64,000 nucleotides of DNA from Bacteroidota bacterium (GTDB lineage Bacteria; Bacteroidota; Bacteroidia; Chitinophagales; Saprospiraceae): NCBI GenBank assembly GCA_020160935.1, contig JAIUPL010000012.1, forward strand, positions 1 through 64,000, given 5' to 3'. A program made the position numbers and the translations under genes. The notes below the pieces were generated by a model, which saw nothing but the letters and a program-made list of their open reading frames with translations, had not been told where the DNA came from and searched no databases. Of this stretch, positions 1 through 64,000 are shown one piece after another. Every line of letters starts with the position of its first letter. Positions within the stretch are counted from its first letter, which is position 1.

Positions 1-51
1 TTGTTGCTCAAAATTTTGATAGTCGAAGTCTTCTTTCTTTTTGCCTTTCAT
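1..51 (-). CDS. IS256-family-like transposase, N-terminal fragment (partial)
   Basis: An ATG at 51 on the reverse strand opens a reading frame that stays open to the window edge, giving 17 residues beginning MKGKKKEDFDYQNFEQQ. This charged start followed by an aromatic-rich short helix resembles the N-termini of IS256/Mutator-type transposases in Bacteroidota. Only the start is present, so no DDE catalytic residue can be checked. The product would mobilise the flanking insertion sequence. Confidence 0.45.
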   Translation of the reverse strand, partial: MKGKKKEDFDYQNFEQQ

Positions 52-119
52 TCTTGTCTGTGTAAATTTGGTGAAAAGTTCGTAATTTTTTCACCTGACA
101 CAGAATTTTGAACAGTCTC
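1..119 (-). mobile_element. Edge of an IS256-like insertion sequence (runs off the left end)
   Basis: The reverse strand carries the first 17 codons of a transposase-like ORF, preceded by about 68 bp ending in a candidate terminal inverted repeat near 100-119 (ACACAGAATTTTGAACAGTC). A second GTGTAAATTTGG-like copy lies at about 59-70. IS256-family ends often read into a GACAGTCTC-type terminus, which fits. The other end and the rest of the transposase are outside the window, so the family is inferred. Confidence 0.55.
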
Positions 120-193
120 CCCAAATTCGATGTTCAGGGTCCCGCTGGCTCCACGGCTTTCTACCCTTACCGCTCCCAGCGCCCCCGTTTCGG

Positions 194-226
194 AACGTCG
201 GCAGGGTTCCAAACCCTGCCGACGTT
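194..226. repeat. Short hairpin repeat, copy 1
   Basis: A perfect 15-bp stem (194-208 with 212-226) closes a 3-nt loop; the core word is CGTCGGCAGGGTT. A second copy lies at 3555-3587. Around it, 120-290 contains shuffled words also found at 1851-1881 (for example GCCGCTGGCGCTATGGCTG), so this gene-free stretch (120-328) is mostly repeat debris. Confidence 0.7.
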
Positions 227-328
227 GGGGAACGCCCGCTACTTCCGCTGGCACATGGCCGCTGGCGCTATGGCTGCTACCTCCCCAAAAAACCACCCAT
301 CAGCAATACGCCAACACCACATATTGCC

Positions 329-1621
329 TTACTTCCCAACCATCAGCCGCTCCATGCGTACGTTGCCCCCGATTTCCAGCCGAACGGTATAAACACCTGC
401 CGGATGGCCGGACAAATTCAAGGGGAAAGGCTGCCCAGCGTCCAATGCCAGTTTCTGATATAAGACAAGTTGTCCCAAGCCGTCGAATACTTCAAGAAAA
501 CCGTCGCCTTCCGGCGCTTCCGGAATCACAAGGGAAGTAATGCCCTGGGGAGCAGGATTGGGGAAAAGCCGTAATCCGGATCGCCCATCCGCCTCGTTTT
601 CCACACTGACGATGGGAGAATACACAAAACGACCATCGAAGTCTGTTTGCTTCAGGCGGTAATGGTTGGGGCCTGTAACAGGTTTTTCATCCCAAAAAGA
701 GTAGTTGTTTACCTCGTCGGTCGTACCCATACCAGGCACGAAGCCGATCTTGTTCCAGCTGCGACCGTCAGCGCTACGCTCCACCTCGAAGCCCTTGTTA
801 TTTTGTTCAGTGGCGGTATTCCATTCGAGCAGGATTTTTCCGGAGTGTGGGGTGGCATTAAAACGAACCAGTACAACCGGCATGGCCGTCGCCCTTCGAA
901 TATTGGCACCGATTTGCATGAGAACTGGAGAAGAAGGTTCCGCACCGGATACGTTCCAACTCATATTCACAGTGCCGCTACTGTTGGAGGCTCTACTGGT
1001 GGAAATGCGGTGTGCCTGGGTAGAAGAGGCAGACGTTTGGGTAGCCTCCTGGGTTTGTCCACTTCCCGCTGTTAAGGTCGGTGGTGTCGGGTACTGGCCA
1101 AAGCCGGCAACCGCATCCACTGCCATGTCGCCGGGGCTGCCGGAAACAGAAATAGAAAGATTGGATGGTGTAGTAGCGATGTCGCTTGCTAGGTTATTCA
1201 TAGGATTTGCCTGATCTACTCCCTGATAAGAAGCGGCGGTCAATCCACCATATTGAAAAAAACTCGACCAGGTTGCCACTATATTGCCGCTAACAGTAGA
1301 AGCCACTGTACCCAGAGGCAGGTACCACAGTTCTATGCGGCCGCCGCCGTTGGACACCGGGTTATCCAGCCTGGTCAGATTTTGCCCGTTGTATGTGATG
1401 GAGAAAACCGTTTGATTTTGGCTCGATCTTGCAAAAACTACCAGCAATTTGTTAGTACCTGGCGCCACATTGAACCCGGATATCGTCAGGGTACCAAAAT
1501 TCAATGCATTAGCGGCGACTGCTATGGCTACGCCATTTCCGTCGGCAATTACCTGTGCATCCAACTTTTCATGCGCACAAAAAAATAAAATAACAAGCAA
1601 AGAGGTGATTGTCTTTTTCAT
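329..1621 (-). CDS. Secreted protein with T9SS type A C-terminal sorting domain
   Basis: The product (430 aa) starts with a Sec signal peptide (residues about 1-23, MKKT start, hydrophobic core, cleavage after DAQ). A beta-rich N-terminal region of about 230 residues follows, then a fibronectin-like stretch (roughly 245-340). The last ~80 residues form a type A sorting domain: FPNPAPQG motif, a DGLGQLV strand, and a GVYTVRL strand close to the end. Such proteins cross the outer membrane through the type IX system and lose the C-terminal domain at the cell surface. The binding target of the N-terminal part is not recognisable. The gene is monocistronic, with repeat debris on both sides. Confidence 0.85.
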   Translation of the reverse strand: MKKTITSLLVILFFCAHEKLDAQVIADGNGVAIAVAANALNFGTLTISGFNVAPGTNKLLVVFARSSQNQTVFSITYNGQNLTRLDNPVSNGGGRIELWYLPLGTVASTVSGNIVATWSSFFQYGGLTAASYQGVDQANPMNNLASDIATTPSNLSISVSGSPGDMAVDAVAGFGQYPTPPTLTAGSGQTQEATQTSASSTQAHRISTSRASNSSGTVNMSWNVSGAEPSSPVLMQIGANIRRATAMPVVLVRFNATPHSGKILLEWNTATEQNNKGFEVERSADGRSWNKIGFVPGMGTTDEVNNYSFWDEKPVTGPNHYRLKQTDFDGRFVYSPIVSVENEADGRSGLRLFPNPAPQGITSLVIPEAPEGDGFLEVFDGLGQLVLYQKLALDAGQPFPLNLSGHPAGVYTVRLEIGGNVRMERLMVGK

Positions 1622-2100
1622 TAAACATTATTATGAGGTAAAAAATCAAGTTCAAAAAATAAGTTCCGGTGCAATTTGCCGCCCAACCGCTTATCCCGCT
1701 CCGTTACCATTCCCTTTTCAAAATACCGGTCCGCAGTGCCAGTGCAAAATTGCGGCGGAGGTCGAAAAACGGGGTACGCTGATGTTTCAAAAAGGTATAC
1801 TGAGGTTGCATGTTTTACCTTTACGGTGCTTTAAACGGATGCCGACCGTCGCCGCTGGCGCTATGGCTGTCTACCCTTACCTCTCCCGGCGCTGGCGCGC
1901 GGCTGTGCCGCGTGACATCTTGCAACATCTACGCTTGATAGTTTTACCATAGACCTAACTGTAATACATTTAAAAACCAACAGATATATCAGTATTTCAT
2001 CAAGTAGAAGATGTCACGCGGCATAGCCGCGTGACATCTTAACTGCTGCTGTTGGCGTCTATACTAGAATAATCTTCGAAATCGTGACTTCCGCATATTA
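1622..2100. other. Gene-free stretch with repeat fragments
   Basis: No supported gene. It holds GCCGCTGGCG and CTACCCTTAC words shared with 120-290, and one arm (about 1895-1920) of the hairpin described at 2008-2040. It lies between the divergent T9SS cargo gene and the RAYT/REP unit. Confidence 0.6.
2008..2040. repeat. Perfect 15-bp hairpin
   Basis: The stem 2008-2022 pairs perfectly with 2026-2040 around a 3-nt loop; the word is GATGTCACGCGGC. One further single arm occurs near 1897-1920. There is no T-tract, so it is not an ordinary terminator. It is probably another REP-like palindrome. Confidence 0.7.
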
Positions 2101-2101
2101 T

Positions 2102-2240
2102 GTAGTTGGCGAGGACGCCAACTACGGCCACTGGCGACTCGATAACATAGCATGATGACAACCACAAGCGCACTCTTCTGCTTTCATGACACACCGTACC
2201 GAGCCGCCAAAGGGCCATTGTTGGCGTCCTCGCCAACAAT
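2102..2240. repeat. REP pair (BIME-like), left of the RAYT gene
   Basis: Two palindromes face each other. The first (2102-2125) begins with GTAG and has a 10-bp stem with an AGGA loop. The second (2217-2240) has a 10-bp stem with a TCCT loop. The flanks (GGCCACTGGCGACTCG and GAGCCGCCAAAGGGCC) are also nearly complementary, so the whole unit can fold. The same unit is repeated at 2897-3048, on the other side of the transposase gene. Confidence 0.85.
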
Positions 2241-2316
2241 AATCACTGAATGGGTGGCCAATCGAAGGAAATGATAACAATAATTCGATACATTTGAAGT
2301 CTAATCCGCTTCAAAT

Positions 2317-2838
2317 ATGTACCACCATTATTACAACCTCTATTTCACCACTGCTACTATCCTGCAATGGAAACATCTTCTACGGAATGACGAGTTTAAA
2401 GAAATCATTATAGAATCCATGCGTTTTTTGGTTCAGGAAAAGCGGGCGGTCATATACGAATTCGTCATTATGCCAAATCATATTCATTTGATCTGGCAGA
2501 TTCCAGAACCTCACACGCTTTCAGAAGTTCAATCTGCATTGCTATCTTATACTGCGCATGAGTTCAAAAAATTGCTGAATGCAAAATATCCGGCAGCATT
2601 AAAAAAGTTTAAGGTTAACCTCAAAGACAGGGCTTACCAATTTTGGAAAAGGAGTCCGTTGTCTATTCCCATATTCTGGGATAAAGTTTTTTACCAAAAG
2701 GCAAGGTATATACACTGGAATCCTTGTACAGAAAAGTGGATGTTGGCAAAAATACCGGAAGAATACAGGTATTCATCTGCTTACAAAAGTGATCAAGGTG
2801 GTTATTGGGATTTTGTTACTGCATTTGGAAGCATTTAA
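2317..2838 (+). CDS. REP-associated tyrosine transposase (RAYT, Y1/HUH family)
   Basis: This 173-residue protein of the IS200/Y1 transposase superfamily has the HUH metal-binding motif at His55 and His57 (PNHIHLIW). A C-terminal helix holds the candidate nucleophile Tyr126 or Tyr131 (in ARYIHWNP). The family nicks single-stranded DNA at REP palindromes. Here the link is direct: REP pairs with a GTAG tetranucleotide flank the gene on both sides (2102-2240, 2897-3048). The ATG at 2317 is the only good start. Length is typical for RAYTs, and no frameshift is seen, so the enzyme may be active. It is an isolated gene with no operon partner. Confidence 0.88.
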   Translation: MYHHYYNLYFTTATILQWKHLLRNDEFKEIIIESMRFLVQEKRAVIYEFVIMPNHIHLIWQIPEPHTLSEVQSALLSYTAHEFKKLLNAKYPAALKKFKVNLKDRAYQFWKRSPLSIPIFWDKVFYQKARYIHWNPCTEKWMLAKIPEEYRYSSAYKSDQGGYWDFVTAFGSI

Positions 2839-2896
2839 ATAGAATTTATTTAATACTGTTAACGATGATATTACCCAATGAATCGGTAATAAAATT

Positions 2897-3048
2897 GTAG
2901 TTGGCGAGGACGCCAACTACGGCCACTGGCGGCTCGGTAATATTGGCAACTTCACATACATGAAACCACAGAGGCTTTCCGACGATGCCAGCACCTGGAT
3001 CAAGCCTATCAAGCCGCCAAGGCCATTGTTGGCGTCCTCGCCAACAAT
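2897..3048. repeat. REP pair (BIME-like), right of the RAYT gene
   Basis: This is the second copy of the 2102-2240 unit. It has a GTAG-starting palindrome at 2897-2920 (loop AGGA) and an inverted palindrome at 3025-3048 (loop TCCT). Both stems are identical to the left copy, while the spacer between them differs. This copy separates the RAYT gene from the Imm51-like gene. Confidence 0.85.
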
Positions 3049-3163
3049 AAACGCTAAAATGAGTGGCTTCCTGCCGCTCATCGTATCCGAGCCCAAACTT
3101 TCTTGTCCATCACAGTGCTATACCCCATTCTTCATTGTAAATTTGTCAATTAAAGCCTCTATC

Positions 3164-3529
3164 ATGAAAGAGTATAATTTCAAACCCGTCAACGCGTATC
3201 AGTTAGATTATGATGGAGAAACACATTATAACCTTCAAATAAATGCAGGAGAAGAAGGCCTGCGAGAAGCAGAAGCCTTGTTTGAGGAATATGACAATTA
3301 TCCGAATGGGCCAGGCTGGGCAGGATTGGTGCAATATATCATGGAACAAGAATGCCCGGAACTGATTTCCTGCTTTGAGTTTGATGAAGAAGGGGATACG
3401 TTTCTTGCCGATTGTCAGGAGGAAAGTAACATGATACAACTGGCATCGCTCCTTCAGGAAATCATATTGAATAAGGATCGTTTGACTTCGTATCTGAAGG
3501 AGTTGCCCGAAGAATATAAATATATGTAA
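3164..3529 (+). CDS. Imm51-like immunity protein (orphan)
   Basis: The product has 121 residues and is acidic. It begins MKEYNFKPVNAY at the ATG at 3164; an upstream in-frame start at 2960 lies inside the REP unit and is unlikely. The pattern GPGWAGLVQYI, then FEFDEEGDTFLADC, then a helical tail resembles the Imm51 family. Members of that family neutralise polymorphic or contact-dependent toxins in the cytoplasm. No toxin gene is adjacent: the neighbours are the REP unit and a DoxX gene. The immunity role is therefore inferred from family resemblance only. Such orphans often remain after toxin loss or protect against neighbouring cells. Confidence 0.55.
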   Translation: MKEYNFKPVNAYQLDYDGETHYNLQINAGEEGLREAEALFEEYDNYPNGPGWAGLVQYIMEQECPELISCFEFDEEGDTFLADCQEESNMIQLASLLQEIILNKDRLTSYLKELPEEYKYM

Positions 3530-3554
3530 CGCAACAATCCGACACGCATTTCCG

Positions 3555-3587
3555 AACGTCAGCAGGGTTCAAAACCCTGCCGACGCT
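3555..3587. repeat. Short hairpin repeat, copy 2
   Basis: This is the same palindrome as 194-226 with one change in the left arm (CGTCAGCAGGGTT against CGTCGGCAGGGTT). It sits 26 bp after the Imm51-like stop codon and just before the DoxX gene. Confidence 0.7.
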
Positions 3588-3605
3588 CTTTCCACCCACC
3601 CACTT

Positions 3606-4004
3606 ATGAACTTCACCAACGCTACCTTTCTGCTCCGGGCCGCTGTGGCCATCATTCTTCTGACACACGGCTTGCCAAGCATCTACACTGGCGATGTCAA
3701 TAATTTTGGCAATTTATTCCTCAATGAAATTGGTTTTGCGCCGTTCGGCGTGCCGCTGGCCTGGGCGATTAAATGCTCGCATATTGTAACAGCCCTGTGT
3801 TTGTTGCTGGAAAAATATGTGAAACCGATGGCTATCCTGACCATCCTTATTCTAATAGCAGGCATCGCCACCGTACATTTTAAAGAAGGCTGGTATGTCG
3901 TGGGCGGTGGCAGAAACGGTTGGGAGTACAATTTTTTACTGATCATTGCCCTGCTGACCATCATGTATCCCAATGGACTTTCGCTGACCAAGAACAAAAG
4001 GTAA
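3606..4004 (+). CDS. DoxX-family membrane protein
   Basis: The product is a 132-residue integral membrane protein with about four hydrophobic segments (roughly 8-24, 43-68, 74-92, 106-122). The N-terminal LLRAAVAIILLTHG stretch and a conserved Gly/His pattern are typical of DoxX/DoxD-like proteins. Family members have been linked to redox or thiosulfate metabolism and to membrane oxidoreductase complexes, but no partner is encoded here and the substrate is unknown. The start at ATG 3606 follows a hairpin repeat directly. It is probably transcribed alone. Confidence 0.8.
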   Translation: MNFTNATFLLRAAVAIILLTHGLPSIYTGDVNNFGNLFLNEIGFAPFGVPLAWAIKCSHIVTALCLLLEKYVKPMAILTILILIAGIATVHFKEGWYVVGGGRNGWEYNFLLIIALLTIMYPNGLSLTKNKR

Positions 4005-4031
4005 ATTCCATATTGCCCGGAAAGTAATTTT

Positions 4032-4064
4032 TTGAACGGCCGTTAAAACAGTTTCTTATATTTG
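4032..4064 (+). promoter_or_regulatory. Candidate Bacteroidota promoter
   Basis: A TTG at 4032-4034 and TATATTTG at 4057-4064 match the -33 TTG / -7 TAnnTTTG pattern with a 22-bp spacer. Transcription would start near 4071 and leave a leader of about 110 nt before the gene at 4181. Confidence 0.5.
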
Positions 4065-4180
4065 AAGCCTGAATCGCTTTCGCTCATGCACACCTGACAA
4101 GAGGACGCCCCCCGATTACCACACCCCAATAGAAAACAGTGTGAATCAATCAAATTTTTCACCACATAATTTTCCAACCA

Positions 4181-4555
4181 ATGACAACATGCAAGCGATT
4201 ACTCTTAGGCCTCATCCTGTTTATCCCGATGTGGCTGGCTGCCCAAAGCCCCGTAGGCAACTGGAAAATGTCCGTACCCGATCAGGACGGAAAAATGACA
4301 CCCCTCGCCGTGACCATTGCCGACAACGGCACCTACGCCGTGGATTTCGGAGCCGACGGAACGGTTGAAACCAGAGGCAAGTACACGCTCGACAAGGACA
4401 AATTGACCATTCAGGACACAGAAGGAACCGACTGCACCGCCCAAGGCGTGTACACAATCATGGTCGACGAAAAAAACCTGACCATGACCCGCGTCAGCGA
4501 CGGTTGTCCCAATCGGGGCGGCCCCGAGGGTGTAATGAAAATGGAGCGGGGGTGA
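4181..4555 (+). CDS. Small secreted protein, lipocalin-like fold suspected
   Basis: The product has 124 residues. Residues 1-22 are a signal peptide (basic start, LLLGLILFIPMWLA core, AAQ cleavage). The mature part is a short beta-rich protein with alternating strands (GNWKM, LAVTIADNGTY, GKYTLDKDKLTIQD) and two cysteines (in TDCTA and DGCPN). This is the pattern of lipocalin-like domains of Bacteroidota, which usually sit in the periplasm with unknown ligands. A promoter lies upstream and a strong terminator downstream, so it is a monocistronic unit. Function unknown. Confidence 0.7.
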   Translation: MTTCKRLLLGLILFIPMWLAAQSPVGNWKMSVPDQDGKMTPLAVTIADNGTYAVDFGADGTVETRGKYTLDKDKLTIQDTEGTDCTAQGVYTIMVDEKNLTMTRVSDGCPNRGGPEGVMKMERG

Positions 4556-4677
4556 TTCACCAACATCGGCATCGCTGCCCAAAAAAAATCATCGACATCA
4601 CCACCACAAGCCCCGAATTTTGACTACCTTTCGGGAACCAATCAAATGAAAACGCTCGTATCTCTCCATAGATAGAT

Positions 4678-4718
4678 ATCCCTTTTGTATTCGCGTGCGG
4701 ATGCAAAAGGGATTTTTT
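4678..4718 (+). terminator. Intrinsic terminator
   Basis: The stem ATCCCTTTTG (4678-4687) pairs with CAAAAGGGAT (4704-4713) around a 16-nt loop and is followed by a run of T to 4718. It ends the transcript of the gene at 4181 and lies about 80 bp before the next start. Confidence 0.85.
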
Positions 4719-4797
4719 ATGGCAGGTGGCGGCGTGGAATTGGATGACTCCGGGAAATCACGGCACTTCTCATTTTTTCATCAACCGATCCACTTGT

Positions 4798-6279
4798 ATG
4801 CGTCACTTTTTTCTGTTTTCGCCCCAATCAGGTACTCCTGCCATCGATGTTGCCACTGTTGTACAACGCGCCGGTCTTTCTTCCGATATTCCCGTGAGCG
4901 CCATTCAGGCCTTGCCGCCCCTGCAAAACCTGGCTCAAATGGCTGCCGACTTTCCCCCTGCACAACAGGATACGCTCCTGCGGTACTGGCAAAATCAGGT
5001 GAATTATTTCACGCCGCTGGTAAATGCTCAATTCGGCAGGTTTTTTCAGGATGCCGTAACTGCTACCAATTTTGGCATTTTGCAAAGCGCCTGGAACAGT
5101 TTTCCGGCAAAAACCGTCTGTATCACGATCCAGTCGGCCACTTTGGGCTTGCTCATCGTATATCCGCACCTTAGTATCGATGCGGATGGCCAGATCACCA
5201 GCGGTGGCCGACCGACATATGTGGAGGGCATGCAAGCCATGGCCCAGCCCGCTACGGCCGTCGCCATTTCGGATGATACGGTCGACAACCTGCAGACCTC
5301 TACGTTCAGCATCTTGAATTATATTGGTGCCGGGCTGGCGGCATCCGGCTTCCCTATTGTAGGTACCATTTTTCAGGCCCTTTTTTCCATCATTGCCACC
5401 TGGCTGAACCCGAGTTCCAATATTGTTTCCCAGATACTCACCCAAATCCAGACGATGCTGGAGCAAAACAACATCACGATTGAAACGGATTTTGCCACCG
5501 CAGCCGTGGATACCTATGTGAATTGGGAAAACATGTATTTCCAGCAGGCAGATTTTACCTTGCTGTCCGACCCGAATGCCGACAAAACGACCCAGGCCTA
5601 TGCCGATGCCATGAGCAGGGCAACGAATTTTATTACCCAGGTACACGACGATTTCATGGGTACGCCGCGCCTGTTCGATGCCGTCAACCTGATGACCGGA
5701 GATGTGGGTGTGAATGCGGCTGACCTGGATACGCCAACCGAAGCGATGTACAAGTTCGAGGCCTTCCTGTTCTTTTCCGGCTTTGTTTTGTTTTTCGGAA
5801 AACAGGGCTGGTTGTACAGCCAGCAGATCAATGGTACCAACAGCCAGACTACCCGCGACCTGGCAAATGCCGTGGCACAATACAGCACACAATACACCAA
5901 TTACGTACAGCAGATCAGCGCCTCCATACAACAGCAGATCAGCCAGCGACTGGGCAATATTTACACCTACAACAATACCGGCGGCGCTTTCTGGTCGATC
6001 AATGACAATTACAACGGCCCGCACGAAAAAAACAGCGTAGAGCCCTACAAGATGTTCGGTTACAACGGCGCCTACACGTTCAATTACTGCGGCAGCAGTG
6101 AGGAAAAAAAGGCGGAAGACTCGGCCAACAAGGCTGTTACAGAAATTGGCAACGATTTCACCAACTACATCTACAACCAGATCAACCCGAGCCCGACAGC
6201 GCAGGCAGATTTGCAACAGAAAATACAGGACTTCATTACGAATAATACCAAACTACAAAACCTCGCGACGATGTCGTAA
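4798..6279 (+). CDS. Possible alpha-helical pore-forming protein (weak Cry domain I-like resemblance)
   Basis: The product has 493 residues from the ATG at 4798; a GTG at 4726 would add 24 residues but lies right behind the terminator. No signal peptide is evident. It is largely alpha-helical. A long hydrophobic hairpin (about 170-205, with AGLAASGFPIVGTIFQALFS) is followed by amphipathic helices rich in Gln and Asn, then a second hydrophobic segment near 320-340 and a Tyr/Asn-rich tail. The Gly/Pro-rich hydrophobic hairpin followed by long helices recalls domain I of insecticidal delta-endotoxins. There are no recognisable Cry domains II or III, so the toxin reading is a guess from pattern. 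No accessory gene is nearby. Confidence 0.4.
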   Translation: MRHFFLFSPQSGTPAIDVATVVQRAGLSSDIPVSAIQALPPLQNLAQMAADFPPAQQDTLLRYWQNQVNYFTPLVNAQFGRFFQDAVTATNFGILQSAWNSFPAKTVCITIQSATLGLLIVYPHLSIDADGQITSGGRPTYVEGMQAMAQPATAVAISDDTVDNLQTSTFSILNYIGAGLAASGFPIVGTIFQALFSIIATWLNPSSNIVSQILTQIQTMLEQNNITIETDFATAAVDTYVNWENMYFQQADFTLLSDPNADKTTQAYADAMSRATNFITQVHDDFMGTPRLFDAVNLMTGDVGVNAADLDTPTEAMYKFEAFLFFSGFVLFFGKQGWLYSQQINGTNSQTTRDLANAVAQYSTQYTNYVQQISASIQQQISQRLGNIYTYNNTGGAFWSINDNYNGPHEKNSVEPYKMFGYNGAYTFNYCGSSEEKKAEDSANKAVTEIGNDFTNYIYNQINPSPTAQADLQQKIQDFITNNTKLQNLATMS

Positions 6280-6355
6280 CGAAAAACGTACAATGGCTGC
6301 CCCCCGGCCATGAAATCAGGTTTTTGGAAAAAAGAATGGACGAACAAGAAACAAT

Positions 6356-6518
6356 CGTTAGTTTCTTGTTAGCATTACCTATGTTTGAGCCGCTCTTGCC
6401 GACCTATCATTTTAGTTTCCTGCTCCCTGAGCATTTTCCCGGCACTTTGTACTACATAGGAGCCCTGCGAGACTTGGCTGCACACTACGATGGCACCCTG
6501 GATGATGAGGAGGAATGA
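6356..6518 (+). pseudogene. Decayed partial duplicate of the fabH promoter and 5' region
   Basis: Bases 6356-6443 match the fabH upstream region 8051-8139, including the TATGTTTG element (6380-6387 against 8075-8082). Bases 6462-6513 match fabH codons for residues about 59-75 (8374-8425). The intervening ~234 bp are replaced by about 18 bp. A 64-residue frame (6324-6518) runs through the fragment and ends in LAAHYDGTLDDEEE, clearly a relic of LAAHYDGTLDDVD in FabH. It is not an independent gene. Confidence 0.85.
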
Positions 6519-6567
6519 ACCTCTTATTAAAAGAAACAAAACGAGTATTTTTTCATGCAATCATGTA

Positions 6568-6575
6568 TATTTTTG
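6568..6575 (+). promoter_or_regulatory. Candidate -7 element
   Basis: TATTTTTG fits TAnnTTTG. No convincing TTG is found 17-23 bp upstream, so support is moderate. It would drive the WG-repeat gene at 6667 with a leader of about 85 nt. Confidence 0.35.
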
Positions 6576-6666
6576 CTTGGTCATAACAATGCGTGAGCGA
6601 CTGCTTCATTGCAAACCAAGGCCTTGCTGAACCCCAAAACTGCCCTAAACTTCACAGATTTTACCC

Positions 6667-7983
6667 ATGCTAAAAACTTTGGTATTCCCCTTTTTGCTGC
6701 TTTTGGCGGCATCCACCCTTACTGCTCAGGCATCAGCCTACAATGACCTTGTGCGACAGGCCGAGCGCATGCACGCCAACGAACGGAACTACAAAGGCGC
6801 CCTGGCTAAATACCAGGAAGCCTTTGCGCTGCAATCGCCTTTGGCAAAAGACTTGTACAATGCATCATGTTCGGCTACGCTCAGTGGCGATATCGACCAG
6901 GGGTTCGGCTTGCTCAAAAAAGCCATTGAATCTGGCTGGTCGGACGAAATTACCATGAAAATGGATCGCGATATGAAGTCGCTGCGCGCTCAAACGGCGC
7001 GCTGGGATGAAATGATTGCGTTGATGCGAAAGAAAGCAGAAGAATTAAAGACAGCACAAGCCAGTTTGAAATCTGCGGGCATTTCTTCAGATGATGCGCC
7101 AAAATTGCTGGCGCCATTTTTTTCAAACGAGCACTGGGGCGTGATGCGCCGCGACAATCAGGCGGAAGTCATGCCTGCCATTTTCGATTTACCGCCATTT
7201 TTTGGAAATGTTGTGCTGGCTCGTTTCCGCAATCAGTGGTACAAGATGGATTTCAGCACGGGTGCCGCTCAGGGCTATTATCCCCCTACCCCATCCCTGT
7301 CATCGCCTATTTTTGATCGCCCGGTGGCGCCCAATGCCCAATCGCCAGCCCAAGGGTTTGTAGTCGACTCCACCGGCCGCCTCCAGGACCGTGCCGACCT
7401 GTATGCTGCTTTTTCGCTCGTCAAATACGTAAAAACAAGTGGCTTGCCTGCCCAATACTGGGCTGTGGTCAAATTCAAATCGACCAACAAATGGGGTGTA
7501 ATAGATGCAGCAGGCGCCCCGTTGCCTGGCACAAAGGCAGATTTCACCAGCCTTGAAGTTTGCAACTCCGCCTCTCCGATTTTTGAAGAGAAGACACCGG
7601 CTGAACAGGTGCTTGTGTATCAAAAAGCGAATGGCGAGCGCGGTTTGCTCGATTTTGCAGGCAAAAGCCATCTTGTAAAAGGATTTGACAGCGCGGCGCT
7701 CCTGTCCCTTGAAATGTCGGCCAAATCCGGCGGGCGCACGTTTTTGAAATTCAGTAAAAACAACAAATGGGGCGTCATAGGCCGCAAGCCTGGCAGCACG
7801 CAATGGATAGTGTTGATCGAGCCTCGGTTCTCCGATATTTCTGGTTACGGGTATGGTTTTACAGGCAGTTTCGATGAAAATAATACGGAGTCGTACCAAC
7901 CGCAGGAATATCTGTTCAGAGTACGTGAGGGCAATGAAGAGTATTGTGTCGATCTCCAGGGGAAAGCCTATCGGCGAAAGTAA
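6667..7983 (+). CDS. Secreted WG-repeat protein with TPR-like N-terminus
   Basis: The product has 438 residues. A signal peptide spans about 1-20 (hydrophobic core, TAQ). The N-terminal third looks like a short tetratricopeptide region (YNDLVRQAERM, GALAKYQEAF, DLYNASCSATL). The C-terminal two thirds contain WG-type repeats: HWGVMRRDNQ, KWGVIDAAGAPLPG and KWGVIGRKPG, spaced by 60-150 residues. WG repeats form beta-propeller-like blades in periplasmic or surface proteins of unknown function. The gene lies between fabH and its decayed duplicate, so the duplication event spanned or flanked it. Confidence 0.75.
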   Translation: MLKTLVFPFLLLLAASTLTAQASAYNDLVRQAERMHANERNYKGALAKYQEAFALQSPLAKDLYNASCSATLSGDIDQGFGLLKKAIESGWSDEITMKMDRDMKSLRAQTARWDEMIALMRKKAEELKTAQASLKSAGISSDDAPKLLAPFFSNEHWGVMRRDNQAEVMPAIFDLPPFFGNVVLARFRNQWYKMDFSTGAAQGYYPPTPSLSSPIFDRPVAPNAQSPAQGFVVDSTGRLQDRADLYAAFSLVKYVKTSGLPAQYWAVVKFKSTNKWGVIDAAGAPLPGTKADFTSLEVCNSASPIFEEKTPAEQVLVYQKANGERGLLDFAGKSHLVKGFDSAALLSLEMSAKSGGRTFLKFSKNNKWGVIGRKPGSTQWIVLIEPRFSDISGYGYGFTGSFDENNTESYQPQEYLFRVREGNEEYCVDLQGKAYRRK

Positions 7984-8074
7984 TATTGGCGATACAAGCG
8001 AGGCTGTGAACCGCGCCTATGTTGCCAATATCCTCATCTGCTCAAATAATCGGTAGTTTCTTGTTACAATTAAT

Positions 8075-8082
8075 TATGTTTG
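8075..8082 (+). promoter_or_regulatory. Candidate -7 element of fabH
   Basis: TATGTTTG matches TAnnTTTG and is conserved in the decayed duplicate at 6380-6387, where surrounding bases have drifted. A TTG at 8061 is too close to be the usual -33 element. It predicts a leader of about 115 nt before the fabH start. Confidence 0.45.
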
Positions 8083-8201
8083 ACCCGCTCTTGCCTACCA
8101 TTCCATTTCAGTTTTCTGCTCCCTGAGCATTTTCCTGGCGCTTCGTCAGCGCTTTTCATTTCATTAACCTCCGTTCCGGCGGCGATATACCGGATTATGC
8201 C

Positions 8202-9173
8202 ATGTCAAACGCCCGCCTCCGCGCAATCGGGATGTACGTTCCGGAACGTATTGTGAACAATCAGTATTTTGAAGAAATAATCGAGACGACGGACGAATGG
8301 ATACAGTCGCGCACAGGCATCAAGACCCGCCGGTATGCAGCGCCCGATCAATTTACCAGCGACCTCTGCGTACGCGCTGTGCAGGATTTGGCCGCGCACT
8401 ACGATGGTACGCTCGATGATGTGGATATGATCCTGGTTTCGACAGTCACACCCGATCAACCCATGCCGAGCATGGCCTGTCTGGTACAGTATAAACTGGG
8501 ACTGCAAAAGGCCGGCGCACTCGACATTTATGCTGCCTGCGCGGGTTTTGTGTATGGCATCACGCTGGCCAAAGGCCTGATTGCTGCCGGCACGCACCGC
8601 AAGGTTTTGGTGATCGGCGCGGAAACACTGACACGGGTAACCGATTTTACGGATCGCAGTTCCTGCATGTTGTTCGGCGATGGCGCCGGCGCGGTGCTGA
8701 TAGAAGCCGATGCAACGGGAAACGTCGGGTTTTGTATCACCGGTGCACACGGTGAAGGTGGAATCGACCTGTACATTTCCGGATTTGCCGACACCCTCGA
8801 CGGACATCCGATTTCTAAAAATGGCAAAATAGTGCAAAACGGCCGCCGGGTGTTCAAATGGGCCGTTCAAACAGTGTCCAGCAAAATGCCCGAACTCGCC
8901 CAGGCCAATGGACTGACCATCGATCAACTGGACTGGTGCGTACCACACAGCGCCAACCTGCGCATCCTCGAAGCCATTTGTAAGGAAGCGGGATTTCCGA
9001 TGGAAAAAATGCTGGAAAGTATCGTTGACTACGGCAACACCTCCTCTGCAACAATCCCGATTGCGCTGTGCAAGGCTGTACGCGACGGCAAGGTGAAAGC
9101 GGGCGACAAAATTATGTTGTTCGGCTTTGGGGGCGGGCTGGCGTATTCCGGCACGGTGATTACCTGGGGGTAA
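8202..9173 (+). CDS. fabH: Beta-ketoacyl-ACP synthase III
   Basis: FabH condenses an acyl-CoA starter with malonyl-ACP to begin fatty acid synthesis in the cytoplasm. The protein (323 aa, normal length) keeps the full catalytic triad: Cys113 in AACAGF, His249 in PHSANLR and Asn279 in GNTSSATIP. The FGDGAGAVL and C-terminal GFGGGLAYSG motifs are also present. Start at ATG 8202, with MSNARLRAIG leading into the first strand. Its promoter and a fragment of codons 59-75 were duplicated upstream at 6356-6518. It is not in a fatty-acid gene cluster here, so it may be one of several KAS III paralogues in the genome. Confidence 0.93.
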   Translation: MSNARLRAIGMYVPERIVNNQYFEEIIETTDEWIQSRTGIKTRRYAAPDQFTSDLCVRAVQDLAAHYDGTLDDVDMILVSTVTPDQPMPSMACLVQYKLGLQKAGALDIYAACAGFVYGITLAKGLIAAGTHRKVLVIGAETLTRVTDFTDRSSCMLFGDGAGAVLIEADATGNVGFCITGAHGEGGIDLYISGFADTLDGHPISKNGKIVQNGRRVFKWAVQTVSSKMPELAQANGLTIDQLDWCVPHSANLRILEAICKEAGFPMEKMLESIVDYGNTSSATIPIALCKAVRDGKVKAGDKIMLFGFGGGLAYSGTVITWG

Positions 9174-9205
9174 TTTTGGGCAAACATTTATAAACCACTA
9201 TACAT

Positions 9206-9526
9206 ATGCTTGGAATACTGTTACTCTATTTTATTGGCGAAAAATTTTACAAACTCGCAGCATCATTTGAAAAAAGCCAGTGGGGCTATGCCATACTTGG
9301 AATTGTCTCCTACTATGTCGGCACGTTCATTTTTGGCGTGTTGTTGTACATAGGCGTGGATGCCATGGGTGGAAATGCGGAAGAAGAACTGAACTCCACG
9401 GCGGTGAGTGTAATTGCTGTCCCCTTTGGATTATTGAGTTGTTATGCACTTTATATGATCCTGAAAAAGAACTGGGAAAAAAACAGCGTGGAGGATTCAG
9501 AAGTGCTGGACGATATGGATGTCTGA
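9206..9526 (+). CDS. Small membrane protein, unknown function
   Basis: The product has 106 residues with hydrophobic segments at about 1-12, 27-50 and 66-85 and a charged acidic tail (NSVEDSEVLDDMDV). The start is ATG 9206, 32 bp after the fabH stop on the same strand, so co-transcription with fabH is possible. I recognise no family. It is probably a small inner-membrane protein. Confidence 0.6.
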   Translation: MLGILLLYFIGEKFYKLAASFEKSQWGYAILGIVSYYVGTFIFGVLLYIGVDAMGGNAEEELNSTAVSVIAVPFGLLSCYALYMILKKNWEKNSVEDSEVLDDMDV

Positions 9527-9591
9527 GTCCCTCTTCATTTGTCAATATGGATATTGAAGAAGTACGATCAACAGGATTTCTCGCGATGTGA

Positions 9592-9984
9592 TTAGTGCAA
9601 TTTGAGTCCCCCCCCAATTTTGGTCAAAGTCAGGGTTCGGGATCGTGTTTTTTGTAGGTTGTTTCCTGTAGATTTCCCGCAGAGTATTTTCCCGTAGAGT
9701 ATTTTCAATTGTTTTCTGTAATCCGTACCCGGCGGACCATCCTGTTTGATTTCGTCCAGAATAGAAAATTGGAACTGCTCTTCACCGAAAGTATTCCAGT
9801 CCTGCTGGAGTTCCTTGTTCAGGTGGTTGCCGAACACCAGTTGGGTGCGATGCCTGTTCCAGATTTTATCGAGGTTGGGGCTTCCTTCGATGTACATTTT
9901 ACCGTTTGTCAGGTTTTTCACCTGAAATACGCCCATACGCTGGGGTGTTTCCTTGTATTGTTTGATCAATTCTTTTCTGTTCAT
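9592..9984 (-). CDS. GIY-YIG nuclease-like protein with repeat-derived C-terminus
   Basis: The 130-residue frame begins MNRKELIKQYK, a start shared by small GIY-YIG proteins of Bacteroidota. Residues about 15-90 (MGVFQVKNLTNGKMYIEGS, NKELQQDWNTFGEEQFQFSIL) are the GIY-YIG domain, though the first motif reads GVF rather than GIY. After DYRKQL (about 90) the family normally continues to a conserved LEKLQPYGE-type end. Here the sequence instead runs into a 15-bp tandem word (CCCGCAGAGTATTTT at 9670-9710) that also occurs in the repeat at 34454. The natural C-terminus has therefore been replaced by repeat-encoded residues. Activity is doubtful. Confidence 0.65.
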   Translation of the reverse strand: MNRKELIKQYKETPQRMGVFQVKNLTNGKMYIEGSPNLDKIWNRHRTQLVFGNHLNKELQQDWNTFGEEQFQFSILDEIKQDGPPGTDYRKQLKILYGKILCGKSTGNNLQKTRSRTLTLTKIGGGLKLH

Positions 9985-10103
9985 TTGTATGATTTTGCGG
10001 CAGAACGCATAAAGATATGAAGCAGTTCCGTGGATACCAGGCTATATTTCGGTTCCACAGCACTTAGAAACTTTTTTAAAACAGTTTCTTACAATTACCA
10101 CAC

Positions 10104-10820
10104 ATGCACGATTCCGAAACTTCCCGCCTTTCCCGGCTTGCGGCCATCCTGACCCTGCTGCAAACCAAGCGCCTGCTGACAGCCACCGAAATTGCCCGGC
10201 GTTTTCAGGTGAGTATTCGCACGGTGTACCGCGATATTCGGGCGCTGGAAGCCGCAGGTGTACCAGTGTATACGGAAGAAGGCAAGGGTTATTCCCTGCT
10301 CGAAGGCTACAGGTTGCCGCCCGTGGCATTTACCGAAAACGAGGCGCTGGCACTGATTACGGCAGAACAACTGGTGCAAACATCCAAAGACGCTTCATTG
10401 ATCCGCGAATTTTCAGAAGCCATTGTAAAAATCAAGGCGGTCCTCTCGCATCGCAACAAAACCGCTGTAGATCTGCTATCCCGAAGGGTCGTGATCGGCA
10501 GCAATATGGAACAAACGCGCAGCAGCGACATCCTGATCGATGCTCAGCGGGCGCTGACCTCGCACAAACTGATAGAAATTGAATACACGGCTTCTGATGG
10601 CCGGGAAAGCAAACGCGTCATCGAGCCCTTTCTGTTGTACAATTACAGCCTGGAGAACTACTGGATTCTGGTGGCTTTTTGCCGCAATAAAAACGATTTT
10701 CGCGCTTTTCGGCTCGATCGCATTCGAAAGGCCGTATTTCTGGATACCACCTTCGAGCCGCATACCATGACCATCGAGCAGTATGTAAAAAAATATGCGC
10801 GTACGTACAACAACCCCTGA
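10104..10820 (+). CDS. WYL-domain transcriptional regulator (YafY-like)
   Basis: The product has 238 residues. A winged helix-turn-helix spans about 20-75 (ATEIARRFQVSIRTVYRDI, then GVPVYTEEGKGYSL as the wing). A WYL domain spans about 140-205 (EIEYTASDGRES, YWILVAFC, FRAFRLDRI). WYL domains sense small ligands or nucleic acids and control the attached DNA-binding domain. The next gene downstream (61 bp) encodes a DinB-family protein, a pairing often seen with YafY-type regulators, so local regulation of that gene is likely. Start ATG 10104 (MHDSETSRL). Confidence 0.88.
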   Translation: MHDSETSRLSRLAAILTLLQTKRLLTATEIARRFQVSIRTVYRDIRALEAAGVPVYTEEGKGYSLLEGYRLPPVAFTENEALALITAEQLVQTSKDASLIREFSEAIVKIKAVLSHRNKTAVDLLSRRVVIGSNMEQTRSSDILIDAQRALTSHKLIEIEYTASDGRESKRVIEPFLLYNYSLENYWILVAFCRNKNDFRAFRLDRIRKAVFLDTTFEPHTMTIEQYVKKYARTYNNP

Positions 10821-10881
10821 CATACCTCTGTCATTTCCCCGTCTAATCTTTGCAGCATCATTTAAAAACAAAAATTTGACC

Positions 10882-11397
10882 ATGTATCTGCAAAAATTAA
10901 TTACCAATTACGCCGCATATAATCAGTGGTGCAACGAGTCACTCGTTCAATGGATGTCGGGTAAACCGGAAACAGATTTTTACAAACAGGTTGCGTCGAG
11001 TTACCCGTCTATGGCCCTGACGCTCAACCATATTCTGGCCGTGCAGGAATTCTGGTACTCCGTCATTACCCAAAACCCTCCCGTGAGCATGCGCTACATG
11101 GAAAAAAATCCCAATCATAAAGAGATTTTGCAGGAACTTCCCCAACAATCTTCCATGCTGACTGCCTATATTTCCGGCTTGAGCGAAGCCGATCTGCTGC
11201 AAGAGATTCATCTGGATACACCCTGGGTGAAAGGTGTTTTGCCACGGTACGAATTTATCCAGCATGTGTTCAACCACAGTACCTACCACCGAGGGCAGGC
11301 AGTTTCCATCGGTAGAATGCTGGGATATGAAGACGCGCCCATGACCGACTACAATTTTTACAACATGGTGGCTCTAAAACGAGGGGTGGAGGTGTAG
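10882..11397 (+). CDS. DinB-family protein
   Basis: The product is a 171-residue four-helix bundle protein of the DinB/YfiT superfamily. The metal-binding His triad is visible: His50 (LNHILAVQ), His132 and His136 (NHSTYHRGQ). Family members bind a divalent metal and include thiol-dependent transferases; the substrate here is unknown. I chose ATG 10882 (MYLQKLITNYAAYN), which matches the usual family start; the longer frame from 10795 overlaps the WYL regulator upstream. It is probably co-regulated with that regulator. A second DinB paralogue lies at 21468. Confidence 0.88.
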   Translation: MYLQKLITNYAAYNQWCNESLVQWMSGKPETDFYKQVASSYPSMALTLNHILAVQEFWYSVITQNPPVSMRYMEKNPNHKEILQELPQQSSMLTAYISGLSEADLLQEIHLDTPWVKGVLPRYEFIQHVFNHSTYHRGQAVSIGRMLGYEDAPMTDYNFYNMVALKRGVEV

Positions 11398-11478
11398 GCT
11401 CATCGTGATGGATGATTTCCCTCATGCAAAAAGCAGGGGTGGCCGCCGACTTTTGTGGCTTCAAAAAATGAATTTTAT

Positions 11479-11586
11479 ATGGCTACCCTGTTTTTTGCAA
11501 TTGTGATGCTGCACCTGCTCGCCGGTTTTGGATATATGATGTATCGCCTGAATGGGCCCGCAAAAAAAGAAGATACGCCCAGATAA
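11479..11586 (+). CDS. Small single-pass membrane peptide (35 aa)
   Basis: A 35-codon frame starts at ATG 11479 and ends at TAA 11586. It encodes one hydrophobic helix (about residues 3-22: FFAIVMLHLLAGFGYMM) followed by a positively charged tail (RLNGPAKKEDTPR). The shape, with a helix then basic residues, is that of a small inner-membrane protein. It sits in the 195-bp gap between the DinB gene and a convergent gene whose stop is 7 bp away. No family is recognised, and chance cannot be excluded. Confidence 0.4.
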   Translation: MATLFFAIVMLHLLAGFGYMMYRLNGPAKKEDTPR

Positions 11587-11592
11587 CAGGCA

Positions 11593-12333
11593 TCAGCCTT
11601 TGTATAAAAGCATCTTGTTGCCGTTCTGTGCGGTGATCAGCATTTTCCCGTCTTCAATATAGTATTTCCCAAGTAACTGGGTTTCCGTTTTACCATTGAT
11701 GACAGACTGAAGGTACAACTGCCCACCTTTGGTGTACCAGATTACGCCCTCCACCACTCCCGAACCCTGATCGGAGGAAGACCCGCTCCAGTCGGAACCG
11801 CTGGTAACTGTACGGCTGCCCCCGTCGGCCAGACGTCCATCGGCATAAAAGATCATTACACTTTCGCTCGACATAGAACCTTGTCCGTACCCGCTGTTGT
11901 AATTGGACTGGTGCGTCCATCGGCCTACCACTGCTGGATCACGGCGCGCATCGGAAGGTATGGACTGCGAGGGTGCTGCAACGACGGCGACCTGCGCGCC
12001 TGCTTTTTTCAGGTCGAAAGTGATGATTGCCCCCATCATGGAGAGATTCAGGTTGAGGCTGGTACCATTGAGCACGCCGCTGAGTTGCAGGTTCAACCCG
12101 AGCGATTTTTCCGTGCAGGTGCCTTTCAGGTTTTTTCCGGTGGATTGTGCGGCTACTTCATACGTCATCTGGCTGTCGTTGATAGTGCCCGTGTAGGTAT
12201 TTGCAGCCGTCGTTGAAAGTTTCAGAACAACCGGATCGCCATTGTAAGTGCCCGTGTAAGTGCCGGAAAAATCCTGTGCGACCAAATTTGAGACCGACAA
12301 AAACAGCAGAGCGGCTGAGACAAAAGAATGCAT
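11593..12333 (-). CDS. Secreted protein with repeated GTYTGTYNG-like beta strands, unknown function
   Basis: The product has 246 residues with a signal peptide of about 19 residues ending VAQ. The N-terminal half (about 20-110) is a lipocalin-like beta sheet (FSGTYTGTYNGDPVVLKL, TYTGTINDSQMTYEV, GTSLNLNLSMMG). A linker rich in Ala, Val and Pro leads to a C-terminal half (about 135-246) with another beta-rich domain (VGRWTHQSNYNSG, GVIWYTKGGQLYL, GKYYIEDGKMLIT). Both halves resemble uncharacterised periplasmic domains of Bacteroidota. It is preceded by a 143-bp inverted repeat. No ligand or partner can be inferred. Confidence 0.7.
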   Translation of the reverse strand: MHSFVSAALLFLSVSNLVAQDFSGTYTGTYNGDPVVLKLSTTAANTYTGTINDSQMTYEVAAQSTGKNLKGTCTEKSLGLNLQLSGVLNGTSLNLNLSMMGAIITFDLKKAGAQVAVVAAPSQSIPSDARRDPAVVGRWTHQSNYNSGYGQGSMSSESVMIFYADGRLADGGSRTVTSGSDWSGSSSDQGSGVVEGVIWYTKGGQLYLQSVINGKTETQLLGKYYIEDGKMLITAQNGNKMLLYKG

Positions 12334-12403
12334 CGTAAGGGAAGGTTTTGTTCGTGTTCAGGTGATTTTGGATTGAGTAAAGATAAAGGAAAAGTGATGA
12401 TAC

Positions 12404-12546
12404 ATGTGTGATTGTGCGTTTTGGGCATTTGTTCGGCTATGCCCCTTGTAGAGGGATGGGAACACCGCGTCAGCCGTTTCATCCGTGTTCCCATCCCTCT
12501 ACAAGGGGCATAGCCGAACAAATGTCCAAAACGCACAATCACACAT
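12404..12546. repeat. Long inverted repeat (62-bp arms)
   Basis: Arm 12404-12465 pairs with 12485-12546 with a single mismatch around a 19-nt loop. The arm contains TTGTAGAGGGATGGGAACAC and GGCTATGCCCCTTGT; the latter word recurs near 58563-58588. There is no T-tract. It lies between the start of one secreted-protein gene and the end of another, all on the minus strand. Confidence 0.9.
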
Positions 12547-12589
12547 ATCTAACCCCATCCGACCACAGAGACACCAGGCGCCACGTATT

Positions 12590-14263
12590 CTACCTCAATA
12601 CCACTAACGGCCGTGCGGCAATACCACCCGAAGTAAGCAATTGAAGGGTGTACACGCCGGATTGCCATGCGGCCACGTCGAGATCACAAGTTGTTTTTGG
12701 AAGGTCATACAGGATGCGGATCAAGCGGCCGGAAGCGTCGAAACAACGGATTTCGTGTACGTTCAGGTTTTCATAGCCAATTTTTACGTGTGTTGCCACC
12801 GGATTGGGTTGCAAGGTGATGGCTGTTGGAGGCAATTGCACGTGTGGCGCCTCCAGTACACCCCCACTGAAACTCTGGTCATAGGCATCCTGTATCTGTG
12901 CAATATCTTCAAAAGTGCTGCCCAGCCCACAAGGCAAGTCCGGGTTGGGATGCACCGTCCAGGCGAGGTTAAATTCCTCAATTTGACCGGGAAGCACCAA
13001 ACCCAATCGGTGACTGGCAACGCCACTACGGTCGCTGGGAGCAATATTGGCCGTACACATCGACCAGCCGTTAGCATCATTGGGTGCATCGGAGAAAATA
13101 AAATCCACCGGCGCGCCGCCGCTGAGATACCCGCTGCCACCATAAGTAAGCGGCGTGCCGTCATCCCAATGTCCATTGAGCAGGTTGTAGAACGCTACCG
13201 GCGTATTGAATGTTAACGGCGTATTCGAGGAATTGGCAATCGATTTATCCATGGATACATTCAAAAAAGTAAGCGACTGCACAGGCGGAATGCTTTCAAA
13301 TACCGGAAGGCCGTTGCATGAACTCCCGGCAATCCCGTCCACCGCATCCATATTGTATGCGTACATGGTATGAAGCGAAGGGGCCGTGCCTACATAATCA
13401 TCTGCATAACAACCAATGTCAAAATCGGTCCACATTCCGATGAAACAAGAATCGATGGGTTCCGTGGTTCTGAAAATCAGTTTGTGAGAGGTGAATACGG
13501 TATTGTTCAGGAGCGAATCGTTGAAAGCCCATGCCATTTGCTGCACTTCCACCGGGAAACCTTGTCCTCCCGAACTCGAATGCAGCGCGCCTGCGCCCTG
13601 ATCATTGAATACACACCAAATCATTTCATCGGGCACAAAAGGCAAATGATCGCGGAGTTGCACCACAGGATAATCACCTGCAAGCGGATTATACATACCA
13701 TCGTCGTTGGCGTCGTAAAATGGCGCCAGGCTAACATTGCTTTGTGGCAAGTCAAAACCCCATACATTGAAAAAAAACGGATTGCCTCTGCCCGGCCAGC
13801 CCATAATGTCCGGAAATTGTGCCTGTGCGCTCGCTGGATCGTTGGCAAGAACAGGCAATGCCTGCAAAAATGCTGCAACATCCTGGCCTTTGACCAAAAA
13901 ATGCTTGTCCCAATTGCTGCAATCGCCTTCCGTCGTTTGCCCGTCCTGCGTCAGTGGCCCCGGGAAAAAATCCGTTTTCCCATTGGCCCGATAGGTGGCC
14001 GCAGCGACCCGGAGGTTACCACCTGCATCCAAGCCACCCAGCCATAGTCCGGCTGTGAAAATCGTACCCGGCCCATCGCCATTTTCATCAGGGTTGGGGA
14101 TGAAACGCCCTTCCAGAAAGTTGGTAAACAAATCGCCGGCATTCAGAATACGCGCCTGAATATTGTTGCCATGCAAGTCGATAGACGACTGCGGTTCGGT
14201 GCATACCTGCGCATACAGTGGCTTAATTAGTAAAATGAGCAGGAGTAATGGTATTTGCTTCAT
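12590..14263 (-). CDS. Secreted protein with T9SS type A C-terminal sorting domain
   Basis: The product has 557 residues with a signal peptide of about 18 residues (MKQIPLLLLILLIKPLYAQ). The long N-terminal part has many Asp/Gly-rich loops (FYDANDDGMYNPLAGDYP; NPDENGDGPG) that look like calcium-binding turns. It matches a common family of Bacteroidota surface proteins without known function. The last ~80 residues are a sorting domain: ITLQPNPVATHV, IRCFDASGRLIR and GVYTLQLLTSGG. Export by the type IX system to the cell surface follows. The stop lies about 45 bp from the inverted repeat at 12404-12546. Confidence 0.85.
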   Translation of the reverse strand: MKQIPLLLLILLIKPLYAQVCTEPQSSIDLHGNNIQARILNAGDLFTNFLEGRFIPNPDENGDGPGTIFTAGLWLGGLDAGGNLRVAAATYRANGKTDFFPGPLTQDGQTTEGDCSNWDKHFLVKGQDVAAFLQALPVLANDPASAQAQFPDIMGWPGRGNPFFFNVWGFDLPQSNVSLAPFYDANDDGMYNPLAGDYPVVQLRDHLPFVPDEMIWCVFNDQGAGALHSSSGGQGFPVEVQQMAWAFNDSLLNNTVFTSHKLIFRTTEPIDSCFIGMWTDFDIGCYADDYVGTAPSLHTMYAYNMDAVDGIAGSSCNGLPVFESIPPVQSLTFLNVSMDKSIANSSNTPLTFNTPVAFYNLLNGHWDDGTPLTYGGSGYLSGGAPVDFIFSDAPNDANGWSMCTANIAPSDRSGVASHRLGLVLPGQIEEFNLAWTVHPNPDLPCGLGSTFEDIAQIQDAYDQSFSGGVLEAPHVQLPPTAITLQPNPVATHVKIGYENLNVHEIRCFDASGRLIRILYDLPKTTCDLDVAAWQSGVYTLQLLTSGGIAARPLVVLR

Positions 14264-14445
14264 AATTGGAAGTTTGAATTGGAAAACATTCGATAATACT
14301 CCTCCAAGTAAGTCTGATGTTTGATTTCTGAAAAGATAGAATGAGCAGGAATAGAAAAATTACCAGCGAATACAGTGTTTGAGTGAGTAAGACTGAATAA
14401 CAAAGTATATTTCTGTTCCAAACATCATTCAACAATACGCACTCT

Positions 14446-14602
14446 ATGAAAAAAAACGGGATCAGTTATTATCAAATATTTTTCGTCTGTTCGGCGATGG
14501 CCCTGTTTTTTTTATTCATGGAATGATAACGGCCAGTACTTCAAGTATTTCTGGTACGAAGAACGGGAACAGCAGGCGTATTATTTTGAATTCGATTTGT
14601 AA
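14446..14602 (+). pseudogene. Remnant of a small membrane-anchored protein gene (frameshifted)
   Basis: An ATG at 14446 opens a 26-codon frame (MKKNGISYYQIFFVCSAMAL) that stops at a TGA near 14525. One base out of frame, the reading continues through NGQYFKYFWYEEREQQAYY to a stop at 14602. A single frameshift would join a hydrophobic N-terminus to a charged, aromatic tail of about 25 residues. The product is not recognised. The rest of the 14264-14693 gap shows nothing else I can support. Confidence 0.3.
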
Positions 14603-14693
14603 TTCGATGGATCGCTCGGGCATTTTTTTGAACTGAGTCATAAAATGCCGGGACAGTTCTACTATTTTTCGGCCGTAAAATATTTGTTAAATC

Positions 14694-15281
14694 ATGTCAG
14701 ACAGCATCGACACCCAACCTGCCGACATCCATGCCATTCAGTTTGCCCAAAGCAAGAACAAGATGCTGGGGATTGTAGTGGCCCTCTTTCCTACATTTTA
14801 TGGCGCACTCAAAATCCTGAAAGATGGTCCGGCGCAATTGAACCAACTTTTCCAGGGTGCAGCATTTTTGCTGATTCCGATGGCATTGCTTGCGATTGTG
14901 TTTTTTATGTGGTTTCTGGTGTATGTGTACAAAAAATTGCGCGACAACAAACCAGGCCTGATCGTGTCAGATGAAGGCATCACCGATCATTCGAGCGCCG
15001 TAGACGCCGGTTTTATTCCCTGGTCGGATGTGGAGGAAATCAGCGAAGGCAGCATACTGGGCTCCCACTACGTGCGCATCAAGGTTCGGAATATCGATGC
15101 ATACATCGACAGGCAGCCCAACGCCCTGAAACGCTTTATGATGCGGCGCAATCACAGAACGTTCAAAGCGGGACTGGTCATTTCTACCGGTTATATCCGA
15201 TGTTCTTTTGAAGAATTAAAAGACCTGCTGGAGCGAAGGTTTCGGGCCTATCGGGAGGCACACGGACAGGTGGCGAAATAA
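14694..15281 (+). CDS. STM3941-family membrane protein
   Basis: The product has 195 residues. Two hydrophobic segments (about 24-42 and 55-80) form a membrane hairpin. A cytoplasmic PH-like domain follows (GLIVSDEGITDHSSAVDAGFIPWSDVEEI, then a strand with HYVRIKVRN). This is the pattern of the uncharacterised STM3941 family. The function is unknown, and PH-like domains in such proteins may bind membrane or protein partners. ATG 14694 is a clear start. It is convergent with the small minus-strand ORF at 15285. Confidence 0.75.
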   Translation: MSDSIDTQPADIHAIQFAQSKNKMLGIVVALFPTFYGALKILKDGPAQLNQLFQGAAFLLIPMALLAIVFFMWFLVYVYKKLRDNKPGLIVSDEGITDHSSAVDAGFIPWSDVEEISEGSILGSHYVRIKVRNIDAYIDRQPNALKRFMMRRNHRTFKAGLVISTGYIRCSFEELKDLLERRFRAYREAHGQVAK

Positions 15282-15284
15282 GAT

Positions 15285-15416
15285 TTAAAAGTTTTTCCGC
15301 GCTTCAAAGTACTGCTCAAGCGAGGTTTCGCCCGTCTGGGGCGCCAACAAGTCATGGTTATGATGGAGGTACTTTTTTAGGGTAAAATTATTGCGAATTA
15401 TGTGTCGTGTGTGCAT
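15285..15416 (-). CDS. Short ORF (43 aa), unknown
   Basis: A 43-codon minus-strand frame runs from ATG 15416 to TAA 15285. It reads as a plausible protein rather than random sequence (KKYLHHNHDLLAPQTG, then SLEQYFEARKNF), with His-rich and charged residues and no low-complexity. It stops 3 bp from the convergent STM3941-family gene. No family is recognised. It could also be the tail of a degraded gene. Confidence 0.3.
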   Translation of the reverse strand: MHTRHIIRNNFTLKKYLHHNHDLLAPQTGETSLEQYFEARKNF

Positions 15417-15543
15417 TGCCAGGCCTGAGATTTATCATTATTTTAACACTACAATTACAAAGAACTTAACCTACTTTTTCTGCGTGTCGTTCCATTTTTG
15501 CATGACACAACCAAATCACTTCACTTTCATTAAAAACCACAGT

Positions 15544-16080
15544 ATGACAAAGCATTACGTTTCTACTTTTCTATGCCTTTTATTTGCACTGGGCGCCCTG
15601 GAGGCCCAATCCGACTACTCCGAATACGGAGGCAAGGTCAGCATCGGCGTTTCTATTCTGGATGGGTTCGGCATTCCGGTGCGCTATGTGATGGGCCACA
15701 ACGTAGCGGAACTGGGTGCCTATTCAGGCACCATCATTGAGTTTCAGGACGATGAAATCAATGGCATTTATGCCGTGCCAATGATCGGCGCCGGTTACAC
15801 CTATTTTGGCAACCGCTTTTTGAAGCAAAAAAAGCGGGTAAATAAAATCCGCGCACATGGTATTGCACTGAGGGTCAATCAGATACTGGGTGATTATTCC
15901 ACCACGATTCCATCGCTGTCCTGGGCGCAGGAAACCTTCAGAGAAGGACGAACCAACAAGTCATTCACGTTCGAATTGGGTCTGCAATATGCTTTTGCCA
16001 ACGTCGTTGATCGCCCGGTAACCATTCAGAACAGTGTGGGCATTCGCCTGCGCTGCCAGTGGAATTTTTATTTGAGATAA
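15544..16080 (+). CDS. Secreted or outer-membrane beta-barrel-like protein, unknown
   Basis: The product has 178 residues from ATG 15544, which gives a proper signal peptide (MTKHYVSTFLCLLFALGALEAQ); upstream in-frame codons are discounted. The mature part has alternating hydrophobic strands (GGKVSIGVSILDG, AELGAYSGTIIEF, SFTFELGLQYAF) and ends RCQWNFYLR, with a terminal aromatic as in outer-membrane beta-barrel proteins. A small outer-membrane barrel is the likeliest reading. Substrate and partners are unknown. Confidence 0.65.
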   Translation: MTKHYVSTFLCLLFALGALEAQSDYSEYGGKVSIGVSILDGFGIPVRYVMGHNVAELGAYSGTIIEFQDDEINGIYAVPMIGAGYTYFGNRFLKQKKRVNKIRAHGIALRVNQILGDYSTTIPSLSWAQETFREGRTNKSFTFELGLQYAFANVVDRPVTIQNSVGIRLRCQWNFYLR

Positions 16081-16180
16081 AACATCCTGCTCATTTTAGC
16101 CTTCCGGAAAATATTTCTGTTTTTTTCAGGCAACCTTTTTTCCCTTTGTGGATATAAAAGGTAACAAGCCAACAATAAAC

Positions 16181-16831
16181 ATGAATACCGGAAAGGCAAA
16201 CTTGTTGTTTCGAATACTGATAATAGTGTTACTCGGCCTGGCAGGCTGCAGCAAACAGGATCAGATCGAACTGATCGACCACCCGCCGGTGGTGGTGCCC
16301 GACACCACATTGATCAACTATTACGGCAACCTCTTGCTGGGTACCACCCCCATGCCTGCCGACACGATTTTTACCCAAATGCAACTGGGAGGCAACCCTG
16401 CCAACCCGAATGAAAACATGGGATATGACTTGCAAGCCCTCGTAGGTCAATGGCCTTCGTTTTTGTTGCACTGGGAGCCGCTCAGCCCCAACGAATCGGG
16501 TATCATGGAAGGAACCTACACCGGTTGCTGCGCCCTGACCATGACTGACAGTGCCCGGGCCCTGATTTTTCAATGGATCGTGGAGGGACGCAATCCGGCA
16601 GAGTATCCTTCACTAGATCCTGCCATCTCTTTTGAAACATACGACGCCTACGATGTGACCATCCAAATCAGCGACGTGATTGAATCGGTACGAACGGAAA
16701 TCATCGGTACCGACACCTTTCACCTCGACATGGCCCGGGTAAGGCTCAGCGGCCTGATGCGAAACGATAACAGCCATCTATACAAAGGTATTTCGGGAGA
16801 TTTCATTTGCTATTTTGGCAGAACCAACTAA
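16181..16831 (+). CDS. Lipoprotein, unknown function
   Basis: The product has 216 residues from ATG 16181. The N-terminus has a hydrophobic stretch ending in a lipobox (LLGLAGC, Cys about 23), so it should be lipid-anchored in the periplasm or at the surface. The mature part is acidic and Pro/Thr-rich at first, then beta-rich. I recognise no family. It ends 26 bp before the ECF sigma factor gene on the same strand and may share its transcript. Confidence 0.7.
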   Translation: MNTGKANLLFRILIIVLLGLAGCSKQDQIELIDHPPVVVPDTTLINYYGNLLLGTTPMPADTIFTQMQLGGNPANPNENMGYDLQALVGQWPSFLLHWEPLSPNESGIMEGTYTGCCALTMTDSARALIFQWIVEGRNPAEYPSLDPAISFETYDAYDVTIQISDVIESVRTEIIGTDTFHLDMARVRLSGLMRNDNSHLYKGISGDFICYFGRTN

Positions 16832-16856
16832 CACACTGATTCGGATATCCGCTTTC

Positions 16857-17450
16857 ATGAAAGTCATCAGTATTTTTTCATCATTCCGGGAGAAAGACCT
16901 GGGCAGCATCCTCGCCGGATGTGTCCGAAAGGACGCACAGGCGCAGCGACTGCTGTTCAATCGATGCGCTCCCCGGACACTGACGACTTGCAGGCGGTAT
17001 GAAACCAAAGGACTGGATGCAAAAGATATACTTCAGGAAACTTTTCTGACAGTTTTTGAAAAAATAGAACAATACAATCCAGAAAAAGCCGCCATTGAAA
17101 CCTGGATCAACCGAATTGCCGTCAATACCGCCCTGAAAATGCTGCGCAAACAACAGCCAGCCTGGGTCGAACTGGATCGGCTGCCAGATATACCCGAAGA
17201 AGCCGAACCGGAAATCAACGGACTGGATGAGCTGACAGAAGAGCAGATTCTTGAAATCATACAGGAATTGCCTGTGGGATATCGAACCGTGTTCAACCTG
17301 TATGTCATGGACGATTTTAGCCATGCCGACATCGCCGAAACCCTGGGAATCAGTGTACAAACCTCCAAATCGCAGTTTTTTAAAGCCAAAGCCATGCTGC
17401 GGCAAAAACTGAACGACCAAAAAAAAACCGCTAAATGCATGAATTTCTGA
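16857..17450 (+). CDS. ECF-type RNA polymerase sigma factor
   Basis: The product has 197 residues from ATG 16857 (MKVISIFSSFREKDLG). Region 2 is visible at about 40-85 (ARRLLF-type helix, then DAKDILQETFLTVFEKI, with the conserved Asp-Leu-Gln pattern that binds the -10 element). Region 4 spans about 135-185 (ELPVGYRTVFNLYV, then a helix-turn-helix in SHADIAETLGISVQTSKSQ). It redirects RNA polymerase to a stress or envelope regulon. The next gene starts 1 bp after the stop and encodes its likely membrane-bound partner, so sigma activity is probably controlled from the envelope. Confidence 0.9.
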   Translation: MKVISIFSSFREKDLGSILAGCVRKDAQAQRLLFNRCAPRTLTTCRRYETKGLDAKDILQETFLTVFEKIEQYNPEKAAIETWINRIAVNTALKMLRKQQPAWVELDRLPDIPEEAEPEINGLDELTEEQILEIIQELPVGYRTVFNLYVMDDFSHADIAETLGISVQTSKSQFFKAKAMLRQKLNDQKKTAKCMNF

Positions 17451-17451
17451 C

Positions 17452-18963
17452 ATGAAAGAGGACTTCAACCATATTAAAAAGCGCTTGCGCGACTACGAGT
17501 CGCCCATCCACCTCGACGAGGCATGGGAGGCCTTGCAGGAACAACAGCAAAAGCGCCAGGGCAAATGGAAACGCACTGCTACCGTTCTGCTGCTCCTGCT
17601 GCTGATTGGCTCTTGCGGAACCTGCTTGCTGCTGGGCAAACGCAACGGTTCGCATATGCCACTACCGACGCAGGAGGTAGTCTTTCAGGATAAAGATGTG
17701 CCTGTTGAACAACAGAATTCATCCATTTCCGGAGCCTCGAACGCACACCATGCAATCCGGGAAAACGCGACTTTAACTCAAACAAATCAACACACAACCT
17801 CTGCTGTCGGCCAGTCTTCCATTGCTTCCAATTTTTCCGACAAACCCTCTTTGTCAACTTATAATTTCCAAAAACAATCTTCAAATTCCAGTGACAACAC
17901 CCAAAAAACAGACACTTCGAACAAAAACATGTTGAGCATTTCCTCGCCTGCCCCTGCGCAGTCGAGCGTATATGAACAAGGGCCCGTTTCCGGCAGCACA
18001 TCATCGGCAGTGATTCCCGAAAACGACCGTACCGATTCAGATGCCCGACCCTTGCAAGAGAAGGCGGGAAATGACTTGACATGGGTGGCTCCGGCCCCGG
18101 CCATGCCTGCGCCCTGGCGTATGTGGTGGATAGATGTATTGCCGGAAAAAACATTCGGCATGGCAGCGCGGCCATCCCAAACACTCCTGCTGCCGCTTGT
18201 AAAAATCGATTTGTCGCCCATCCGCCCGGCCCGGAAAACAGCCATCCGCAAAACCGTCTACCTCAGCGCCGGCGCTTTGCTGACCCAACAAAATTTCAAA
18301 AGCAGAACCACCGAACAGGCCGAATACGCCGCTCTCCGGTCCCGCACAGAGTCTGGCCTGCCCGGCCTGAGCACCGACCTGGGTATCTCGCTGGAAGTGT
18401 CGCAGCGCAATTATGTGGACCTCGCTTTGCGCTATGACACCTGGTACGACCAGTTTGTGTATCAATACGAACAATCGAAAGAATACACCCTGACCAACGT
18501 GTTGCTTGGCGTGGTGCAGTACGAGCCCATCGGCACCCAGGTACGGGTGTACGGCGACACGGTTATCACCGGCACACAAACCGTAAAAGCGACGTATTAC
18601 AACCGGTACGCTGCTGCCGATCTGCGGCTGGCATTCGGGCGCACACTCTGGGAAAGCCATCGTTTCAGCCTTGATATGACGGCAGGTATGAGTGCTAATA
18701 TTTACAAGAAAATACAGGGACATATTGCAGATTCGGGGTTGGCCAACAACGTCATGGACCTGCAACACATGCCTTACAAACAGACCCTGGGACTGGGCGC
18801 ATACGCCGACTTGCGGCTCAATTATCGCCTGGCTTCCTGGCTCGATCTGCAACTCAGGCCCTCGGCCATACTCGGACTCAGCGATGCCCTACAAAGCAAT
18901 GCGCCCAGCAGCGCACATTTCAGGCGAACATCGCTGCAATTGGGTTTAAGAACCCGTTTCTGA
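17452..18963 (+). CDS. Membrane-anchored protein with C-terminal beta-barrel-like part, candidate anti-sigma partner
   Basis: The product has 503 residues. Residues 1-40 are a charged cytoplasmic segment (HIKKRLRDYESPIHLDEAWEAL) of the kind seen in Bacteroidota anti-sigma proteins. A single transmembrane helix spans about 44-62. A long Ser/Asn-rich periplasmic linker (about 80-230) follows. The C-terminal ~220 residues have repeated amphipathic strands ending RTSLQLGLRTRF, a barrel-type terminus. One inner-membrane helix plus a barrel-like domain is paradoxical; it may span the periplasm as a rod. Its start, 1 bp after the sigma gene stop, indicates translational coupling. The anti-sigma role is inferred from position. 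Confidence 0.7.
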   Translation: MKEDFNHIKKRLRDYESPIHLDEAWEALQEQQQKRQGKWKRTATVLLLLLLIGSCGTCLLLGKRNGSHMPLPTQEVVFQDKDVPVEQQNSSISGASNAHHAIRENATLTQTNQHTTSAVGQSSIASNFSDKPSLSTYNFQKQSSNSSDNTQKTDTSNKNMLSISSPAPAQSSVYEQGPVSGSTSSAVIPENDRTDSDARPLQEKAGNDLTWVAPAPAMPAPWRMWWIDVLPEKTFGMAARPSQTLLLPLVKIDLSPIRPARKTAIRKTVYLSAGALLTQQNFKSRTTEQAEYAALRSRTESGLPGLSTDLGISLEVSQRNYVDLALRYDTWYDQFVYQYEQSKEYTLTNVLLGVVQYEPIGTQVRVYGDTVITGTQTVKATYYNRYAAADLRLAFGRTLWESHRFSLDMTAGMSANIYKKIQGHIADSGLANNVMDLQHMPYKQTLGLGAYADLRLNYRLASWLDLQLRPSAILGLSDALQSNAPSSAHFRRTSLQLGLRTRF

Positions 18964-19075
18964 CGCATAAAACAAACAAAATGAGGATGTTGCCAGCAGG
19001 CGACGAGCCATTTTCATGTCAATACCGCACCTATTATTTGCGCTCAACTTTATACACAAAAACAACTACAACACA

Positions 19076-20740
19076 ATGTTCAAACATTTTTTCTTCCTCG
19101 CCATGCTGATTTGCTTCGGTGCAAATCATGTAGCAGCACAGCCGGTCAACCCCTGCGATCCGGCTTCCGTTTCCCAACTTCAGTCCGAACTCATTGCCCA
19201 GGGTTTCGACTGCCTGCAAAACGCCGGCCCCTTTGAATGTGTCAACGATGTATTCGAATACGCATTCGAACACTGCCCACCCCCGATCGATACCACAGGC
19301 AACAACCCTTGTACACCTGAAGCCGTGGCACAGGTAGAGAGCGACTTGCTGGCACAAGGTTTTACTTGCCTGGAAAACGCCGGCCCTTTCACCTGCGTCG
19401 ACGAGGTGGTCAATTTTGTGCTACTCAACTGCCCCGATCCAAACGGCGGCAATGGTGGCAATCCCTGCGACCCGGCCGTAGTCGGCCAATTGCAGGCTGC
19501 CCTGATCGAGCAGGGCTTTATCTGCCTCGAAAATGCCGGTCCGTTTGCCTGTGTCAATGATGTGTACGATTATGCTTTTGCAAATTGTCCAACGCCAATC
19601 GACACTACGATTCATTACCCCTGCGATCCGGTTATTGTGGGCCAGTTCCAGGCCGATTTGATTGCCCAAGGATTCGACTGCCTGATCGACGCCGGTCCGT
19701 TTACCTGTGTGGATGAAGTGCTGGACTACGCTTTTGCCAATTGCCCGACACCGATCGACACTACCGGCAACAACCCCTGCGACCCGGCGCTGGTGGCTCA
19801 GGTACAAAGCGATCTGATCGCACAAGGTTTTGATTGTCTGATCAATGCGGGCCCTTTCACCTGTGTTGACGAAGTGTTCGACTACGCTTTTGCCAATTGT
19901 GAGCCGCCGATTGATACCAGTTTCTGCGACCCGATCGTGGTGGGTCAGTATCAGGCCGACCTGATTGCAGCGGGTTACACCTGTCTGGAAGGCGCAGGCC
20001 CATTCCCCTGTGTGGATGATGTGGCGAACTATGCTTTCGAAAACTGTCCGCTGCCGATCGATACAACCATTCATTACCCTTGCGACCCGGCGTCCGTACA
20101 GCAAACCATCGACGATCTGGTAGCACAAGGCTATTACTGTGTAGCCAATGCAGGTCCTTTCACTTGTGTGCATGAGGTGGTATGCTACGCTTTGGACAAC
20201 TGCCCGCTGGAAATGGATACAACCATTGTGGAACTTCCAACTTGTCTGCTGGATATGCCCGCCAACATCCTGACCTTCCAGCAGTTCCTACAATATATGA
20301 TTCAAAACTGCGATTCTTCGTTCGTAGCCACCATTCCAGCCTGCTGGCTCACAGCGCCGACCTTCGATACGGATGAGCAATTCCTGCAGTGGATCACGGA
20401 GAACTGTGGCCTCGACAGCCTGGTAAGCGGAGACGCTGGCTTACTGGCCAACCGCTTCTTCAATACACAGGGTTCAACTTCCACCCGTCAGCCTGCCCAA
20501 ACGCTGGATATGCTGGTGAGCCCTAACCCGACCAATGCTGTTATTACAATTGGTCTGAAAAATGGCGAACTCAGCCGCATCGAACTGTACGACATCGACG
20601 GTCGCCGTCGCATGGTACAGGAAAATGTGTCGGGCAACCAGGCTACGCTCAACCTGAGCCAACTGCCGACCGGCATGTATCTGCTGCGCGTTCAGGATGG
20701 CAACAAAGGCATCGCTACCCGTCGCATTGTGAAAGAATAA
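19076..20740 (+). CDS. Secreted protein with seven Cys-rich ~50-residue repeats and T9SS type A domain
   Basis: The product has 554 residues from ATG 19076 (signal peptide about 1-21). Seven tandem repeats of about 50 residues span residues about 22-385. Each has the plan PCDP-x(8)-L-x-AQGF-x-CL-x-NAGPF-x-CV-x-(E/D)V-x(3)-A-x(2)-NCP followed by a PIDTT linker, giving four cysteines per unit that probably form two disulfides. Two shorter, divergent units follow, then a type A sorting domain (SPNPTNAVITIG, LYDIDGRRR, GMYLLRVQDG). Helical predicted units between disulfides suggest a rod on the cell surface. I do not know this repeat from any named family. A strong terminator follows. Confidence 0.8.
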   Translation: MFKHFFFLAMLICFGANHVAAQPVNPCDPASVSQLQSELIAQGFDCLQNAGPFECVNDVFEYAFEHCPPPIDTTGNNPCTPEAVAQVESDLLAQGFTCLENAGPFTCVDEVVNFVLLNCPDPNGGNGGNPCDPAVVGQLQAALIEQGFICLENAGPFACVNDVYDYAFANCPTPIDTTIHYPCDPVIVGQFQADLIAQGFDCLIDAGPFTCVDEVLDYAFANCPTPIDTTGNNPCDPALVAQVQSDLIAQGFDCLINAGPFTCVDEVFDYAFANCEPPIDTSFCDPIVVGQYQADLIAAGYTCLEGAGPFPCVDDVANYAFENCPLPIDTTIHYPCDPASVQQTIDDLVAQGYYCVANAGPFTCVHEVVCYALDNCPLEMDTTIVELPTCLLDMPANILTFQQFLQYMIQNCDSSFVATIPACWLTAPTFDTDEQFLQWITENCGLDSLVSGDAGLLANRFFNTQGSTSTRQPAQTLDMLVSPNPTNAVITIGLKNGELSRIELYDIDGRRRMVQENVSGNQATLNLSQLPTGMYLLRVQDGNKGIATRRIVKE

Positions 20741-20782
20741 GCGCCCGGTAAGGGGAATAAAACCCGTTGTTTTTTTCATATT

Positions 20783-20820
20783 TCCGCTGCTTCGAATATT
20801 CGAGGCAGCGGATTTTTTTT
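20783..20820 (+). terminator. Intrinsic terminator
   Basis: A near-perfect 15-bp palindrome (20783-20812, TCCGCTGC pairing with GCAGCGGA) is followed by eight T. It ends the Cys-rich repeat gene and lies just before the convergent GNAT gene. Confidence 0.9.
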
Positions 20821-20833
20821 GTGCCGGAACGAA

Positions 20834-21319
20834 TTATGTCAAGGTGATTTCCATGTATTTTACATCGGCATTGGGGTTGTGCCGATATGCTTCAATTTCA
20901 TAAAAACCTGCCTGCCGATACAAGGCAATCGCGGCCTTCATCGTACCAAGGGTATCCAGGCGCATTCGGGTGTAGCCCATTTCGGCAGACAATTGTAAAG
21001 CCTTGTTAATCAACTCCTTACCAATACCTTTGCCTCTATGCGCATCGCGGATGTACATCCGTTTTAATTCGGCGATGTGGCCTTCCAGTTTTCTGACACC
21101 TACACAACCGACAGCAATGCCTGTTTTGGATTCCCAAACCAAGATGAGTGCACCGTCAGGCCGGCCGTACTGTCGGTCGAGTTGTTGCAGTTCTGCATCA
21201 AAATTTTGAAAACCGAGGTCAAAATCCAGTGAAGCGGCATATTCGCGGAACAGGTCGGCGGCTACTGTAAAGTCAGCGGCGGTATGGGCGGTATGATAAG
21301 TGTATTCCGGTATATTCAT
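20834..21319 (-). CDS. GNAT-family N-acetyltransferase
   Basis: The product has 161 residues, normal for a single GNAT domain. Motif A, which binds the acetyl-CoA pyrophosphate, is visible at about 92-115 (ELKRMYIRDAHRGKGIGKELI, with the R/Q-x-x-G-x-G/A loop as HRGKGIG). Other family features are a conserved VGCVGVRKL strand and the C-terminal LYRQAGFYEI motif. The acceptor, whether protein or small molecule, cannot be predicted. It is convergent with the preceding gene and divergent from a DinB gene. Confidence 0.88.
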   Translation of the reverse strand: MNIPEYTYHTAHTAADFTVAADLFREYAASLDFDLGFQNFDAELQQLDRQYGRPDGALILVWESKTGIAVGCVGVRKLEGHIAELKRMYIRDAHRGKGIGKELINKALQLSAEMGYTRMRLDTLGTMKAAIALYRQAGFYEIEAYRHNPNADVKYMEITLT

Positions 21320-21467
21320 AAGGCATATATTTTGAGGGTAAACATGAATAGAATTTCAATTTCAGAGCAGTTTTGTTCAGTTGGTTTTCAGAAATTTGCC
21401 ACATTTCCTACTATCGAAAACCGAATGCAGAAGACATCTATCACGCACTCAAAATCCTCCGAAAACC

Positions 21468-21932
21468 ATGAACATGACCGAACCACAACGCCTCCTCTTT
21501 CTTTTCAAAAACCTGTACAACGGCCATCCCTGGATCGACGTTACCTTGGTAGAAACATTACATGGCATCAGTGCCGAACAAGCCCAACGACGCCTGGGGA
21601 ATTGCAATACGATCTGGGAAATCGTGGTACACCTCACCGCCTGGCGCGAAAATGTGCTGCAACGCGTGCAGGGGCAGGTGCTTAAAACGCCTTCCAGCAA
21701 CTACATCGAGCCGGTAACGGATACGTCCGAAGCCGCCTGGGCAACTGTCCTGCAACATCTGGAGGCTTCACAAACGCGGTGGCTGGCGTTTTTAGAACAA
21801 CTCGATGCCGCGCAACTGGAACAGGTTTACCCGACAAACGGCATGACGTATTACGAACAAATTCAGGGCATTATACAACACGATGCGTACCATCTGGGGC
21901 AGATTGTGTTGCTGGCAAAATGGAGTGCTTGA
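21468..21932 (+). CDS. DinB-family protein (second copy)
   Basis: The product has 154 residues from ATG 21468; ATG 21474 is equally possible. It is a four-helix-bundle DinB-superfamily protein with His55 (VVHLTAWRENV), His138 and His142 (IQHDAYHLGQI) as metal ligands. Cytoplasmic metal-dependent transferase or detoxification roles are known in the family; the substrate here is unknown. It is only distantly similar to the paralogue at 10882 and has no adjacent regulator. Confidence 0.85.
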   Translation: MNMTEPQRLLFLFKNLYNGHPWIDVTLVETLHGISAEQAQRRLGNCNTIWEIVVHLTAWRENVLQRVQGQVLKTPSSNYIEPVTDTSEAAWATVLQHLEASQTRWLAFLEQLDAAQLEQVYPTNGMTYYEQIQGIIQHDAYHLGQIVLLAKWSA

Positions 21933-21946
21933 TCAACTAATGATAT

Positions 21947-22057
21947 GAACACTCTACGCTTTGTGTCCTTTGTGAAACCTTCGTGTTCTTCGTGGTAAAA
22001 ATTTTTAACCACAAAGTACACCACGGTTTCACAAAGGACACAAAGCGTAGAGTGTTC
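21947..22057. repeat. Long inverted repeat (33-bp perfect arms)
   Basis: Arm 21947-21979 pairs perfectly with 22025-22057. The central 45 bp contain a smaller palindrome (GTGGTAAAAATTTTTAACCAC). The arm word GGACACAAAGCGTAGAGTGT is shared with the element at 56063-56187. It lies 14 bp after the DinB stop and about 75 bp before the convergent permease stop. Confidence 0.9.
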
Positions 22058-22130
22058 AAAATCAATAAAAAAAATCCGTTTTAATCCGAAAAAGTCCGTT
22101 TCATCCGTTCTCCAATCCTGTCACGCTTTC

Positions 22131-23186
22131 CTACAAAGCCACCCGCGGATCGAGCCAGGCATACAACAAATCAGCCAGCAGGTTGATCACCACAAACACC
22201 AGCACGGTAAATAACACACACCCCAACACGACAGGAATGTCAAAATTCAACAGGGCTGTGATAGTTGCGCTGCCCAAACCCTTGAAATTGAACACATTTT
22301 CAACGAAAAAAGCCCCCGTCAACAAGGCCGCAAACCAGCCGGATACGGCAGAAACAATCGGGTTGAGCGCATTGCGCAAGGCGTGCAACACCAGTACGCG
22401 CCAGCGCGGCAGACCCTTGGCCGTGGCCGTACGCACATAGTCCTGCGTCAAGGTATCGAGCATGGCGCTGCGCGTGAGTTGTGTAATCAGGGCCACCGGG
22501 CGCATTCCCAGCGCAATGGCCGGCAGCACCAGGTTGCGCCAGCGAAGTTCCCAATCGCCAAAATCGTCGAGTACGTACAGACTCCCCTGCACATCCAGCT
22601 CGGTCCAGTCGCCCAGCGCGAAACCAAACACCAAGGCCAGCAACATGGCAGCCACATAGGAAGGCACCGAATAGCCCAAAACGGACAACACCGCAATCAG
22701 GTGATCAATCAGCGTGTGGGGTTTTACAGCCGCCCATACGCCCAGCCCGATCCCGAGCAGCGTCGCAAACAGCATGGCAATGCCTGCCAGCAAGGCGGTA
22801 TTAGGAATAGCATCGGCGAGAATTTCCGAAACAGGGCGGCCCGACTGGTACGATTCGCGCAGATAGGGTATTTTAAGTACGCACACCTGGTTGGAAGCCG
22901 TGTGAAAAAGCGGAAAGAAATGGTATTTGTGTCTGTTTTCAGGACTGTCCTCCAGGATGGAAACCGGGGAAATATCAGCCAGATATCGCCCCATTTGCAC
23001 ATATAAAGGCTGATTCAAGCCCAATTCCGCCGTTTTTGCCTGTACCGTGGACGCGTCGCTGCGCTGCCCGAAAGTGAGTTGGGCAGGATCAACGGGCGCG
23101 AGGTAAATGATGCCGGTGATGGTACAGATCACCAGAATCATCACCAGAATACCGTAAGCGAGGCGGCGAAGGACGTAGTACAGCAT
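22131..23186 (-). CDS. ABC transporter permease, DppB/OppB family
   Basis: The product is a 351-residue inner-membrane permease of the peptide/nickel uptake type. It begins MLYYVLRRLAYGILVMIL (first transmembrane helix) and has about six helices. The cytoplasmic coupling (EAA) loop is near residues 262-285 (RTATAKGLPRWRVLVLHAL). The C-terminal NLLADLLYAWLDPRV is a family hallmark. The other parts (second permease, ATPases, binding protein) are not in the window. The start is 5 bp after the selD stop on the same strand, so the two are transcribed together. The substrate is uncertain. Confidence 0.88.
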   Translation of the reverse strand: MLYYVLRRLAYGILVMILVICTITGIIYLAPVDPAQLTFGQRSDASTVQAKTAELGLNQPLYVQMGRYLADISPVSILEDSPENRHKYHFFPLFHTASNQVCVLKIPYLRESYQSGRPVSEILADAIPNTALLAGIAMLFATLLGIGLGVWAAVKPHTLIDHLIAVLSVLGYSVPSYVAAMLLALVFGFALGDWTELDVQGSLYVLDDFGDWELRWRNLVLPAIALGMRPVALITQLTRSAMLDTLTQDYVRTATAKGLPRWRVLVLHALRNALNPIVSAVSGWFAALLTGAFFVENVFNFKGLGSATITALLNFDIPVVLGCVLFTVLVFVVINLLADLLYAWLDPRVAL

Positions 23187-23191
23187 GGCAA

Positions 23192-24253
23192 TTACACAAC
23201 AGTGATCAGGATGTCTTGCGATTCGATCATAAAGCCAAAAGATTCCAGTTCGAAACCCTCGTTTGCCGCCACTGCCTTAAAATCGGCTTCATGACCGGGG
23301 GCGATGGCTACCAGCAGGCCGCCGCTGGTTTGCGGATCGGCCAGCAGGTTGCGGCGATAATCGTCGACGCCGGCTACCTTGTGTCCGTAACTATCCCAAT
23401 TGCGGATCGTGCCGCCTGGCACACATTTTTGATTCAGGTAATGATCGAGGATGCTTCTATCGATGGTTGGTACTTTGTCGATATGCACAATAGCGCTGAC
23501 ACTGCTGGCTTCACACATTTCCGACAGGTGCCCCAGCAATCCGAAACCCGTCACATCGGTCATGGCCTGCACGTAAGGCAGGGCGCCAAACTGCGCACCG
23601 GCTTTGTTCAGTTTTTTCATGCTTTGGGGGGCAATGTGGGCGTGTTCTGGTTGAAGCAGGCCTTTTTTCTGGGCCGTGGTGAGGATGCCTACTCCGATCG
23701 GTTTGGTGAGAAATAATTGCGCGCCCGGTGTAGCGCCGCCGTTTTTTTTCAGGTGGGCGATGGGTAAACGACCGCTCACGGCCAATCCGAAAATCGGCTC
23801 GGGGCTGTCGATGCTGTGCCCGCCAGCCAGCGGAATACCCGCTTCGGCGCAGGCTTTCCGGCTGCCTTCGATGACCTGATTGGCCACTTCCGGCGGCAAG
23901 GTATTGATAGGCCAGCCCAGGATTGCGATGGCCAGCAAAGGTGTTCCGCCCATGGCATACACGTCGCTGATGGCATTGACGGAGGCGATACGGCCAAAAT
24001 CCTCGGGGTCGTCTACAATCGGCATAAAAAAATCGGTGGTACTGATCAGGGCTGTGCCATCGCCCAGATCGAAAACCGCGGCATCGTCGCGTTCTTCATT
24101 TCCGACCAGCAGTTGCGGAAAAACAGTGGATGGCGACGCCGATTTGAGGATGTGATCGAGCACGCGCGGTGCAATTTTGCAGCCGCAGCCGGCGCCATGG
24201 GAGTATTGAGTGAGTCGATATTCGGTGGTTTCCGAAGGAGAAGATGCAGCCAT
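23192..24253 (-). CDS. selD: Selenide, water dikinase
   Basis: SelD makes selenophosphate from selenide and ATP, the selenium donor for selenocysteine or selenouridine. The protein (353 aa from ATG 24253; a GTG 6 bp upstream would add two residues) has the N-terminal catalytic loop GAGCGCK with Cys23 and Lys26, so it is the cysteine form rather than a selenoprotein. ATP-binding motifs follow ([19 protein letters not shown]), and the conserved [11 protein letters not shown] and AGGHSID motifs are intact. No selA, selB, mnmH or selC is seen in the window. It is co-transcribed with the permease downstream. Confidence 0.95.
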
Positions 24254-24439
24254 AAACACGTATATTTTTTACAACAGCAAACATAAGATAGCCAATAAAA
24301 ATATAATTGCTTTAAAAGCCCTAATTTCGCAGCTCCGCAAAACAAAGCATGGTAGCCTCCGATAGGGAACAAAAACAGCAGCGACCGCCGTTTCCATATC
24401 GATTTATACCGCGAATTATCAACCTTCGAACTTTCAAGA

Positions 24440-27400
24440 ATGGAGTATCGTCCAAGCGACATCGAGCCGAAATGGCGTAACTGGTGGAAAGAAAACCAGA
24501 CGTACAAAGTTGAGAATCAATCCAATAAACCCAAATTCTACATCCTCGACATGTTCCCCTACCCTTCCGGCGCGGGGCTGCATGTGGGCCACCCGCTCGG
24601 TTATATCGCTACTGATATTCTGGCTCGTTACAAACGCCTGCGCGGTTTTAATGTGCTGCACCCGATGGGTTACGACTCTTTCGGCCTGCCCGCAGAGCAA
24701 TATGCCATTCAAACAGGCATACACCCGGAGGTTGCTACCGAACAAAATATTGCACGGTATCGCGAACAGTTGGACAATATTGGGTTCTCCTTCGACTGGA
24801 GCCGGGAAGTGCGTACCAGCGACCCTGCTTATTACAAGTGGACGCAGTGGATTTTCATGCAATTGTTCAACCACTACTACGACCTGGATGCCAACAAAGC
24901 CCAGCCTGTAAGCCGCCTGATGGAGATTTTTTCCAAAAATGGCAATTCCGGCGTACGCGCTGTTTGCGACGACGATACGCCCGCTGTCAGTGCATCGGAA
25001 TGGAATGCCATGGACGAACGCGCTCAGCAATTGCTGCTGCTGAAATACCGCCTCACCTACCCCGGCGAAGCGTATGTGAACTGGTGCCCGGCGCTGGGTT
25101 CCGTTTTGTCGAATGACGAGGTTAAAGATGGCGTTTCCGAACGCGGCGGCCACCCTGTAGAGCGCAAACTGATGAATCAGTGGAATATGCGCATTACGGC
25201 CTATGCTGACCGACTGCTGGAGGGGCTTGAAGAAATCGACTGGTCGGATTCCATCAAGGAACAGCAACGCAACTGGATCGGCCGCTCCGTCGGCGCTTCC
25301 GTGCGCTTCGATGTGGAAGGCCATGCAGGTATGCAAATCGAAGTGTTCACCACCCGCGTTGACACGATTTATGGCGTTACGTTTATGGTGCTGGCGCCCG
25401 AGCATGATCTCGTGAACACCATTACAAAGGACGCACAACGCACTGATATTGAGTCGTATACGAAATGGGCGGCCGCGCGTTCGGAGGTGGATCGTATGGC
25501 CGAAACCAAAAAGGTTACGGGCGCTTTCACTGGCGCTTACGCCATCAATCCGTTCAACAACGAGCGTGTGCCGATCTGGATTGCCGACTATGTGCTGGCC
25601 GGCTACGGCACTGGCGCCGTGATGGGCGTGCCTTCCGGCGACCAGCGCGACTGGAATTTTGCCACGCATTTCAGTCTGCCGATTATCCCGATTCTCGATA
25701 GTCAGAAAGATATTGAAACGGCTGCCGATGCGACCAAAGAAGGCCGTTATATCAATTCAGGCATTATCAATGGCCTGAATTATGAAGAGGCGACCCAAAA
25801 ACTGATTACCTGGCTGGAAGAAAACAAACGCGGCAAGGGAAAAACCCAGTACAAACTGCGCAATGCGGTGTTCAGTCGCCAGCGCTACTGGGGCGAACCC
25901 GTGCCTGCCTACTGGAAAGACGGCGTGCCATACCTCATCGATGAAAAAGACCTGCCGCTGGTGCTGCCTGCCATCGACAAGTATTTGCCCACTGAAACCG
26001 GCGAGCCACCCCTCGGCCGTGCAGAGGGATGGAACTACAAAGGCTACGAATACGAACTGTCGACCATGCCCGGCTGGGCTGGTTCTTCGTGGTATTTCTA
26101 CAGGTATATGGACCCGCACAATGACGGTGCATTTTGCTCCAAAGAGGCCGGCAACTATTGGCAACAGGTGGATTTTTACCTCGGCGGCTCCGAGCATGCC
26201 GTAGGGCACCTGCTGTACAGCCGTTTCTGGAATCATTACCTGTACGACCTGAACCTCGTGCCACACCGTGAATTTGCCAAACGACTGGTAAATCAGGGTA
26301 TGATTCAGGGGCGTTCCAATTTCGTTTTCCGGGCCAAAGAGCGCTTTTTTGAAGAATACCTCGTACTCAAAGTGCTGAATCCGTTTTTCGCGGAAATGGG
26401 CCCCATGTCGATCGTCAAGGCCGAATTTGAAGAAGAACATCAGTACGACTTCGCTTTTTCCACCAATAATCTGGTGATTGAGGTGACCTCCCGCAAACAG
26501 GCGGATAAAATCGAACGCGTGTACCGCACCGCACAGGCCGATGGCAAACGCTTGCTGGTGTTGTACAGCGAACAACTGATCGACCATATCAATGCGCCGG
26601 AAAACATCGCGGAAATTATCCGGCAGGCCATCGCCAGTTCGGAAGAATATATCCTGCCGACAGAAGAACCCGTTTGCGAGCAGTTGTACGTGTCGCACAA
26701 CCTGATGCACAAGTACCATCCCGATTCGTTTACAAAACTGCACGTGGATGTAAACATCGTGGTGGATGACATCCTCCAACTGGACAAAGCCCGCAAAATG
26801 CCACAGTTTGAAAAAGCCAATTTCAAACTCGATGCATCGGGCCAGTACCACTGCACCTGGGAAGTGGAAAAAATGTCCAAATCCAAGTACAATGTGGTCA
26901 ACCCCGACGATATGGTGCGGGAATACGGCGCCGACTGCTTCCGGATGTTTGAAATGTTTCTGGGCCCCATCACCGATGCAAAACCCTGGAATACGCAGGG
27001 TATCAGTGGTGTGAGTGCGTTTTTGCGCAAATTCTGGGGATTGTTTTTCAATGCTGCCGGCCAGTTTTCGGTGAGCGATGAAGCGCCCACAAAAGACGAA
27101 TTGAAGATCCTGCACACCTGCATCAAAAAAGTGAGCGACGATATCGAGCGCATCAGTATGAACACCTGTGTGAGTCATTTCATGATCGCTACCAACGAAC
27201 TTCGCAAATTAAACAGCGCAAAACGCGCCGTACTGGAGCCGCTGGTCATCATGCTGACACCTTTCGGCCCGCATACGGCAGAAGAACTCTGGCATTTGCT
27301 GGGTCATTCTTCCACTGTCTGCGATGCCTCCTGGCCCGCGCTGGATGAATCTTACCTCAAATCGGACACCTATGTGTTCCCGATCCAAATCAACGGCAAA

Positions 27401-27553
27401 CTGCGCGCGACCATTGAACTGCCTACCGACGTGAGCGCTGCCGACGCGGAAGCCGCCGCCCTGCAACTCGAACAGGTGCAGAAATGGATGGAAGGCAAAC
27501 CCGCCAAAAAGGTGGTGTTTGTGCCGGGAAGGATGATTAATGTGGTATGCTAG
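24440..27553 (+). CDS. leuS: Leucyl-tRNA synthetase with inserted nuclease-like domain
   Basis: LeuRS charges tRNA-Leu in the cytoplasm. The protein is 1037 aa, about 100 longer than typical Bacteroidota LeuRS. The HIGH motif is HVGH at residues 48-51 and KMSKS is at 811-815; the CP1 editing domain lies between about 220 and 430. The extra length is a block at about 633-747, inserted after NFVFRA where most relatives run straight on to the HVDVNIV segment. The block reads like a DUF559/PD-(D/E)XK endonuclease-type fold (YDFAFSTNNLVIEVTSRKQ, then RLLVLYSEQLID), but the expected EVD is EVT. It is probably structural. The gene ends against the inverted repeat at 27557. Confidence 0.95.
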   Translation: MEYRPSDIEPKWRNWWKENQTYKVENQSNKPKFYILDMFPYPSGAGLHVGHPLGYIATDILARYKRLRGFNVLHPMGYDSFGLPAEQYAIQTGIHPEVATEQNIARYREQLDNIGFSFDWSREVRTSDPAYYKWTQWIFMQLFNHYYDLDANKAQPVSRLMEIFSKNGNSGVRAVCDDDTPAVSASEWNAMDERAQQLLLLKYRLTYPGEAYVNWCPALGSVLSNDEVKDGVSERGGHPVERKLMNQWNMRITAYADRLLEGLEEIDWSDSIKEQQRNWIGRSVGASVRFDVEGHAGMQIEVFTTRVDTIYGVTFMVLAPEHDLVNTITKDAQRTDIESYTKWAAARSEVDRMAETKKVTGAFTGAYAINPFNNERVPIWIADYVLAGYGTGAVMGVPSGDQRDWNFATHFSLPIIPILDSQKDIETAADATKEGRYINSGIINGLNYEEATQKLITWLEENKRGKGKTQYKLRNAVFSRQRYWGEPVPAYWKDGVPYLIDEKDLPLVLPAIDKYLPTETGEPPLGRAEGWNYKGYEYELSTMPGWAGSSWYFYRYMDPHNDGAFCSKEAGNYWQQVDFYLGGSEHAVGHLLYSRFWNHYLYDLNLVPHREFAKRLVNQGMIQGRSNFVFRAKERFFEEYLVLKVLNPFFAEMGPMSIVKAEFEEEHQYDFAFSTNNLVIEVTSRKQADKIERVYRTAQADGKRLLVLYSEQLIDHINAPENIAEIIRQAIASSEEYILPTEEPVCEQLYVSHNLMHKYHPDSFTKLHVDVNIVVDDILQLDKARKMPQFEKANFKLDASGQYHCTWEVEKMSKSKYNVVNPDDMVREYGADCFRMFEMFLGPITDAKPWNTQGISGVSAFLRKFWGLFFNAAGQFSVSDEAPTKDELKILHTCIKKVSDDIERISMNTCVSHFMIATNELRKLNSAKRAVLEPLVIMLTPFGPHTAEELWHLLGHSSTVCDASWPALDESYLKSDTYVFPIQINGKLRATIELPTDVSAADAEAAALQLEQVQKWMEGKPAKKVVFVPGRMINVVC

Positions 27554-27556
27554 GTA

Positions 27557-27689
27557 AGTCCTGAGTCGTAAGTCCTGAGTCCTGAGTCTGTAGAGTACAC
27601 CTGATTTCCCTTGGCATCAATAGAATGGTAGCCAAGGGAAATCAGGTGTACTCTACAGACTCAGGACTCAGGACTTACGACTCAGGACT
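27557..27689. repeat. Perfect 59-bp inverted repeat with GGC-N15-GCC tip
   Basis: Arms 27557-27615 and 27631-27689 are perfectly complementary. The 15-nt loop is ATCAATAGAATGGTA. The outer arm consists of 7-bp words (GAGTCCT) and the inner arm holds TGTAGAGTACACCT. It starts 3 bp after the leuS stop. The last codons and stop of the convergent GT22 gene (27668) lie inside its right arm. There is no T-tract. Confidence 0.95.
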
Positions 27690-29125
27690 CGATACAGGCT
27701 CCACATCCGCGTCCGGCTCTGCCAGTCGTTCACATTTACCTTCAAAATCCATTCGGGGAAATAGGCGTACAAACGCGTGGTTTGTGCCCCGGGTGGCGGA
27801 TTTTTGAGGATCAGGTCTTGCGAGAGCAGCAAGGAACCTGCCGGAATATTTTTTGCCCGAACATTCAGGTACATGATGTTGTGAATATTCGGCGAGCGGT
27901 AGAAATTCATATTCAATCCCACCGACTCATAAAGGAGTTTTTTATGGGAATACACCGTCACTGGATTTTTTTCAGCATAGCGATACAGGAAATGGAAACA
28001 AGCCACCGACTCCTGAGCCGCCAGCAGACTGCGTACGGGCAGCAAGAGGCAATTGACCACAAGCGTAACAACCACCAGAGGGCGTACCCAGCGCCACAAG
28101 CGCTTTTGAGCCGTCAGTCGGCTCCGCCCATCTGCCCATCCCCAGGCAGCGAGCACCAGAATGGGCAGCAACATGGGGTACATGAAGCGCATTTCTTTGT
28201 GCCCTACTACAAAATGAGCGAGCAGAAACGGCATCAGGCTCCAAACCAATACGTTGTCCCGTTTTTTGCGGAGGCCATTTACCAGCAACAACAACAGCAA
28301 CAGACCAACCAGGGGAGTAGCCGTCAGCACGGTTTGTTCCAGATAATACCACCAGGGAGAAGTGCCCCAGTAGGCGGCCTTGTTGTCTACAATATTGGAA
28401 ATGAAATAGTTGTAAGGTGCAAAGGTGTACGTTCCATACAGCCAGATGTCTGCTGCAAATCCCGGAATACAGGCTGCGACGAACCCTGAGAACAACCATA
28501 ATATCGGCCGGATACCCGCTCTAATTTGATAAGAATGCCACAAAAGCCAAACTGCCAGGCCTGCCAGCGCGAAACCCATTTGATAGCGGAAGAAAAAGGA
28601 CAGACCCAGGAGAAATCCTGCTACAAACACCTTCCAGCCCTGCTTTTCAAGCCCTTGCAACAGCAACAGCGCTCCAGCCACAAAACTCAATCCGGCCATA
28701 TTTTCCGAAGAAAAACGTACGGACAGATAGGGTACAAACCACAGTAACAAAGCCATCCAGCGGAGTGCATCTCCCGCATTTTTATCTTCCGCATCGAGCC
28801 GTCGCGCCCATGCAAAAAACAGTATGCAAGCCAGCACGCCACTCAGCAGGCGCATTAAAAAAACCTGAAAAAAAGGATCGGAAATGCCCAGTGCTTGTGC
28901 CGCACGAATAATAGCGTATGCCAGCGCCGGTTGCAAACCGGGCCGAATTTGCGCCTCATACTCCCAGGGCAACTCCTGCAGCGAAGTGCCGCCAAGTTTG
29001 TAATTGGCCAGTTCAATGACCTGAAAATGCTCGTCCGGGTGGTGATAACCTTCACTAAACCAAGCGGTTACAGCATACAGGGCCATCGAAAGAAAAAAGG
29101 CGATGCGGCGAAACCTAGTTGTCAT
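27668..29125 (-). CDS. GT22-like mannosyltransferase, integral membrane
   Basis: The product is 485 residues, polytopic (about 9-11 hydrophobic segments). An N-terminal loop carries HHPDEHFQ (residues 28-35), the signature of family GT22 lipid-linked mannosyltransferases that use a polyprenyl-phosphate sugar donor on the outer face of the membrane. It likely adds a sugar to a cell-surface glycan or glycolipid. The next gene on the same strand (from 30877) is a polyprenyl-phosphate sugar transferase, consistent with a glycan pathway. The C-terminal VLSRKS and the stop codon are written in the repeat at 27557-27689, so the native end is probably altered. Confidence 0.8.
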   Translation of the reverse strand: MTTRFRRIAFFLSMALYAVTAWFSEGYHHPDEHFQVIELANYKLGGTSLQELPWEYEAQIRPGLQPALAYAIIRAAQALGISDPFFQVFLMRLLSGVLACILFFAWARRLDAEDKNAGDALRWMALLLWFVPYLSVRFSSENMAGLSFVAGALLLLQGLEKQGWKVFVAGFLLGLSFFFRYQMGFALAGLAVWLLWHSYQIRAGIRPILWLFSGFVAACIPGFAADIWLYGTYTFAPYNYFISNIVDNKAAYWGTSPWWYYLEQTVLTATPLVGLLLLLLLVNGLRKKRDNVLVWSLMPFLLAHFVVGHKEMRFMYPMLLPILVLAAWGWADGRSRLTAQKRLWRWVRPLVVVTLVVNCLLLPVRSLLAAQESVACFHFLYRYAEKNPVTVYSHKKLLYESVGLNMNFYRSPNIHNIMYLNVRAKNIPAGSLLLSQDLILKNPPPGAQTTRLYAYFPEWILKVNVNDWQSRTRMWSLYRVLSRKS

Positions 29126-29130
29126 GCATT

Positions 29131-29450
29131 GTTGGGGTTTTTGGGGTTTTTGTATTTTGGTGTTTTAGTGTTTTGGTGTTTTTGTGGGCTTCGCGCTTGG
29201 CAGGGTGAAATAGGTTGAGATGTTGAGGGGTTGAGATGTTGAGGGGATGAGGGGGTTGAGGGGGTTGAGGGGGTTGAGGGGGTTGAGGTGAAGAGAAGTT
29301 GAGGGGTTGAGAAGTTGAAGGGTTGAGCCTCAACTTCTCAACCCCTCAACCCCCTCATCCCCTCAACATCTCAACCTATTTCACCCTGCCAAGCGCGAAG
29401 CCTCCAAAACACAAAAACACAAAAACACTAAAACACCCAAACACAAAATC
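29131..29450. repeat. Very large compound inverted repeat (about 320 bp)
   Basis: Nested layers pair across the whole stretch: outer TGTTTTGGTGTTTTAGTG words, then CTTCGCGCTTGGCAGGGTG and AATAGGTTGAGATGTTGAGG, then GGGGTTGAG tandem words. An innermost 18-bp stem (29301-29318 with 29330-29347) closes an 11-nt loop. The left side has one additional copy of the middle block. It separates two minus-strand genes and ends a few bases from the sugar transferase stop at 29456. Confidence 0.85.
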
Positions 29451-29455
29451 CGCTC

Positions 29456-30877
29456 TCATTTCCCTCTCCCCTGCAACAACACCAGCACCGTATAAAACAT
29501 GATTTTAAAATCGAGTGCAAGACTCATGTTTTCGATATACAGCAGGTCGAAACGCAGGCGTTGCAACATTTGCTGCACATTGGAGGCATAGCCGTATTTC
29601 ACCTGGCCCCAGGAAGTGATGCCGGGGCGGACTTTTAACAGGTGTTTGTAGTGTGGGTTGTGTTCCACAATTTGATCGATGAAATACTGGCGTTCGGGGC
29701 GCGGGCCTACCAGCGACATATCGCCGCGCAGCACGTTCCAGAAATTCGGCAACTCGTCGAGCCTGTATTTGCGCATAATGCCGCCCCAGGGCGTGCAACG
29801 CGGGTCGTTGTCGGTAGAAAGTTGGGGGCCCATTTCTTCCGCATTGACAAACATCGAACGGAATTTGATGATTTTGAAGGGTTTACCATTGATGCCAATA
29901 CGCTCCTGCTCGAAAAAAATAGGGCCCGGGGAAGAAAGTCGCACCCGTAGAATGGTGTACAGCAGCAATGGGGAAAGGATAATCAAGGCCAGAATACTCA
30001 CCGTCACATCCAGAAATCGTTTGATGATGCGCTGCCACTTGGGCATGAGTTCCTGCCTGATTTCAATGAGCACAGCGCCATACACGTGGTTCATTTTTAC
30101 CGTACCCAGCAGGATATCGTACATGTCAGGGATGATTTTGACCAGCACCTGTTCGCCAAAATCGAATAAAATATTGAGGATGCCGCGCAAGCGGTTGTGT
30201 TCGGAGGTTTCGATGGCAATAATCACTTCTTCAATGTCGTGCTGGCGGATCAGCAGGTCCAGTTCATGCAGGTTGCCCAGCCGCGTGAGGTGCTCCGACA
30301 TCACCTGTTCGCTGCCGCCATTGGTGTCTACAAATCCGATAAACTTGTTGCCCAGCCCTTTTTTGCGCCCCCTGATATCCCAGTAGAGATCGAGTGCGTT
30401 TTGGTTTCCACCTACCAGCAGGGTGTTGAACGTGACCATTCCACTTTTCAGGCGACGGCTGGCACGCGTCAGCAGAATCATGCGCGAAAGGGACGTCAGC
30501 AGAAAATGCAGCCCGAACAGGGCCAGAAACGAGTGATAATACGTGCGGTAATCGCGTACCACATCATCGAGAATCAGGGAAAAAAACAGGAAGGTAACCC
30601 CCAGAAACGACAGAAAAAACGTTTGTGTCAGGGTGGTCAGTCGCGACATTCGATAGATGTCCGTATGTTGATCAAAAATGCCGTACAGCAGCACCCAGCC
30701 CACCGGAACCATCACCACGCCCAGGTAAAAATTGGGATCCTGGAACACCTCGGCGCTCAAAGGAGCACCTTCCAGCGATTTGCGGTAGAGAAAAAACAAG
30801 GCCCAGGCCAGCATAGCCATGAAAAAATCGGCGATGCCGTACAAAAGCGTGTCGCGTTGACGTAGTCGGCGCTGCAA
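29456..30877 (-). CDS. Polyprenyl-phosphate sugar phosphotransferase (WcaJ/WbaP-like)
   Basis: The product has 473 residues. Four hydrophobic helices and a CoA-binding-like segment fill the N-terminal ~270 residues. The C-terminal bacterial sugar transferase domain (about 285-473) has the reentrant membrane helix (KRFLDVTVSILALII), KFRSMFVNAEEMG, the RKYRLDELPNFWNVLRGDMS catalytic stretch with a Asp-Glu pair, and VGPRPE. The enzyme transfers a sugar-1-phosphate to undecaprenyl phosphate to begin surface polysaccharide or O-antigen synthesis. The start is TTG 30877 (LQRRLRQRDTLLYG); no ATG fits. Confidence 0.92.
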   Translation of the reverse strand: MQRRLRQRDTLLYGIADFFMAMLAWALFFLYRKSLEGAPLSAEVFQDPNFYLGVVMVPVGWVLLYGIFDQHTDIYRMSRLTTLTQTFFLSFLGVTFLFFSLILDDVVRDYRTYYHSFLALFGLHFLLTSLSRMILLTRASRRLKSGMVTFNTLLVGGNQNALDLYWDIRGRKKGLGNKFIGFVDTNGGSEQVMSEHLTRLGNLHELDLLIRQHDIEEVIIAIETSEHNRLRGILNILFDFGEQVLVKIIPDMYDILLGTVKMNHVYGAVLIEIRQELMPKWQRIIKRFLDVTVSILALIILSPLLLYTILRVRLSSPGPIFFEQERIGINGKPFKIIKFRSMFVNAEEMGPQLSTDNDPRCTPWGGIMRKYRLDELPNFWNVLRGDMSLVGPRPERQYFIDQIVEHNPHYKHLLKVRPGITSWGQVKYGYASNVQQMLQRLRFDLLYIENMSLALDFKIMFYTVLVLLQGRGK

Positions 30878-30936
30878 AACAGTAAGTTTATAGGCGGGGT
30901 AGCCAGTGAAGAATGCCGCAAAATTACCAGAAGTTG

Positions 30937-31815
30937 TCAGAAATGCAGCAGGCGCATGTTGTCGAGGCGAACAGCGGCTTTATCTTTGGTGTACTTCCCG
31001 GTATTGTCTTTTGGCAATTGAGCCCTGAAAAACAGGCGATATTTGGTCTGCTGAAGGGCAACCACGAATTCCGTGAGGTTGAAATAAATTTTATTCCAGT
31101 CTTCCGACACGTTGAATTGATAGACCGCCTGGCTGAGTTCGTTGCTTTGGGTGCCATCGGAGCCCAATACCCACAGTTCGAAGGGAATATCGTTGCGATA
31201 GTGCAGTTCCAGCCAGGTTTGTTCAGCACCCTGATTCGGCAATTCCACCTGTTCTGTCACAATTTCCATGAGCGCGTGTGCCGTATCTACTTCCATGAGC
31301 AGGCAACGGCCCGTACCGCCGAATGCACCGCTTTCTGTTACCTGAAAATTTTTACCTGCATCCGTGTCGCGGTTTTCCAGCAAGATGGTGCCGATGCCGT
31401 CAAACGTGGAACGCGTCAAATCCCAGGCATACTGCGTATTGTCGTCGTATTGGGTAACGGGTTTTACTTCCGTCGTCTGGCCGGGTGTGAGATTGTAATC
31501 CTGGTCGTGCCGAACCATAAAACTGTAAAGGTCCGGCGTTACGAGCAGCCCGTTTTTTTTCACACCGGGGAACACCCACACTTCGCTCTGCCCTTCTGCC
31601 AGCACCGGCACTTTGGCCGGCAGGGTATATGCGCCTAAAAACTCGCCGTTTACATACAGCCAGCCATCTGTAATTTTCTGAAAAGCAGCCCCGCCGGGCG
31701 CATTCACCGTGAAAGGTTGCAACTGGAGGTAGGCGGGTATGGCTTCCGGCTGATCTTTACACGCCGAAAAAATGAGCGAAAATGCTCCGAGACAGTAGTA
31801 GATGTGTTTTTTCAT
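30937..31815 (-). CDS. Lipoprotein, unknown function
   Basis: The product has 292 residues. The N-terminus has a lipobox (SLIFSAC, Cys19), so it is a lipid-anchored envelope protein. The mature region is beta-rich with a GRCLLMEVDTAH and WNKIYFNLTEFVV pattern, and resembles a carbohydrate-binding or jelly-roll fold. No catalytic motif is recognised. It lies 59 bp upstream of the sugar phosphotransferase on the same strand and may belong to the same transcript, so a role in surface glycan handling is conceivable. Confidence 0.7.
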   Translation of the reverse strand: MKKHIYYCLGAFSLIFSACKDQPEAIPAYLQLQPFTVNAPGGAAFQKITDGWLYVNGEFLGAYTLPAKVPVLAEGQSEVWVFPGVKKNGLLVTPDLYSFMVRHDQDYNLTPGQTTEVKPVTQYDDNTQYAWDLTRSTFDGIGTILLENRDTDAGKNFQVTESGAFGGTGRCLLMEVDTAHALMEIVTEQVELPNQGAEQTWLELHYRNDIPFELWVLGSDGTQSNELSQAVYQFNVSEDWNKIYFNLTEFVVALQQTKYRLFFRAQLPKDNTGKYTKDKAAVRLDNMRLLHF

Positions 31816-31834
31816 GGCAAGCAGTGTTGGGTGG

Positions 31835-31960
31835 AGTTATGAGTTAGGAGTTATGAGTTATGAGTTTTACTCACTTTGCTTTTGGCTTCTTCAATAGAGT
31901 GGCCAAAAGAAAAGTGAGTAAAACTCATAACTCATAACTCCTAACTCATAACTCATAACT
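31835..31960. repeat. Inverted repeat with GGC-N15-GCC tip (A)
   Basis: Arms of about 52 bp (31835-31886, 31902-31953) pair with few mismatches; the right arm has one additional heptad to 31960. The 15-nt loop is TTCTTCAATAGAGTG. Outer words are GAGTTAT, and the inner stem is ACTCACTTTGCTTTTGGC. The right arm ends 4 bp from the stop of der. Confidence 0.92.
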
Positions 31961-31964
31961 TTTA

Positions 31965-33269
31965 TCACGTTTTTGATCGCATATATACTTCCATTGGTGC
32001 ACCGCAGAAATCGTAGTGTTCGCGCAATTTGTTCTCCAGAAACTGGACGTAAGAATCGCGCACCCAGTTGGGGTTATTAACAAAAAAAGCGAACGACGGA
32101 TACGGTGTCGGCAATTGTGTAACGTATTTGAACTTAGGAAAGCGGCCTTTCACCGATGGTGGAGGCGTTCTTTCGATTACTTCTGTCACATATTCATTGA
32201 GTTCGGCGGTTTTTATGCGACGCGAACGGTTGTCGTACACTTCAATGGCTTTTTCGATGGCCTGAAAAATGCGTTGTTTTTCATGCACGGAAATGAACAG
32301 CACCGGCACGTCATTGAATGGCGCAAGTTTGTTCTTGATGGCTGCCTCGTAATCGCGGGCGGTGTTGGTTTCTTTTTTGATCAGGTCCCATTTGTTCACC
32401 AGGATCACAATGCCCTTGTGGCGTTTCTGGGCCAGGCGCAGAATATTCAGGTCCTGCGATTCCAGCCCTTGTTCGGCATCGAGTACCATCAGGCACACAT
32501 CGGATTCTTCCACAGCCCGGATGGCGCGCATGACAGAATAAAACTCGAGGTCTTCTTCCACCTTGGTTTTTTTGCGGATTCCGGCGGTATCGATCAGGAT
32601 GAACTCTTTTCCAAATTTCTTGTAGGTGGAGTGAATCGGGTCGCGTGTGGTGCCGGCAATGGGCGTTACGATATTGCGGTCTTCACCCAGCAAGGCATTC
32701 AGCAGCGATGACTTTCCTACATTCGGGCGGCCGACAATGGCGAATTTGGGCAGTTCTGTTTCGAGGGGTTCCTCATTTTCAATGTGTTCCACCACGGCAT
32801 CGAGCAGGTCGCCCGTGCCACTGCCGCTGATAGAAGCAATAAAGAAAGTATTGTCGAAACCCAGGCCCCAGAACTCGTTGGCTTCGAGCATGTTTTTGGT
32901 GTTGTCCACCTTGTTTACGACCAGATACACTGGTTTTTTACCACGCCGAAGCCCTTTGGCAATTTCTTCGTCGAGGTCGGTAATGCCCGTTTGCGCATCC
33001 ACCATAAACAGTACCACGGCTGCCTCATCGAGCGCAATACGAACCTGATTGCGAATGGCCGCTTCGAACACGTCATCGGAGCCGTGTACAAAACCGCCGG
33101 TATCGACCACGGTAAAACGTTTGCCGTTCCATTCACAAAATCCGTATTTCCGGTCGCGTGTCACGCCGGAAAAGTCGTCGGTAATGGCATCGCGCGAGCC
33201 GACAAGGCGATTATACAAGGTGGATTTGCCGACGTTGGGTCGGCCCACAATGGCTACTATATTTCCCAT
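31965..33269 (-). CDS. der: Ribosome biogenesis GTPase Der (EngA)
   Basis: Der is an essential double GTPase that helps assemble the 50S ribosomal subunit. The protein (434 aa, typical) has two G domains: the first P-loop GRPNVGKS at 9-16 with DTGG and NKVDNT motifs, the second GRPNVGKS near 181 with DTAGI and NKWDLI. A C-terminal KH-like domain spans about 350-434 (NPNWVRDSYVQFLEN, GAPMEVYMRSKT). ATG 33269 is supported by the MGNIVAIVGRP start. It is convergent with the repeat at 31835 and divergent from the MBL-fold gene. Confidence 0.97.
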   Translation of the reverse strand: MGNIVAIVGRPNVGKSTLYNRLVGSRDAITDDFSGVTRDRKYGFCEWNGKRFTVVDTGGFVHGSDDVFEAAIRNQVRIALDEAAVVLFMVDAQTGITDLDEEIAKGLRRGKKPVYLVVNKVDNTKNMLEANEFWGLGFDNTFFIASISGSGTGDLLDAVVEHIENEEPLETELPKFAIVGRPNVGKSSLLNALLGEDRNIVTPIAGTTRDPIHSTYKKFGKEFILIDTAGIRKKTKVEEDLEFYSVMRAIRAVEESDVCLMVLDAEQGLESQDLNILRLAQKRHKGIVILVNKWDLIKKETNTARDYEAAIKNKLAPFNDVPVLFISVHEKQRIFQAIEKAIEVYDNRSRRIKTAELNEYVTEVIERTPPPSVKGRFPKFKYVTQLPTPYPSFAFFVNNPNWVRDSYVQFLENKLREHYDFCGAPMEVYMRSKT

Positions 33270-33515
33270 TTTTTGAAATTTCCAGTGCTGTATTTTTCAT
33301 TTCTTCGGGCGTATCAAAAGGCATATACCTTTGATAACCAACTTGATGTACAAACGGTTTGCCCGTTTTGCAAAATAATACGGATGTGTTTGGGCGCCGA
33401 TGAAACGAAAGGAATTTGTTTTGATTACTTTTGTCCGAAGACAGGAGCCGCAAAAGTAGTCAATTTCGGGCAGACTCAACGCGGAGTACCCGACATATTC
33501 AACAAGAGACCTGCT

Positions 33516-34427
33516 ATGAATAAAATCATCTTTCGTGATCCCAATATCACGATCTTTCAAAGCGCCCTTTTTATGACGAATTCAACGGTAATTAGCACCG
33601 ATGACGTCATTATTGTGGTCGACCCGGGCTGGTTGCCCGATGAGGTGCTGGCTATCAGGCATTATGTGGAAGGAATTCGCAAAAAAAAGCCTTTGTACCT
33701 GATGTTTACGCATTCTGACTACGACCATATCATAGGTTACAAAGCATTCGAGGCTGATAAGGTGTTTGTTTCCAAAGCCATGTCCGACAATCCGGAAAAG
33801 GAAAAAATCATTGAACAGATACTGGAATTCGACGAGCAGTATTATGTGGAACGCCCCTACCCGATCGAGTTTCCCAATGGCGATTTTACGGTGTTTCGCG
33901 ACGGGGTTCAGTACCGCCAGGGCAATACGAAAATGACGTTTTACCTGACGCCCGGGCACACAGCGGATAGTATGATGATCGTGATATGGCAATTGGGGCT
34001 TTGTATTGCCGGCGATTATCTCTCGAATGTCGAGTTCCCGTTTATTTACCACAGCAGCGTGGATTATGTCAATACGCTGGAAAAACTTCCGGTGATCCAC
34101 GACCGAAACTGGTTTACACGTATGATTCCGGGGCATGGCGACCCGGCCCTGAGCATCAACGACTGGCTCCAACGCCGCACGGAAAGCCTGGCCTATATTT
34201 TTGCACTTCGGGAAAGTATCGCTACCAGGGTTCCTTTCGATGAATCGTCGTTGTGGGTTCGCTACCGATTCCCTCGCCTGCAACACAAATATCACCTCGA
34301 CAATATTGCGCTCATGACCCGCGAATTTGAACAGGGATTGTGGGAGTGGGATCCCGATTTTTCCTTGCAGGACATCAGCCATGTGCAGCCCCTGGAAGGG
34401 CGAACGATGGAGCAGGATGAGGAGTGA
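33516..34427 (+). CDS. MBL-fold metallo-hydrolase
   Basis: The product has 303 residues from ATG 33516, 246 bp upstream of which is the divergent der start. It has the metallo-beta-lactamase fold: the first metal motif is HSDYDH (66-71, a common variant in which the second His is Asp), then GHTADS, GDYLS and PGHGDP with the later His and Asp ligands. The C-terminal 100 residues form a helical extension. Glyoxalase II-like or RNA/lactone hydrolases use this fold; the substrate is not predictable. The stop is followed 26 bp later by the inverted repeat at 34454. Confidence 0.8.
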   Translation: MNKIIFRDPNITIFQSALFMTNSTVISTDDVIIVVDPGWLPDEVLAIRHYVEGIRKKKPLYLMFTHSDYDHIIGYKAFEADKVFVSKAMSDNPEKEKIIEQILEFDEQYYVERPYPIEFPNGDFTVFRDGVQYRQGNTKMTFYLTPGHTADSMMIVIWQLGLCIAGDYLSNVEFPFIYHSSVDYVNTLEKLPVIHDRNWFTRMIPGHGDPALSINDWLQRRTESLAYIFALRESIATRVPFDESSLWVRYRFPRLQHKYHLDNIALMTREFEQGLWEWDPDFSLQDISHVQPLEGRTMEQDEE

Positions 34428-34453
34428 GCAGGTATCGGGTCTATTTCCCGCAG

Positions 34454-34601
34454 AGTAGTTTCCCGCAGATTTCCGCAGAATACACGCAGATTTCCGCAGA
34501 TCGTAGAGTACACGTTGATTTTTTTCATCATTTGGAATAATGTGTACTCTACGATCTGCGGAAATCTGCGTGTATTCTGCGGAAATCTGCGGGAAACTAC
34601 T
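34454..34601. repeat. Perfect 60-bp inverted repeat
   Basis: Arms 34454-34513 and 34542-34601 are perfectly complementary around a 28-nt loop. The outer arm repeats the word TTTCCGCAGA; the inner end is CGTAGAGTACAC, a core also present in the element at 27557. Further partial repeats flank both ends. Part of the same word occurs at 9670-9710, inside the GIY-YIG gene. Confidence 0.93.
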
Positions 34602-34652
34602 CTGCGGGGAACTACTCTATAGTAAATAATCAATAACAACACCATTCATATC

Positions 34653-35174
34653 ATGACACCGCACGCTTTCCTCCACGATATGCTGCTGCTCGAACACAGC
34701 AAGGCACAAACCATGCGCATCGTCCACTGGATCGGCGCAGACGCAGACCGCCTGGCCGCTTTGATCGACATTTTTCTAGGCGACGAATACCGCCTCACCC
34801 AGCGCAGCGCCTGGGTCGTGCGGTATGTAGGAGAAAAGCACCCGGATATGATGAAGCCCTACTACCCCATGCTTTTGGAAGCAATGGACCACCAACCTGT
34901 GCACGACGCTGTCAAAAGAAACACCCTGAATGTTTTTGAAGATGTGGAAATTCCGGCTGAGTATTACGACGCATTGGCAGACCATTGTTTCAATTACCTG
35001 TCTGATCCGAAAGAACCGATCGCCATTCGTTGTGCATCGATGACTGTTTTGGAAAAAATTACCCGCCAGATACCGGAATTAAGACAAGAACTCCGGCTGC
35101 TGCTGGAGGAACAACTGGAGTTTGAGTCGGCGGGAATCAGAAGCAGGGCGAAAAAAACGATAAAAAAGTTATGA
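34653..35174 (+). CDS. HEAT-repeat-like helical protein, unknown function
   Basis: The product has 173 residues, all alpha-helical by pattern, with paired helices typical of HEAT/Armadillo repeats (AALIDIFLGDEYRLTQRSAWVVRYV; AIRCASMTVLEKITRQI). Such proteins mediate protein or DNA contacts; some relatives are alkylation-repair glycosylases, but no catalytic residue is evident. The stop TGA at 35172-35174 lies within the first heptads of the inverted repeat at 35168-35284. Cytoplasmic, function unknown. Confidence 0.65.
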   Translation: MTPHAFLHDMLLLEHSKAQTMRIVHWIGADADRLAALIDIFLGDEYRLTQRSAWVVRYVGEKHPDMMKPYYPMLLEAMDHQPVHDAVKRNTLNVFEDVEIPAEYYDALADHCFNYLSDPKEPIAIRCASMTVLEKITRQIPELRQELRLLLEEQLEFESAGIRSRAKKTIKKL

Positions 35175-35284
35175 GTTATGAGTTATGAGTTATGAGTTAT
35201 ACTCACGTTGCTTTTGGCAACTCGATTAGTAAAGCCAAAAGCAACGTGAGTAAAACTCATAACTCATAACTCATAACTCATAAC
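35168..35284. repeat. Near-perfect 51-bp inverted repeat with GGC-N15-GCC tip (B)
   Basis: Arms 35168-35218 and 35234-35284 match at 50 of 51 positions. The 15-nt loop is AACTCGATTAGTAAA. It contains four GAGTTAT heptads per arm. Left: the stop of the HEAT-like gene (35172-35174) is inside the element. Right: the stop of the giant A2M gene (35287) follows directly. It therefore occupies the full gap between two convergent genes. Confidence 0.95.
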
Positions 35285-35286
35285 TC

Positions 35287-38200
35287 TTATTCCACTTTCA
35301 CCCGTATCCCTTTCGAGTGGCTCGAAAACTCGGGCGCATACATGCACTGCATAGTGGTAATACCATTGCTCATGTCGCCGCGGTGGGACACAACGAGCGG
35401 ATATTCAAACACATAAGTACCACGGGGCAGGTGCTCGATAAAGAAATTGGTGGCCAGGTCTTTGGTACTCTCATAGTAGCCCAGGCCGTTCTGCCAGCGA
35501 TAGCCGCTCAGCACGTTTACGGGCTCGAAACCGGCAGCGCGCATGTCTTTGAGGTGAACGAACTCCATTTCGCGGTCGACCCGAATTTCAATGCGCACCT
35601 TCACTTTATCGCCCCGATGCAGCACAGCGCCTTCGGAAATCGGTTGTAGGATCGGGCCAGTCGCTGAGTTTTCTTCCCGGAACAGTTGTTTCACGATGGT
35701 CAGCGGCGTTTTCTGGAAGTCGCTGATCTTGTCGAGATCTTCAAAGTATTGCCAGTAGGCGGCGCCCCATACAATATTGGAATTGGGGTTTTTTACCTCA
35801 ATTTTGCTCCATGAAGACTTGATGTCCTTGCCCGTCCAGGCCTCTTTGAAATAGCCCGTACCAGGTTCGGATTCAGCAGGTTGCAGGGTTTTTCCGCCCA
35901 GCGACACTTGTACCGGTTTGTTGTTGGCCAGCCAGTTTTCCTGTTTTCCGGTACCGATGAGCAAAGCGTACACCGCTTCGGCAGTGGCCTTGGTGCTTTC
36001 CCAGCGGTTGGTTTGTTTGTTTTTGAGCAACCATATGCGCAGTTCCTCGACCGATTTGGTGTCGTTGGCTACTTCACCAAACACTTCCACCATGAGCGCC
36101 TGGGTTTCTACGGGCAACTGGTACCAGTAGTAGCCCCAGTTGACAGGCCAGTACATACCCAGTTCTTCTTTCATGATAGCGCGTTCGCGCAGGCTGGCAA
36201 CGATGCTGGCGGCAGTATTACGGCCGTGGCGATGCAAAGCAAGGGCCAGCATGCCTTCCTGATAGATGCCTTTGCCGAGCCAGTATTTTTCAGCCTGACC
36301 GAGGTAGTAAGCCAGTTCCTTGCCGGGGCGGTCGACGGGGAAAAACGAACGCGCATAGAGGTACTGAATCGTCATACCGTCGAGGTGGTCGTCTTCCCAT
36401 TTTGTTTTTCCGGCTTGCACATCGCGTTCCAGTTCGCGGTACTGTTCCTGGATTTTCCGGTCGCAGTAACCAAGGGCTTCATTCACCATTCCAGGCAGTT
36501 CCTGCTCCTGGCTGGCGTCGAAAACACCTAATTTAGCCAGGTGTCCAAATCCGGTAACGATGTATTGGGTGATGTACCAACTATCCTTGCCGCCCGGGAA
36601 CCAGGGCCAGCCGCCATTTTCCAGTTGGCGTTCCTCCAGTACACCCAGCGTACGCTCGCGTTCGGCGGCCATGCGGTTGAGATCGAACAGCAGCGCAATA
36701 TTCTGCTTTTGCTGTTCTTCGCTTTGTGCGTCGAGCACCCAGGGCGTTTCTTCCAGCAGCGCTGATTTCAGTTCCTGGTTTTTGCTCAGGTTCGATTTGA
36801 TGGCGTCTGTGCCTTTCCAGCGTTCGTACATGCGCTGTATTTGCGGCATTTTCCCTACTACACCGGAAGCAAGGCTGTTGGCATAAAAACGGCTGAATAT
36901 TTGCTCCGAGCATTCGTGCGGATATTCCATGATGTAAGGCAGCGCCTGCACGGCATACCATACAGGGTTGCTGGTAAATTCGATGGTGTAGCGATGGTTA
37001 ACCAAAGAACTGCTGTTTCCGCCATTTTTAAAATTACCGAAAACAAAGGTCTTGTTCTGATTGCCGCGCAAGGTAATGGGCAGCGTTTCGGTCACGAGCA
37101 TGCGATTGGGAACCACCGGCAGGCTGCTTTCTTCACCGTCTTTAAACTGTTTGCTTTCTGCAAACACCTGCCAGGTAACGGCGCCAGTGAAATCTTCCGG
37201 CACACGCACCGTCCATGCCAGCGGGGCCGACTGGCCAGCCTGCACGTTGAACGGCACGCTGTTGTTGGTTGCAGTGAGTTTGAAAGCCTCGCCGACAGGT
37301 TTCAGGGTAGCAGCATCCAGCAATTGCAGGGTAGCCTTGCCTTGCAGGGCCTGTTGCGAGAGGTTGCTCACCTTTGCAGCAAACTCAAAGGAGTCGCCTG
37401 CGCGCAGGAAGCGGGGCGGATTAGTGATCACCATGAGTTCTTTCTGCGTCACTACTTCTTTCACCGACAGCGCCTGTTCCAGGTTTTTGGTATGGGCAAA
37501 TGTGAGCAGTTTCCAGCGGGTAAGCGCTTCGTTCATCGTAAATTTCAGCACCACGTTGCCATCCTTGTCCGTTTGCAGTTGCGGGAAAAAGAAAACGGTT
37601 TCTTTCAGGTTGCTGCGGGGCGTTACACCACCATTGGATTCCGTTTTCGGAGGCTCTGTGATGGATGAGGGTTCATCTCCAACAAGGTCGTTGCGCACAA
37701 TCTGTACCTTTTCCTCGTAAGTTTCCGGGTCGAACGTCACAACGGTATCCACGGCTGCCTTGCGCATTTTGCCGCCGGCCATGGGAGCGGGGGCAGTTGC
37801 CATCACTTCATTACGCCATGCAAAATCACCATAACTCCTGCTGAAGGTGTTCCACATCTGGAATCCCCATAAGTTCAGCGAGGGGTACTGGCGGCCCTGG
37901 ATATATTCGTATGCGTCGGGCGTAAAATGCGTTTCGCCGGTGCGGGCATTGAACGTAGCCACCGAAGTGTTTACTTGAGAATTGTGCATCGGAAAATAAA
38001 TCCGATCCCAGGTGTGTGGCATAAACTGGTCGAGCGAAGCATCGTACATGGCCGCCACAAGTTCTGCGGCTACCTTGTCTTTTTTAGGCCCGCTGATTTT
38101 GAGTCGCCATTCCTCTTTCTGGCCCGGGCTCAGTTTGTCGCGGAAGGTTTCATAACTGATTTGCAGGTCTTTGTTGCTCCACGGAACATTCACGCCAATA

Positions 38201-41200
38201 TTGGTGAAGCCATACGTCCGGTTGTTGTAAATGACAAACCAGTGCATGGAAAAACCGCCCCGATCTGCTTCCAGGATCGGAATTTCTACCTTTTCCGCGC
38301 CGTTTGTTTTTACCCACTGGCGCGATACCAGGCCGTTGTTTCCTTCTCTGGCAAAGAAAAATTGCAGATTGGGCGCTTTACCTCCCATCCAGAAACGGGC
38401 GATTTCGCCCGGCTCCAGCGGGTTCTTTTCTATTTCGACAGCAGGGTTGTTAAAGCGTGTTTGCGGTTTTTTCGAGTCGAATACTTGTACGACCTGGTCT
38501 ATTTTTACCTCTTCTCCATTTTTATCCTTGGATATCAATGTTATCATGTAATATCCGGGAGTAAGGCGATCAAGGTGCAGGTCGACAACTTTGAGTTTGC
38601 CTGTATTAAAATCCACCACCACCATCGAGTTTTCGTAGATATCCCAAAATTTTGGGTCATCCTCATTTTTCCTGGCCATATCCGGGAACATGCGCGCCCA
38701 GTCGTCGGCTGCGATGGTGGGGAATTCCGGTTTTTCCCACAAGCGCTGTTTGTATAGAACGGAAGGTTCTTTCAAGTGATAAATCGTGATATTGCCCTGT
38801 GCCGTTTGAGGGCGCCCGGAAAGGTTGGTAGCCGTGAGGGTCACATGTTTCATGCTGTCGATGACCATGCGCTCGCTCAGGTTCCAGGAGATTTTCAGCG
38901 AGGCATATCCTACACTCACGTTGGCGGTGGTGCTGCGGGTTTCGCCGCTCACATCCGTTACATCCACGTAGACCGTGTAGTCGAAAACCGGCTGGTCTTT
39001 TTTGTTGATGCTGCGGTCTGGAATGGCTTCAAACGGGATTTTAAAGGTACCATCGGCGCCGGTCGTCAGGGTTCCGTTGGTAATTTCCATGTCATCGCTT
39101 TGCGGGAAGGGTTTGCGGAACCAGCCCCAATTCCAGTACGGAAACCGCGCCTGACGCACTACGCGATAACGAACTTCGGCGCCATCGACGGCATTTCCGG
39201 CGTAGTTTTTTGCTTCACCTGCTACGGTAATCTGATCGCCCAGGCGAAACTCGCCTTCCACGGGTTTGGTGCTTACTTCAAAACGCGGGCGTTTGTATTC
39301 TTCCACATGGAAAAATGCGGCGCCACTGGCTTCGTCACATTGAATTCTCATGTAGCCAGTCAGGCCTGAAGCAGGTGCAGTGAAAACACCCTGAAACGAG
39401 CCGTATTCATTGCTTTTGAGAGAAAGAGTACCTTTTTCCTGGGAATTGGAATCGAACAACTTCACCGTGACAGCCCGATTGGCAAGAATAGCAGGTTTTT
39501 TCTGCTGATCCCGGTCAAATATTACCCCCTTGAAATACACCATCTGGCCGGGGCGATACAAGGCCCGATCGGTAAAAAACTGAACTTCAGGGAAGTCGTC
39601 CTGATCGTAGTAGTTTTCAAAATGATATGAATTGCCCGACCACAAGGTATCCTGCTGAAACACAGCGCGAATAGACAAGTTGGTATTGAGCGGCAAATCG
39701 GGGTTCACCCAGCCGTCCTGGTCGCTTTCTGCCGTTTTGATCAATTTGGATGTCGTGCCATCACTGCGATAGTACCACTCAAAAAATTCCAGTTTCACCC
39801 CGCGCATGGGCGCGCCATTGGCGCGATTGGTAACAATAAAATAAGGGGTGTTTTGTTGGTGAATATCTACAACAGCCAGTTCTGAAATAGAAAACTGCGC
39901 TATCGACACATGTCCGCCCGCGTTCCCAAATGCTGCATTATCCGACACCAGTATCCAGTATTCGCCCAGGGGAAGCCCATCCAGCGCCAGTTCGGTGCTG
40001 TGCATTTGATAGTCGCCCGGATCGGCAATCGTCCATTCCTTGCGCTGCACTTCCTTGAGTTGCAATAACTTGGGAATACGCTCTTCATAGCGTAGTTGGC
40101 TGACTTTGTTGACCTCTTCGGAACTGCCACGCACCACTTTTACATAGGCTTTGGTCAGGTTGCGGAATTCGAGGCGTACCAGGCTGCTTTTTCCCGGCAG
40201 ATTCACATCTTCCACCTGAATATTGAGAATGACCATTTTGATCTGCCGTAACAACTCCTCACACAATTTTGCGCCATGGCTACCCGGGTGCAGGCGCATG
40301 GCTTCTTCGCACAGCGAAACGGCTTTTTTGATGTTGGTTCCCTTGTTTTCTCCTTCCGAAGCGTACAGCGCAATCGCCAGTTGATAGCCTACTTCCGATT
40401 GAATGGGATGGTTCGGCGTACTGCGGTACAGTCGTTCCAGCGCATTGATATACAACACATTGCGATTTTCCAGCACCGAGTTATTCGATACAAATTGCAG
40501 GCGTCTCAGGTCGACATCGACCAGGCGGGCACGCTGAACCGTCTGATCGCCGGCGCTTTGGATGGCATAGCGCCGCAGCAGTTTCTGGAACAGTCCCAGC
40601 GCCAGCCATTTTCCGGAAGTGCTGTCGCGCGTGGTGAAGTTTTCGTAGGCAAAAATGTCGTTGTCGGCAAATGCCTTTTCCTGATCGATCTGGAAAGCAT
40701 AGGCCGGCTGGGTCAGAAAATTCCGGTCGTTGCTGAAGAAGTCAATGGCACGATGTGCCAGCAGGTCGTACAGGGTTGGGCGCAAGGCAGCATTGGAAAT
40801 GGAGTCATGAACACCTGGTGTGATCACGGCATCAAAATCCTTGATAGAAATGCTATTGAGCGCATTTTCATTTTGAACGGAAGCGAGGTAAAGTTCCTGG
40901 GCCCGTTTTTCCAGTTGAGCGGCCGACCAGGTCATGATGTCGCCGCCTTCTCCATCAGGAATCGGGGTTCGGTCCTTAATGCGCCAGCCCTGCTGCGAGA
41001 GATAATTGCCATACGTTTCACCCAGAATGCTTTGCAAAATGGATTTTTCAGGCTGCACAGACGTTGCCTTTTCCTCTTTTTCCAGCATTTGAATGGCTGA
41101 GACAAAGCCGTCTTCTTCCAGTTGGGAAATGTATTTTCCGCGGAATAACAATGCCTTGACAACTTGCGGCTGATTATTATCTGCTTTTGCCCGCGCCTGG

Positions 41201-41442
41201 ATGGATTCAACTTTTTCCAGCGCGCTTTTGAACAAACCCTTTGTCTGAAGGCTGTCTACTATTTTCCAGTCGTCGGCATAGTCCCGTGTAGAAGCGGGTT
41301 TTGGGTCAGGCATTGTGGTGGAGGTGTTTACAGGTGAAGGATTTTCTTTGGTTCCAAGCCATTTACAGGCGGAAATGAATACAAGTATGGTCAAAACAAG
41401 CCACATACTTGTCTGATGGCGGAGGTTGGGCATTTTTAGCAT
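35287..41442 (-). CDS. Alpha-2-macroglobulin-family lipoprotein
   Basis: The product is 2051 residues from ATG 41442; TTG 41469 would add nine. An N-terminal hydrophobic stretch with lipobox (LVFISAC) anchors it to a membrane. A TPR-like segment spans about 70-460, then MG/MG2 domains, then an A2M domain with the thioester motif CSEQ (Cys about 1511), followed by helical thioester-domain repeats up to about 1800 and a receptor-like end. Bacterial A2Ms trap proteases by covalent thioester capture and protect the envelope. Intactness (CSEQ, no stop) suggests function. Its stop directly abuts the inverted repeat at 35168. Confidence 0.93.
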   Translation of the reverse strand: MLKMPNLRHQTSMWLVLTILVFISACKWLGTKENPSPVNTSTTMPDPKPASTRDYADDWKIVDSLQTKGLFKSALEKVESIQARAKADNNQPQVVKALLFRGKYISQLEEDGFVSAIQMLEKEEKATSVQPEKSILQSILGETYGNYLSQQGWRIKDRTPIPDGEGGDIMTWSAAQLEKRAQELYLASVQNENALNSISIKDFDAVITPGVHDSISNAALRPTLYDLLAHRAIDFFSNDRNFLTQPAYAFQIDQEKAFADNDIFAYENFTTRDSTSGKWLALGLFQKLLRRYAIQSAGDQTVQRARLVDVDLRRLQFVSNNSVLENRNVLYINALERLYRSTPNHPIQSEVGYQLAIALYASEGENKGTNIKKAVSLCEEAMRLHPGSHGAKLCEELLRQIKMVILNIQVEDVNLPGKSSLVRLEFRNLTKAYVKVVRGSSEEVNKVSQLRYEERIPKLLQLKEVQRKEWTIADPGDYQMHSTELALDGLPLGEYWILVSDNAAFGNAGGHVSIAQFSISELAVVDIHQQNTPYFIVTNRANGAPMRGVKLEFFEWYYRSDGTTSKLIKTAESDQDGWVNPDLPLNTNLSIRAVFQQDTLWSGNSYHFENYYDQDDFPEVQFFTDRALYRPGQMVYFKGVIFDRDQQKKPAILANRAVTVKLFDSNSQEKGTLSLKSNEYGSFQGVFTAPASGLTGYMRIQCDEASGAAFFHVEEYKRPRFEVSTKPVEGEFRLGDQITVAGEAKNYAGNAVDGAEVRYRVVRQARFPYWNWGWFRKPFPQSDDMEITNGTLTTGADGTFKIPFEAIPDRSINKKDQPVFDYTVYVDVTDVSGETRSTTANVSVGYASLKISWNLSERMVIDSMKHVTLTATNLSGRPQTAQGNITIYHLKEPSVLYKQRLWEKPEFPTIAADDWARMFPDMARKNEDDPKFWDIYENSMVVVDFNTGKLKVVDLHLDRLTPGYYMITLISKDKNGEEVKIDQVVQVFDSKKPQTRFNNPAVEIEKNPLEPGEIARFWMGGKAPNLQFFFAREGNNGLVSRQWVKTNGAEKVEIPILEADRGGFSMHWFVIYNNRTYGFTNIGVNVPWSNKDLQISYETFRDKLSPGQKEEWRLKISGPKKDKVAAELVAAMYDASLDQFMPHTWDRIYFPMHNSQVNTSVATFNARTGETHFTPDAYEYIQGRQYPSLNLWGFQMWNTFSRSYGDFAWRNEVMATAPAPMAGGKMRKAAVDTVVTFDPETYEEKVQIVRNDLVGDEPSSITEPPKTESNGGVTPRSNLKETVFFFPQLQTDKDGNVVLKFTMNEALTRWKLLTFAHTKNLEQALSVKEVVTQKELMVITNPPRFLRAGDSFEFAAKVSNLSQQALQGKATLQLLDAATLKPVGEAFKLTATNNSVPFNVQAGQSAPLAWTVRVPEDFTGAVTWQVFAESKQFKDGEESSLPVVPNRMLVTETLPITLRGNQNKTFVFGNFKNGGNSSSLVNHRYTIEFTSNPVWYAVQALPYIMEYPHECSEQIFSRFYANSLASGVVGKMPQIQRMYERWKGTDAIKSNLSKNQELKSALLEETPWVLDAQSEEQQKQNIALLFDLNRMAAERERTLGVLEERQLENGGWPWFPGGKDSWYITQYIVTGFGHLAKLGVFDASQEQELPGMVNEALGYCDRKIQEQYRELERDVQAGKTKWEDDHLDGMTIQYLYARSFFPVDRPGKELAYYLGQAEKYWLGKGIYQEGMLALALHRHGRNTAASIVASLRERAIMKEELGMYWPVNWGYYWYQLPVETQALMVEVFGEVANDTKSVEELRIWLLKNKQTNRWESTKATAEAVYALLIGTGKQENWLANNKPVQVSLGGKTLQPAESEPGTGYFKEAWTGKDIKSSWSKIEVKNPNSNIVWGAAYWQYFEDLDKISDFQKTPLTIVKQLFREENSATGPILQPISEGAVLHRGDKVKVRIEIRVDREMEFVHLKDMRAAGFEPVNVLSGYRWQNGLGYYESTKDLATNFFIEHLPRGTYVFEYPLVVSHRGDMSNGITTMQCMYAPEFSSHSKGIRVKVE

Positions 41443-41578
41443 TTGAAAGGGTGAATTCTGATATTGCAAACGTACAAAGTCAAATGATGCAAGTAGGGGA
41501 AAAATTGCACAATAGACGTCCGATTTTTTAAGAAAGTTGGTGCATTTCTATCTTCACGTAAAAAATACGATCGATCCT

Positions 41579-42121
41579 ATGTCTGAAACATCCCGTCCGG
41601 TAAAACGTGTCGCACTTGTTGGCCCCGAAAGTTGTGGCAAAAGTTATCTGTCAGAATACCTCGCCCGTCATTTTCAAACCGTTTTTGTGGAGGAATACGG
41701 CCGCACCTATTGTGAAAAATTCGGCATGGACCTCACCGAACTCGACTTCGCACACATAGCAGGCGGACAATTGTACCGGGAAGATGAAATGGCGCCAAAG
41801 GCCAACGGCGTACTCATTTGCGATACCGAACTGATTGTCACACAAGTATGGAGTGAAATTTACTTCAACGGCGTTTGCCAGCCCTGGATCGAATGGGCCA
41901 GCCGACAACGACACTACGACCATTATCTGCTGCTGGCGCCCGATATTCCCTGGGTGAACGACGGACTGCGCGAGTACGAACACCGGCGAGACTGGATGTT
42001 CCAGCGACTGCACGATATTTTGAAAGAAAGAAAACTGCCTTTTACCATCGTGCAGGGCGATTTTGAAACGAGGGACAAAGTGGCGGTGGCGGCCGTGTTA
42101 GAGGTGAGAGGTGAGAGGTGA
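41579..42121 (+). CDS. NadR-like ATPase/kinase domain protein
   Basis: The product has 180 residues from ATG 41579. A Walker A motif GPESCGKS (about 15-22) is followed by VEEYGRTYCEKF and ICDTELIVTQVW, the pattern of the ribosylnicotinamide kinase domain of NadR. It probably phosphorylates nicotinamide riboside or acts in NAD salvage; only the kinase domain is present. The last residues (VLEVRGER) and the stop are written in the 7-bp GAGGTGA words of the repeat at 42101, so the native C-terminus is changed. Confidence 0.82.
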   Translation: MSETSRPVKRVALVGPESCGKSYLSEYLARHFQTVFVEEYGRTYCEKFGMDLTELDFAHIAGGQLYREDEMAPKANGVLICDTELIVTQVWSEIYFNGVCQPWIEWASRQRHYDHYLLLAPDIPWVNDGLREYEHRRDWMFQRLHDILKERKLPFTIVQGDFETRDKVAVAAVLEVRGER

Positions 42122-42152
42122 GAAGCGAGAGGTGAACAGTTAGAAGTGAGAG
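42101..42152. repeat. Heptad tandem array GAGGTGA (single arm)
   Basis: About seven copies of a 7-bp word (GAGGTGA and variants) follow each other. The reverse complement lies 8.6 kb away at 50764-50798 and a like-sense copy at 60595-60630. No inverted partner is adjacent. The array overlaps the last codons of the NadR-like gene and the end of hutH (42140). Confidence 0.8.
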
Positions 42153-43621
42153 GATTGGAGGAAGTGGATGGTTTTATCGATGTCGACGCTGAGCACGCGG
42201 TCTTCGGCAAGGCGCGGAACATAATTACGGTATTCCGTGTATGCCCTTTCAATCAGATCGGAAGAACGCAGGGGCCGTCTGAAATCGAGGGCTTGCATGG
42301 CTACCATCCATTCGATGGCCAGCAGGCGTTCGAGGTTGAGTACCACGCGGCGCACTTTGGTAGCGGCATTGGCAGCCATGCTCACGTGGTCTTCCTGTCC
42401 GTTGCAGGATACGATGCTGTCGACCGAAGCCGGTGCACACAGTGTTTTATTCTGGCTGACGATGGCCGCTGCGGTGTATTGCGCGATCATCATGCCCGAA
42501 TGAAGTCCCGGGTTATCGGTGAGAAAAGCCGGCAAGTCGCGCTGCCCGCCGATCAACTGATACACCCTGCGTTCGGAAATACTGCCCAGTTCCGACAGTG
42601 CAATAGCCAGATAATCGAGCGGCAAAGCCAGCGGTTGTGCATGAAAATTGCCGCCGGAAACAATCAGATCGTCGTCCGGAAAAATGTTCGGATTATCTGT
42701 CACCGAGTTGATTTCAATGCCCACCATATGCTCCACATGTGCGATGGCATCGCGGCTGGCGCCATGCACCTGCGGTACGCAGCGGAAGGCGTAGGGATCT
42801 TGCACGCTTGTTTTTTCCATAGCGGCGATCTGGCTCCCTTCCAGCATTTTACGGAGTGCGGCGGCCGTATTCAACTGTCCTTTATGCGGGCGCACTTCGT
42901 GAATATGCGCGTCGAGCGGCGAAAGGCGGCAATTAAAAGCATCATAACCGATGGCTGCATTGAAATCGGCCAGATGAGCCAAACGGCGGCTTTCCAGCAG
43001 GCACCAAACGGCATACGACGCCGAAAACTGCGTACCATTGAGCAGCGCAAGGGCTTCTTTTGCCTGAAAACGCAGCGGTTCCCAGCCTTTTAGTTTCAGT
43101 ACCACATCCGATCGTTGGCGGCGGCCTTCATACCACACCTCTCCCAATCCGATGAGTGGCAGACTCAGGTGGGCCAGGGGCGCCAGGTCGCCGGAGGCGC
43201 CGAGCGAGCCCAGTTCGTAGATCACCGGGTAAATACCTTCGTTGTAAAAATCGATCAGGCGCTGCACCACTTCCACCCGTACAGCACTGTGGCCGTAGGC
43301 CAGGCTCTGTACTTTCAGCAGGAGCATGATACGCACCACTTCCGGCGGCGCCACATCACCCGTGCCCGAGGCATGGCTCACCACGAGGTTGTATTGCAAT
43401 TGCTCGATGTCTTCGTCTGAAATACGAATATTGCACAAGGATCCGAAACCGGTGTTTATGCCGTAAAACAATTCGTCCGATTCGGCAATTTTTCGGTCGA
43501 GGTATGCCCGGCAGGCCCGAATACGTTCGGTAGATTCGTCGGACAGTTGCAAGGGAACCTGGCGGGATAAAATTTCGCCTATTTTTTCAAGAGACAGGAG
43601 CGCAGGGCTGATCAGGTGCAC
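42140..43621 (-). CDS. hutH: Histidine ammonia-lyase
   Basis: HutH removes ammonia from L-histidine to give urocanate, the first step of histidine degradation. The protein (493 aa, typical) carries Ala142-Ser143-Gly144 in GASGDLAP, which cyclise into the MIO cofactor. It also has the GSNAP-equivalent context and downstream active-site stretches (FHAQPLALPLDYL, LSELGSISERR). The start is GTG 43621 (MHLISPALLSLEKIG). No other hut gene is adjacent. Related MIO enzymes act on tyrosine or phenylalanine; the active-site details needed to exclude that were not checked. Confidence 0.92.
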   Translation of the reverse strand: MHLISPALLSLEKIGEILSRQVPLQLSDESTERIRACRAYLDRKIAESDELFYGINTGFGSLCNIRISDEDIEQLQYNLVVSHASGTGDVAPPEVVRIMLLLKVQSLAYGHSAVRVEVVQRLIDFYNEGIYPVIYELGSLGASGDLAPLAHLSLPLIGLGEVWYEGRRQRSDVVLKLKGWEPLRFQAKEALALLNGTQFSASYAVWCLLESRRLAHLADFNAAIGYDAFNCRLSPLDAHIHEVRPHKGQLNTAAALRKMLEGSQIAAMEKTSVQDPYAFRCVPQVHGASRDAIAHVEHMVGIEINSVTDNPNIFPDDDLIVSGGNFHAQPLALPLDYLAIALSELGSISERRVYQLIGGQRDLPAFLTDNPGLHSGMMIAQYTAAAIVSQNKTLCAPASVDSIVSCNGQEDHVSMAANAATKVRRVVLNLERLLAIEWMVAMQALDFRRPLRSSDLIERAYTEYRNYVPRLAEDRVLSVDIDKTIHFLQSSHF

Positions 43622-43897
43622 GGTCAGGTAAAGTTTGGTTAGGCTGTTAATTTGGGCCGCGAAGGTACGCTTTCCACCCGTAATCTGTTACCCCGCTCAT
43701 GTCAGCAAGGCTAAGCGGTGCATTGCCAGCCCGTTAAAATTGATTTAAGACAGGTTAAACCGTGGTTAATGTATTTTGAGGAAAATGCACACTTCCAATT
43801 TTAAAAAATTGATAATCAACAAATTAAAAACCAAACCTCAAAATAGTTCTTCCTTTGCATGCAACTTCGCGCACCGAACTTACGTCAGAAGTCGGCG

Positions 43898-43923
43898 TTG
43901 AACTTCTGAAACTCCTACTTTTG
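43898..43923 (+). promoter_or_regulatory. Candidate promoter of the first ompH
   Basis: TACTTTTG at 43916-43923 fits TAnnTTTG; a TTG at 43898-43900 precedes it with a 15-bp spacer, shorter than usual. It lies in the 373-bp gap between hutH and ompH, which otherwise shows only AT-rich sequence and no other signal. Confidence 0.4.
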
Positions 43924-43994
43924 ACCCATCTAGAGCCGTTTGCAGGAGTTTATTCCAACGCAATCAACCTTTACACAAATCAATTTACAAAGCC

Positions 43995-44510
43995 ATGATT
44001 AAAAAAATCGTTTCAACCACCTTGTTCGCCTTCGTGTTGTCGACCTTCGCTTTCGCACAACGCATTGCTTTCGTGGATGTTACGGCCATTCTGGAAAGCC
44101 TCCCGGAATACCAGAAAGCACAGGAACAACTTGACAAAATCGCTACGCAATGGCGCCAGGAAATTGCCCAGGAGCAAGACCAGGTAAAAGGCATGTACAG
44201 CAAATACCAGGCTGAACAGGTGCTGCTCAGCGAGGATATGAAAAAACAGCGCGAAGACGAAATCATGAACAAAGAGAAAAGTGTACGCGAAAACCAGCGC
44301 ACCAAATTCGGCCCGGAAGGCGCTTTGTTCAAAAAACGCGAAGAATTGATCAAACCTATTCAGGATAAGGTGTATGCTGCTATCCAGAAATTTGCCGAAG
44401 ACAAAGGGTTTGAATTTATCTTCGAAAAAGGCAGCGCTTCGGGTATGTTGTATGCCGACAAACGCAACGACAAAACTGAAGATGTGAAGACTATGCTGAA
44501 AAAAGGCTGA
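43995..44510 (+). CDS. OmpH/Skp-family periplasmic chaperone (1)
   Basis: The product has 171 residues: a signal peptide (about 1-21), then a coiled-coil protein (about 40-115; EYQKAQEQLDKIATQWRQEI, DEIMNKEKSV) and a C-terminal beta part (GFEFIFEKGSASGMLYAD). Skp/OmpH holds unfolded outer-membrane proteins in the periplasm. Tandem OmpH copies are usual in Bacteroidota, next to BamA. BamA is not in the window. A repeat (44517-44657) separates it from the second copy. Confidence 0.88.
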   Translation: MIKKIVSTTLFAFVLSTFAFAQRIAFVDVTAILESLPEYQKAQEQLDKIATQWRQEIAQEQDQVKGMYSKYQAEQVLLSEDMKKQREDEIMNKEKSVRENQRTKFGPEGALFKKREELIKPIQDKVYAAIQKFAEDKGFEFIFEKGSASGMLYADKRNDKTEDVKTMLKKG

Positions 44511-44516
44511 TTTCAA

Positions 44517-44657
44517 GAGGCAAGGGGCAAAAGGCAAGGGGCAAGGGGCAAGAGGCAAAATCCCACTCCATATCCTTTGCCCTTTGCCCCTCGCCTTTTG
44601 CATCTTGCCCCTTGCATCTTGCCCCTTGCATCTTGCCCCTTGCATCTTGCCTCTTGA
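44517..44657. repeat. Imperfect inverted repeat of GGGGCAA heptads
   Basis: A left arm of GGGGCAA/GAGGCAA words faces a right arm built from 14-bp CTTGCATCTTGCCC words. The tip is GGCAAA, a 16-nt loop (ATCCCACTCCATATCC), then TTTGCC. Arms are of unequal length. It starts about 7 bp after the first ompH stop. Confidence 0.85.
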
Positions 44658-44660
44658 ATT

Positions 44661-44690
44661 TTGCCACTTGCTTATTAGCACATACCTTTG
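44661..44690 (+). promoter_or_regulatory. Promoter of the second ompH
   Basis: TTG at 44661-44663 and TACCTTTG at 44683-44690, spaced 19 bp, are a close match to the Bacteroidota -33/-7 pattern. It lies directly behind the repeat and 24 bp before the start at 44714. Confidence 0.6.
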
Positions 44691-44713
44691 CCCGACATTT
44701 CACTAAATTCACT

Positions 44714-45223
44714 ATGAAAAAAACAATTCTGCTGACCATCGCCCTGGCATTTGCTACGGCTAGCGGTTTCGCACAAAAATTTGGTTACTGCAACACCACT
44801 CAAATTCTTTCCCTTATTCCTGAAGTAAAAGCCGCCGACAGCGATCTGAAGGCTTTTCAGACCCAACTCAACAAACGCGGACAGGATATGGTAAAAGCAC
44901 TGCAAGACAAGGCTACCGAATTGCAGCGCAAAAAAGAACAGGGTACCATTTCACCCAATGACTATCAAACGCAGGAAGCCAAATTGAAGGAGGATCAAGA
45001 CAAGATTGCCAAATACGAGCAGGAAGTAAACACCCAACTGGCACAAAAACGCGAAGAACTATACAAACCGATCTTCGAGCGTTTCAACAAAGCCATGAAC
45101 GATGTGGCCAAGGAAAACGGCTTTTCGCTCGTTTTTGATACCAATGCGCAAGTGATGCTATACGCCGACGAATCGCTGGACTTGACGAAGCAGGTGAAAG
45201 CGAAATTGGGAATAACCAACTAA
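44714..45223 (+). CDS. OmpH/Skp-family periplasmic chaperone (2)
   Basis: The product has 169 residues from ATG 44714 (MKKTILLTIALAFATASGFAQ signal). It has the same plan as the preceding gene: coiled coil at about 35-125 (DLKAFQTQLNKRGQDMVKAL, LKEDQDKIAKYEQEVNTQL), and the end GFSLVFDTNAQVMLYADES. It acts on outer-membrane protein precursors in the periplasm. Its own promoter lies just upstream, so the two copies can be expressed independently. Confidence 0.88.
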   Translation: MKKTILLTIALAFATASGFAQKFGYCNTTQILSLIPEVKAADSDLKAFQTQLNKRGQDMVKALQDKATELQRKKEQGTISPNDYQTQEAKLKEDQDKIAKYEQEVNTQLAQKREELYKPIFERFNKAMNDVAKENGFSLVFDTNAQVMLYADESLDLTKQVKAKLGITN

Positions 45224-45350
45224 GTCGTAAGTCCTGAGTCCTGAGTCCTGAGTCCGTAGAGAACACCTTATTACGTATGGCGTTTATGAATAGAAGGCCA
45301 TGAGTAACAAGGTGTATTCTACAGACTTAGGACTCAGGACTAACGACTTA
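45222..45350. repeat. Inverted repeat with GGC-N15-GCC tip (E)
   Basis: The arms pair around the 15-nt loop GTTTATGAATAGAAG (45282-45296); GGC is at 45279-45281 and GCC at 45297-45299. Outer words are GAGTCCT. The inner segment CCGTAGAGAACACCTT resembles the element at 27557. The left arm has one additional heptad, and several mismatches occur. It touches the stop of the second ompH and that of the convergent S9 peptidase gene. Confidence 0.88.
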
Positions 45351-47366
45351 GAACTTCAAATACTTCTCCAGCCACCCAAAAAACTCCCTTTGCCAGAGCA
45401 AACTATTCTGCGGTTTGCTCATCCAGTGGCCTTCATCCGGAAACGACAGAAAACGCGACGGAATACCGCGCAATTGAGCAGCCTGAAAGGCTTGCATGCC
45501 TTCGCTGAAAGGCACCCGGAAATCCAGTTCGTTGTGAATCACCAGAATAGGCGTATCCCAGTTCTGCACATAGCGGTGCGGACTGTCGGTCTGGTACATT
45601 TTCGGGACGGGCGTTTGCCAGTAAGCCCCTTCAAAGTCGTAGTGCGGAAACCACACTTCCTCCGTGGTGCCGTAAAAACTCTCCAGGTTGAACAAGCCGC
45701 AGTGTGAAATAAATGCCTTGAAACGTTTTTGGTGATTGCCTGCCAGCCAGTACACGGCATATCCGCCGAAACTCGCGCCCACTGCTCCAATCCGGCCGGC
45801 ATCTACAAAAGGCTCTTTGGCAATAGCATCGGTGGCACTGAGGTAGTCTTTCATGGCATCGCCCCATTTGCCGGTGATAGCATCGTTCCAGGCCTGCCCG
45901 GAACCCGGCATACCGCGCCGGCAGGGCGCCACCACTACATATCCTTGAGCCGCCATGAGCGATAGGTTCCAGCGATAGGAAAAAAACTGGCTGAGGGCCG
46001 ACTGCGGTCCACCCTGGCAATAGATAATGGCCGGATATTTTTTGTTCGGGTCAAAATCGGGCGGCAGCACCATCCAAACATTCATGTCCTTGCCGTCGAA
46101 GGTTTTTACCGTGCGACGCTCCACCTTGCTTTTTGTGATATTTTTCCAGGGATTATCCGTTACGAACGACAACTGACGCATAGCGCCGTTCACGGGGCTT
46201 ACGGCATATACTTCCGCCGGCGCCGTCATGGAAATCCGCGTTGCAATCAATTCATTTCCAGCCAGTTTGAAATTGGTAATATCATGGATACCGTCGGTGA
46301 TGCGCCGTATTTTTTTATCCTGCAAGCGGTATTCATAAATCTGGTAGGTGAAATTTTCAGAACTGAGGAAATAAATCACCTTGCCATCGGCCGACCATAC
46401 CGGGTGGTTCATTTCATAGGCCCATCCGGCGGAGAGTTCTTCGGTTTGTTGGGTTTCCAGGTTGAGCATCATCAGGCGCGGGCGGTCGGCCTCGTAGCCG
46501 GGCCGGGCCATGCTGTTCCAGAGCAGGAATTTTCCGTCGGGCGAAAAAACCGGGTCGCGGTCGTATCCCGGGTTCAGTTGGGTAAAATTGAGGGTTTTAC
46601 CCGAAGCGATTTCATAGGCATACAGGTCGCTGTTGGTACTTTGGGCTTCCTGTGTTCCGTTGAGTTTGCGGCAGGTGTAAATGATCCATTTGCCGTTGGG
46701 GCTCCAGGTAATTTGTTCCATGCCCCCGTCGGGTGTCAGCGGGCTGTCGAAACGCTCGTTGCCCTGAATATTGATGGGCGCGCCGGAAAATTTGCCATTG
46801 TTGTAACCCACATAAAAAACATTGCTGTACGCGTAGTCGTGCCACGATTTCCAGTGCCGGTATAAAAGTCCATCTGTGATGCGGCCACTTGCCTTGGGCA
46901 AATCCGGGTAGCGATCTGCCGTATTTTGATCCAGTTTTACATCCTGGGCAAAAAGAATGGATTTTCCATCCGGCGCATAGTGAAATCCATTGATTTCCAG
47001 GTCGCTCACAGCAGCGATCATGGAAGGGCCTTCCACATTCACTTCATGCAGTTTGCCGTCGCGCAGAAAGCCTATTTTTTTTCCGTCGGGCCGGAATTCG
47101 GCATCCGTACTGGTTTCATCCGGGTCGGTCAGGGCACGCGTGACGCCGGTTTTTATTTCCAGCAGGTACAACACTCGGCTGCCTTTATTGGTGGCTACAT
47201 CATAACGTTGTACGCCATACAGGGCATATTTCCCATCGGGAGAAACATCTTCCAACCCTACCCTTCCGATGGTCCAGAGCAGTTCCGGTGTGAGTTTCTG
47301 TTGAGCGGTGGTCGGGAAGGCATCTGACAGCATAAAGAAGAGGGATAAAAAAAGTAGTCGATACAT
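45348..47366 (-). CDS. S9-family serine peptidase (dipeptidyl peptidase type)
   Basis: The product has 672 residues from ATG 47366, giving a Sec signal peptide (MYRLLFLSLFFMLSDAFPTTAQ). The N-terminal ~380 residues form a beta-propeller (repeated YSPDGK/WSPNGKW motifs). The C-terminal alpha/beta hydrolase has the nucleophile Ser in GASFGGY, the Asp in VIHNELDFRV and the His in FPDEGHW. It cleaves peptides in the periplasm or at the surface, releasing dipeptides or unblocked oligopeptides. The next gene in the other direction is a divergent aquaporin. Confidence 0.9.
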   Translation of the reverse strand: MYRLLFLSLFFMLSDAFPTTAQQKLTPELLWTIGRVGLEDVSPDGKYALYGVQRYDVATNKGSRVLYLLEIKTGVTRALTDPDETSTDAEFRPDGKKIGFLRDGKLHEVNVEGPSMIAAVSDLEINGFHYAPDGKSILFAQDVKLDQNTADRYPDLPKASGRITDGLLYRHWKSWHDYAYSNVFYVGYNNGKFSGAPINIQGNERFDSPLTPDGGMEQITWSPNGKWIIYTCRKLNGTQEAQSTNSDLYAYEIASGKTLNFTQLNPGYDRDPVFSPDGKFLLWNSMARPGYEADRPRLMMLNLETQQTEELSAGWAYEMNHPVWSADGKVIYFLSSENFTYQIYEYRLQDKKIRRITDGIHDITNFKLAGNELIATRISMTAPAEVYAVSPVNGAMRQLSFVTDNPWKNITKSKVERRTVKTFDGKDMNVWMVLPPDFDPNKKYPAIIYCQGGPQSALSQFFSYRWNLSLMAAQGYVVVAPCRRGMPGSGQAWNDAITGKWGDAMKDYLSATDAIAKEPFVDAGRIGAVGASFGGYAVYWLAGNHQKRFKAFISHCGLFNLESFYGTTEEVWFPHYDFEGAYWQTPVPKMYQTDSPHRYVQNWDTPILVIHNELDFRVPFSEGMQAFQAAQLRGIPSRFLSFPDEGHWMSKPQNSLLWQREFFGWLEKYLKF

Positions 47367-47443
47367 GGTGTTGTATTTATGGTGTTGAATGTGGATTTCC
47401 ATTTACATTCGTCCGGCAAAAATGCACCTAATTTTTATCGCTC

Positions 47444-48091
47444 ATGCATAAATATCTGACGGAACTCTTCGGCGTATTTTTTCTGGCTCTGATTTCCATT
47501 CTGACGACCACCGGCAATTACACGGCCCTGGCGCCTGTGGCCGTGGGTGCAGCGCTGACTGCCTTGACGGGCATTGCGCGCGACATTTCCGGCGCTCATT
47601 TCAATCCCGTAGTGTCTATTGCGGCTTTCATCAGGGGAAAAATTGACCGCATCGACATCCTGTATTATGTCATTGCGCAGGTATTGGGCGGTATTCTGGC
47701 CGGCACAGTAGCCGTTTTTCTGATGGAAAGCAGCCTGAGTTCCATTCCCGAAATTGAGCCTCGTCAAAATGCAGGCCTGCCTGCAACGGTGGCAGAGTTT
47801 CTCGGCGCTTTTGCGTGGACAATGGTCGCGCTCAGCGCTTTGGTAAAATCGGATAAGAGTCCGAGAGGCGGTTTTTTACTTGGCCTGACCGTGCTGGCAC
47901 TGGGAGTTGCCTTTCGCGATATCAGCGGTGCGGTGTTCAATCCCGCGCTGGCAGTCTCGTGGATGATTTCGGGCATGGCCTTCTGGGCCGACCTGCCGGT
48001 GTACATTATCGGGCCTTTGCTGGGGGCTGCGGCTGCGGCGTCCGTATTTTATCTGATAGAAAAGATTCCAACTGACGAGTTCAATATTTGA
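47444..48091 (+). CDS. Aquaporin-family channel (MIP), NPV/NPA
   Basis: The product is a 215-residue six-helix channel. The two half-helix motifs are HFNPVVSI (Asn54-Pro55-Val56) and VFNPALAV (Asn166-Pro167-Ala168). The first is NPV instead of NPA, which changes the pore signature; selectivity for water, glycerol or a small solute cannot be told from sequence alone. It overlaps the convergent exonuclease gene by 11 bp at the stop end. Start ATG 47444 (MHKYLTELFGVFF). Confidence 0.9.
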   Translation: MHKYLTELFGVFFLALISILTTTGNYTALAPVAVGAALTALTGIARDISGAHFNPVVSIAAFIRGKIDRIDILYYVIAQVLGGILAGTVAVFLMESSLSSIPEIEPRQNAGLPATVAEFLGAFAWTMVALSALVKSDKSPRGGFLLGLTVLALGVAFRDISGAVFNPALAVSWMISGMAFWADLPVYIIGPLLGAAAAASVFYLIEKIPTDEFNI

Positions 48092-49463
48092 TCACGCGAA
48101 GGCCTTTTTTGGATTCCTGAAATACGCGGATAATGCGTGCGGCATCGGGGTCGTAGGTAGCGGGTGGCGTGAGCGTTTCCAACAAATCTTCCACGCTGTT
48201 GAACCCTGCATCCTGCTCGATGTATCCGAAGCCGATGAAATACCCGTCGCGCACGCCAATCACGGCTTTTTCTGTTTCGCTGCGTCCCTGGTCGATCAGG
48301 AAATAACTGCCTGAAAGGCGCTTGTTCAGCATTTGCAGGGCCATTTCTACCCGTTCGTTGTACGACTCGGGCGTTTCTTCTCCAATACAGGCGCCCTTGC
48401 ATTTTTTGATGGAATAGTGAAAACAGGCATGTGAGGAGGCGTCCAGATTGCTGAGTCTGTAGCACAGTTCGAACTGCCGTACCACGCTTTGCAGGTGCAT
48501 CCGCGCGCTGTCGATCTTGGGGTAATCGGACACCAGTTCCAGTTGTCGGACATTTTTGCCAGTTCGTTTTCCCACCGCAAAACAACGATACCCGTTCTGG
48601 TCGGTGTAGGTGTAAATACCGCCTGAAAAGTTGCGGATGCGTTGCGCCCGATTCACGGGTGGTAAAAGGCGTTTTATTTCGGCGCTCTCGTGCAGCAAGG
48701 CCACGAGTTCGCTACCAGTCACTTCATAACTGATGTCGGCCACGCCATTGCGCAGTTTTTCACCTTTGGGGGTAAAATCGGCGAAGTGTTCGAAGAGGCG
48801 TTTGCGGATGTTCAGGCTTTTACCGACATAAATGACATTACCTTTTTCGTCGTGCAGGTAATACACACCACAGCGCTCGGGCACTAAATGCAGGCGTTCG
48901 AGTGTGATATTTTTCGGAAGTTTGGTTTCCTTTATGCCGTGATCTATGAATTGGCGCAGGGCATCTCCCTGTTGAGCAGCCAGGATGCGTTCGAACAAGG
49001 CCACGGTAGCCAGCGTATCGTCGAGTGCGCGGTGGCTGCGTTCGGCCTGAATGCCGAAATGGCGTTTAAGATTGCTCAGGCTGTAACTGGGCAAGCCGGG
49101 AAACACCTTGCGCGCCATTCGTACCGTACACAGTTGTTTGCGGGTGTAGGGAAATCCCAGCCGGGCAAATTCTTCCCGCAAAAAACTGTAATCAAACGAT
49201 ACATTGTGGGCCACAAAAATGGCGCCTTCGGTCATCTGAACGATCTGTTTGGCTACTTCGAAAAAACGTGGGGCTTGTGCCACCATCTCGTCGGAAATAC
49301 CGGTCAGTTGGGTGATGCTCCAGGGGATGCTTCGTTCCGGGTTGAGCAGGGTGGAAAAAGTATCGACGACCTTTTGCCCGTCGTGCAAGACGATGGCAAT
49401 TTCGGTGATGCGTTCGTACCGGGCTTGACCTCCGGTGGTTTCTACGTCTACAATGGCATACAC
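48081..49463 (-). CDS. DnaQ-like exonuclease fused to a UvrC-type GIY-YIG nuclease domain
   Basis: The product has 460 residues, starting at GTG 49463 (VYAIVDVETTGG). The 3'-5' exonuclease domain spans about 1-165, with Asp6 and Glu8 (DVET), HNVSFDYSFL and HRALDDTLAT as metal ligands. A GIY-YIG domain (about 195-275; GVYYLHDEKGNVIYVGKS) follows, then a UvrC-like C-terminal region. This architecture occurs in several Bacteroidota and is thought to act in DNA repair, combining strand incision with end trimming. The stop overlaps the aquaporin end. Confidence 0.9.
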   Translation of the reverse strand: MYAIVDVETTGGQARYERITEIAIVLHDGQKVVDTFSTLLNPERSIPWSITQLTGISDEMVAQAPRFFEVAKQIVQMTEGAIFVAHNVSFDYSFLREEFARLGFPYTRKQLCTVRMARKVFPGLPSYSLSNLKRHFGIQAERSHRALDDTLATVALFERILAAQQGDALRQFIDHGIKETKLPKNITLERLHLVPERCGVYYLHDEKGNVIYVGKSLNIRKRLFEHFADFTPKGEKLRNGVADISYEVTGSELVALLHESAEIKRLLPPVNRAQRIRNFSGGIYTYTDQNGYRCFAVGKRTGKNVRQLELVSDYPKIDSARMHLQSVVRQFELCYRLSNLDASSHACFHYSIKKCKGACIGEETPESYNERVEMALQMLNKRLSGSYFLIDQGRSETEKAVIGVRDGYFIGFGYIEQDAGFNSVEDLLETLTPPATYDPDAARIIRVFQESKKGLRVIKY

Positions 49464-49495
49464 GGCTCGATCAAGTTTAAAGTGGAATCCGCGTC

Positions 49496-50761
49496 GTGTC
49501 AGGCGCTGATCAGGGCAGCAAAAATAAAGCAGTAAACACGAATTGTTTGAAAAAGTCGATTTTGAATTTTTTTTATTTGAAATTTTTTCTCACCATGCCC
49601 GCCTGGCTGTGGTGTACTGCTGTCTTTACACAAGCACAAATCAATGACAATCAACGTGTTGTAGTGGGCGCAGAACAAACCCAGGCGCTGTTACATCTGA
49701 TTTGCGACAAACAGACTGCGCTGGTGGTCAATCACTCTTCGTTCGTTGGAAAAACGCATCTGGTGGACACGTTGTACGATCTGGGCTGTTGCATCGACCG
49801 CATTTTGGCGCCGGAACACGGGTTTAGGGGCAGTGAAGACGCTGGTGTCACCGTGCGCGACGATGTGGATGCCCGTACCGGCATTCCCATTGTTTCATTG
49901 TATGGAAAAAAGAAAAAACCAGCCTGCGAAGACCTGGAAGGGATCGATGTGGTGGTGTTTGATATTCAGGATGTAGGCGCTCGTTTCTACACGTATATCA
50001 GTACCCTGTTTTACATCCTGGAAGCATGCGCCGAACAAGGCAAACAGGTGATCATACTCGATCGGCCCAATCCGAACGGGCATTATGTAGACGGTCCGGT
50101 GCTCGACATGCGCTATGCTTCGTTTGTGGGAATTGCTCCTATTCCGGTGGTGCATGGATGCACGGTGGGGGAACTGGCGCGGCTGTTTGCCGGGGAATAC
50201 TGGATCGGATCGGCACAACGAATTGATTTACAGGTCATTCCATGCCTGAATTACACCCACCACACACCGTATGATTTGCCTGTAAAAACCTCGCCCAATC
50301 TACCCAATACACGCGCAGCGTTGCTGTATCCTTCCTTGTGTTTTTTTGAAGGCACGGAGGTGAGTATCGGGCGCGGAACGCCTGCGCCATTTCAGATGGT
50401 CGGGCATCCGGACTACACGGAAGGGAGTTACTCATTTATTCCTACAGCAGGATATGCTGCCAGGAATCCGCCGCAGGAAGGGAAAACGTGCTGGGGCATG
50501 GATTTGAGGCATATTCCAATGGATAGTTTGCGCCGGGATACTGCACTGAATTTGAAATATTTGTTCGAGTTTTTTGATTGCCTGCCCGATCGGGAGTCGT
50601 TTTTCCTCAAGAATCATTTTTTTGATTTGCTGGCAGGCAACAGTTCCTGGCGCGAACAAATGATGGCCGGAAAAACGGAAGCGGACATTCGTGCAGGCTG
50701 GCAATACGACCTCTCTCTTTTTAAAGCCATTCGCAAAAAATACCTCCTTTACCCCGAATAA
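49496..50761 (+). CDS. namZ: Exo-beta-N-acetylmuramidase, NamZ-like (DUF1343)
   Basis: The product has up to 421 residues from GTG 49496. TTG 49547 (LKKSILNFFYLKFFL) or ATG 49595 could be the real start and would give a cleaner signal peptide ending FTQAQ. Family motifs are complete: APEHGFRG, DVDARTGIPIVSLYG, KKPACEDLEGIDVVVFDIQDVGARFYTY and DRPNPNGHYVDGPVLD. NamZ removes MurNAc from peptidoglycan ends during cell-wall recycling in the periplasm. The divergent exonuclease gene starts 33 bp upstream of the GTG. The gene ends directly at a heptad repeat. Confidence 0.88.
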   Translation: MSGADQGSKNKAVNTNCLKKSILNFFYLKFFLTMPAWLWCTAVFTQAQINDNQRVVVGAEQTQALLHLICDKQTALVVNHSSFVGKTHLVDTLYDLGCCIDRILAPEHGFRGSEDAGVTVRDDVDARTGIPIVSLYGKKKKPACEDLEGIDVVVFDIQDVGARFYTYISTLFYILEACAEQGKQVIILDRPNPNGHYVDGPVLDMRYASFVGIAPIPVVHGCTVGELARLFAGEYWIGSAQRIDLQVIPCLNYTHHTPYDLPVKTSPNLPNTRAALLYPSLCFFEGTEVSIGRGTPAPFQMVGHPDYTEGSYSFIPTAGYAARNPPQEGKTCWGMDLRHIPMDSLRRDTALNLKYLFEFFDCLPDRESFFLKNHFFDLLAGNSSWREQMMAGKTEADIRAGWQYDLSLFKAIRKKYLLYPE

Positions 50762-51167
50762 TCCACCTCTCACATCTCACCTCTCACCTCTCACCTCTAT
50801 CAAATCGACTCTCCACATCGGCCGCCTCGGCGAATCCATTGCCGCAGAATACCTGCAACAAAAAGGGTATCGCATTGCCGCGCTCAATTTCCGGGCCGGT
50901 CGTGGCGAGATCGATATTATTGCCTGGGCGCATGACCGACTACTGGTATTTGTAGAGGTAAAAACCCGCTCCGGAGAAGGCTTCGGTGGCCCTGAAGGCG
51001 CCGTCGACGCCAGAAAACAGGACTTGCTGGCCCGCACCGCCGGAATTTATATGGATCAAATTGACTACGACTGGGAAATTCGTTTCGATATTGTCGCCGT
51101 TTTAATGAAAAACGACCAGGTGCTGGAAATCCGGCATGTGGAAGATGCATTTTTTCCTGAGTTATGA
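50691..51167 (+). CDS. YraN-like nuclease-fold protein (UPF0102) with disrupted start
   Basis: The conserved part begins at about nt 50811 (GRLGESIAAEYLQQKGYRIAALNFR) and runs to FFPEL, about 119 residues, with the PD-(D/E)XK-like EIDIIAWAHD...FVEVKTR core. No ATG, GTG or TTG lies in frame between 50694 and the conserved domain. Only GTG 50691, inside namZ, could start it, and the first ~36 residues would then be namZ-overlap and repeat-encoded. The heptad array at 50764-50798 evidently replaced the native start. The stop at 51167 is also in a repeat. The family binds DNA; its exact role is unsettled. Confidence 0.8.
   Translation: MQAGNTTSLFLKPFAKNTSFTPNNPPLTSHLSPLTSIKSTLHIGRLGESIAAEYLQQKGYRIAALNFRAGRGEIDIIAWAHDRLLVFVEVKTRSGEGFGGPEGAVDARKQDLLARTAGIYMDQIDYDWEIRFDIVAVLMKNDQVLEIRHVEDAFFPEL
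50764..50798. repeat. Heptad array CACCTCT (single arm)
   Basis: Five copies of the reverse complement of the AGAGGTG word at 42101. It begins 3 bp after the namZ stop and extends to the beginning of the conserved yraN coding region, overwriting the place where its start codon should be. Confidence 0.85.
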
Positions 51168-51286
51168 GTTATGAGTTATGAGTTATACTCACATTGCTAT
51201 AGGCTTTTTCTTTAGAGGGGCCGAAAGCAATGTGAGTATAACTCATAACTCATAACTCATAACTTCCAACTCATAACTTCCAACTC
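51159..51286. repeat. Inverted repeat with GGC-N15-GCC tip (C)
   Basis: Left arm 51159-51204 faces a right arm from 51220. The 15-nt loop TTTTTCTTTAGAGGG lies at 51205-51219. Heptads are GAGTTAT (left) and ATAACTC (right), with two 9-bp AACTTCCAA insertions on the right. The inner stem is ACTCACATTGCT. The yraN stop (51165-51167) lies inside, and dapB starts 8 bp after it. Confidence 0.9.
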
Positions 51287-51293
51287 AAACAAT

Positions 51294-52019
51294 TTGAAAA
51301 TCGGTCTTTTAGGGTACGGCAAAATGGGCAAAGCGATCGAGCAAATTGCCACCTCGCAGGGAATCGACATTGCCTGGCGCATCACGCGTGACAACAGATC
51401 CGCACTGAACGATGAACTCCTGCAACAAGCAGACGTCGTCATCGAATTCAGTCGGCCCGATGCAGCATTTGATCATGTGATGTTGTGTCTGAATGCAGGC
51501 GTGCCGGTAGTGTGCGGCACAACAGGATGGAATGAACGATTACCGGAAGCGCAGCAATACTGCCGGGAACACGGCGGCGCCATGTTGTGGGCATCCAATT
51601 TCAGCGTAGGTGTCAATCTGTTTTTCGCACTCAACAGATACCTCGCGCAACTGATGGCTGCACGGCCCGAATACACACCCGCGGCAGAGGAAACACATCA
51701 CATTCACAAACTCGATGCACCCAGCGGAACGGCGCTGACACTAGTGCAGGAACTGATAAAAGCGCATGGAGGTGTATCCGGCTGGGTACTTGCTCCATCG
51801 CCCGCCGCCCCGGGTGAAATACCTGTGACCGCTATTCGGGAAGGCGAGGTACCTGGCACACACCAGATACGCTGGAGCAGCGCCGTAGACGACATAACCA
51901 TCGAGCACAAGGCACATTCCCGAACCGGTTTTGCGGCAGGAGCGGTACTGGCGGCACAGTGGATACAGGGAAAAAAAGGTGTTTTTGCGATGTCGGACGT
52001 GCTTGGATTAAGCGCCTAA
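51294..52019 (+). CDS. dapB: 4-hydroxy-tetrahydrodipicolinate reductase
   Basis: DapB reduces the product of DapA to tetrahydrodipicolinate, the branch to meso-diaminopimelate and lysine in the cytoplasm. The protein (241 aa, slightly short, as in Bacteroidota) starts at TTG 51294, the only in-frame start that keeps MKIGLLGYGKMGKAI. The NAD(P) loop is GYGKMG (7-12). The substrate signature has His135/His136 and Lys139 in HHIHKLDAPSG. The N-terminal region is normal despite the repeat 8 bp upstream. Confidence 0.95.
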   Translation: MKIGLLGYGKMGKAIEQIATSQGIDIAWRITRDNRSALNDELLQQADVVIEFSRPDAAFDHVMLCLNAGVPVVCGTTGWNERLPEAQQYCREHGGAMLWASNFSVGVNLFFALNRYLAQLMAARPEYTPAAEETHHIHKLDAPSGTALTLVQELIKAHGGVSGWVLAPSPAAPGEIPVTAIREGEVPGTHQIRWSSAVDDITIEHKAHSRTGFAAGAVLAAQWIQGKKGVFAMSDVLGLSA

Positions 52020-52034
52020 CTACAAACCTTTGTT

Positions 52035-52042
52035 TACTTTTG
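52035..52042 (+). promoter_or_regulatory. Candidate -7 element of ftsE
   Basis: TACTTTTG fits TAnnTTTG. No TTG lies at the usual distance upstream. Transcription would start near 52049, which supports the downstream ATG 52092 as the ftsE start. Confidence 0.4.
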
Positions 52043-52091
52043 TCGCTGAAAGATGTACGCCCTCGGCGTATTCACTTCCCCCACACACGAT

Positions 52092-52781
52092 ATGAAGTCC
52101 ATCGTAAAAATCAGCAACGCGAACATTTGTCAGCAAGACAACAGCGTCATTCTTCAGAATATCAGCCTGCACATCGGTGAAGGTGAATTTACCTACCTGA
52201 TCGGAAAAACGGGCAGCGGCAAGTCGAGCCTGCTCAAAACGCTGTATGCGGCCTTGCCGCTTACCACCGGACACGGTGAGGTGGCTGATTTTGACCTGAA
52301 AGATATTACCCGAAAAAATGTGCATTTGCTGCGGCGTAAACTGGGCATTGTTTTTCAGGATTTTAACCTGCTTACCGACCGAAATGTGGCAGAAAACCTC
52401 TTGTTTGTGCTGCGCGCCACTGGCTGGACCGATGAAGCGGACATGAACAAACGTATGCAGGAAGTACTCACAGAAGTAGGACTAATCCATAAACAACAGG
52501 CCATGCCCTATGAACTGTCGGGCGGAGAACAACAACGGGTGGTTATTGCGCGCGCGCTGTTGAACAAACCTATACTCCTGCTGGCAGATGAACCCACCGG
52601 CAACCTCGATCCGGAAACCAGCGACGATGTGCTAACGCTGCTGCGCAACCTCGCCAAACAGCACAACACCGCTGTATTGTGCGCCACACACGATTACCGG
52701 ATTCTACAGAATTTTCCGGCACGTATCATCCGCGTACAACAAGGCAAACTGATCGACGACGAAGGTATTACTATCCGGTAG
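52092..52781 (+). CDS. ftsE: Cell division ABC ATPase FtsE
   Basis: FtsE with FtsX links the divisome to peptidoglycan hydrolases. The protein (229 aa from ATG 52092; 52053 would add 13 residues not seen in the family) has Walker A GKTGSGKS (38-45), the signature LSGGEQQRV, Walker B LLLADEP and ATHDYRIL as H-loop. It matches FtsE length and order. FtsX is not found nearby in this window. The stop overlaps the convergent small gene at 52771. Confidence 0.88.
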   Translation: MKSIVKISNANICQQDNSVILQNISLHIGEGEFTYLIGKTGSGKSSLLKTLYAALPLTTGHGEVADFDLKDITRKNVHLLRRKLGIVFQDFNLLTDRNVAENLLFVLRATGWTDEADMNKRMQEVLTEVGLIHKQQAMPYELSGGEQQRVVIARALLNKPILLLADEPTGNLDPETSDDVLTLLRNLAKQHNTAVLCATHDYRILQNFPARIIRVQQGKLIDDEGITIR

Positions 52782-53190
52782 TTTCCTCGGCATTGGCTAC
52801 ATCCAGGCGCGCCATTTTGGCGGCCATGCGTTGTTCCAGCCGGGTGATGGTCGCTTTGCGATGTGTGGTGTAGGGCCGGAAGCCTGACAGGAAAATATCG
52901 GATTTGAATTGGAGGTTGTTTTCCAGAAAATCGGACATCAAATTCAGGTAGTGCAGCACAACAGCCTCTTTCTCCCGGACTGCCTCTGTGCGCATTTTTC
53001 TTTTCAGATTGGGGTCGGCAAGTACCCTTCGCAGGGAATTGGTAGCGCTGTTCAATCGTTCGAGAATACAGGATGCCCGATCGGCATGTGGCTGTGCCTG
53101 CGTGTTGCGCAGTACGCGTTCGCTAAATACAACTAGGTTGTCCCCGTGCAAAAACAGGAACTGGCGGTCTACTTTTAACTTGGTATTCAT
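52771..53190 (-). CDS. Small helical cytoplasmic protein, unknown
   Basis: The product has 139 residues, mostly helical and rich in Arg, Lys and Glu (SATNSLRRVL; NLKRKMRTEAVREKEAVVLHYLNL; TRLEQRMAAKMARLDVA), with one beta-like N-terminal segment. No family is recognised; coiled-coil or nucleic-acid binding is plausible. It is convergent with ftsE with an 11-bp overlap. The 282-bp gap before sucC holds only AT-rich sequence and a candidate promoter. Confidence 0.6.
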   Translation of the reverse strand: MNTKLKVDRQFLFLHGDNLVVFSERVLRNTQAQPHADRASCILERLNSATNSLRRVLADPNLKRKMRTEAVREKEAVVLHYLNLMSDFLENNLQFKSDIFLSGFRPYTTHRKATITRLEQRMAAKMARLDVANAEETTG

Positions 53191-53423
53191 GGTCAGGACT
53201 AATTTGGCAGTTGCAAGGTAAACAAAGCGATTTCAAATAATAAATGAATTTCAGAAAAATATTTTTTATTAACCCCTATATTCATTTTATTATTGGCAAA
53301 AACCTGCTTTTTGCAAGCATTATTGTATATTTTTCAAAAGGATGTGCCTTGCCAATGCATAATGTGAGAAAAACTTTCCCCTGAAAAAAAGGCCACAGGT
53401 CATATATAAAAATGAAATCGCCT

Positions 53424-53431
53424 TACTTTTG
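53424..53431 (+). promoter_or_regulatory. Candidate -7 element of sucC
   Basis: TACTTTTG fits TAnnTTTG and lies 42 bp before the start. No -33 TTG is found at 17-23 bp; support is moderate. Confidence 0.4.
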
Positions 53432-53472
53432 AGCGCTCCATTCATTTCGCTAACCATTTACATACATATTCG

Positions 53473-54666
53473 ATGAACCTACACGAGTACCAGGGCAAGG
53501 AATTGCTCAAGTCCTATGGTGTAAAAATCCAGGAAGGCATCGTTGCCTACAATGCACAGGAAGCTGTTGAAGCCGCCAAAAAATTGAAAGAACTCTATGA
53601 TTCCGGCTGGTGCGTCGTCAAGGCGCAAGTACATGCCGGTGGTCGCGGAAAAGGCGGCGGGGTAAAACTTGCCAAAAGTCCCGAACAGGCCGGAGAAATT
53701 GCCCAGGCCATGATCGGAATGCGACTGGTTACGCCCCAAACTTCGGCAGAAGGCAAACTCGTTCGCAAGGTACTGGTGGCACAAGACGTGTTCTATCCCG
53801 GCCCTACGGAACATAAAGAATTCTATATCAGCATCCTGACGGATCGCGGCTCGGGCAGCAATGTCATCATCTACTCGCCCGACGGCGGTATGGACATTGA
53901 AAAAGTGGCCGAAGAAACGCCCGATCGGGTTTTTACCGAACACATCGACCCGCTAATTGGTCTGCGCGCCTTTCAGGCCCAGAAAGTAGCCTTCAACCTG
54001 GGTTTGAGTGGACAGGCTTTCAAGGAAATGGTCGATTTCGTGCAAAAACTGTACGCCGCTTTTGTGGGCGCTGATGCCAGTTTGTTCGAAATCAATCCTT
54101 GTCTGAAAACTTCCGACGATCGTATCATCGCTGTCGACGCCAAGGTAACGCTCGACGACAACGCTCTATACCGCCATAAAGACCTCGAAGCCCTGCGCGA
54201 TACCGACGAGGAAGATCCGGCCGATGTAGAAGCACAGGAATACGACCTGAACTATGTAAAACTCGATGGCAACGTGGGTTGCATGGTGAACGGCGCCGGT
54301 CTGGCCATGGCTACCATGGACCTGATCAAACTGTCGGGCGGCGAACCAGCCAACTTCCTCGACGTAGGCGGCACCGCCGATGCACAACGGGTGGAAAACG
54401 CCATGCGTTTTATCCTCAAAGACGCAAACGTAAAGGCCATCCTGATCAATATTTTTGGTGGTATCGTGCGCTGCGACCGTGTGGCACAAGGCGTTGTTGA
54501 TGCTTATAAAGCCATTGGTACCATTCCGGTGCCTGTGATCGTACGCCTGCAAGGTACCAATGCCGATATCGCTAAAAAGATTATCGACGAATCCGGCCTG
54601 GAAGTAATGGGGGCCGTCGAGTTTCAGGAAGCGGCTGATCTGGTGGCGAAGGTTCTTGCCAAGTAG
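53473..54666 (+). CDS. sucC: Succinate-CoA ligase, beta subunit
   Basis: SucC with SucD forms succinyl-CoA synthetase, making ATP or GTP from succinyl-CoA in the citric acid cycle. The protein (397 aa, normal) begins MNLHEYQGKELLKSYGV, with the ATP-grasp GGRGKGGGVKLA loop near 57-68, and the substrate-binding NPCLKTSDDRIIAVDAK and GGTADAQRV motifs. sucD is not adjacent here. It is probably transcribed from the candidate element at 53424. The stop is followed in 2 bp by an inverted repeat. Confidence 0.97.
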   Translation: MNLHEYQGKELLKSYGVKIQEGIVAYNAQEAVEAAKKLKELYDSGWCVVKAQVHAGGRGKGGGVKLAKSPEQAGEIAQAMIGMRLVTPQTSAEGKLVRKVLVAQDVFYPGPTEHKEFYISILTDRGSGSNVIIYSPDGGMDIEKVAEETPDRVFTEHIDPLIGLRAFQAQKVAFNLGLSGQAFKEMVDFVQKLYAAFVGADASLFEINPCLKTSDDRIIAVDAKVTLDDNALYRHKDLEALRDTDEEDPADVEAQEYDLNYVKLDGNVGCMVNGAGLAMATMDLIKLSGGEPANFLDVGGTADAQRVENAMRFILKDANVKAILINIFGGIVRCDRVAQGVVDAYKAIGTIPVPVIVRLQGTNADIAKKIIDESGLEVMGAVEFQEAADLVAKVLAK

Positions 54667-54668
54667 TT

Positions 54669-54812
54669 ATCAGTTATTGGTTATTAAGTTATTAGGGGTT
54701 GATAAGGGTTTATTTTCATGTATGCATTGGCCACACAATAAGGAAGGCCAAGCGCACATGAAAATAAACCCTTATCAACCCCTAATAACTTAATAACCAA
54801 TAACTTAATAAC
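54669..54812. repeat. Inverted repeat with GGC-N15-GCC tip (K)
   Basis: Arms built from AGTTATT/GGTTATT heptads and an inner GGGTTGATAAGGGTTTATTTTCATG stem pair around the 15-nt loop CACACAATAAGGAAG (54732-54746), with GGC at 54729-54731 and GCC at 54747-54749. Mismatches cluster next to the tip. It starts 3 bp after the sucC stop and ends about 7 bp before the convergent gene at 54819. Confidence 0.9.
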
Positions 54813-54818
54813 CACCCG

Positions 54819-55118
54819 CTAAAAGAGTTTCAGCCCATACACGAACACCCATACAAACGCCAGCAAGGTAGTGGCGATGACGATGCCGCGCATAGCCAGT
54901 TCCCAGCGGCGGCGGCGGTACAGGTTGATGAGGATCATATTGACCGCAAGGGAAATAATGGCAAGGGTGCGCTCTCTGAAATTGGGGGAAAAACCTTTAT
55001 TGCTCACCGCGCCCATTTTTTCCAGAATACTGAATATTTGATACAGAAGTATGAATGCCAGCGCAGGAAACAGGATCCCTGTGAGCAGGCCGACCCAGAT
55101 TTTATTTTGTTTTTGCAT
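54819..55118 (-). CDS. Small membrane protein, unknown
   Basis: The product has 99 residues with hydrophobic segments at about 9-27, 50-62 and 75-94, and basic loops (RRRRWELAMRG). A three-helix inner-membrane protein is likely. No family is recognised. It lies 63 bp downstream of surE on the same strand, so co-transcription with surE is possible. Confidence 0.65.
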   Translation of the reverse strand: MQKQNKIWVGLLTGILFPALAFILLYQIFSILEKMGAVSNKGFSPNFRERTLAIISLAVNMILINLYRRRRWELAMRGIVIATTLLAFVWVFVYGLKLF

Positions 55119-55181
55119 GTAGATAGGTTTGTATAAGGGGCGAAACTGAAAACGCCGCCCTTATATTGTAGATTTTGGCCA

Positions 55182-55952
55182 TCAAATCTGTTCCAACGCC
55201 TTCAAACTGCCCATTGCTTTGTAATTTGTCAGGTCGTGCATAGATGGAACGATCGAAATATACCCGTTCTTCAGGGCATCGATGTCGGTATCTTCTGCGT
55301 GGTCCTGGTTGACAAACTGTCCGCTCAGCCAGTAGTATGGATGCCCGGAAGGATCGCGGCCTTCCACAAAGGTTTCCACCCAGCGGCCATCGGCCTGTCG
55401 GCAAACCCGCAGGCCTTTCAATTGATCAGCAGGCAATTTTGGAATGTTTACATTCAATAAATTGCCTGATTCGAATGGTTTTTCGAGTGCATATTGCATT
55501 ATTTTCCGAATCCAGGGCGTGGCAGGTGCAAAATCTGCATCAAAACTGAAGTCATCGAGCGAAAAGCCGATGCTCTTGATGTTTTCCAGTGCTGCTTCCA
55601 TGGCTGCCGACAGCGTGCCCGAGTAAATAATATTGATACTGGCGTTGCTGCCGTGGTTGATACCCGACACACAGAGATCGATGGTACGGTTTTTTAGTAC
55701 CACATGTTTGGCGAGTTTGACGCAGTCGACCGGGGTGCCCGAACACTCCCATGCTTCAATCCCTTCAAACACCTTTACTTTTTTCAGGCGCAGCGGATCA
55801 TGGATGGTAATACCGTGGCCTTTGCCACTTTGAGGAGAATCGGGGGCGACGACCACCACTTCGCCGAGTTCGGAGGCAATTTCCACCAGTTTGCGAATAC
55901 CGGGTGCGATGATGCCGTCGTCGTTGGTGACAAGAATCAGAGGTTTGTTCAT
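55182..55952 (-). CDS. surE: 5'/3'-nucleotidase SurE
   Basis: SurE is a metal-dependent phosphatase that removes phosphate from nucleotides and other small phosphates in the cytoplasm and helps stationary survival. The protein (256 aa, typical) has the N-terminal metal site TNDDGI (Asp11, Asp12) and the conserved SGINHGSN and SGTLSAAMEA stretches. ATG 55952 fits the usual MNKPLILVTNDDG start. Confidence 0.95.
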   Translation of the reverse strand: MNKPLILVTNDDGIIAPGIRKLVEIASELGEVVVVAPDSPQSGKGHGITIHDPLRLKKVKVFEGIEAWECSGTPVDCVKLAKHVVLKNRTIDLCVSGINHGSNASINIIYSGTLSAAMEAALENIKSIGFSLDDFSFDADFAPATPWIRKIMQYALEKPFESGNLLNVNIPKLPADQLKGLRVCRQADGRWVETFVEGRDPSGHPYYWLSGQFVNQDHAEDTDIDALKNGYISIVPSMHDLTNYKAMGSLKALEQI

Positions 55953-56062
55953 GTTGCAAAATTAAGGATTTGGTGCTCGCTTGATGGGGGTTTCCGGGGA
56001 TTATTTTCCCGTTAAATACGCGTAAAACCGATTTTATTTTTTTAAAACCACCAAGGCACAAG

Positions 56063-56187
56063 GGACACAAAGCGTAGCGTACACAACAACAATATCCGGG
56101 TGCGTGCAGGGTTTGCACTTCCTTCCCGCTCCTTTTTTCTTTTGAACAAATATTAAGCGAAACCGGTGTACGCTACGCTTTGTGTCC
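56063..56187. repeat. Inverted repeat related to the 21947 element
   Basis: Core arms 56063-56084 and 56166-56187 (22 bp) pair perfectly; flanking CCACCAAGG/TTCGTGGT words pair partly. The arm GGACACAAAGCGTAGCGTAC matches the 21947 element except for one base in GTAGAG/GTAGCG and the end. It lies in the 521-bp gap between surE and the LysM gene, whose remainder shows nothing I can support. Confidence 0.85.
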
Positions 56188-56473
56188 ATTGTGTTCTTCG
56201 TGGTTGAATAAAAATAAAGCGGCTAAAAGACTTGCAGGTGAAAGCACATAATCCTTTCCACAAAAAAAACAATTTCTTTATTCTGGTCGTTAAAACCCAT
56301 AAAAATCGGGCAGTTCAGAACTTCTTTGCAGAAAAATTGAATATAGATTTGATTTTCAGCAGATTAATTCAGCATTTTCGCCTAACCTTGCAGAAATATT
56401 TAATGTCCAAAGACAAGAAAACTACCCGATTATTGATTAGAAGAAACCCTTTTCTTCACCAAACAGTCTGTTT

Positions 56474-58309
56474 ATGAAAAGCCTTTTTCAGTTCATCCTC
56501 CTATTGTTGTGCACCTTCCGCCTTTCTGCTCAAAACGCATCAAATACGCCTGTATTCCTGCTGTTTACTCAAGATTGTATGGACCAACTGGAGTATCGGT
56601 ACACGTATAGCGGCGCCGGTGTTCTGACCTATTCCGTGCATCCGAACAGCAACGAGCAGTTTTTGCTGAAAGCCGGCAATGAAGGGATTACCTCCCCTAC
56701 CCTGCCAAAGGGTGCCGTTACCTGCCGTGGATTTACCATGAATTCGGCATTTACCGATGCGATCAACCAGCAAAAAAGACAGGTGTACGTCGTACACCAA
56801 ACCCCTTCGGGATACTTGCAAATGCCAATCATCGAAGCGATTCAGGTGACGCGCAACGGCGTTTTTTACCTCTTCAAAGCGCCCAATTACTCCTTTGCAC
56901 TGGATAGTACCAAACTGGTAGGCTCCGTAAACCTGGGCACTGCCAATTCCGGCTCCTATGTCTATTTGTCGGGTGTAAAAGCGCGCGAATGCCGCCGCGA
57001 GTATTCTTTCCGCCGCGAACCTGTTCAAACGGGTATGGAACGCGCCGACTTTGATTTCATTCCAGGCATCGGTATTACCAGCGACCGCTCCGGCGTAACA
57101 GCTTCCGAAGCGGAGGGAAATACGCGCCGCCTCGTGAAAATGAACGGAATGGCTTTTGACGACTACCTGGTGGCAACTTGCAAGGGCACCAGCGTTCCGC
57201 CTTCCACTTTGCCGCAGTATGCGCCTGAATTCGGGTACGGTACGGCCAATCCCAACCCGAATACCGTGACCGAACCCAACAAGGAAGACTACTCGGCCAC
57301 CACGCCGACCACACCTGCAGGCCCTCCTCCAGGCCTGATCAGTTGCCCGGAAATGCCTGGCTACGGATACCACATCGTTCAACCCAAGGAAACGCTGGCC
57401 GCTATTGCCCGTACCTACAATGTGGACATCAAAAAAATCCAGAAATGGAACAACATCGAGAATGCCAACCACATTGAAATCTGTCAGAAAGTGTGGGTTA
57501 CCCAGCCCCCCAAAACCACCGTGGCTAAAGGCGTGACCGCGACCAAGCCCAAAGCGCCCACCGGCGCTACGGTTAACAGTCAAAAAATGTACTGGAACCA
57601 GCCCGGCGCGCCTGCTGCTTACGCTACGCCAACTACCGGTGCAACAGTTACGTATCTGCCTGCTCAGTACAACACGACAGGCAACCCATACTACTTTACG
57701 CAGCCGCAACCACTCACTACGGCGGCGCCCACCGCTACGCGCCCCGCTATTCACGTTGTTCAGAAAGGTGAGTCGGTGTACAGCATTTCCAAACACTATG
57801 CCTGTGCGGAAGAATGTATCCGCCGGGCCAATGGCATGCCGCTGGAAGGCAATGTGGCACTTCAAATCAATCAGCAGATCATCATACCGGAATGCACCTG
57901 CCAGGTGCCTGCAAGCACCGGAAACGTGTCCAACCCTTCTATGTTGAACAAACTGGCGGGTGGAAATGTGCTGAATCCGGCTGGTACCTCGAATCCTGTG
58001 GCGCCCACGACCTATTCGACGCCCGGCAACCCGGATCCGATCTATATCAACAACCCGACCGAACCATTTTCGGAAACTTCTGTGCTCAACAACAATAACA
58101 ACCTGATACCCAAGGGCAATACGACTACGCAGCCACAAACCGGTACCGCCGCCTATTTCCAGGAATATGTGGTCAAACAAGGCGATACCCTGGGTTCTAT
58201 TGCAGCCAAATTCAAGGTGAGTTCGGCCGAATTGGTACAGGTAAATTCGCTGGAAGCCAACGAAACGCTTATGCCGGGCAAACGCCTGCTGATTCCGAGA
58301 ACGAACTAG
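56474..58309 (+). CDS. Secreted protein with three LysM domains
   Basis: The product has 611 residues with a signal peptide (about 1-20, MKSLFQFILLLLCTFRLSAQ). The N-terminal ~250 residues are beta-rich and not recognised. Three LysM domains lie at about 299-341 (YHIVQPKETLAAIARTYNVD), 429-476 (IHVVQKGESVYSISKHYAC) and 562-608 (EYVVKQGDTLGSIAAKFKV), each ending in a VWV/IIIP/LLIP strand. LysM binds N-acetylglucosamine chains of peptidoglycan, so the protein is likely cell-wall attached in the periplasm. The linkers are Pro/Thr/Asn-rich. Confidence 0.88.
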   Translation: MKSLFQFILLLLCTFRLSAQNASNTPVFLLFTQDCMDQLEYRYTYSGAGVLTYSVHPNSNEQFLLKAGNEGITSPTLPKGAVTCRGFTMNSAFTDAINQQKRQVYVVHQTPSGYLQMPIIEAIQVTRNGVFYLFKAPNYSFALDSTKLVGSVNLGTANSGSYVYLSGVKARECRREYSFRREPVQTGMERADFDFIPGIGITSDRSGVTASEAEGNTRRLVKMNGMAFDDYLVATCKGTSVPPSTLPQYAPEFGYGTANPNPNTVTEPNKEDYSATTPTTPAGPPPGLISCPEMPGYGYHIVQPKETLAAIARTYNVDIKKIQKWNNIENANHIEICQKVWVTQPPKTTVAKGVTATKPKAPTGATVNSQKMYWNQPGAPAAYATPTTGATVTYLPAQYNTTGNPYYFTQPQPLTTAAPTATRPAIHVVQKGESVYSISKHYACAEECIRRANGMPLEGNVALQINQQIIIPECTCQVPASTGNVSNPSMLNKLAGGNVLNPAGTSNPVAPTTYSTPGNPDPIYINNPTEPFSETSVLNNNNNLIPKGNTTTQPQTGTAAYFQEYVVKQGDTLGSIAAKFKVSSAELVQVNSLEANETLMPGKRLLIPRTN

Positions 58310-58347
58310 GAATTGTAGTTTTTGTATTACAAACATAAGTCATCGCG

Positions 58348-58500
58348 AATTTTTCGCACCTTGATGACGCCAAACGCCCCTTGTCATCCTGACGGGAACC
58401 GTCCACTCTACGAGGGACAATACGCTTTTACGCGCCGTAGCGTGGACGGTTCCCGTCAGGATGACAAGGGGCGTTTGGCGTCATCAAGGTGCGAAAAATT
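58348..58500. repeat. Perfect 59-bp inverted repeat
   Basis: Arms 58348-58406 and 58442-58500 match perfectly around a 35-nt loop. Arm words include CCTTGATGACGCCAAACGCC and CCGTCCAC. A further CTACAAGGGGCGTAGCCGCA word at 58563-58582 is shared with the 12404 element. It sits in the 471-bp gap between the LysM and gliding-type genes; the rest (58501-58780) is unstructured apart from that word. Confidence 0.93.
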
Positions 58501-58780
58501 GTTGAGAATTGGAAATTATCCTGTAAAGATCAAAATTGGGGATGACTCATATTCTTCCATCCTGCTACAAGGGGCGTAGCCGCAAAAATGCCCGCCGTTC
58601 GACAATACAAATACGGCCCTCTCCTTCTACCCAATTTTAGTTAATTCACAGCAATACCGCCTGTCTGCACAATTGCACAGACACATTCGCGTTAAGCAAA
58701 CAAACCCGGCAAGAGACCTCTTTATTCTTTCCTGTAATCCACGCTTTAATCCGCTTATTTCATACTTAACAACCGATTTC

Positions 58781-60595
58781 ATGGTGAAAAGAGCACTACT
58801 CCTGCCTTTGGTGCTTTGCGTTGCCTTTCAAATGCAAGCACAACTTCCTACACCCTGTGGCGCCGGCTCCCAACCTGCCGGCTCGTGTGAATCAGCCTGT
58901 ATCTTTTGTAATTTCAACGGTTTCGTGGGCTCTACGTACAGCGGCGTGCCCGACGACGACTCTATTCAGTTTTGCGGAACCCTTGAAAATGTACAGTGGA
59001 TCGGATACATTGCCGGTTCGCAGAGTGCCACGTTTACTGTTACCCCGATACAATGTGCCGACAGCAATGGCCTTCAGATTGCTTTGTATTCCGACTGCAA
59101 AGCAGAGCCATTGGCTTGCAACAAAGGGCGTGAATTCGGAGGCGCCGATCCGGTTTCCGTTACCCTGAACAACCTGCATATCGGCTCCAACTACTTCCTT
59201 CTGGTAGATGGCTATGCAGGCGACTACTGTACTTTTTCCATTGGCGTTACACCCGACAGCGCCGTTTACGAGCCTCCACTGGGCACGGTCGGGAATATCG
59301 AAGGCCCGCTGGAAGCCTGTGCAGGGGCCGTATTGCGATATTCCGTATCGCCGGTGGCCGGCGCTGGCGCTTACATCTGGGATGGCCCGCCTGGTACCCT
59401 GGTGAATGGAGAAGAAGTACCGCAAACCGTTCTGGCGCCCGGTGGCAGCCTGGTAGAAGTAACGATTCCTTCGCAAAGCGGCACCCTGTGTGTGCAGGCA
59501 GCCAACTCCTGCAAGCAAAATCCGCCCTGCACCGGAACGCTCAATTTCACCGTGATTTCCGACACTTACCGCCCCCAGATTATGCTCGACTCTGTACAGG
59601 GTTTGTCGTGCACGGAATCTGTTGCGCGGCTCGAAGCCAGTGTAAGCCCAAGCACTTTCTATCAGATAGAATGGACAGCCGATTCCAGTGGGCATATTGT
59701 ATCCAACGCCCATACACTTAGCCCCGGTGTAGATTCTATCGGGATGTACACCCTGCGAGTGACCAACCCTGTGAACGGGTGTTTTTCCATCGACAGTGTG
59801 CTGGTAACAGAGCCGATTTTACCCGATAATGTGGTATTTTCACAACAGGACATCAGTTGTTATGCTCAAAAAAACGGGGTGATTCGGGTGGATTCTGTGT
59901 CCGGTGTCGATCCGTTTGTGTATGCACTGGACGGCGACAACTTTAATGTTTCGCCTGAATTCAAGTTCCTTTCACCCGGCGATCACCCCTTGCGCATACA
60001 ATCGGCCAATGGGTGCGAATGGGATACCATCGTTCATCTGACCGAACCGGCTGAAATTATTGTCCAACTCGATCCAGACACCAGCATACACCTCGGGCAG
60101 GAACTCGCCCTTTTTCGGACGAGCAATGTGAGCGACCCTGATCGCGCCGATCAGGTCGTGATGACGCCCGCCACCTTGCAGCCAATGTCTTGCGATACCT
60201 GCATGTACACGCCTGCCGCCTCGTTCCGCTACCATGTCACGGTGCTCGATTCGGCTGGTTGCAAGGGTACCGACGAACGCCTGGTGATTGTTGGGAGAGA
60301 ACGTTATGTCTATATCCCCAACATCTTTTCACCGGGAGCAGAAAGTACCAACAATCACTTCACGGTTTATGGTGGCGAAGATGTGGAACAAATCAGAGTG
60401 TTGCGGGTACTTGACCGATGGGGACAAACAATTTACGAACACTATGACTTTTTACCCAACGATTCCAATACAGGTTGGGATGGTTCGGTTGCAGGCGAAT
60501 TAGCCATGCCCGGCGTGTTTCTTTATCAGGCTGAAATCACGTTCAAAGATGGAGAAACGGAGACGTTTTTTGGGGATGTGACGCTGGTGAGATAG
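58781..60595 (+). CDS. Secreted protein with gliding-type (type B-like) C-terminal domain
   Basis: The product has 604 residues from ATG 58781 (signal peptide ending AFQMQAQ). The mature part has Cys-rich and Ig/PKD-like segments with SPVAGAGAYIWDGPPG and repeated beta strands. The last ~90 residues (VYIPNIFSPGAESTNNHF ... LDRWGQTIYE ... GWDGS ... GVFLYQAEI) are the gliding-motility-associated C-terminal domain, which targets proteins through the type IX system. It is probably an adhesive surface protein. The TAG at 60593-60595 merges with a heptad array. Confidence 0.87.
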   Translation: MVKRALLLPLVLCVAFQMQAQLPTPCGAGSQPAGSCESACIFCNFNGFVGSTYSGVPDDDSIQFCGTLENVQWIGYIAGSQSATFTVTPIQCADSNGLQIALYSDCKAEPLACNKGREFGGADPVSVTLNNLHIGSNYFLLVDGYAGDYCTFSIGVTPDSAVYEPPLGTVGNIEGPLEACAGAVLRYSVSPVAGAGAYIWDGPPGTLVNGEEVPQTVLAPGGSLVEVTIPSQSGTLCVQAANSCKQNPPCTGTLNFTVISDTYRPQIMLDSVQGLSCTESVARLEASVSPSTFYQIEWTADSSGHIVSNAHTLSPGVDSIGMYTLRVTNPVNGCFSIDSVLVTEPILPDNVVFSQQDISCYAQKNGVIRVDSVSGVDPFVYALDGDNFNVSPEFKFLSPGDHPLRIQSANGCEWDTIVHLTEPAEIIVQLDPDTSIHLGQELALFRTSNVSDPDRADQVVMTPATLQPMSCDTCMYTPAASFRYHVTVLDSAGCKGTDERLVIVGRERYVYIPNIFSPGAESTNNHFTVYGGEDVEQIRVLRVLDRWGQTIYEHYDFLPNDSNTGWDGSVAGELAMPGVFLYQAEITFKDGETETFFGDVTLVR

Positions 60596-60630
60596 AGGTG
60601 AGAAGTGAGAAGTGAGAAGTGAGAAGTGAG
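60595..60630. repeat. Heptad array GAAGTGA (single arm)
   Basis: Five copies of a 7-bp GAAGTGA/GAGGTGA word start exactly at the stop codon of the gliding-type gene and lead into a terminator hairpin. They are the same family of words as 42101-42152. Confidence 0.8.
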
Positions 60631-60673
60631 AAAATCCTCATTCGTTCGGTTGGACGGATGAGGATTTTGCTTT
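60631..60673 (+). terminator. Intrinsic terminator
   Basis: AAAATCCTCAT (60631-60641) pairs with ATGAGGATTTT (60658-60668) around a 16-nt loop, with a short T-rich tail. It ends the gliding-type gene transcript. Confidence 0.75.
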
Positions 60674-60704
60674 TTGTAAAATAATGCCTGTTTGTATTAA
60701 TTTG
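60674..60704 (+). promoter_or_regulatory. Candidate promoter of the Crp-family gene
   Basis: TTG at 60674-60676 and TTAATTTG at 60697-60704 (one mismatch to TAnnTTTG) with a 20-bp spacer. It lies 48 bp before the start at 60752. Confidence 0.5.
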
Positions 60705-60751
60705 CACGCTTAGCCATACTTACTTGCTATTCTGCTTACCCTCTTGACTAC

Positions 60752-61315
60752 ATGGAAAAACTAAAAAAACAATTTGAAGCCATTGGTTTCTCGGGTGATG
60801 AACTGAATGAAATCCTCCAGGCATTTACCCTGAAAGTATTCGCCAAAAACGATTTTTTTACGGAAGAGGGAAAAACCAGCCGCCACCTCGGATTTATCGA
60901 AAAAGGCCTTTTTCAATATTACATTATCAAAGACGGAGAAGAGAAAACAACTTATGTCTCCATCGCCGGTACTTTTCTGTCTTCCGTTACAAGTTTTGTT
61001 ACCGAAACGCCCGCCCGCGAATCGGTGCGTGCCCTGACCGCCTCGGAAGTCTGCCTCATTACACGTGCAGACCTGATGAACCTGGTACAACAAATACCCC
61101 GTTTCAAGGATTTTTACATCCGCCTGCTCGAATGGGCTATTTCAGGTATCGACAGCAGCCGGCACGACCTGATTGTGCTCAATGCCGAGCAACGGTATGA
61201 AAAAATGCTCCATCAGGAACCGCATATGCTGCAACAAATTCCGCTTCAACACCTCGCCTCCATGCTCGGCGTAACACCCCGCCACCTCAGCCGTATCAGA
61301 AAAAACATCCGATAA
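60752..61315 (+). CDS. Crp/Fnr-family transcriptional regulator
   Basis: The product has 187 residues. An N-terminal cyclic-nucleotide-binding-like domain spans about 15-110 (FFTEEGKTSRHLGFIEKGLFQYYI, then SVTSFVTETPARES). The C-terminal half has a winged helix-turn-helix (LQHLASMLGVTPRHLSRIRKN). Bacteroidota carry many such short Crp homologues without a proven ligand. It may control the two envelope genes that follow (61403 and 61899). Confidence 0.87.
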   Translation: MEKLKKQFEAIGFSGDELNEILQAFTLKVFAKNDFFTEEGKTSRHLGFIEKGLFQYYIIKDGEEKTTYVSIAGTFLSSVTSFVTETPARESVRALTASEVCLITRADLMNLVQQIPRFKDFYIRLLEWAISGIDSSRHDLIVLNAEQRYEKMLHQEPHMLQQIPLQHLASMLGVTPRHLSRIRKNIR

Positions 61316-61402
61316 GGCGGTGTTTTTCATTAATGGACATTTGTCTACTGTTTTCGCAGCAAGGCCCCTGACCTTTGTACCGTCAATAAAAACAAGACGG
61401 AC

Positions 61403-61858
61403 ATGAAAAAAATCACCCTTTTGCTGCTGGTACTCGTACCGGCCCTGAATGCTTTTGCCCAAAACCGCTTTCCCACTAACGAACTCAGTATCAATGGGTT
61501 CCGAAATCCTTCCATCGGTCTGGAATACCGTTATCACCGCATTTCCATACATGCCGGCTACTATTTCACAGCACTGGAACGTGGCTCCAGCCACAAATTT
61601 GTAAAAACCGGCGCCACGGCATGGTTTCTTCCCATTGGGAAAAGGCAAAACCCTTCTTCCTTCTATGCTGGCGCCTCGTACCTGCGCGGCCTCAATCTGG
61701 ACTACAAAAACGAAAATGCATTCGGTGTCGAACTCGGATTCCGCTGGATGATCTGGAAGGGTTTGCAGGTTCGTGTCGGAGGCCTCGCACTGGCCAGTCC
61801 GGGGCACCGTCTACACATCAACCCGACGTCGGGCATCAGTTACAGTTTCTTTTTCTGA
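61403..61858 (+). CDS. Small secreted/outer-membrane protein, unknown
   Basis: The product has 151 residues with a signal peptide (MKKITLLLLVLVPALNAFAQ) and about eight alternating strands (SIGLEYRYHRISIHAGYYF; AFGVELGFRWMIW; ISYSFFF), the terminal Phe being typical of outer-membrane barrels. No family is recognised. It is 41 bp upstream of the membrane protein at 61899, same strand. Confidence 0.65.
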   Translation: MKKITLLLLVLVPALNAFAQNRFPTNELSINGFRNPSIGLEYRYHRISIHAGYYFTALERGSSHKFVKTGATAWFLPIGKRQNPSSFYAGASYLRGLNLDYKNENAFGVELGFRWMIWKGLQVRVGGLALASPGHRLHINPTSGISYSFFF

Positions 61859-61898
61859 TAGCAGTTTCAATCTTCTACACCATCAATTCAATCGTAAA

Positions 61899-62612
61899 AT
61901 GGAAACTACACTTGCCAGCACTCATAGAACCATCGGCATCTTGCTGATCATCTCAGGCTTTGCCTTATTTATCCCTTACAGTATTTTATCCGTCACCTTC
62001 GAATATCCGATGATTTTGCGGCAGGACGTAGGTATTATCCTCAGCAAATTCCACGCTGGCGGGAATGCACTGATCTGTACCTGGTGGGCATTTGCAATGG
62101 TCGGGTTGCCACTTCTTCCTGCTTATGTACTGATTGGCCAATTGCTGGAAAAACAGGTTCCCTACGTGCGCTGGGCCACGAATATCGGCGTCATTAGCCT
62201 CATCGTTCAAATGCTCGGATTACTGCGCTGGACATTTGTAGTGCCGGTGCTGGCCCAAAATTACCTCACAGGCAATGACATGACTAAAGAAGCAGCCAAA
62301 ACTGCCTTTCAGGTGATACACCAGTATGGAGGTGTTGTGTTGGGCGAACACGTGGGCCAGTTGTTTACCATTATCTGGACCGTTATGATTTGCCTGGCGC
62401 TGGAACGCCTCCGGATCATGCCCAAATGGCTGACACGGTTCGGGTTTGTTGCCTCTGCCATTTACCTGCTGGCGCAAACGGAACTTTTTGCTACTGTAAT
62501 GCCCGCAATGCCGGTGGTGGATATGGCAGGATTTATTGGAAGCACGTTGTGGCTGATCTGGTTGATCGTGTTGGGGGTGAAATTTTTGCAAAGGGGGCGC
62601 AAGAGCAAGTAA
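61899..62612 (+). CDS. DUF4386-like integral membrane protein
   Basis: The product has 237 residues from ATG 61899 with about six hydrophobic segments (14-33, 57-80, 97-120, 147-170, 181-202, 210-230). Overall pattern and length resemble the uncharacterised DUF4386 family. Nothing points to transport or catalysis. It lies in a probable operon with the preceding small secreted protein and perhaps the Crp-family regulator. Confidence 0.7.
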   Translation: METTLASTHRTIGILLIISGFALFIPYSILSVTFEYPMILRQDVGIILSKFHAGGNALICTWWAFAMVGLPLLPAYVLIGQLLEKQVPYVRWATNIGVISLIVQMLGLLRWTFVVPVLAQNYLTGNDMTKEAAKTAFQVIHQYGGVVLGEHVGQLFTIIWTVMICLALERLRIMPKWLTRFGFVASAIYLLAQTELFATVMPAMPVVDMAGFIGSTLWLIWLIVLGVKFLQRGRKSK

Positions 62613-62674
62613 GATCATGCTGGGAATTTGAGTCAAACCCCTATAATTGCAAGGCCAAATAAATACCGAATTGA

Positions 62675-62812
62675 GTCTATAAAGCGAAGATTGAAAAGAA
62701 AGACCTGATCAACCCACCTTTCACTCAATTGCACCCGCAAGGAATATTAGGCGTTTTTTCGCCCAAAAAGATCGAAGAAATCATTACGGTGATTCAAAGA
62801 GTAGCCGCTTAA
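62675..62812 (+). pseudogene. C-terminal remnant of a type I restriction subunit HsdR
   Basis: A 45-codon open frame after a stop at 62672-62674 has no start codon. It encodes KDLINPPFTQLHPQGILGVF followed by a helical end, the usual last ~40 residues of type I HsdR motor subunits (PPFT...GI.GVF...EI). Everything upstream has been lost. It is 4 bp before the next gene, so a restriction locus probably lost its hsdR by deletion ending here. Confidence 0.65.
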
Positions 62813-62816
62813 CAAG

Positions 62817-63797
62817 ATGAACAAGGCTTTAGACAAAAATTTTTTCGAAAACATTCGATCGCTTTTACTCAAAGCGCAGGAAACCTTAGTAAAACAGGTA
62901 AACGCTGTCATGGTGCTTACCTATTTTGAATTGGGAAAACAAATTGTAGAACAGGAGCAAAAAGGAAAAGATTATGCTGATTATGGCACTTTTATTCTTT
63001 CCGAACTTTCCGAAAAACTTACAGCCGAGTTCGGAAAGGGATATTCGAAACGAAACCTGGAACTTATCCGAAAATTTTACCTGACGTTCAAGAATGCGAA
63101 ATCACCGATTTCGCAAAGTTTGAGTTGGACGCATTTTATCCACCTGATGCGCATAGAAAACGAGGATGAACGCAACTACTATCAAACAGAAGCCGAGCAA
63201 AACAACTGGAGCGTAAGAGTACTCGAGCGACAAATCAACTCCGCAGCCTACCATCGTTTGCTGATTTCAAAGGGTATCGAAGGAAAAGATACAGTACATT
63301 TGGCAAACAACCCCCATCCGCTCAACACCCTGAAAGACCCCTACGTATTGGAATTTCTAAATCTGAAAGAGCAGCCTGCTTATTCGGAAACACAACTGGA
63401 ACAAGCCATCATCGATCGCCTGGAACATTTCCTGTTAGAACTCGGCAAGGGTTTTACATTTGTGGGCAGACAGCTGCGTTTTACCTTCGAAGAAGAACAT
63501 TTCAGGGTGGATTTGGTGTTTTACAACCGCCTGCTCCGGTGCTTCGTTTTGATCGACCTCAAAATTGGTAAACTCAAGCACCAGGATTTGGGCCAAATGC
63601 AGATGTATGTAAACTACTACGACCGATTTGTCAAAACCGATGAGGAATTGCCTACCATCGGCATTATTCTCTGCAAGGATAAAAAAGACGCCATGGTAGA
63701 AATCACCTTGCCCAAAGACAATAAACAGATATTTGCCAGCAAGTACCTGTTGTACCTTCCCAATAAAGAAGAATTACTGAAACTCATTGAAGAATAG
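62817..63797 (+). CDS. YhcG-like PD-(D/E)XK nuclease (DUF1016)
   Basis: The product has 326 residues. The N-terminal DUF1016_N helical region (about 1-160; LLKAQETLVKQVNAVM, KGYSKRNLELIRKFY) is followed by the nuclease domain (about 195-326) with RVDLVFYNRLLRCFVLIDLKIGK, where Asp and the D-x-K stretch are the expected metal ligands. Members are often found with restriction-modification genes and are thought to be nucleases or toxin-type DNA cutters. It lies 4 bp after the hsdR remnant and 3 bp before hsdM, as an operon. Confidence 0.9.
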   Translation: MNKALDKNFFENIRSLLLKAQETLVKQVNAVMVLTYFELGKQIVEQEQKGKDYADYGTFILSELSEKLTAEFGKGYSKRNLELIRKFYLTFKNAKSPISQSLSWTHFIHLMRIENEDERNYYQTEAEQNNWSVRVLERQINSAAYHRLLISKGIEGKDTVHLANNPHPLNTLKDPYVLEFLNLKEQPAYSETQLEQAIIDRLEHFLLELGKGFTFVGRQLRFTFEEEHFRVDLVFYNRLLRCFVLIDLKIGKLKHQDLGQMQMYVNYYDRFVKTDEELPTIGIILCKDKKDAMVEITLPKDNKQIFASKYLLYLPNKEELLKLIEE

Positions 63798-63800
63798 AAG

Positions 63801-64000
63801 ATGCTTTCAAACGATTTAAAATCAAAAATCAATAAACTTTGGGACAAGTTCTGGAGCAGAGGAATTACCAATCCCATCACGGCTATCGAGCAAATCTCGT
63901 ATTTGCTGTTTATGCGTAGAATTGATGATGCAGACCTGGATGCGCAAACGAAAGCGTCTTTTGCTGGAGTTGAGTATAAAACAATTTTTAGCCGACCCAA
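63801..64000 (+). CDS. hsdM: Type I restriction-modification DNA methyltransferase HsdM, N-terminus (partial)
   Basis: The frame starts at ATG 63801 and runs out of the window after 66 codons. It reads MLSNDLKSKINKLWDKFWSR and then ITAIEQISYLLFMRRIDD, the helical N-terminal domain of type I N6-adenine methyltransferases. The AdoMet and NPPF motifs would lie beyond the edge. With the YhcG-like gene it forms the start of a type I restriction-modification locus. Confidence 0.88.
   Translation, partial: MLSNDLKSKINKLWDKFWSRGITNPITAIEQISYLLFMRRIDDADLDAQTKASFAGVEYKTIFSRP

Follow-up and report, generated by a model that had tools for sequence, protein, structure and literature searches.

Six intergenic inverted repeats in a Saprospiraceae genome point to an overlooked kind of hairpin element associated with S23 protein genes

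The window analyzed here, a stretch of 64,000 nucleotides from a Saprospiraceae bacterium (contig JAIUPL010000012.1), contains six intergenic inverted repeats that were first described from the letters alone (Table 1). All six are present at the coordinates claimed for them, and each carries GGC-N15-GCC at the hairpin center (6/6), with GGC at 27613, 31884, 35216, 45279, 51202, and 54729. The first element sits between convergent genes for LeuRS (24440-27553, + strand) and a PF03901 glycosyltransferase (27668-29125, - strand), with the stop codon of the latter falling within its right arm, and orthologous hairpins occur in a sister genome, G040 (loop 16), and in the relatives G016 and G006. 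Its arms are perfect over 59 bp, as the sequence-only reading had stated, while pairing elsewhere amounts to 96% in 35164 and 51160, 98% in 31834, 81% in 45222, and 100% in 54672 (outside the tip). At 54669 pairing extends to the two bases at the ends of the loop, as read from the sequence. The description of the outer arms as arrays of 7-bp words is accurate, except that the arrays at 54669 are less regular; likewise, the loop sequences had been given correctly, only in an order that differs from that of the coordinates. Family A is defined by GAGTTAT words and an ACTCAC.TTGCT.T.GGC stem, and family B by AGTCCTG words and a GTAGAGTACACC-like stem. The window also features large hairpins that lack GGC-N15-GCC (12404, 21946, 34447, and 58348), and no Rfam match was found in it. 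One-sided 7-bp arrays of the AGAGGTG/AGAAGTG class, which have no inverted partner, are seen at 42100-42153, 50764-50798, and 60594-60632.

Table 1. Hairpins and inverted word arrays of the window (positions counted from its first letter; loop lengths in nucleotides).
Feature	Position	Strand	Remarks
Hairpin, family B: AGTCCTG word arms and GTAGAGTACACC inner stem	27557..27689	.	Loop ATCAATAGAATGGTA (15); 59-bp perfect arms
Nested inverted arrays, 8- and 9-bp words TTTTGGTG, GTTGAGGGG	29139..29451	.	Inverted arrays at G040 orthologous site too
Hairpin, family A: GAGTTAT word arms	31834..31960	.	Loop TTCTTCAATAGAGTG (15)
Tip-less hairpin: CGCAGATTT words and GTAGAGTACAC stem	34444..34625	.	Loop 28; missing from orthologous gap in G040 and G016
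Hairpin, family A: GAGTTAT arms	35164..35288	.	Loop AACTCGATTAGTAAA (15)
Inverted 7-bp word arrays CAAGAGG / TTGCCTC	44514..44671	.	G040 ortholog exists
Hairpin, family B: AGTCCTG arms, 81% paired	45222..45356	.	Loop GTTTATGAATAGAAG (15); G016 ortholog arms AGTGCGA/AGTACGA
Hairpin, family A: GAGTTAT arms	51159..51287	.	Loop TTTTTCTTTAGAGGG (15); one-sided word array at G006 site
Hairpin, GTTATTA/GTTATCA word arms	54669..54814	.	Tip GGC-N15-GCC CACACAATAAGGAAG; like word class at G016 and G006 orthologous sites
Long hairpin without GGC-15-GCC tip	12404..12546	.	Loop 19
Long hairpin, ACCACAAAG words	21946..22058	.	Loop 1
Long hairpin, CTCTACG words	58348..58500	.	Loop 23

Such hairpins are abundant in the genome. 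Its sample comprises the window and forty further 20-kb stretches (864 kb of a 5.84-Mb draft), and an axis scan that ignores the tip finds 140 hairpins with a score of at least 20 in it; one 3-mer shuffle of the window and of relatives' stretches gave none at that score. Genes were called with a simple hexamer score (608 genes), and 121 hairpins of score at least 25 were placed among them: 48 in convergent gaps (104 gaps), 55 in tandem gaps (373), 11 in divergent gaps (90), 3 inside called genes, and 4 at stretch ends. The distance to the adjacent 3' end has a median of 9 bp (151 distances). Hairpins of the window's type are gene-end elements. Intrinsic terminators were rejected as an explanation, as the stem lacks a T-tract after it: at least 5 T in 8 nt follow the hairpin in 4.4% of cases, as compared with 7.7% in the intergenic background. 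The periods of the word arrays in this genome are nearly all 7, 8, 9, or 14, with no arrays of period 5, 6, or 11-13 in the 864 kb. As a separate observation, 30 of the 136 gene ends adjoining hairpins overlap them (864 kb, own gene calls), and the words may shape protein C-termini.

The constant tip had been described for the six elements. In the 864-kb sample, an axis-centered GGC-N15-GCC is found in 14 of the 140 hairpins, and relaxing the axis raises this to 15, of which 12 belong to one sequence family. Paired GGC-N(4..40)-GCC tips number 40, with a length of 15 in 15 of them and only four for the runner-up length. Outer triplets on those stems peak equally (CAC at 39 and GCT at 27, 14 each), so the peak at length 15 reflects one family and gives GGC no special role. 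The 28 GGC tips outside family A have loops of 15 (3), 16 (2), 17 (2), and 21-37 nt (21, some of them counted repeatedly in word arrays). Within family A, 30 listed matches with the loop left free at 5-30 read as 17 loci, 16 of them with 15 nt and one with 14, and with the loop allowed 6-26 it is 15 nt in 12/12 matches in the 864 kb and in 4/4 in G040; the loop of the family is about TTCTTCAATAGAGTG. Family B loops behind a GGC tip measure 15, 15, 16, 16, 17, and 17 nt in the window's genome and 15, 16, 16, and 17 nt in G040, where the ortholog of 27557 has a loop of 16 nt. As a rule for the class, the fixed 15-nt tip fails outside family A; on these lengths it is a trait of the family, most simply explained by common descent. 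The strict family A pattern was found in its own genome only, with no match in 39 relatives nor in the genome contig collection, from which own or near records are perhaps absent. A covariance model is dominated by its long stem, and its weaker matches carry little weight. A pattern search for one repeat family returned 25 stretches in four MAGs, three of Saprospiraceae and one of Bacteroidota. Relative to the genes, loops in tandem gaps are sense in 6 and antisense in 7 cases and those in convergent gaps are split 5 and 5; these numbers are small, and an orientation that looks random argues against a loop that is read as RNA.

The arms are more informative than the loop. That they vary between loci and yet match within an element was borne out in family A, where left/right identity of the inner stem is 0.917 within elements and 0.844 between them (32 rows, two loci entered twice; 0/5,000 permutations). 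Changes on both sides are seen at 18 of the 36 stem pairs (35 aligned rows, 30 from the window's genome and 5 from G040), which 0/500 shuffles matched, and sliding the partner by 1-3 columns lowers pairing from 95.9% to 33-43%, although picking rows by motif similarity on both arms favors pairing somewhat. Homogenization is incomplete, since several loci of a family A subfamily share asymmetric, non-complementary inner arms. In the sister genome G040 (MAG-362), flanks are 83-96% identical and an element is present at 6/7 of the hairpin sites between 27 and 46 kb of the window, the exception being 34447. One further locus of the window's genome (L053:4536-4662) and its sister counterpart have an identical 15-nt loop, which is seen at no other of 30 family A loci, and both arms have changed in mirror. 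Three in-register ortholog pairs (152 columns) show 13 mirrored, 11 one-arm, and 3 other changes. With independent arms about 1 mirrored change is expected, and 0/20,000 simulations reach 13, a number whose members are not independent, as E35164 and L053_2 share several from the G040 word set. Of five ortholog pairs, L053_0 and E31834 did not stay in register when compared without gaps, and the mirrored count leaves them out. At the G040 ortholog of 35164, mirrored arm changes accompany a loop that matches at 10/15 positions when inverted and at 5/15 when read directly. The sequence-only reading saw in the equal loops the sign of a recognition site or a generation mechanism; a class-wide recognition site was not supported, and a defined generation mechanism is supported, more by the mirrored arms and genome word sets than by the loop. 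At the single occupied/empty pair, 34447, the boundaries are too diverged to call a target-site duplication of the kind expected for a transposon-derived MITE. Several gaps were examined for clean insertion boundaries, but they are too diverged to show any, and no movement of an element was seen.

The words themselves differ from genome to genome. AGTCCTGAGTCCTGAGTC has 204 matches in the window's genome and 0 in 39 relatives, which do not include G040; the reversed pattern run beside it only rotates that word and cannot serve as a control. G040 carries AGTCCTGAGTCC as well. Threefold AGTNCGA is found 18 times in G016, 13 times in G006, and 0 times in the window's genome, whose AGTCCTG/AGTCCTA faces AGTGCGA/AGTACGA of G016 at 3 orthologous sites. 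GAGTGTT stands beside the stem in 6/6 G040 hairpins with GAGTTAT arms, and GAGTTATGAGTGTT, carried by six hairpins in 187 kb of G040, has no match in the 864 kb sampled from the window's genome. In these comparisons the copies within one genome have words in common, and the words change from genome to genome.

Hairpin sites are shared with G016 (11/18 vs. 1/18, p = 0.0009), and sharing with G006 is no better than chance (7/14 vs. 8/17, p = 1). All convergent sites compared with G016 (7/7) have a hairpin in both genomes, so gene orientation contributes to the sharing. At a score of at least 25, the window has 10 hairpins in 64 kb, G016 has 15 in 80 kb, and G006 has 18 in 62 kb, while G009 has 0 in 140 kb though word arrays are present; arrays and inversion are therefore separable. 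In the G009 stretches L150-L156, arrays of period 7 and 8 occur at 8-11 per 100 kb. Hairpins are absent from 12/23 sampled congeners, some of them sampled in less than 14 kb. Loss of SbcCD was considered as a permissive factor and is unproven. TIGR00619 has no match in G000, the window's genome, and is over the cut-off in G004, G008, and G012, which have 0 hairpins in 14-40 kb; it is also over the cut-off in G014, which has hairpins nonetheless, and many hairpin-free genomes fall below it.

A search for a protein that keeps company with the repeats had been recommended, and it turned up a PF05635 gene bracketed by such arms. At the site in G016 that corresponds to 31834, inverted GGTTTAT arrays enclose a 132-aa gene whose product matches PF05635, the 23S rRNA-intervening sequence (S23) protein, at 2.8e-35; a bAvd-like match stays below the cut-off. 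The GGTTTAT arms are of a word class other than that of the G000 arms, and one need not descend from the other at this site. The solved relative of the protein is XCC0516 (2gsc), reported to be a homopentamer of four-helix bundles (PMC4990558). A search for S23-like genes followed in 2.8 Mb, nearly all from Saprospiraceae kin and with overlaps included. An inverted repeat surrounds 4/5 of the Pfam-confirmed Saprospiraceae genes that have both flanks in the sample (G016, G006, G040, and G022). The fifth, L082 of the window's own genome, has word arrays to its left and right that point the same way, and no inverted repeat within 300 bp. Another S23 gene of that genome (L001) is cut by the end of its stretch and has a hairpin directly upstream, and an S23-like tblastn match in G021 (L211) is bracketed (score 15) and was left out of the count, the scanned piece having no Pfam match. 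The 864-kb sample with its 140 hairpins contains no S23 gene. An exact flanking inverted repeat of at least 15 is found around 4/544 called genes of the window's genome.

The association recurs in plasmids. One tblastn query found 22 records and another 31 that include those 22, mostly from Nostocales, and 24 of the 31 supplied the 25 loci analyzed here; the seven omitted are six judged near-duplicates and one weak partial match. PF05635 is over the cut-off in 23/23 loci scanned, with L321 (a split ORF) and L322 (unannotated) outside the scan. A flanking inverted repeat of score at least 14 is present at 22/25 loci as compared with 31/2,431 control windows taken from these same loci (88% vs. 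1.3%), for which the Fisher value of 3e-36 is too small, since windows overlap and some plasmids share neighbors (L305 and L308, for example). Arms were allowed to overlap gene ends by up to 60 bp; when overlap was disallowed and the flanks were shortened, a score of 14 is reached by 11 of the first 18 loci. The loci without a flanking repeat are L313, L317, and L321. In the 22 bracketed plasmid loci, the best self-match lag of the arms is 7 in 16, 8 in 4, and unclear in 2 (L322 and L324); averaged over 25 arms of at least 16 nt (four from Saprospiraceae), self-match is 0.69 at lag 7 vs. 0.24-0.43 at other lags. Several of these four-helix-bundle genes stand alone among unrelated genes of cyanobacterial plasmids (L307, L310, L309, and L302): they lie inside CRISPR-cas operons, with cas6 and cas4 as neighbors in two plasmids and cas10 and cmr3 in one, or, in one plasmid, between two ribonucleotide reductase genes. 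In an Azospirillum lipoferum plasmid (L316, 3980-4360), the S23 ORF has inverted arms of 7-bp words and lies inside an LSU (23S) rRNA gene, which makes it a true intervening sequence (IVS) with word arms; this ORF is missing from the gene table of the collection. Overall, S23 genes bracketed by inverted repeats, mostly with word arms, are found in Bacteroidota, Cyanobacteria, an alphaproteobacterium, and a gemmatimonad. With one query, no S23 match was obtained in phages or viral contigs, and a limited literature search found nothing that links S23 genes to heptamer arms.

Several known systems resemble these elements in part. The STRR heptamers of cyanobacteria are tandem 7-bp intergenic words in direct arrays; the window elements are likewise built of tandem 7-bp intergenic words, but their arrays are inverted. 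Read from the other strand and rotated, the word GTTATCA in the 54669 arm is TAACTGA. TAACTGA sets are described as direct repeats, and of 170 in one genome a single one was inverted (PMC4679880), whereas inversion is common in the window's elements. REPINs consist of conserved REPs in inverted pairs with an associated RAYT (PMC3116915), and the likeness is that of multicopy intergenic hairpins; the window elements, however, lack conserved terminal REPs, their outer arms varying while inner stem and loop are conserved. Related genomes of sponge mitochondria contain scattered, repetitive intergenic hairpins that diverge in sequence (PMC2800124), a similar picture, although these are mitochondrial and the description, as far as available, has neither word arrays nor an S23 link. 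Template-switch (quasipalindrome) correction yields homogenized arms and spacer inversion alike, but is a mutational process and not an element family. The elements can also be compared with the ORF-bearing IVS of 23S rRNA, a hairpin-ended insert with the S23 ORF between complementary arms (PMC4990558). Excision from the RNA by RNase III is a further trait of IVSs. Complementary arms in one stem-loop are common to both, as are the 7-bp-word arms of the Azospirillum IVS. In contrast, the window elements lie between protein genes rather than within an rRNA gene, exist in many copies, and have 15-nt loops in place of an S23 ORF; such an ORF is present in G016 at the site orthologous to 31834. They are therefore not filed as IVS, being outside rRNA genes and without an ORF.

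The reading we favor, and consider probable though far from assured, is that the six repeats are the short, gene-less form of intergenic hairpin elements of ~7-bp words whose full form carries PF05635, that rRNA IVSs are the same kind of element elsewhere, and that the arms are template-switched, with the S23 protein as candidate driver. The hairpin would extrude in replication or repair, and its arms would copy each other by template switching, which would fix complementarity; copying between loci may homogenize the copies within a genome. Template switching is known to homogenize inverted-repeat arms and to invert spacers (PMC8604942, PMC8794818), and exchange between the arms would be the best mutational account of the changes seen here. 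The association makes the S23 protein the best candidate for a factor that drives insertion or copying. Most insertions that persist would sit directly after stop codons, a position in which they are least harmful and may protect 3' ends.

A purely mutational origin, in which slippage makes the word arrays and template switching the palindromes with no dedicated protein, agrees with the known effects of template switching and with the one loop that fits better inverted (10/15 vs. 5). However, the almost exclusive periods of 7, 8, 9, and 14, the words shared by dispersed copies, and the single gene family that is bracketed far above control windows argue against it, and this origin seems rather doubtful. 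Selection could instead keep the hairpins as RNA 3'-end structures (bidirectional terminators or shields), with compensation at the RNA level mirroring the arms. Hairpins do gather at convergent gaps close to 3' ends, and orthologous gene ends again bear hairpins of other sequence, but the T-tract is missing, loop orientation looks random, hairpins are absent from about half of the sampled congeners, and, in our judgment, ~50 bp of near-perfect pairing with fast turnover exceeds the need of a terminator; we regard selection of this kind as unlikely. Movement of REP/REPIN-like elements by a Y1 (RAYT) transposase is very improbable: the window does contain a gene of the Y1 (IS200-like) transposase family (2317-2838; PF01797, 31.5 bits vs. 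the 23-bit cut-off) and the family is present in 23/30 genomes searched, but genomes rich in hairpins and genomes free of them have similar counts of it (G000 2, G016 2, G006 3, and G009 2), and an element with no REP-like ends, conserved inside and variable outside, is the reverse of a REPIN. With no correlation between Y1 counts and hairpins, such a transposase is disfavored as the mover.

The favored reading, of gene-less hairpins related to S23-carrying elements, can be taken further, though only tentatively. It is possible that S23 genes with word arms and gene-less hairpins form one unrecognized self-copying class in Bacteroidota, Cyanobacteria, Proteobacteria, and Gemmatimonadota, in which the pentamer ring of S23 would guide hairpin-templated DNA synthesis in ~7-nt steps, giving rise to word arrays, matched arms, and copies that overwrite each other, with cyanobacterial heptamers and rRNA IVSs as its traces.

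To our knowledge, no cause is generally accepted for the cyanobacterial heptamer repeats. S23 proteins have in turn been described without a known function (PMC4990558). A recent study that surveyed 118,019 genomes for inverted repeats is described as covering spacers of 0 to 8 bp (PMC13155455), and elements like those of the window would therefore fall outside it. Together with their larger relatives, the window's repeats point to a kind of repetitive element that has been overlooked. Template switching seems to have left a natural record in the arms, which turn over in mirror while the sites stay fixed. This also cautions against taking compensatory changes in a stem as proof of selection on RNA. 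Ultimately, the frequent pairing of S23 genes with heptamer arms makes the function of the one and the cause of the other testable together.
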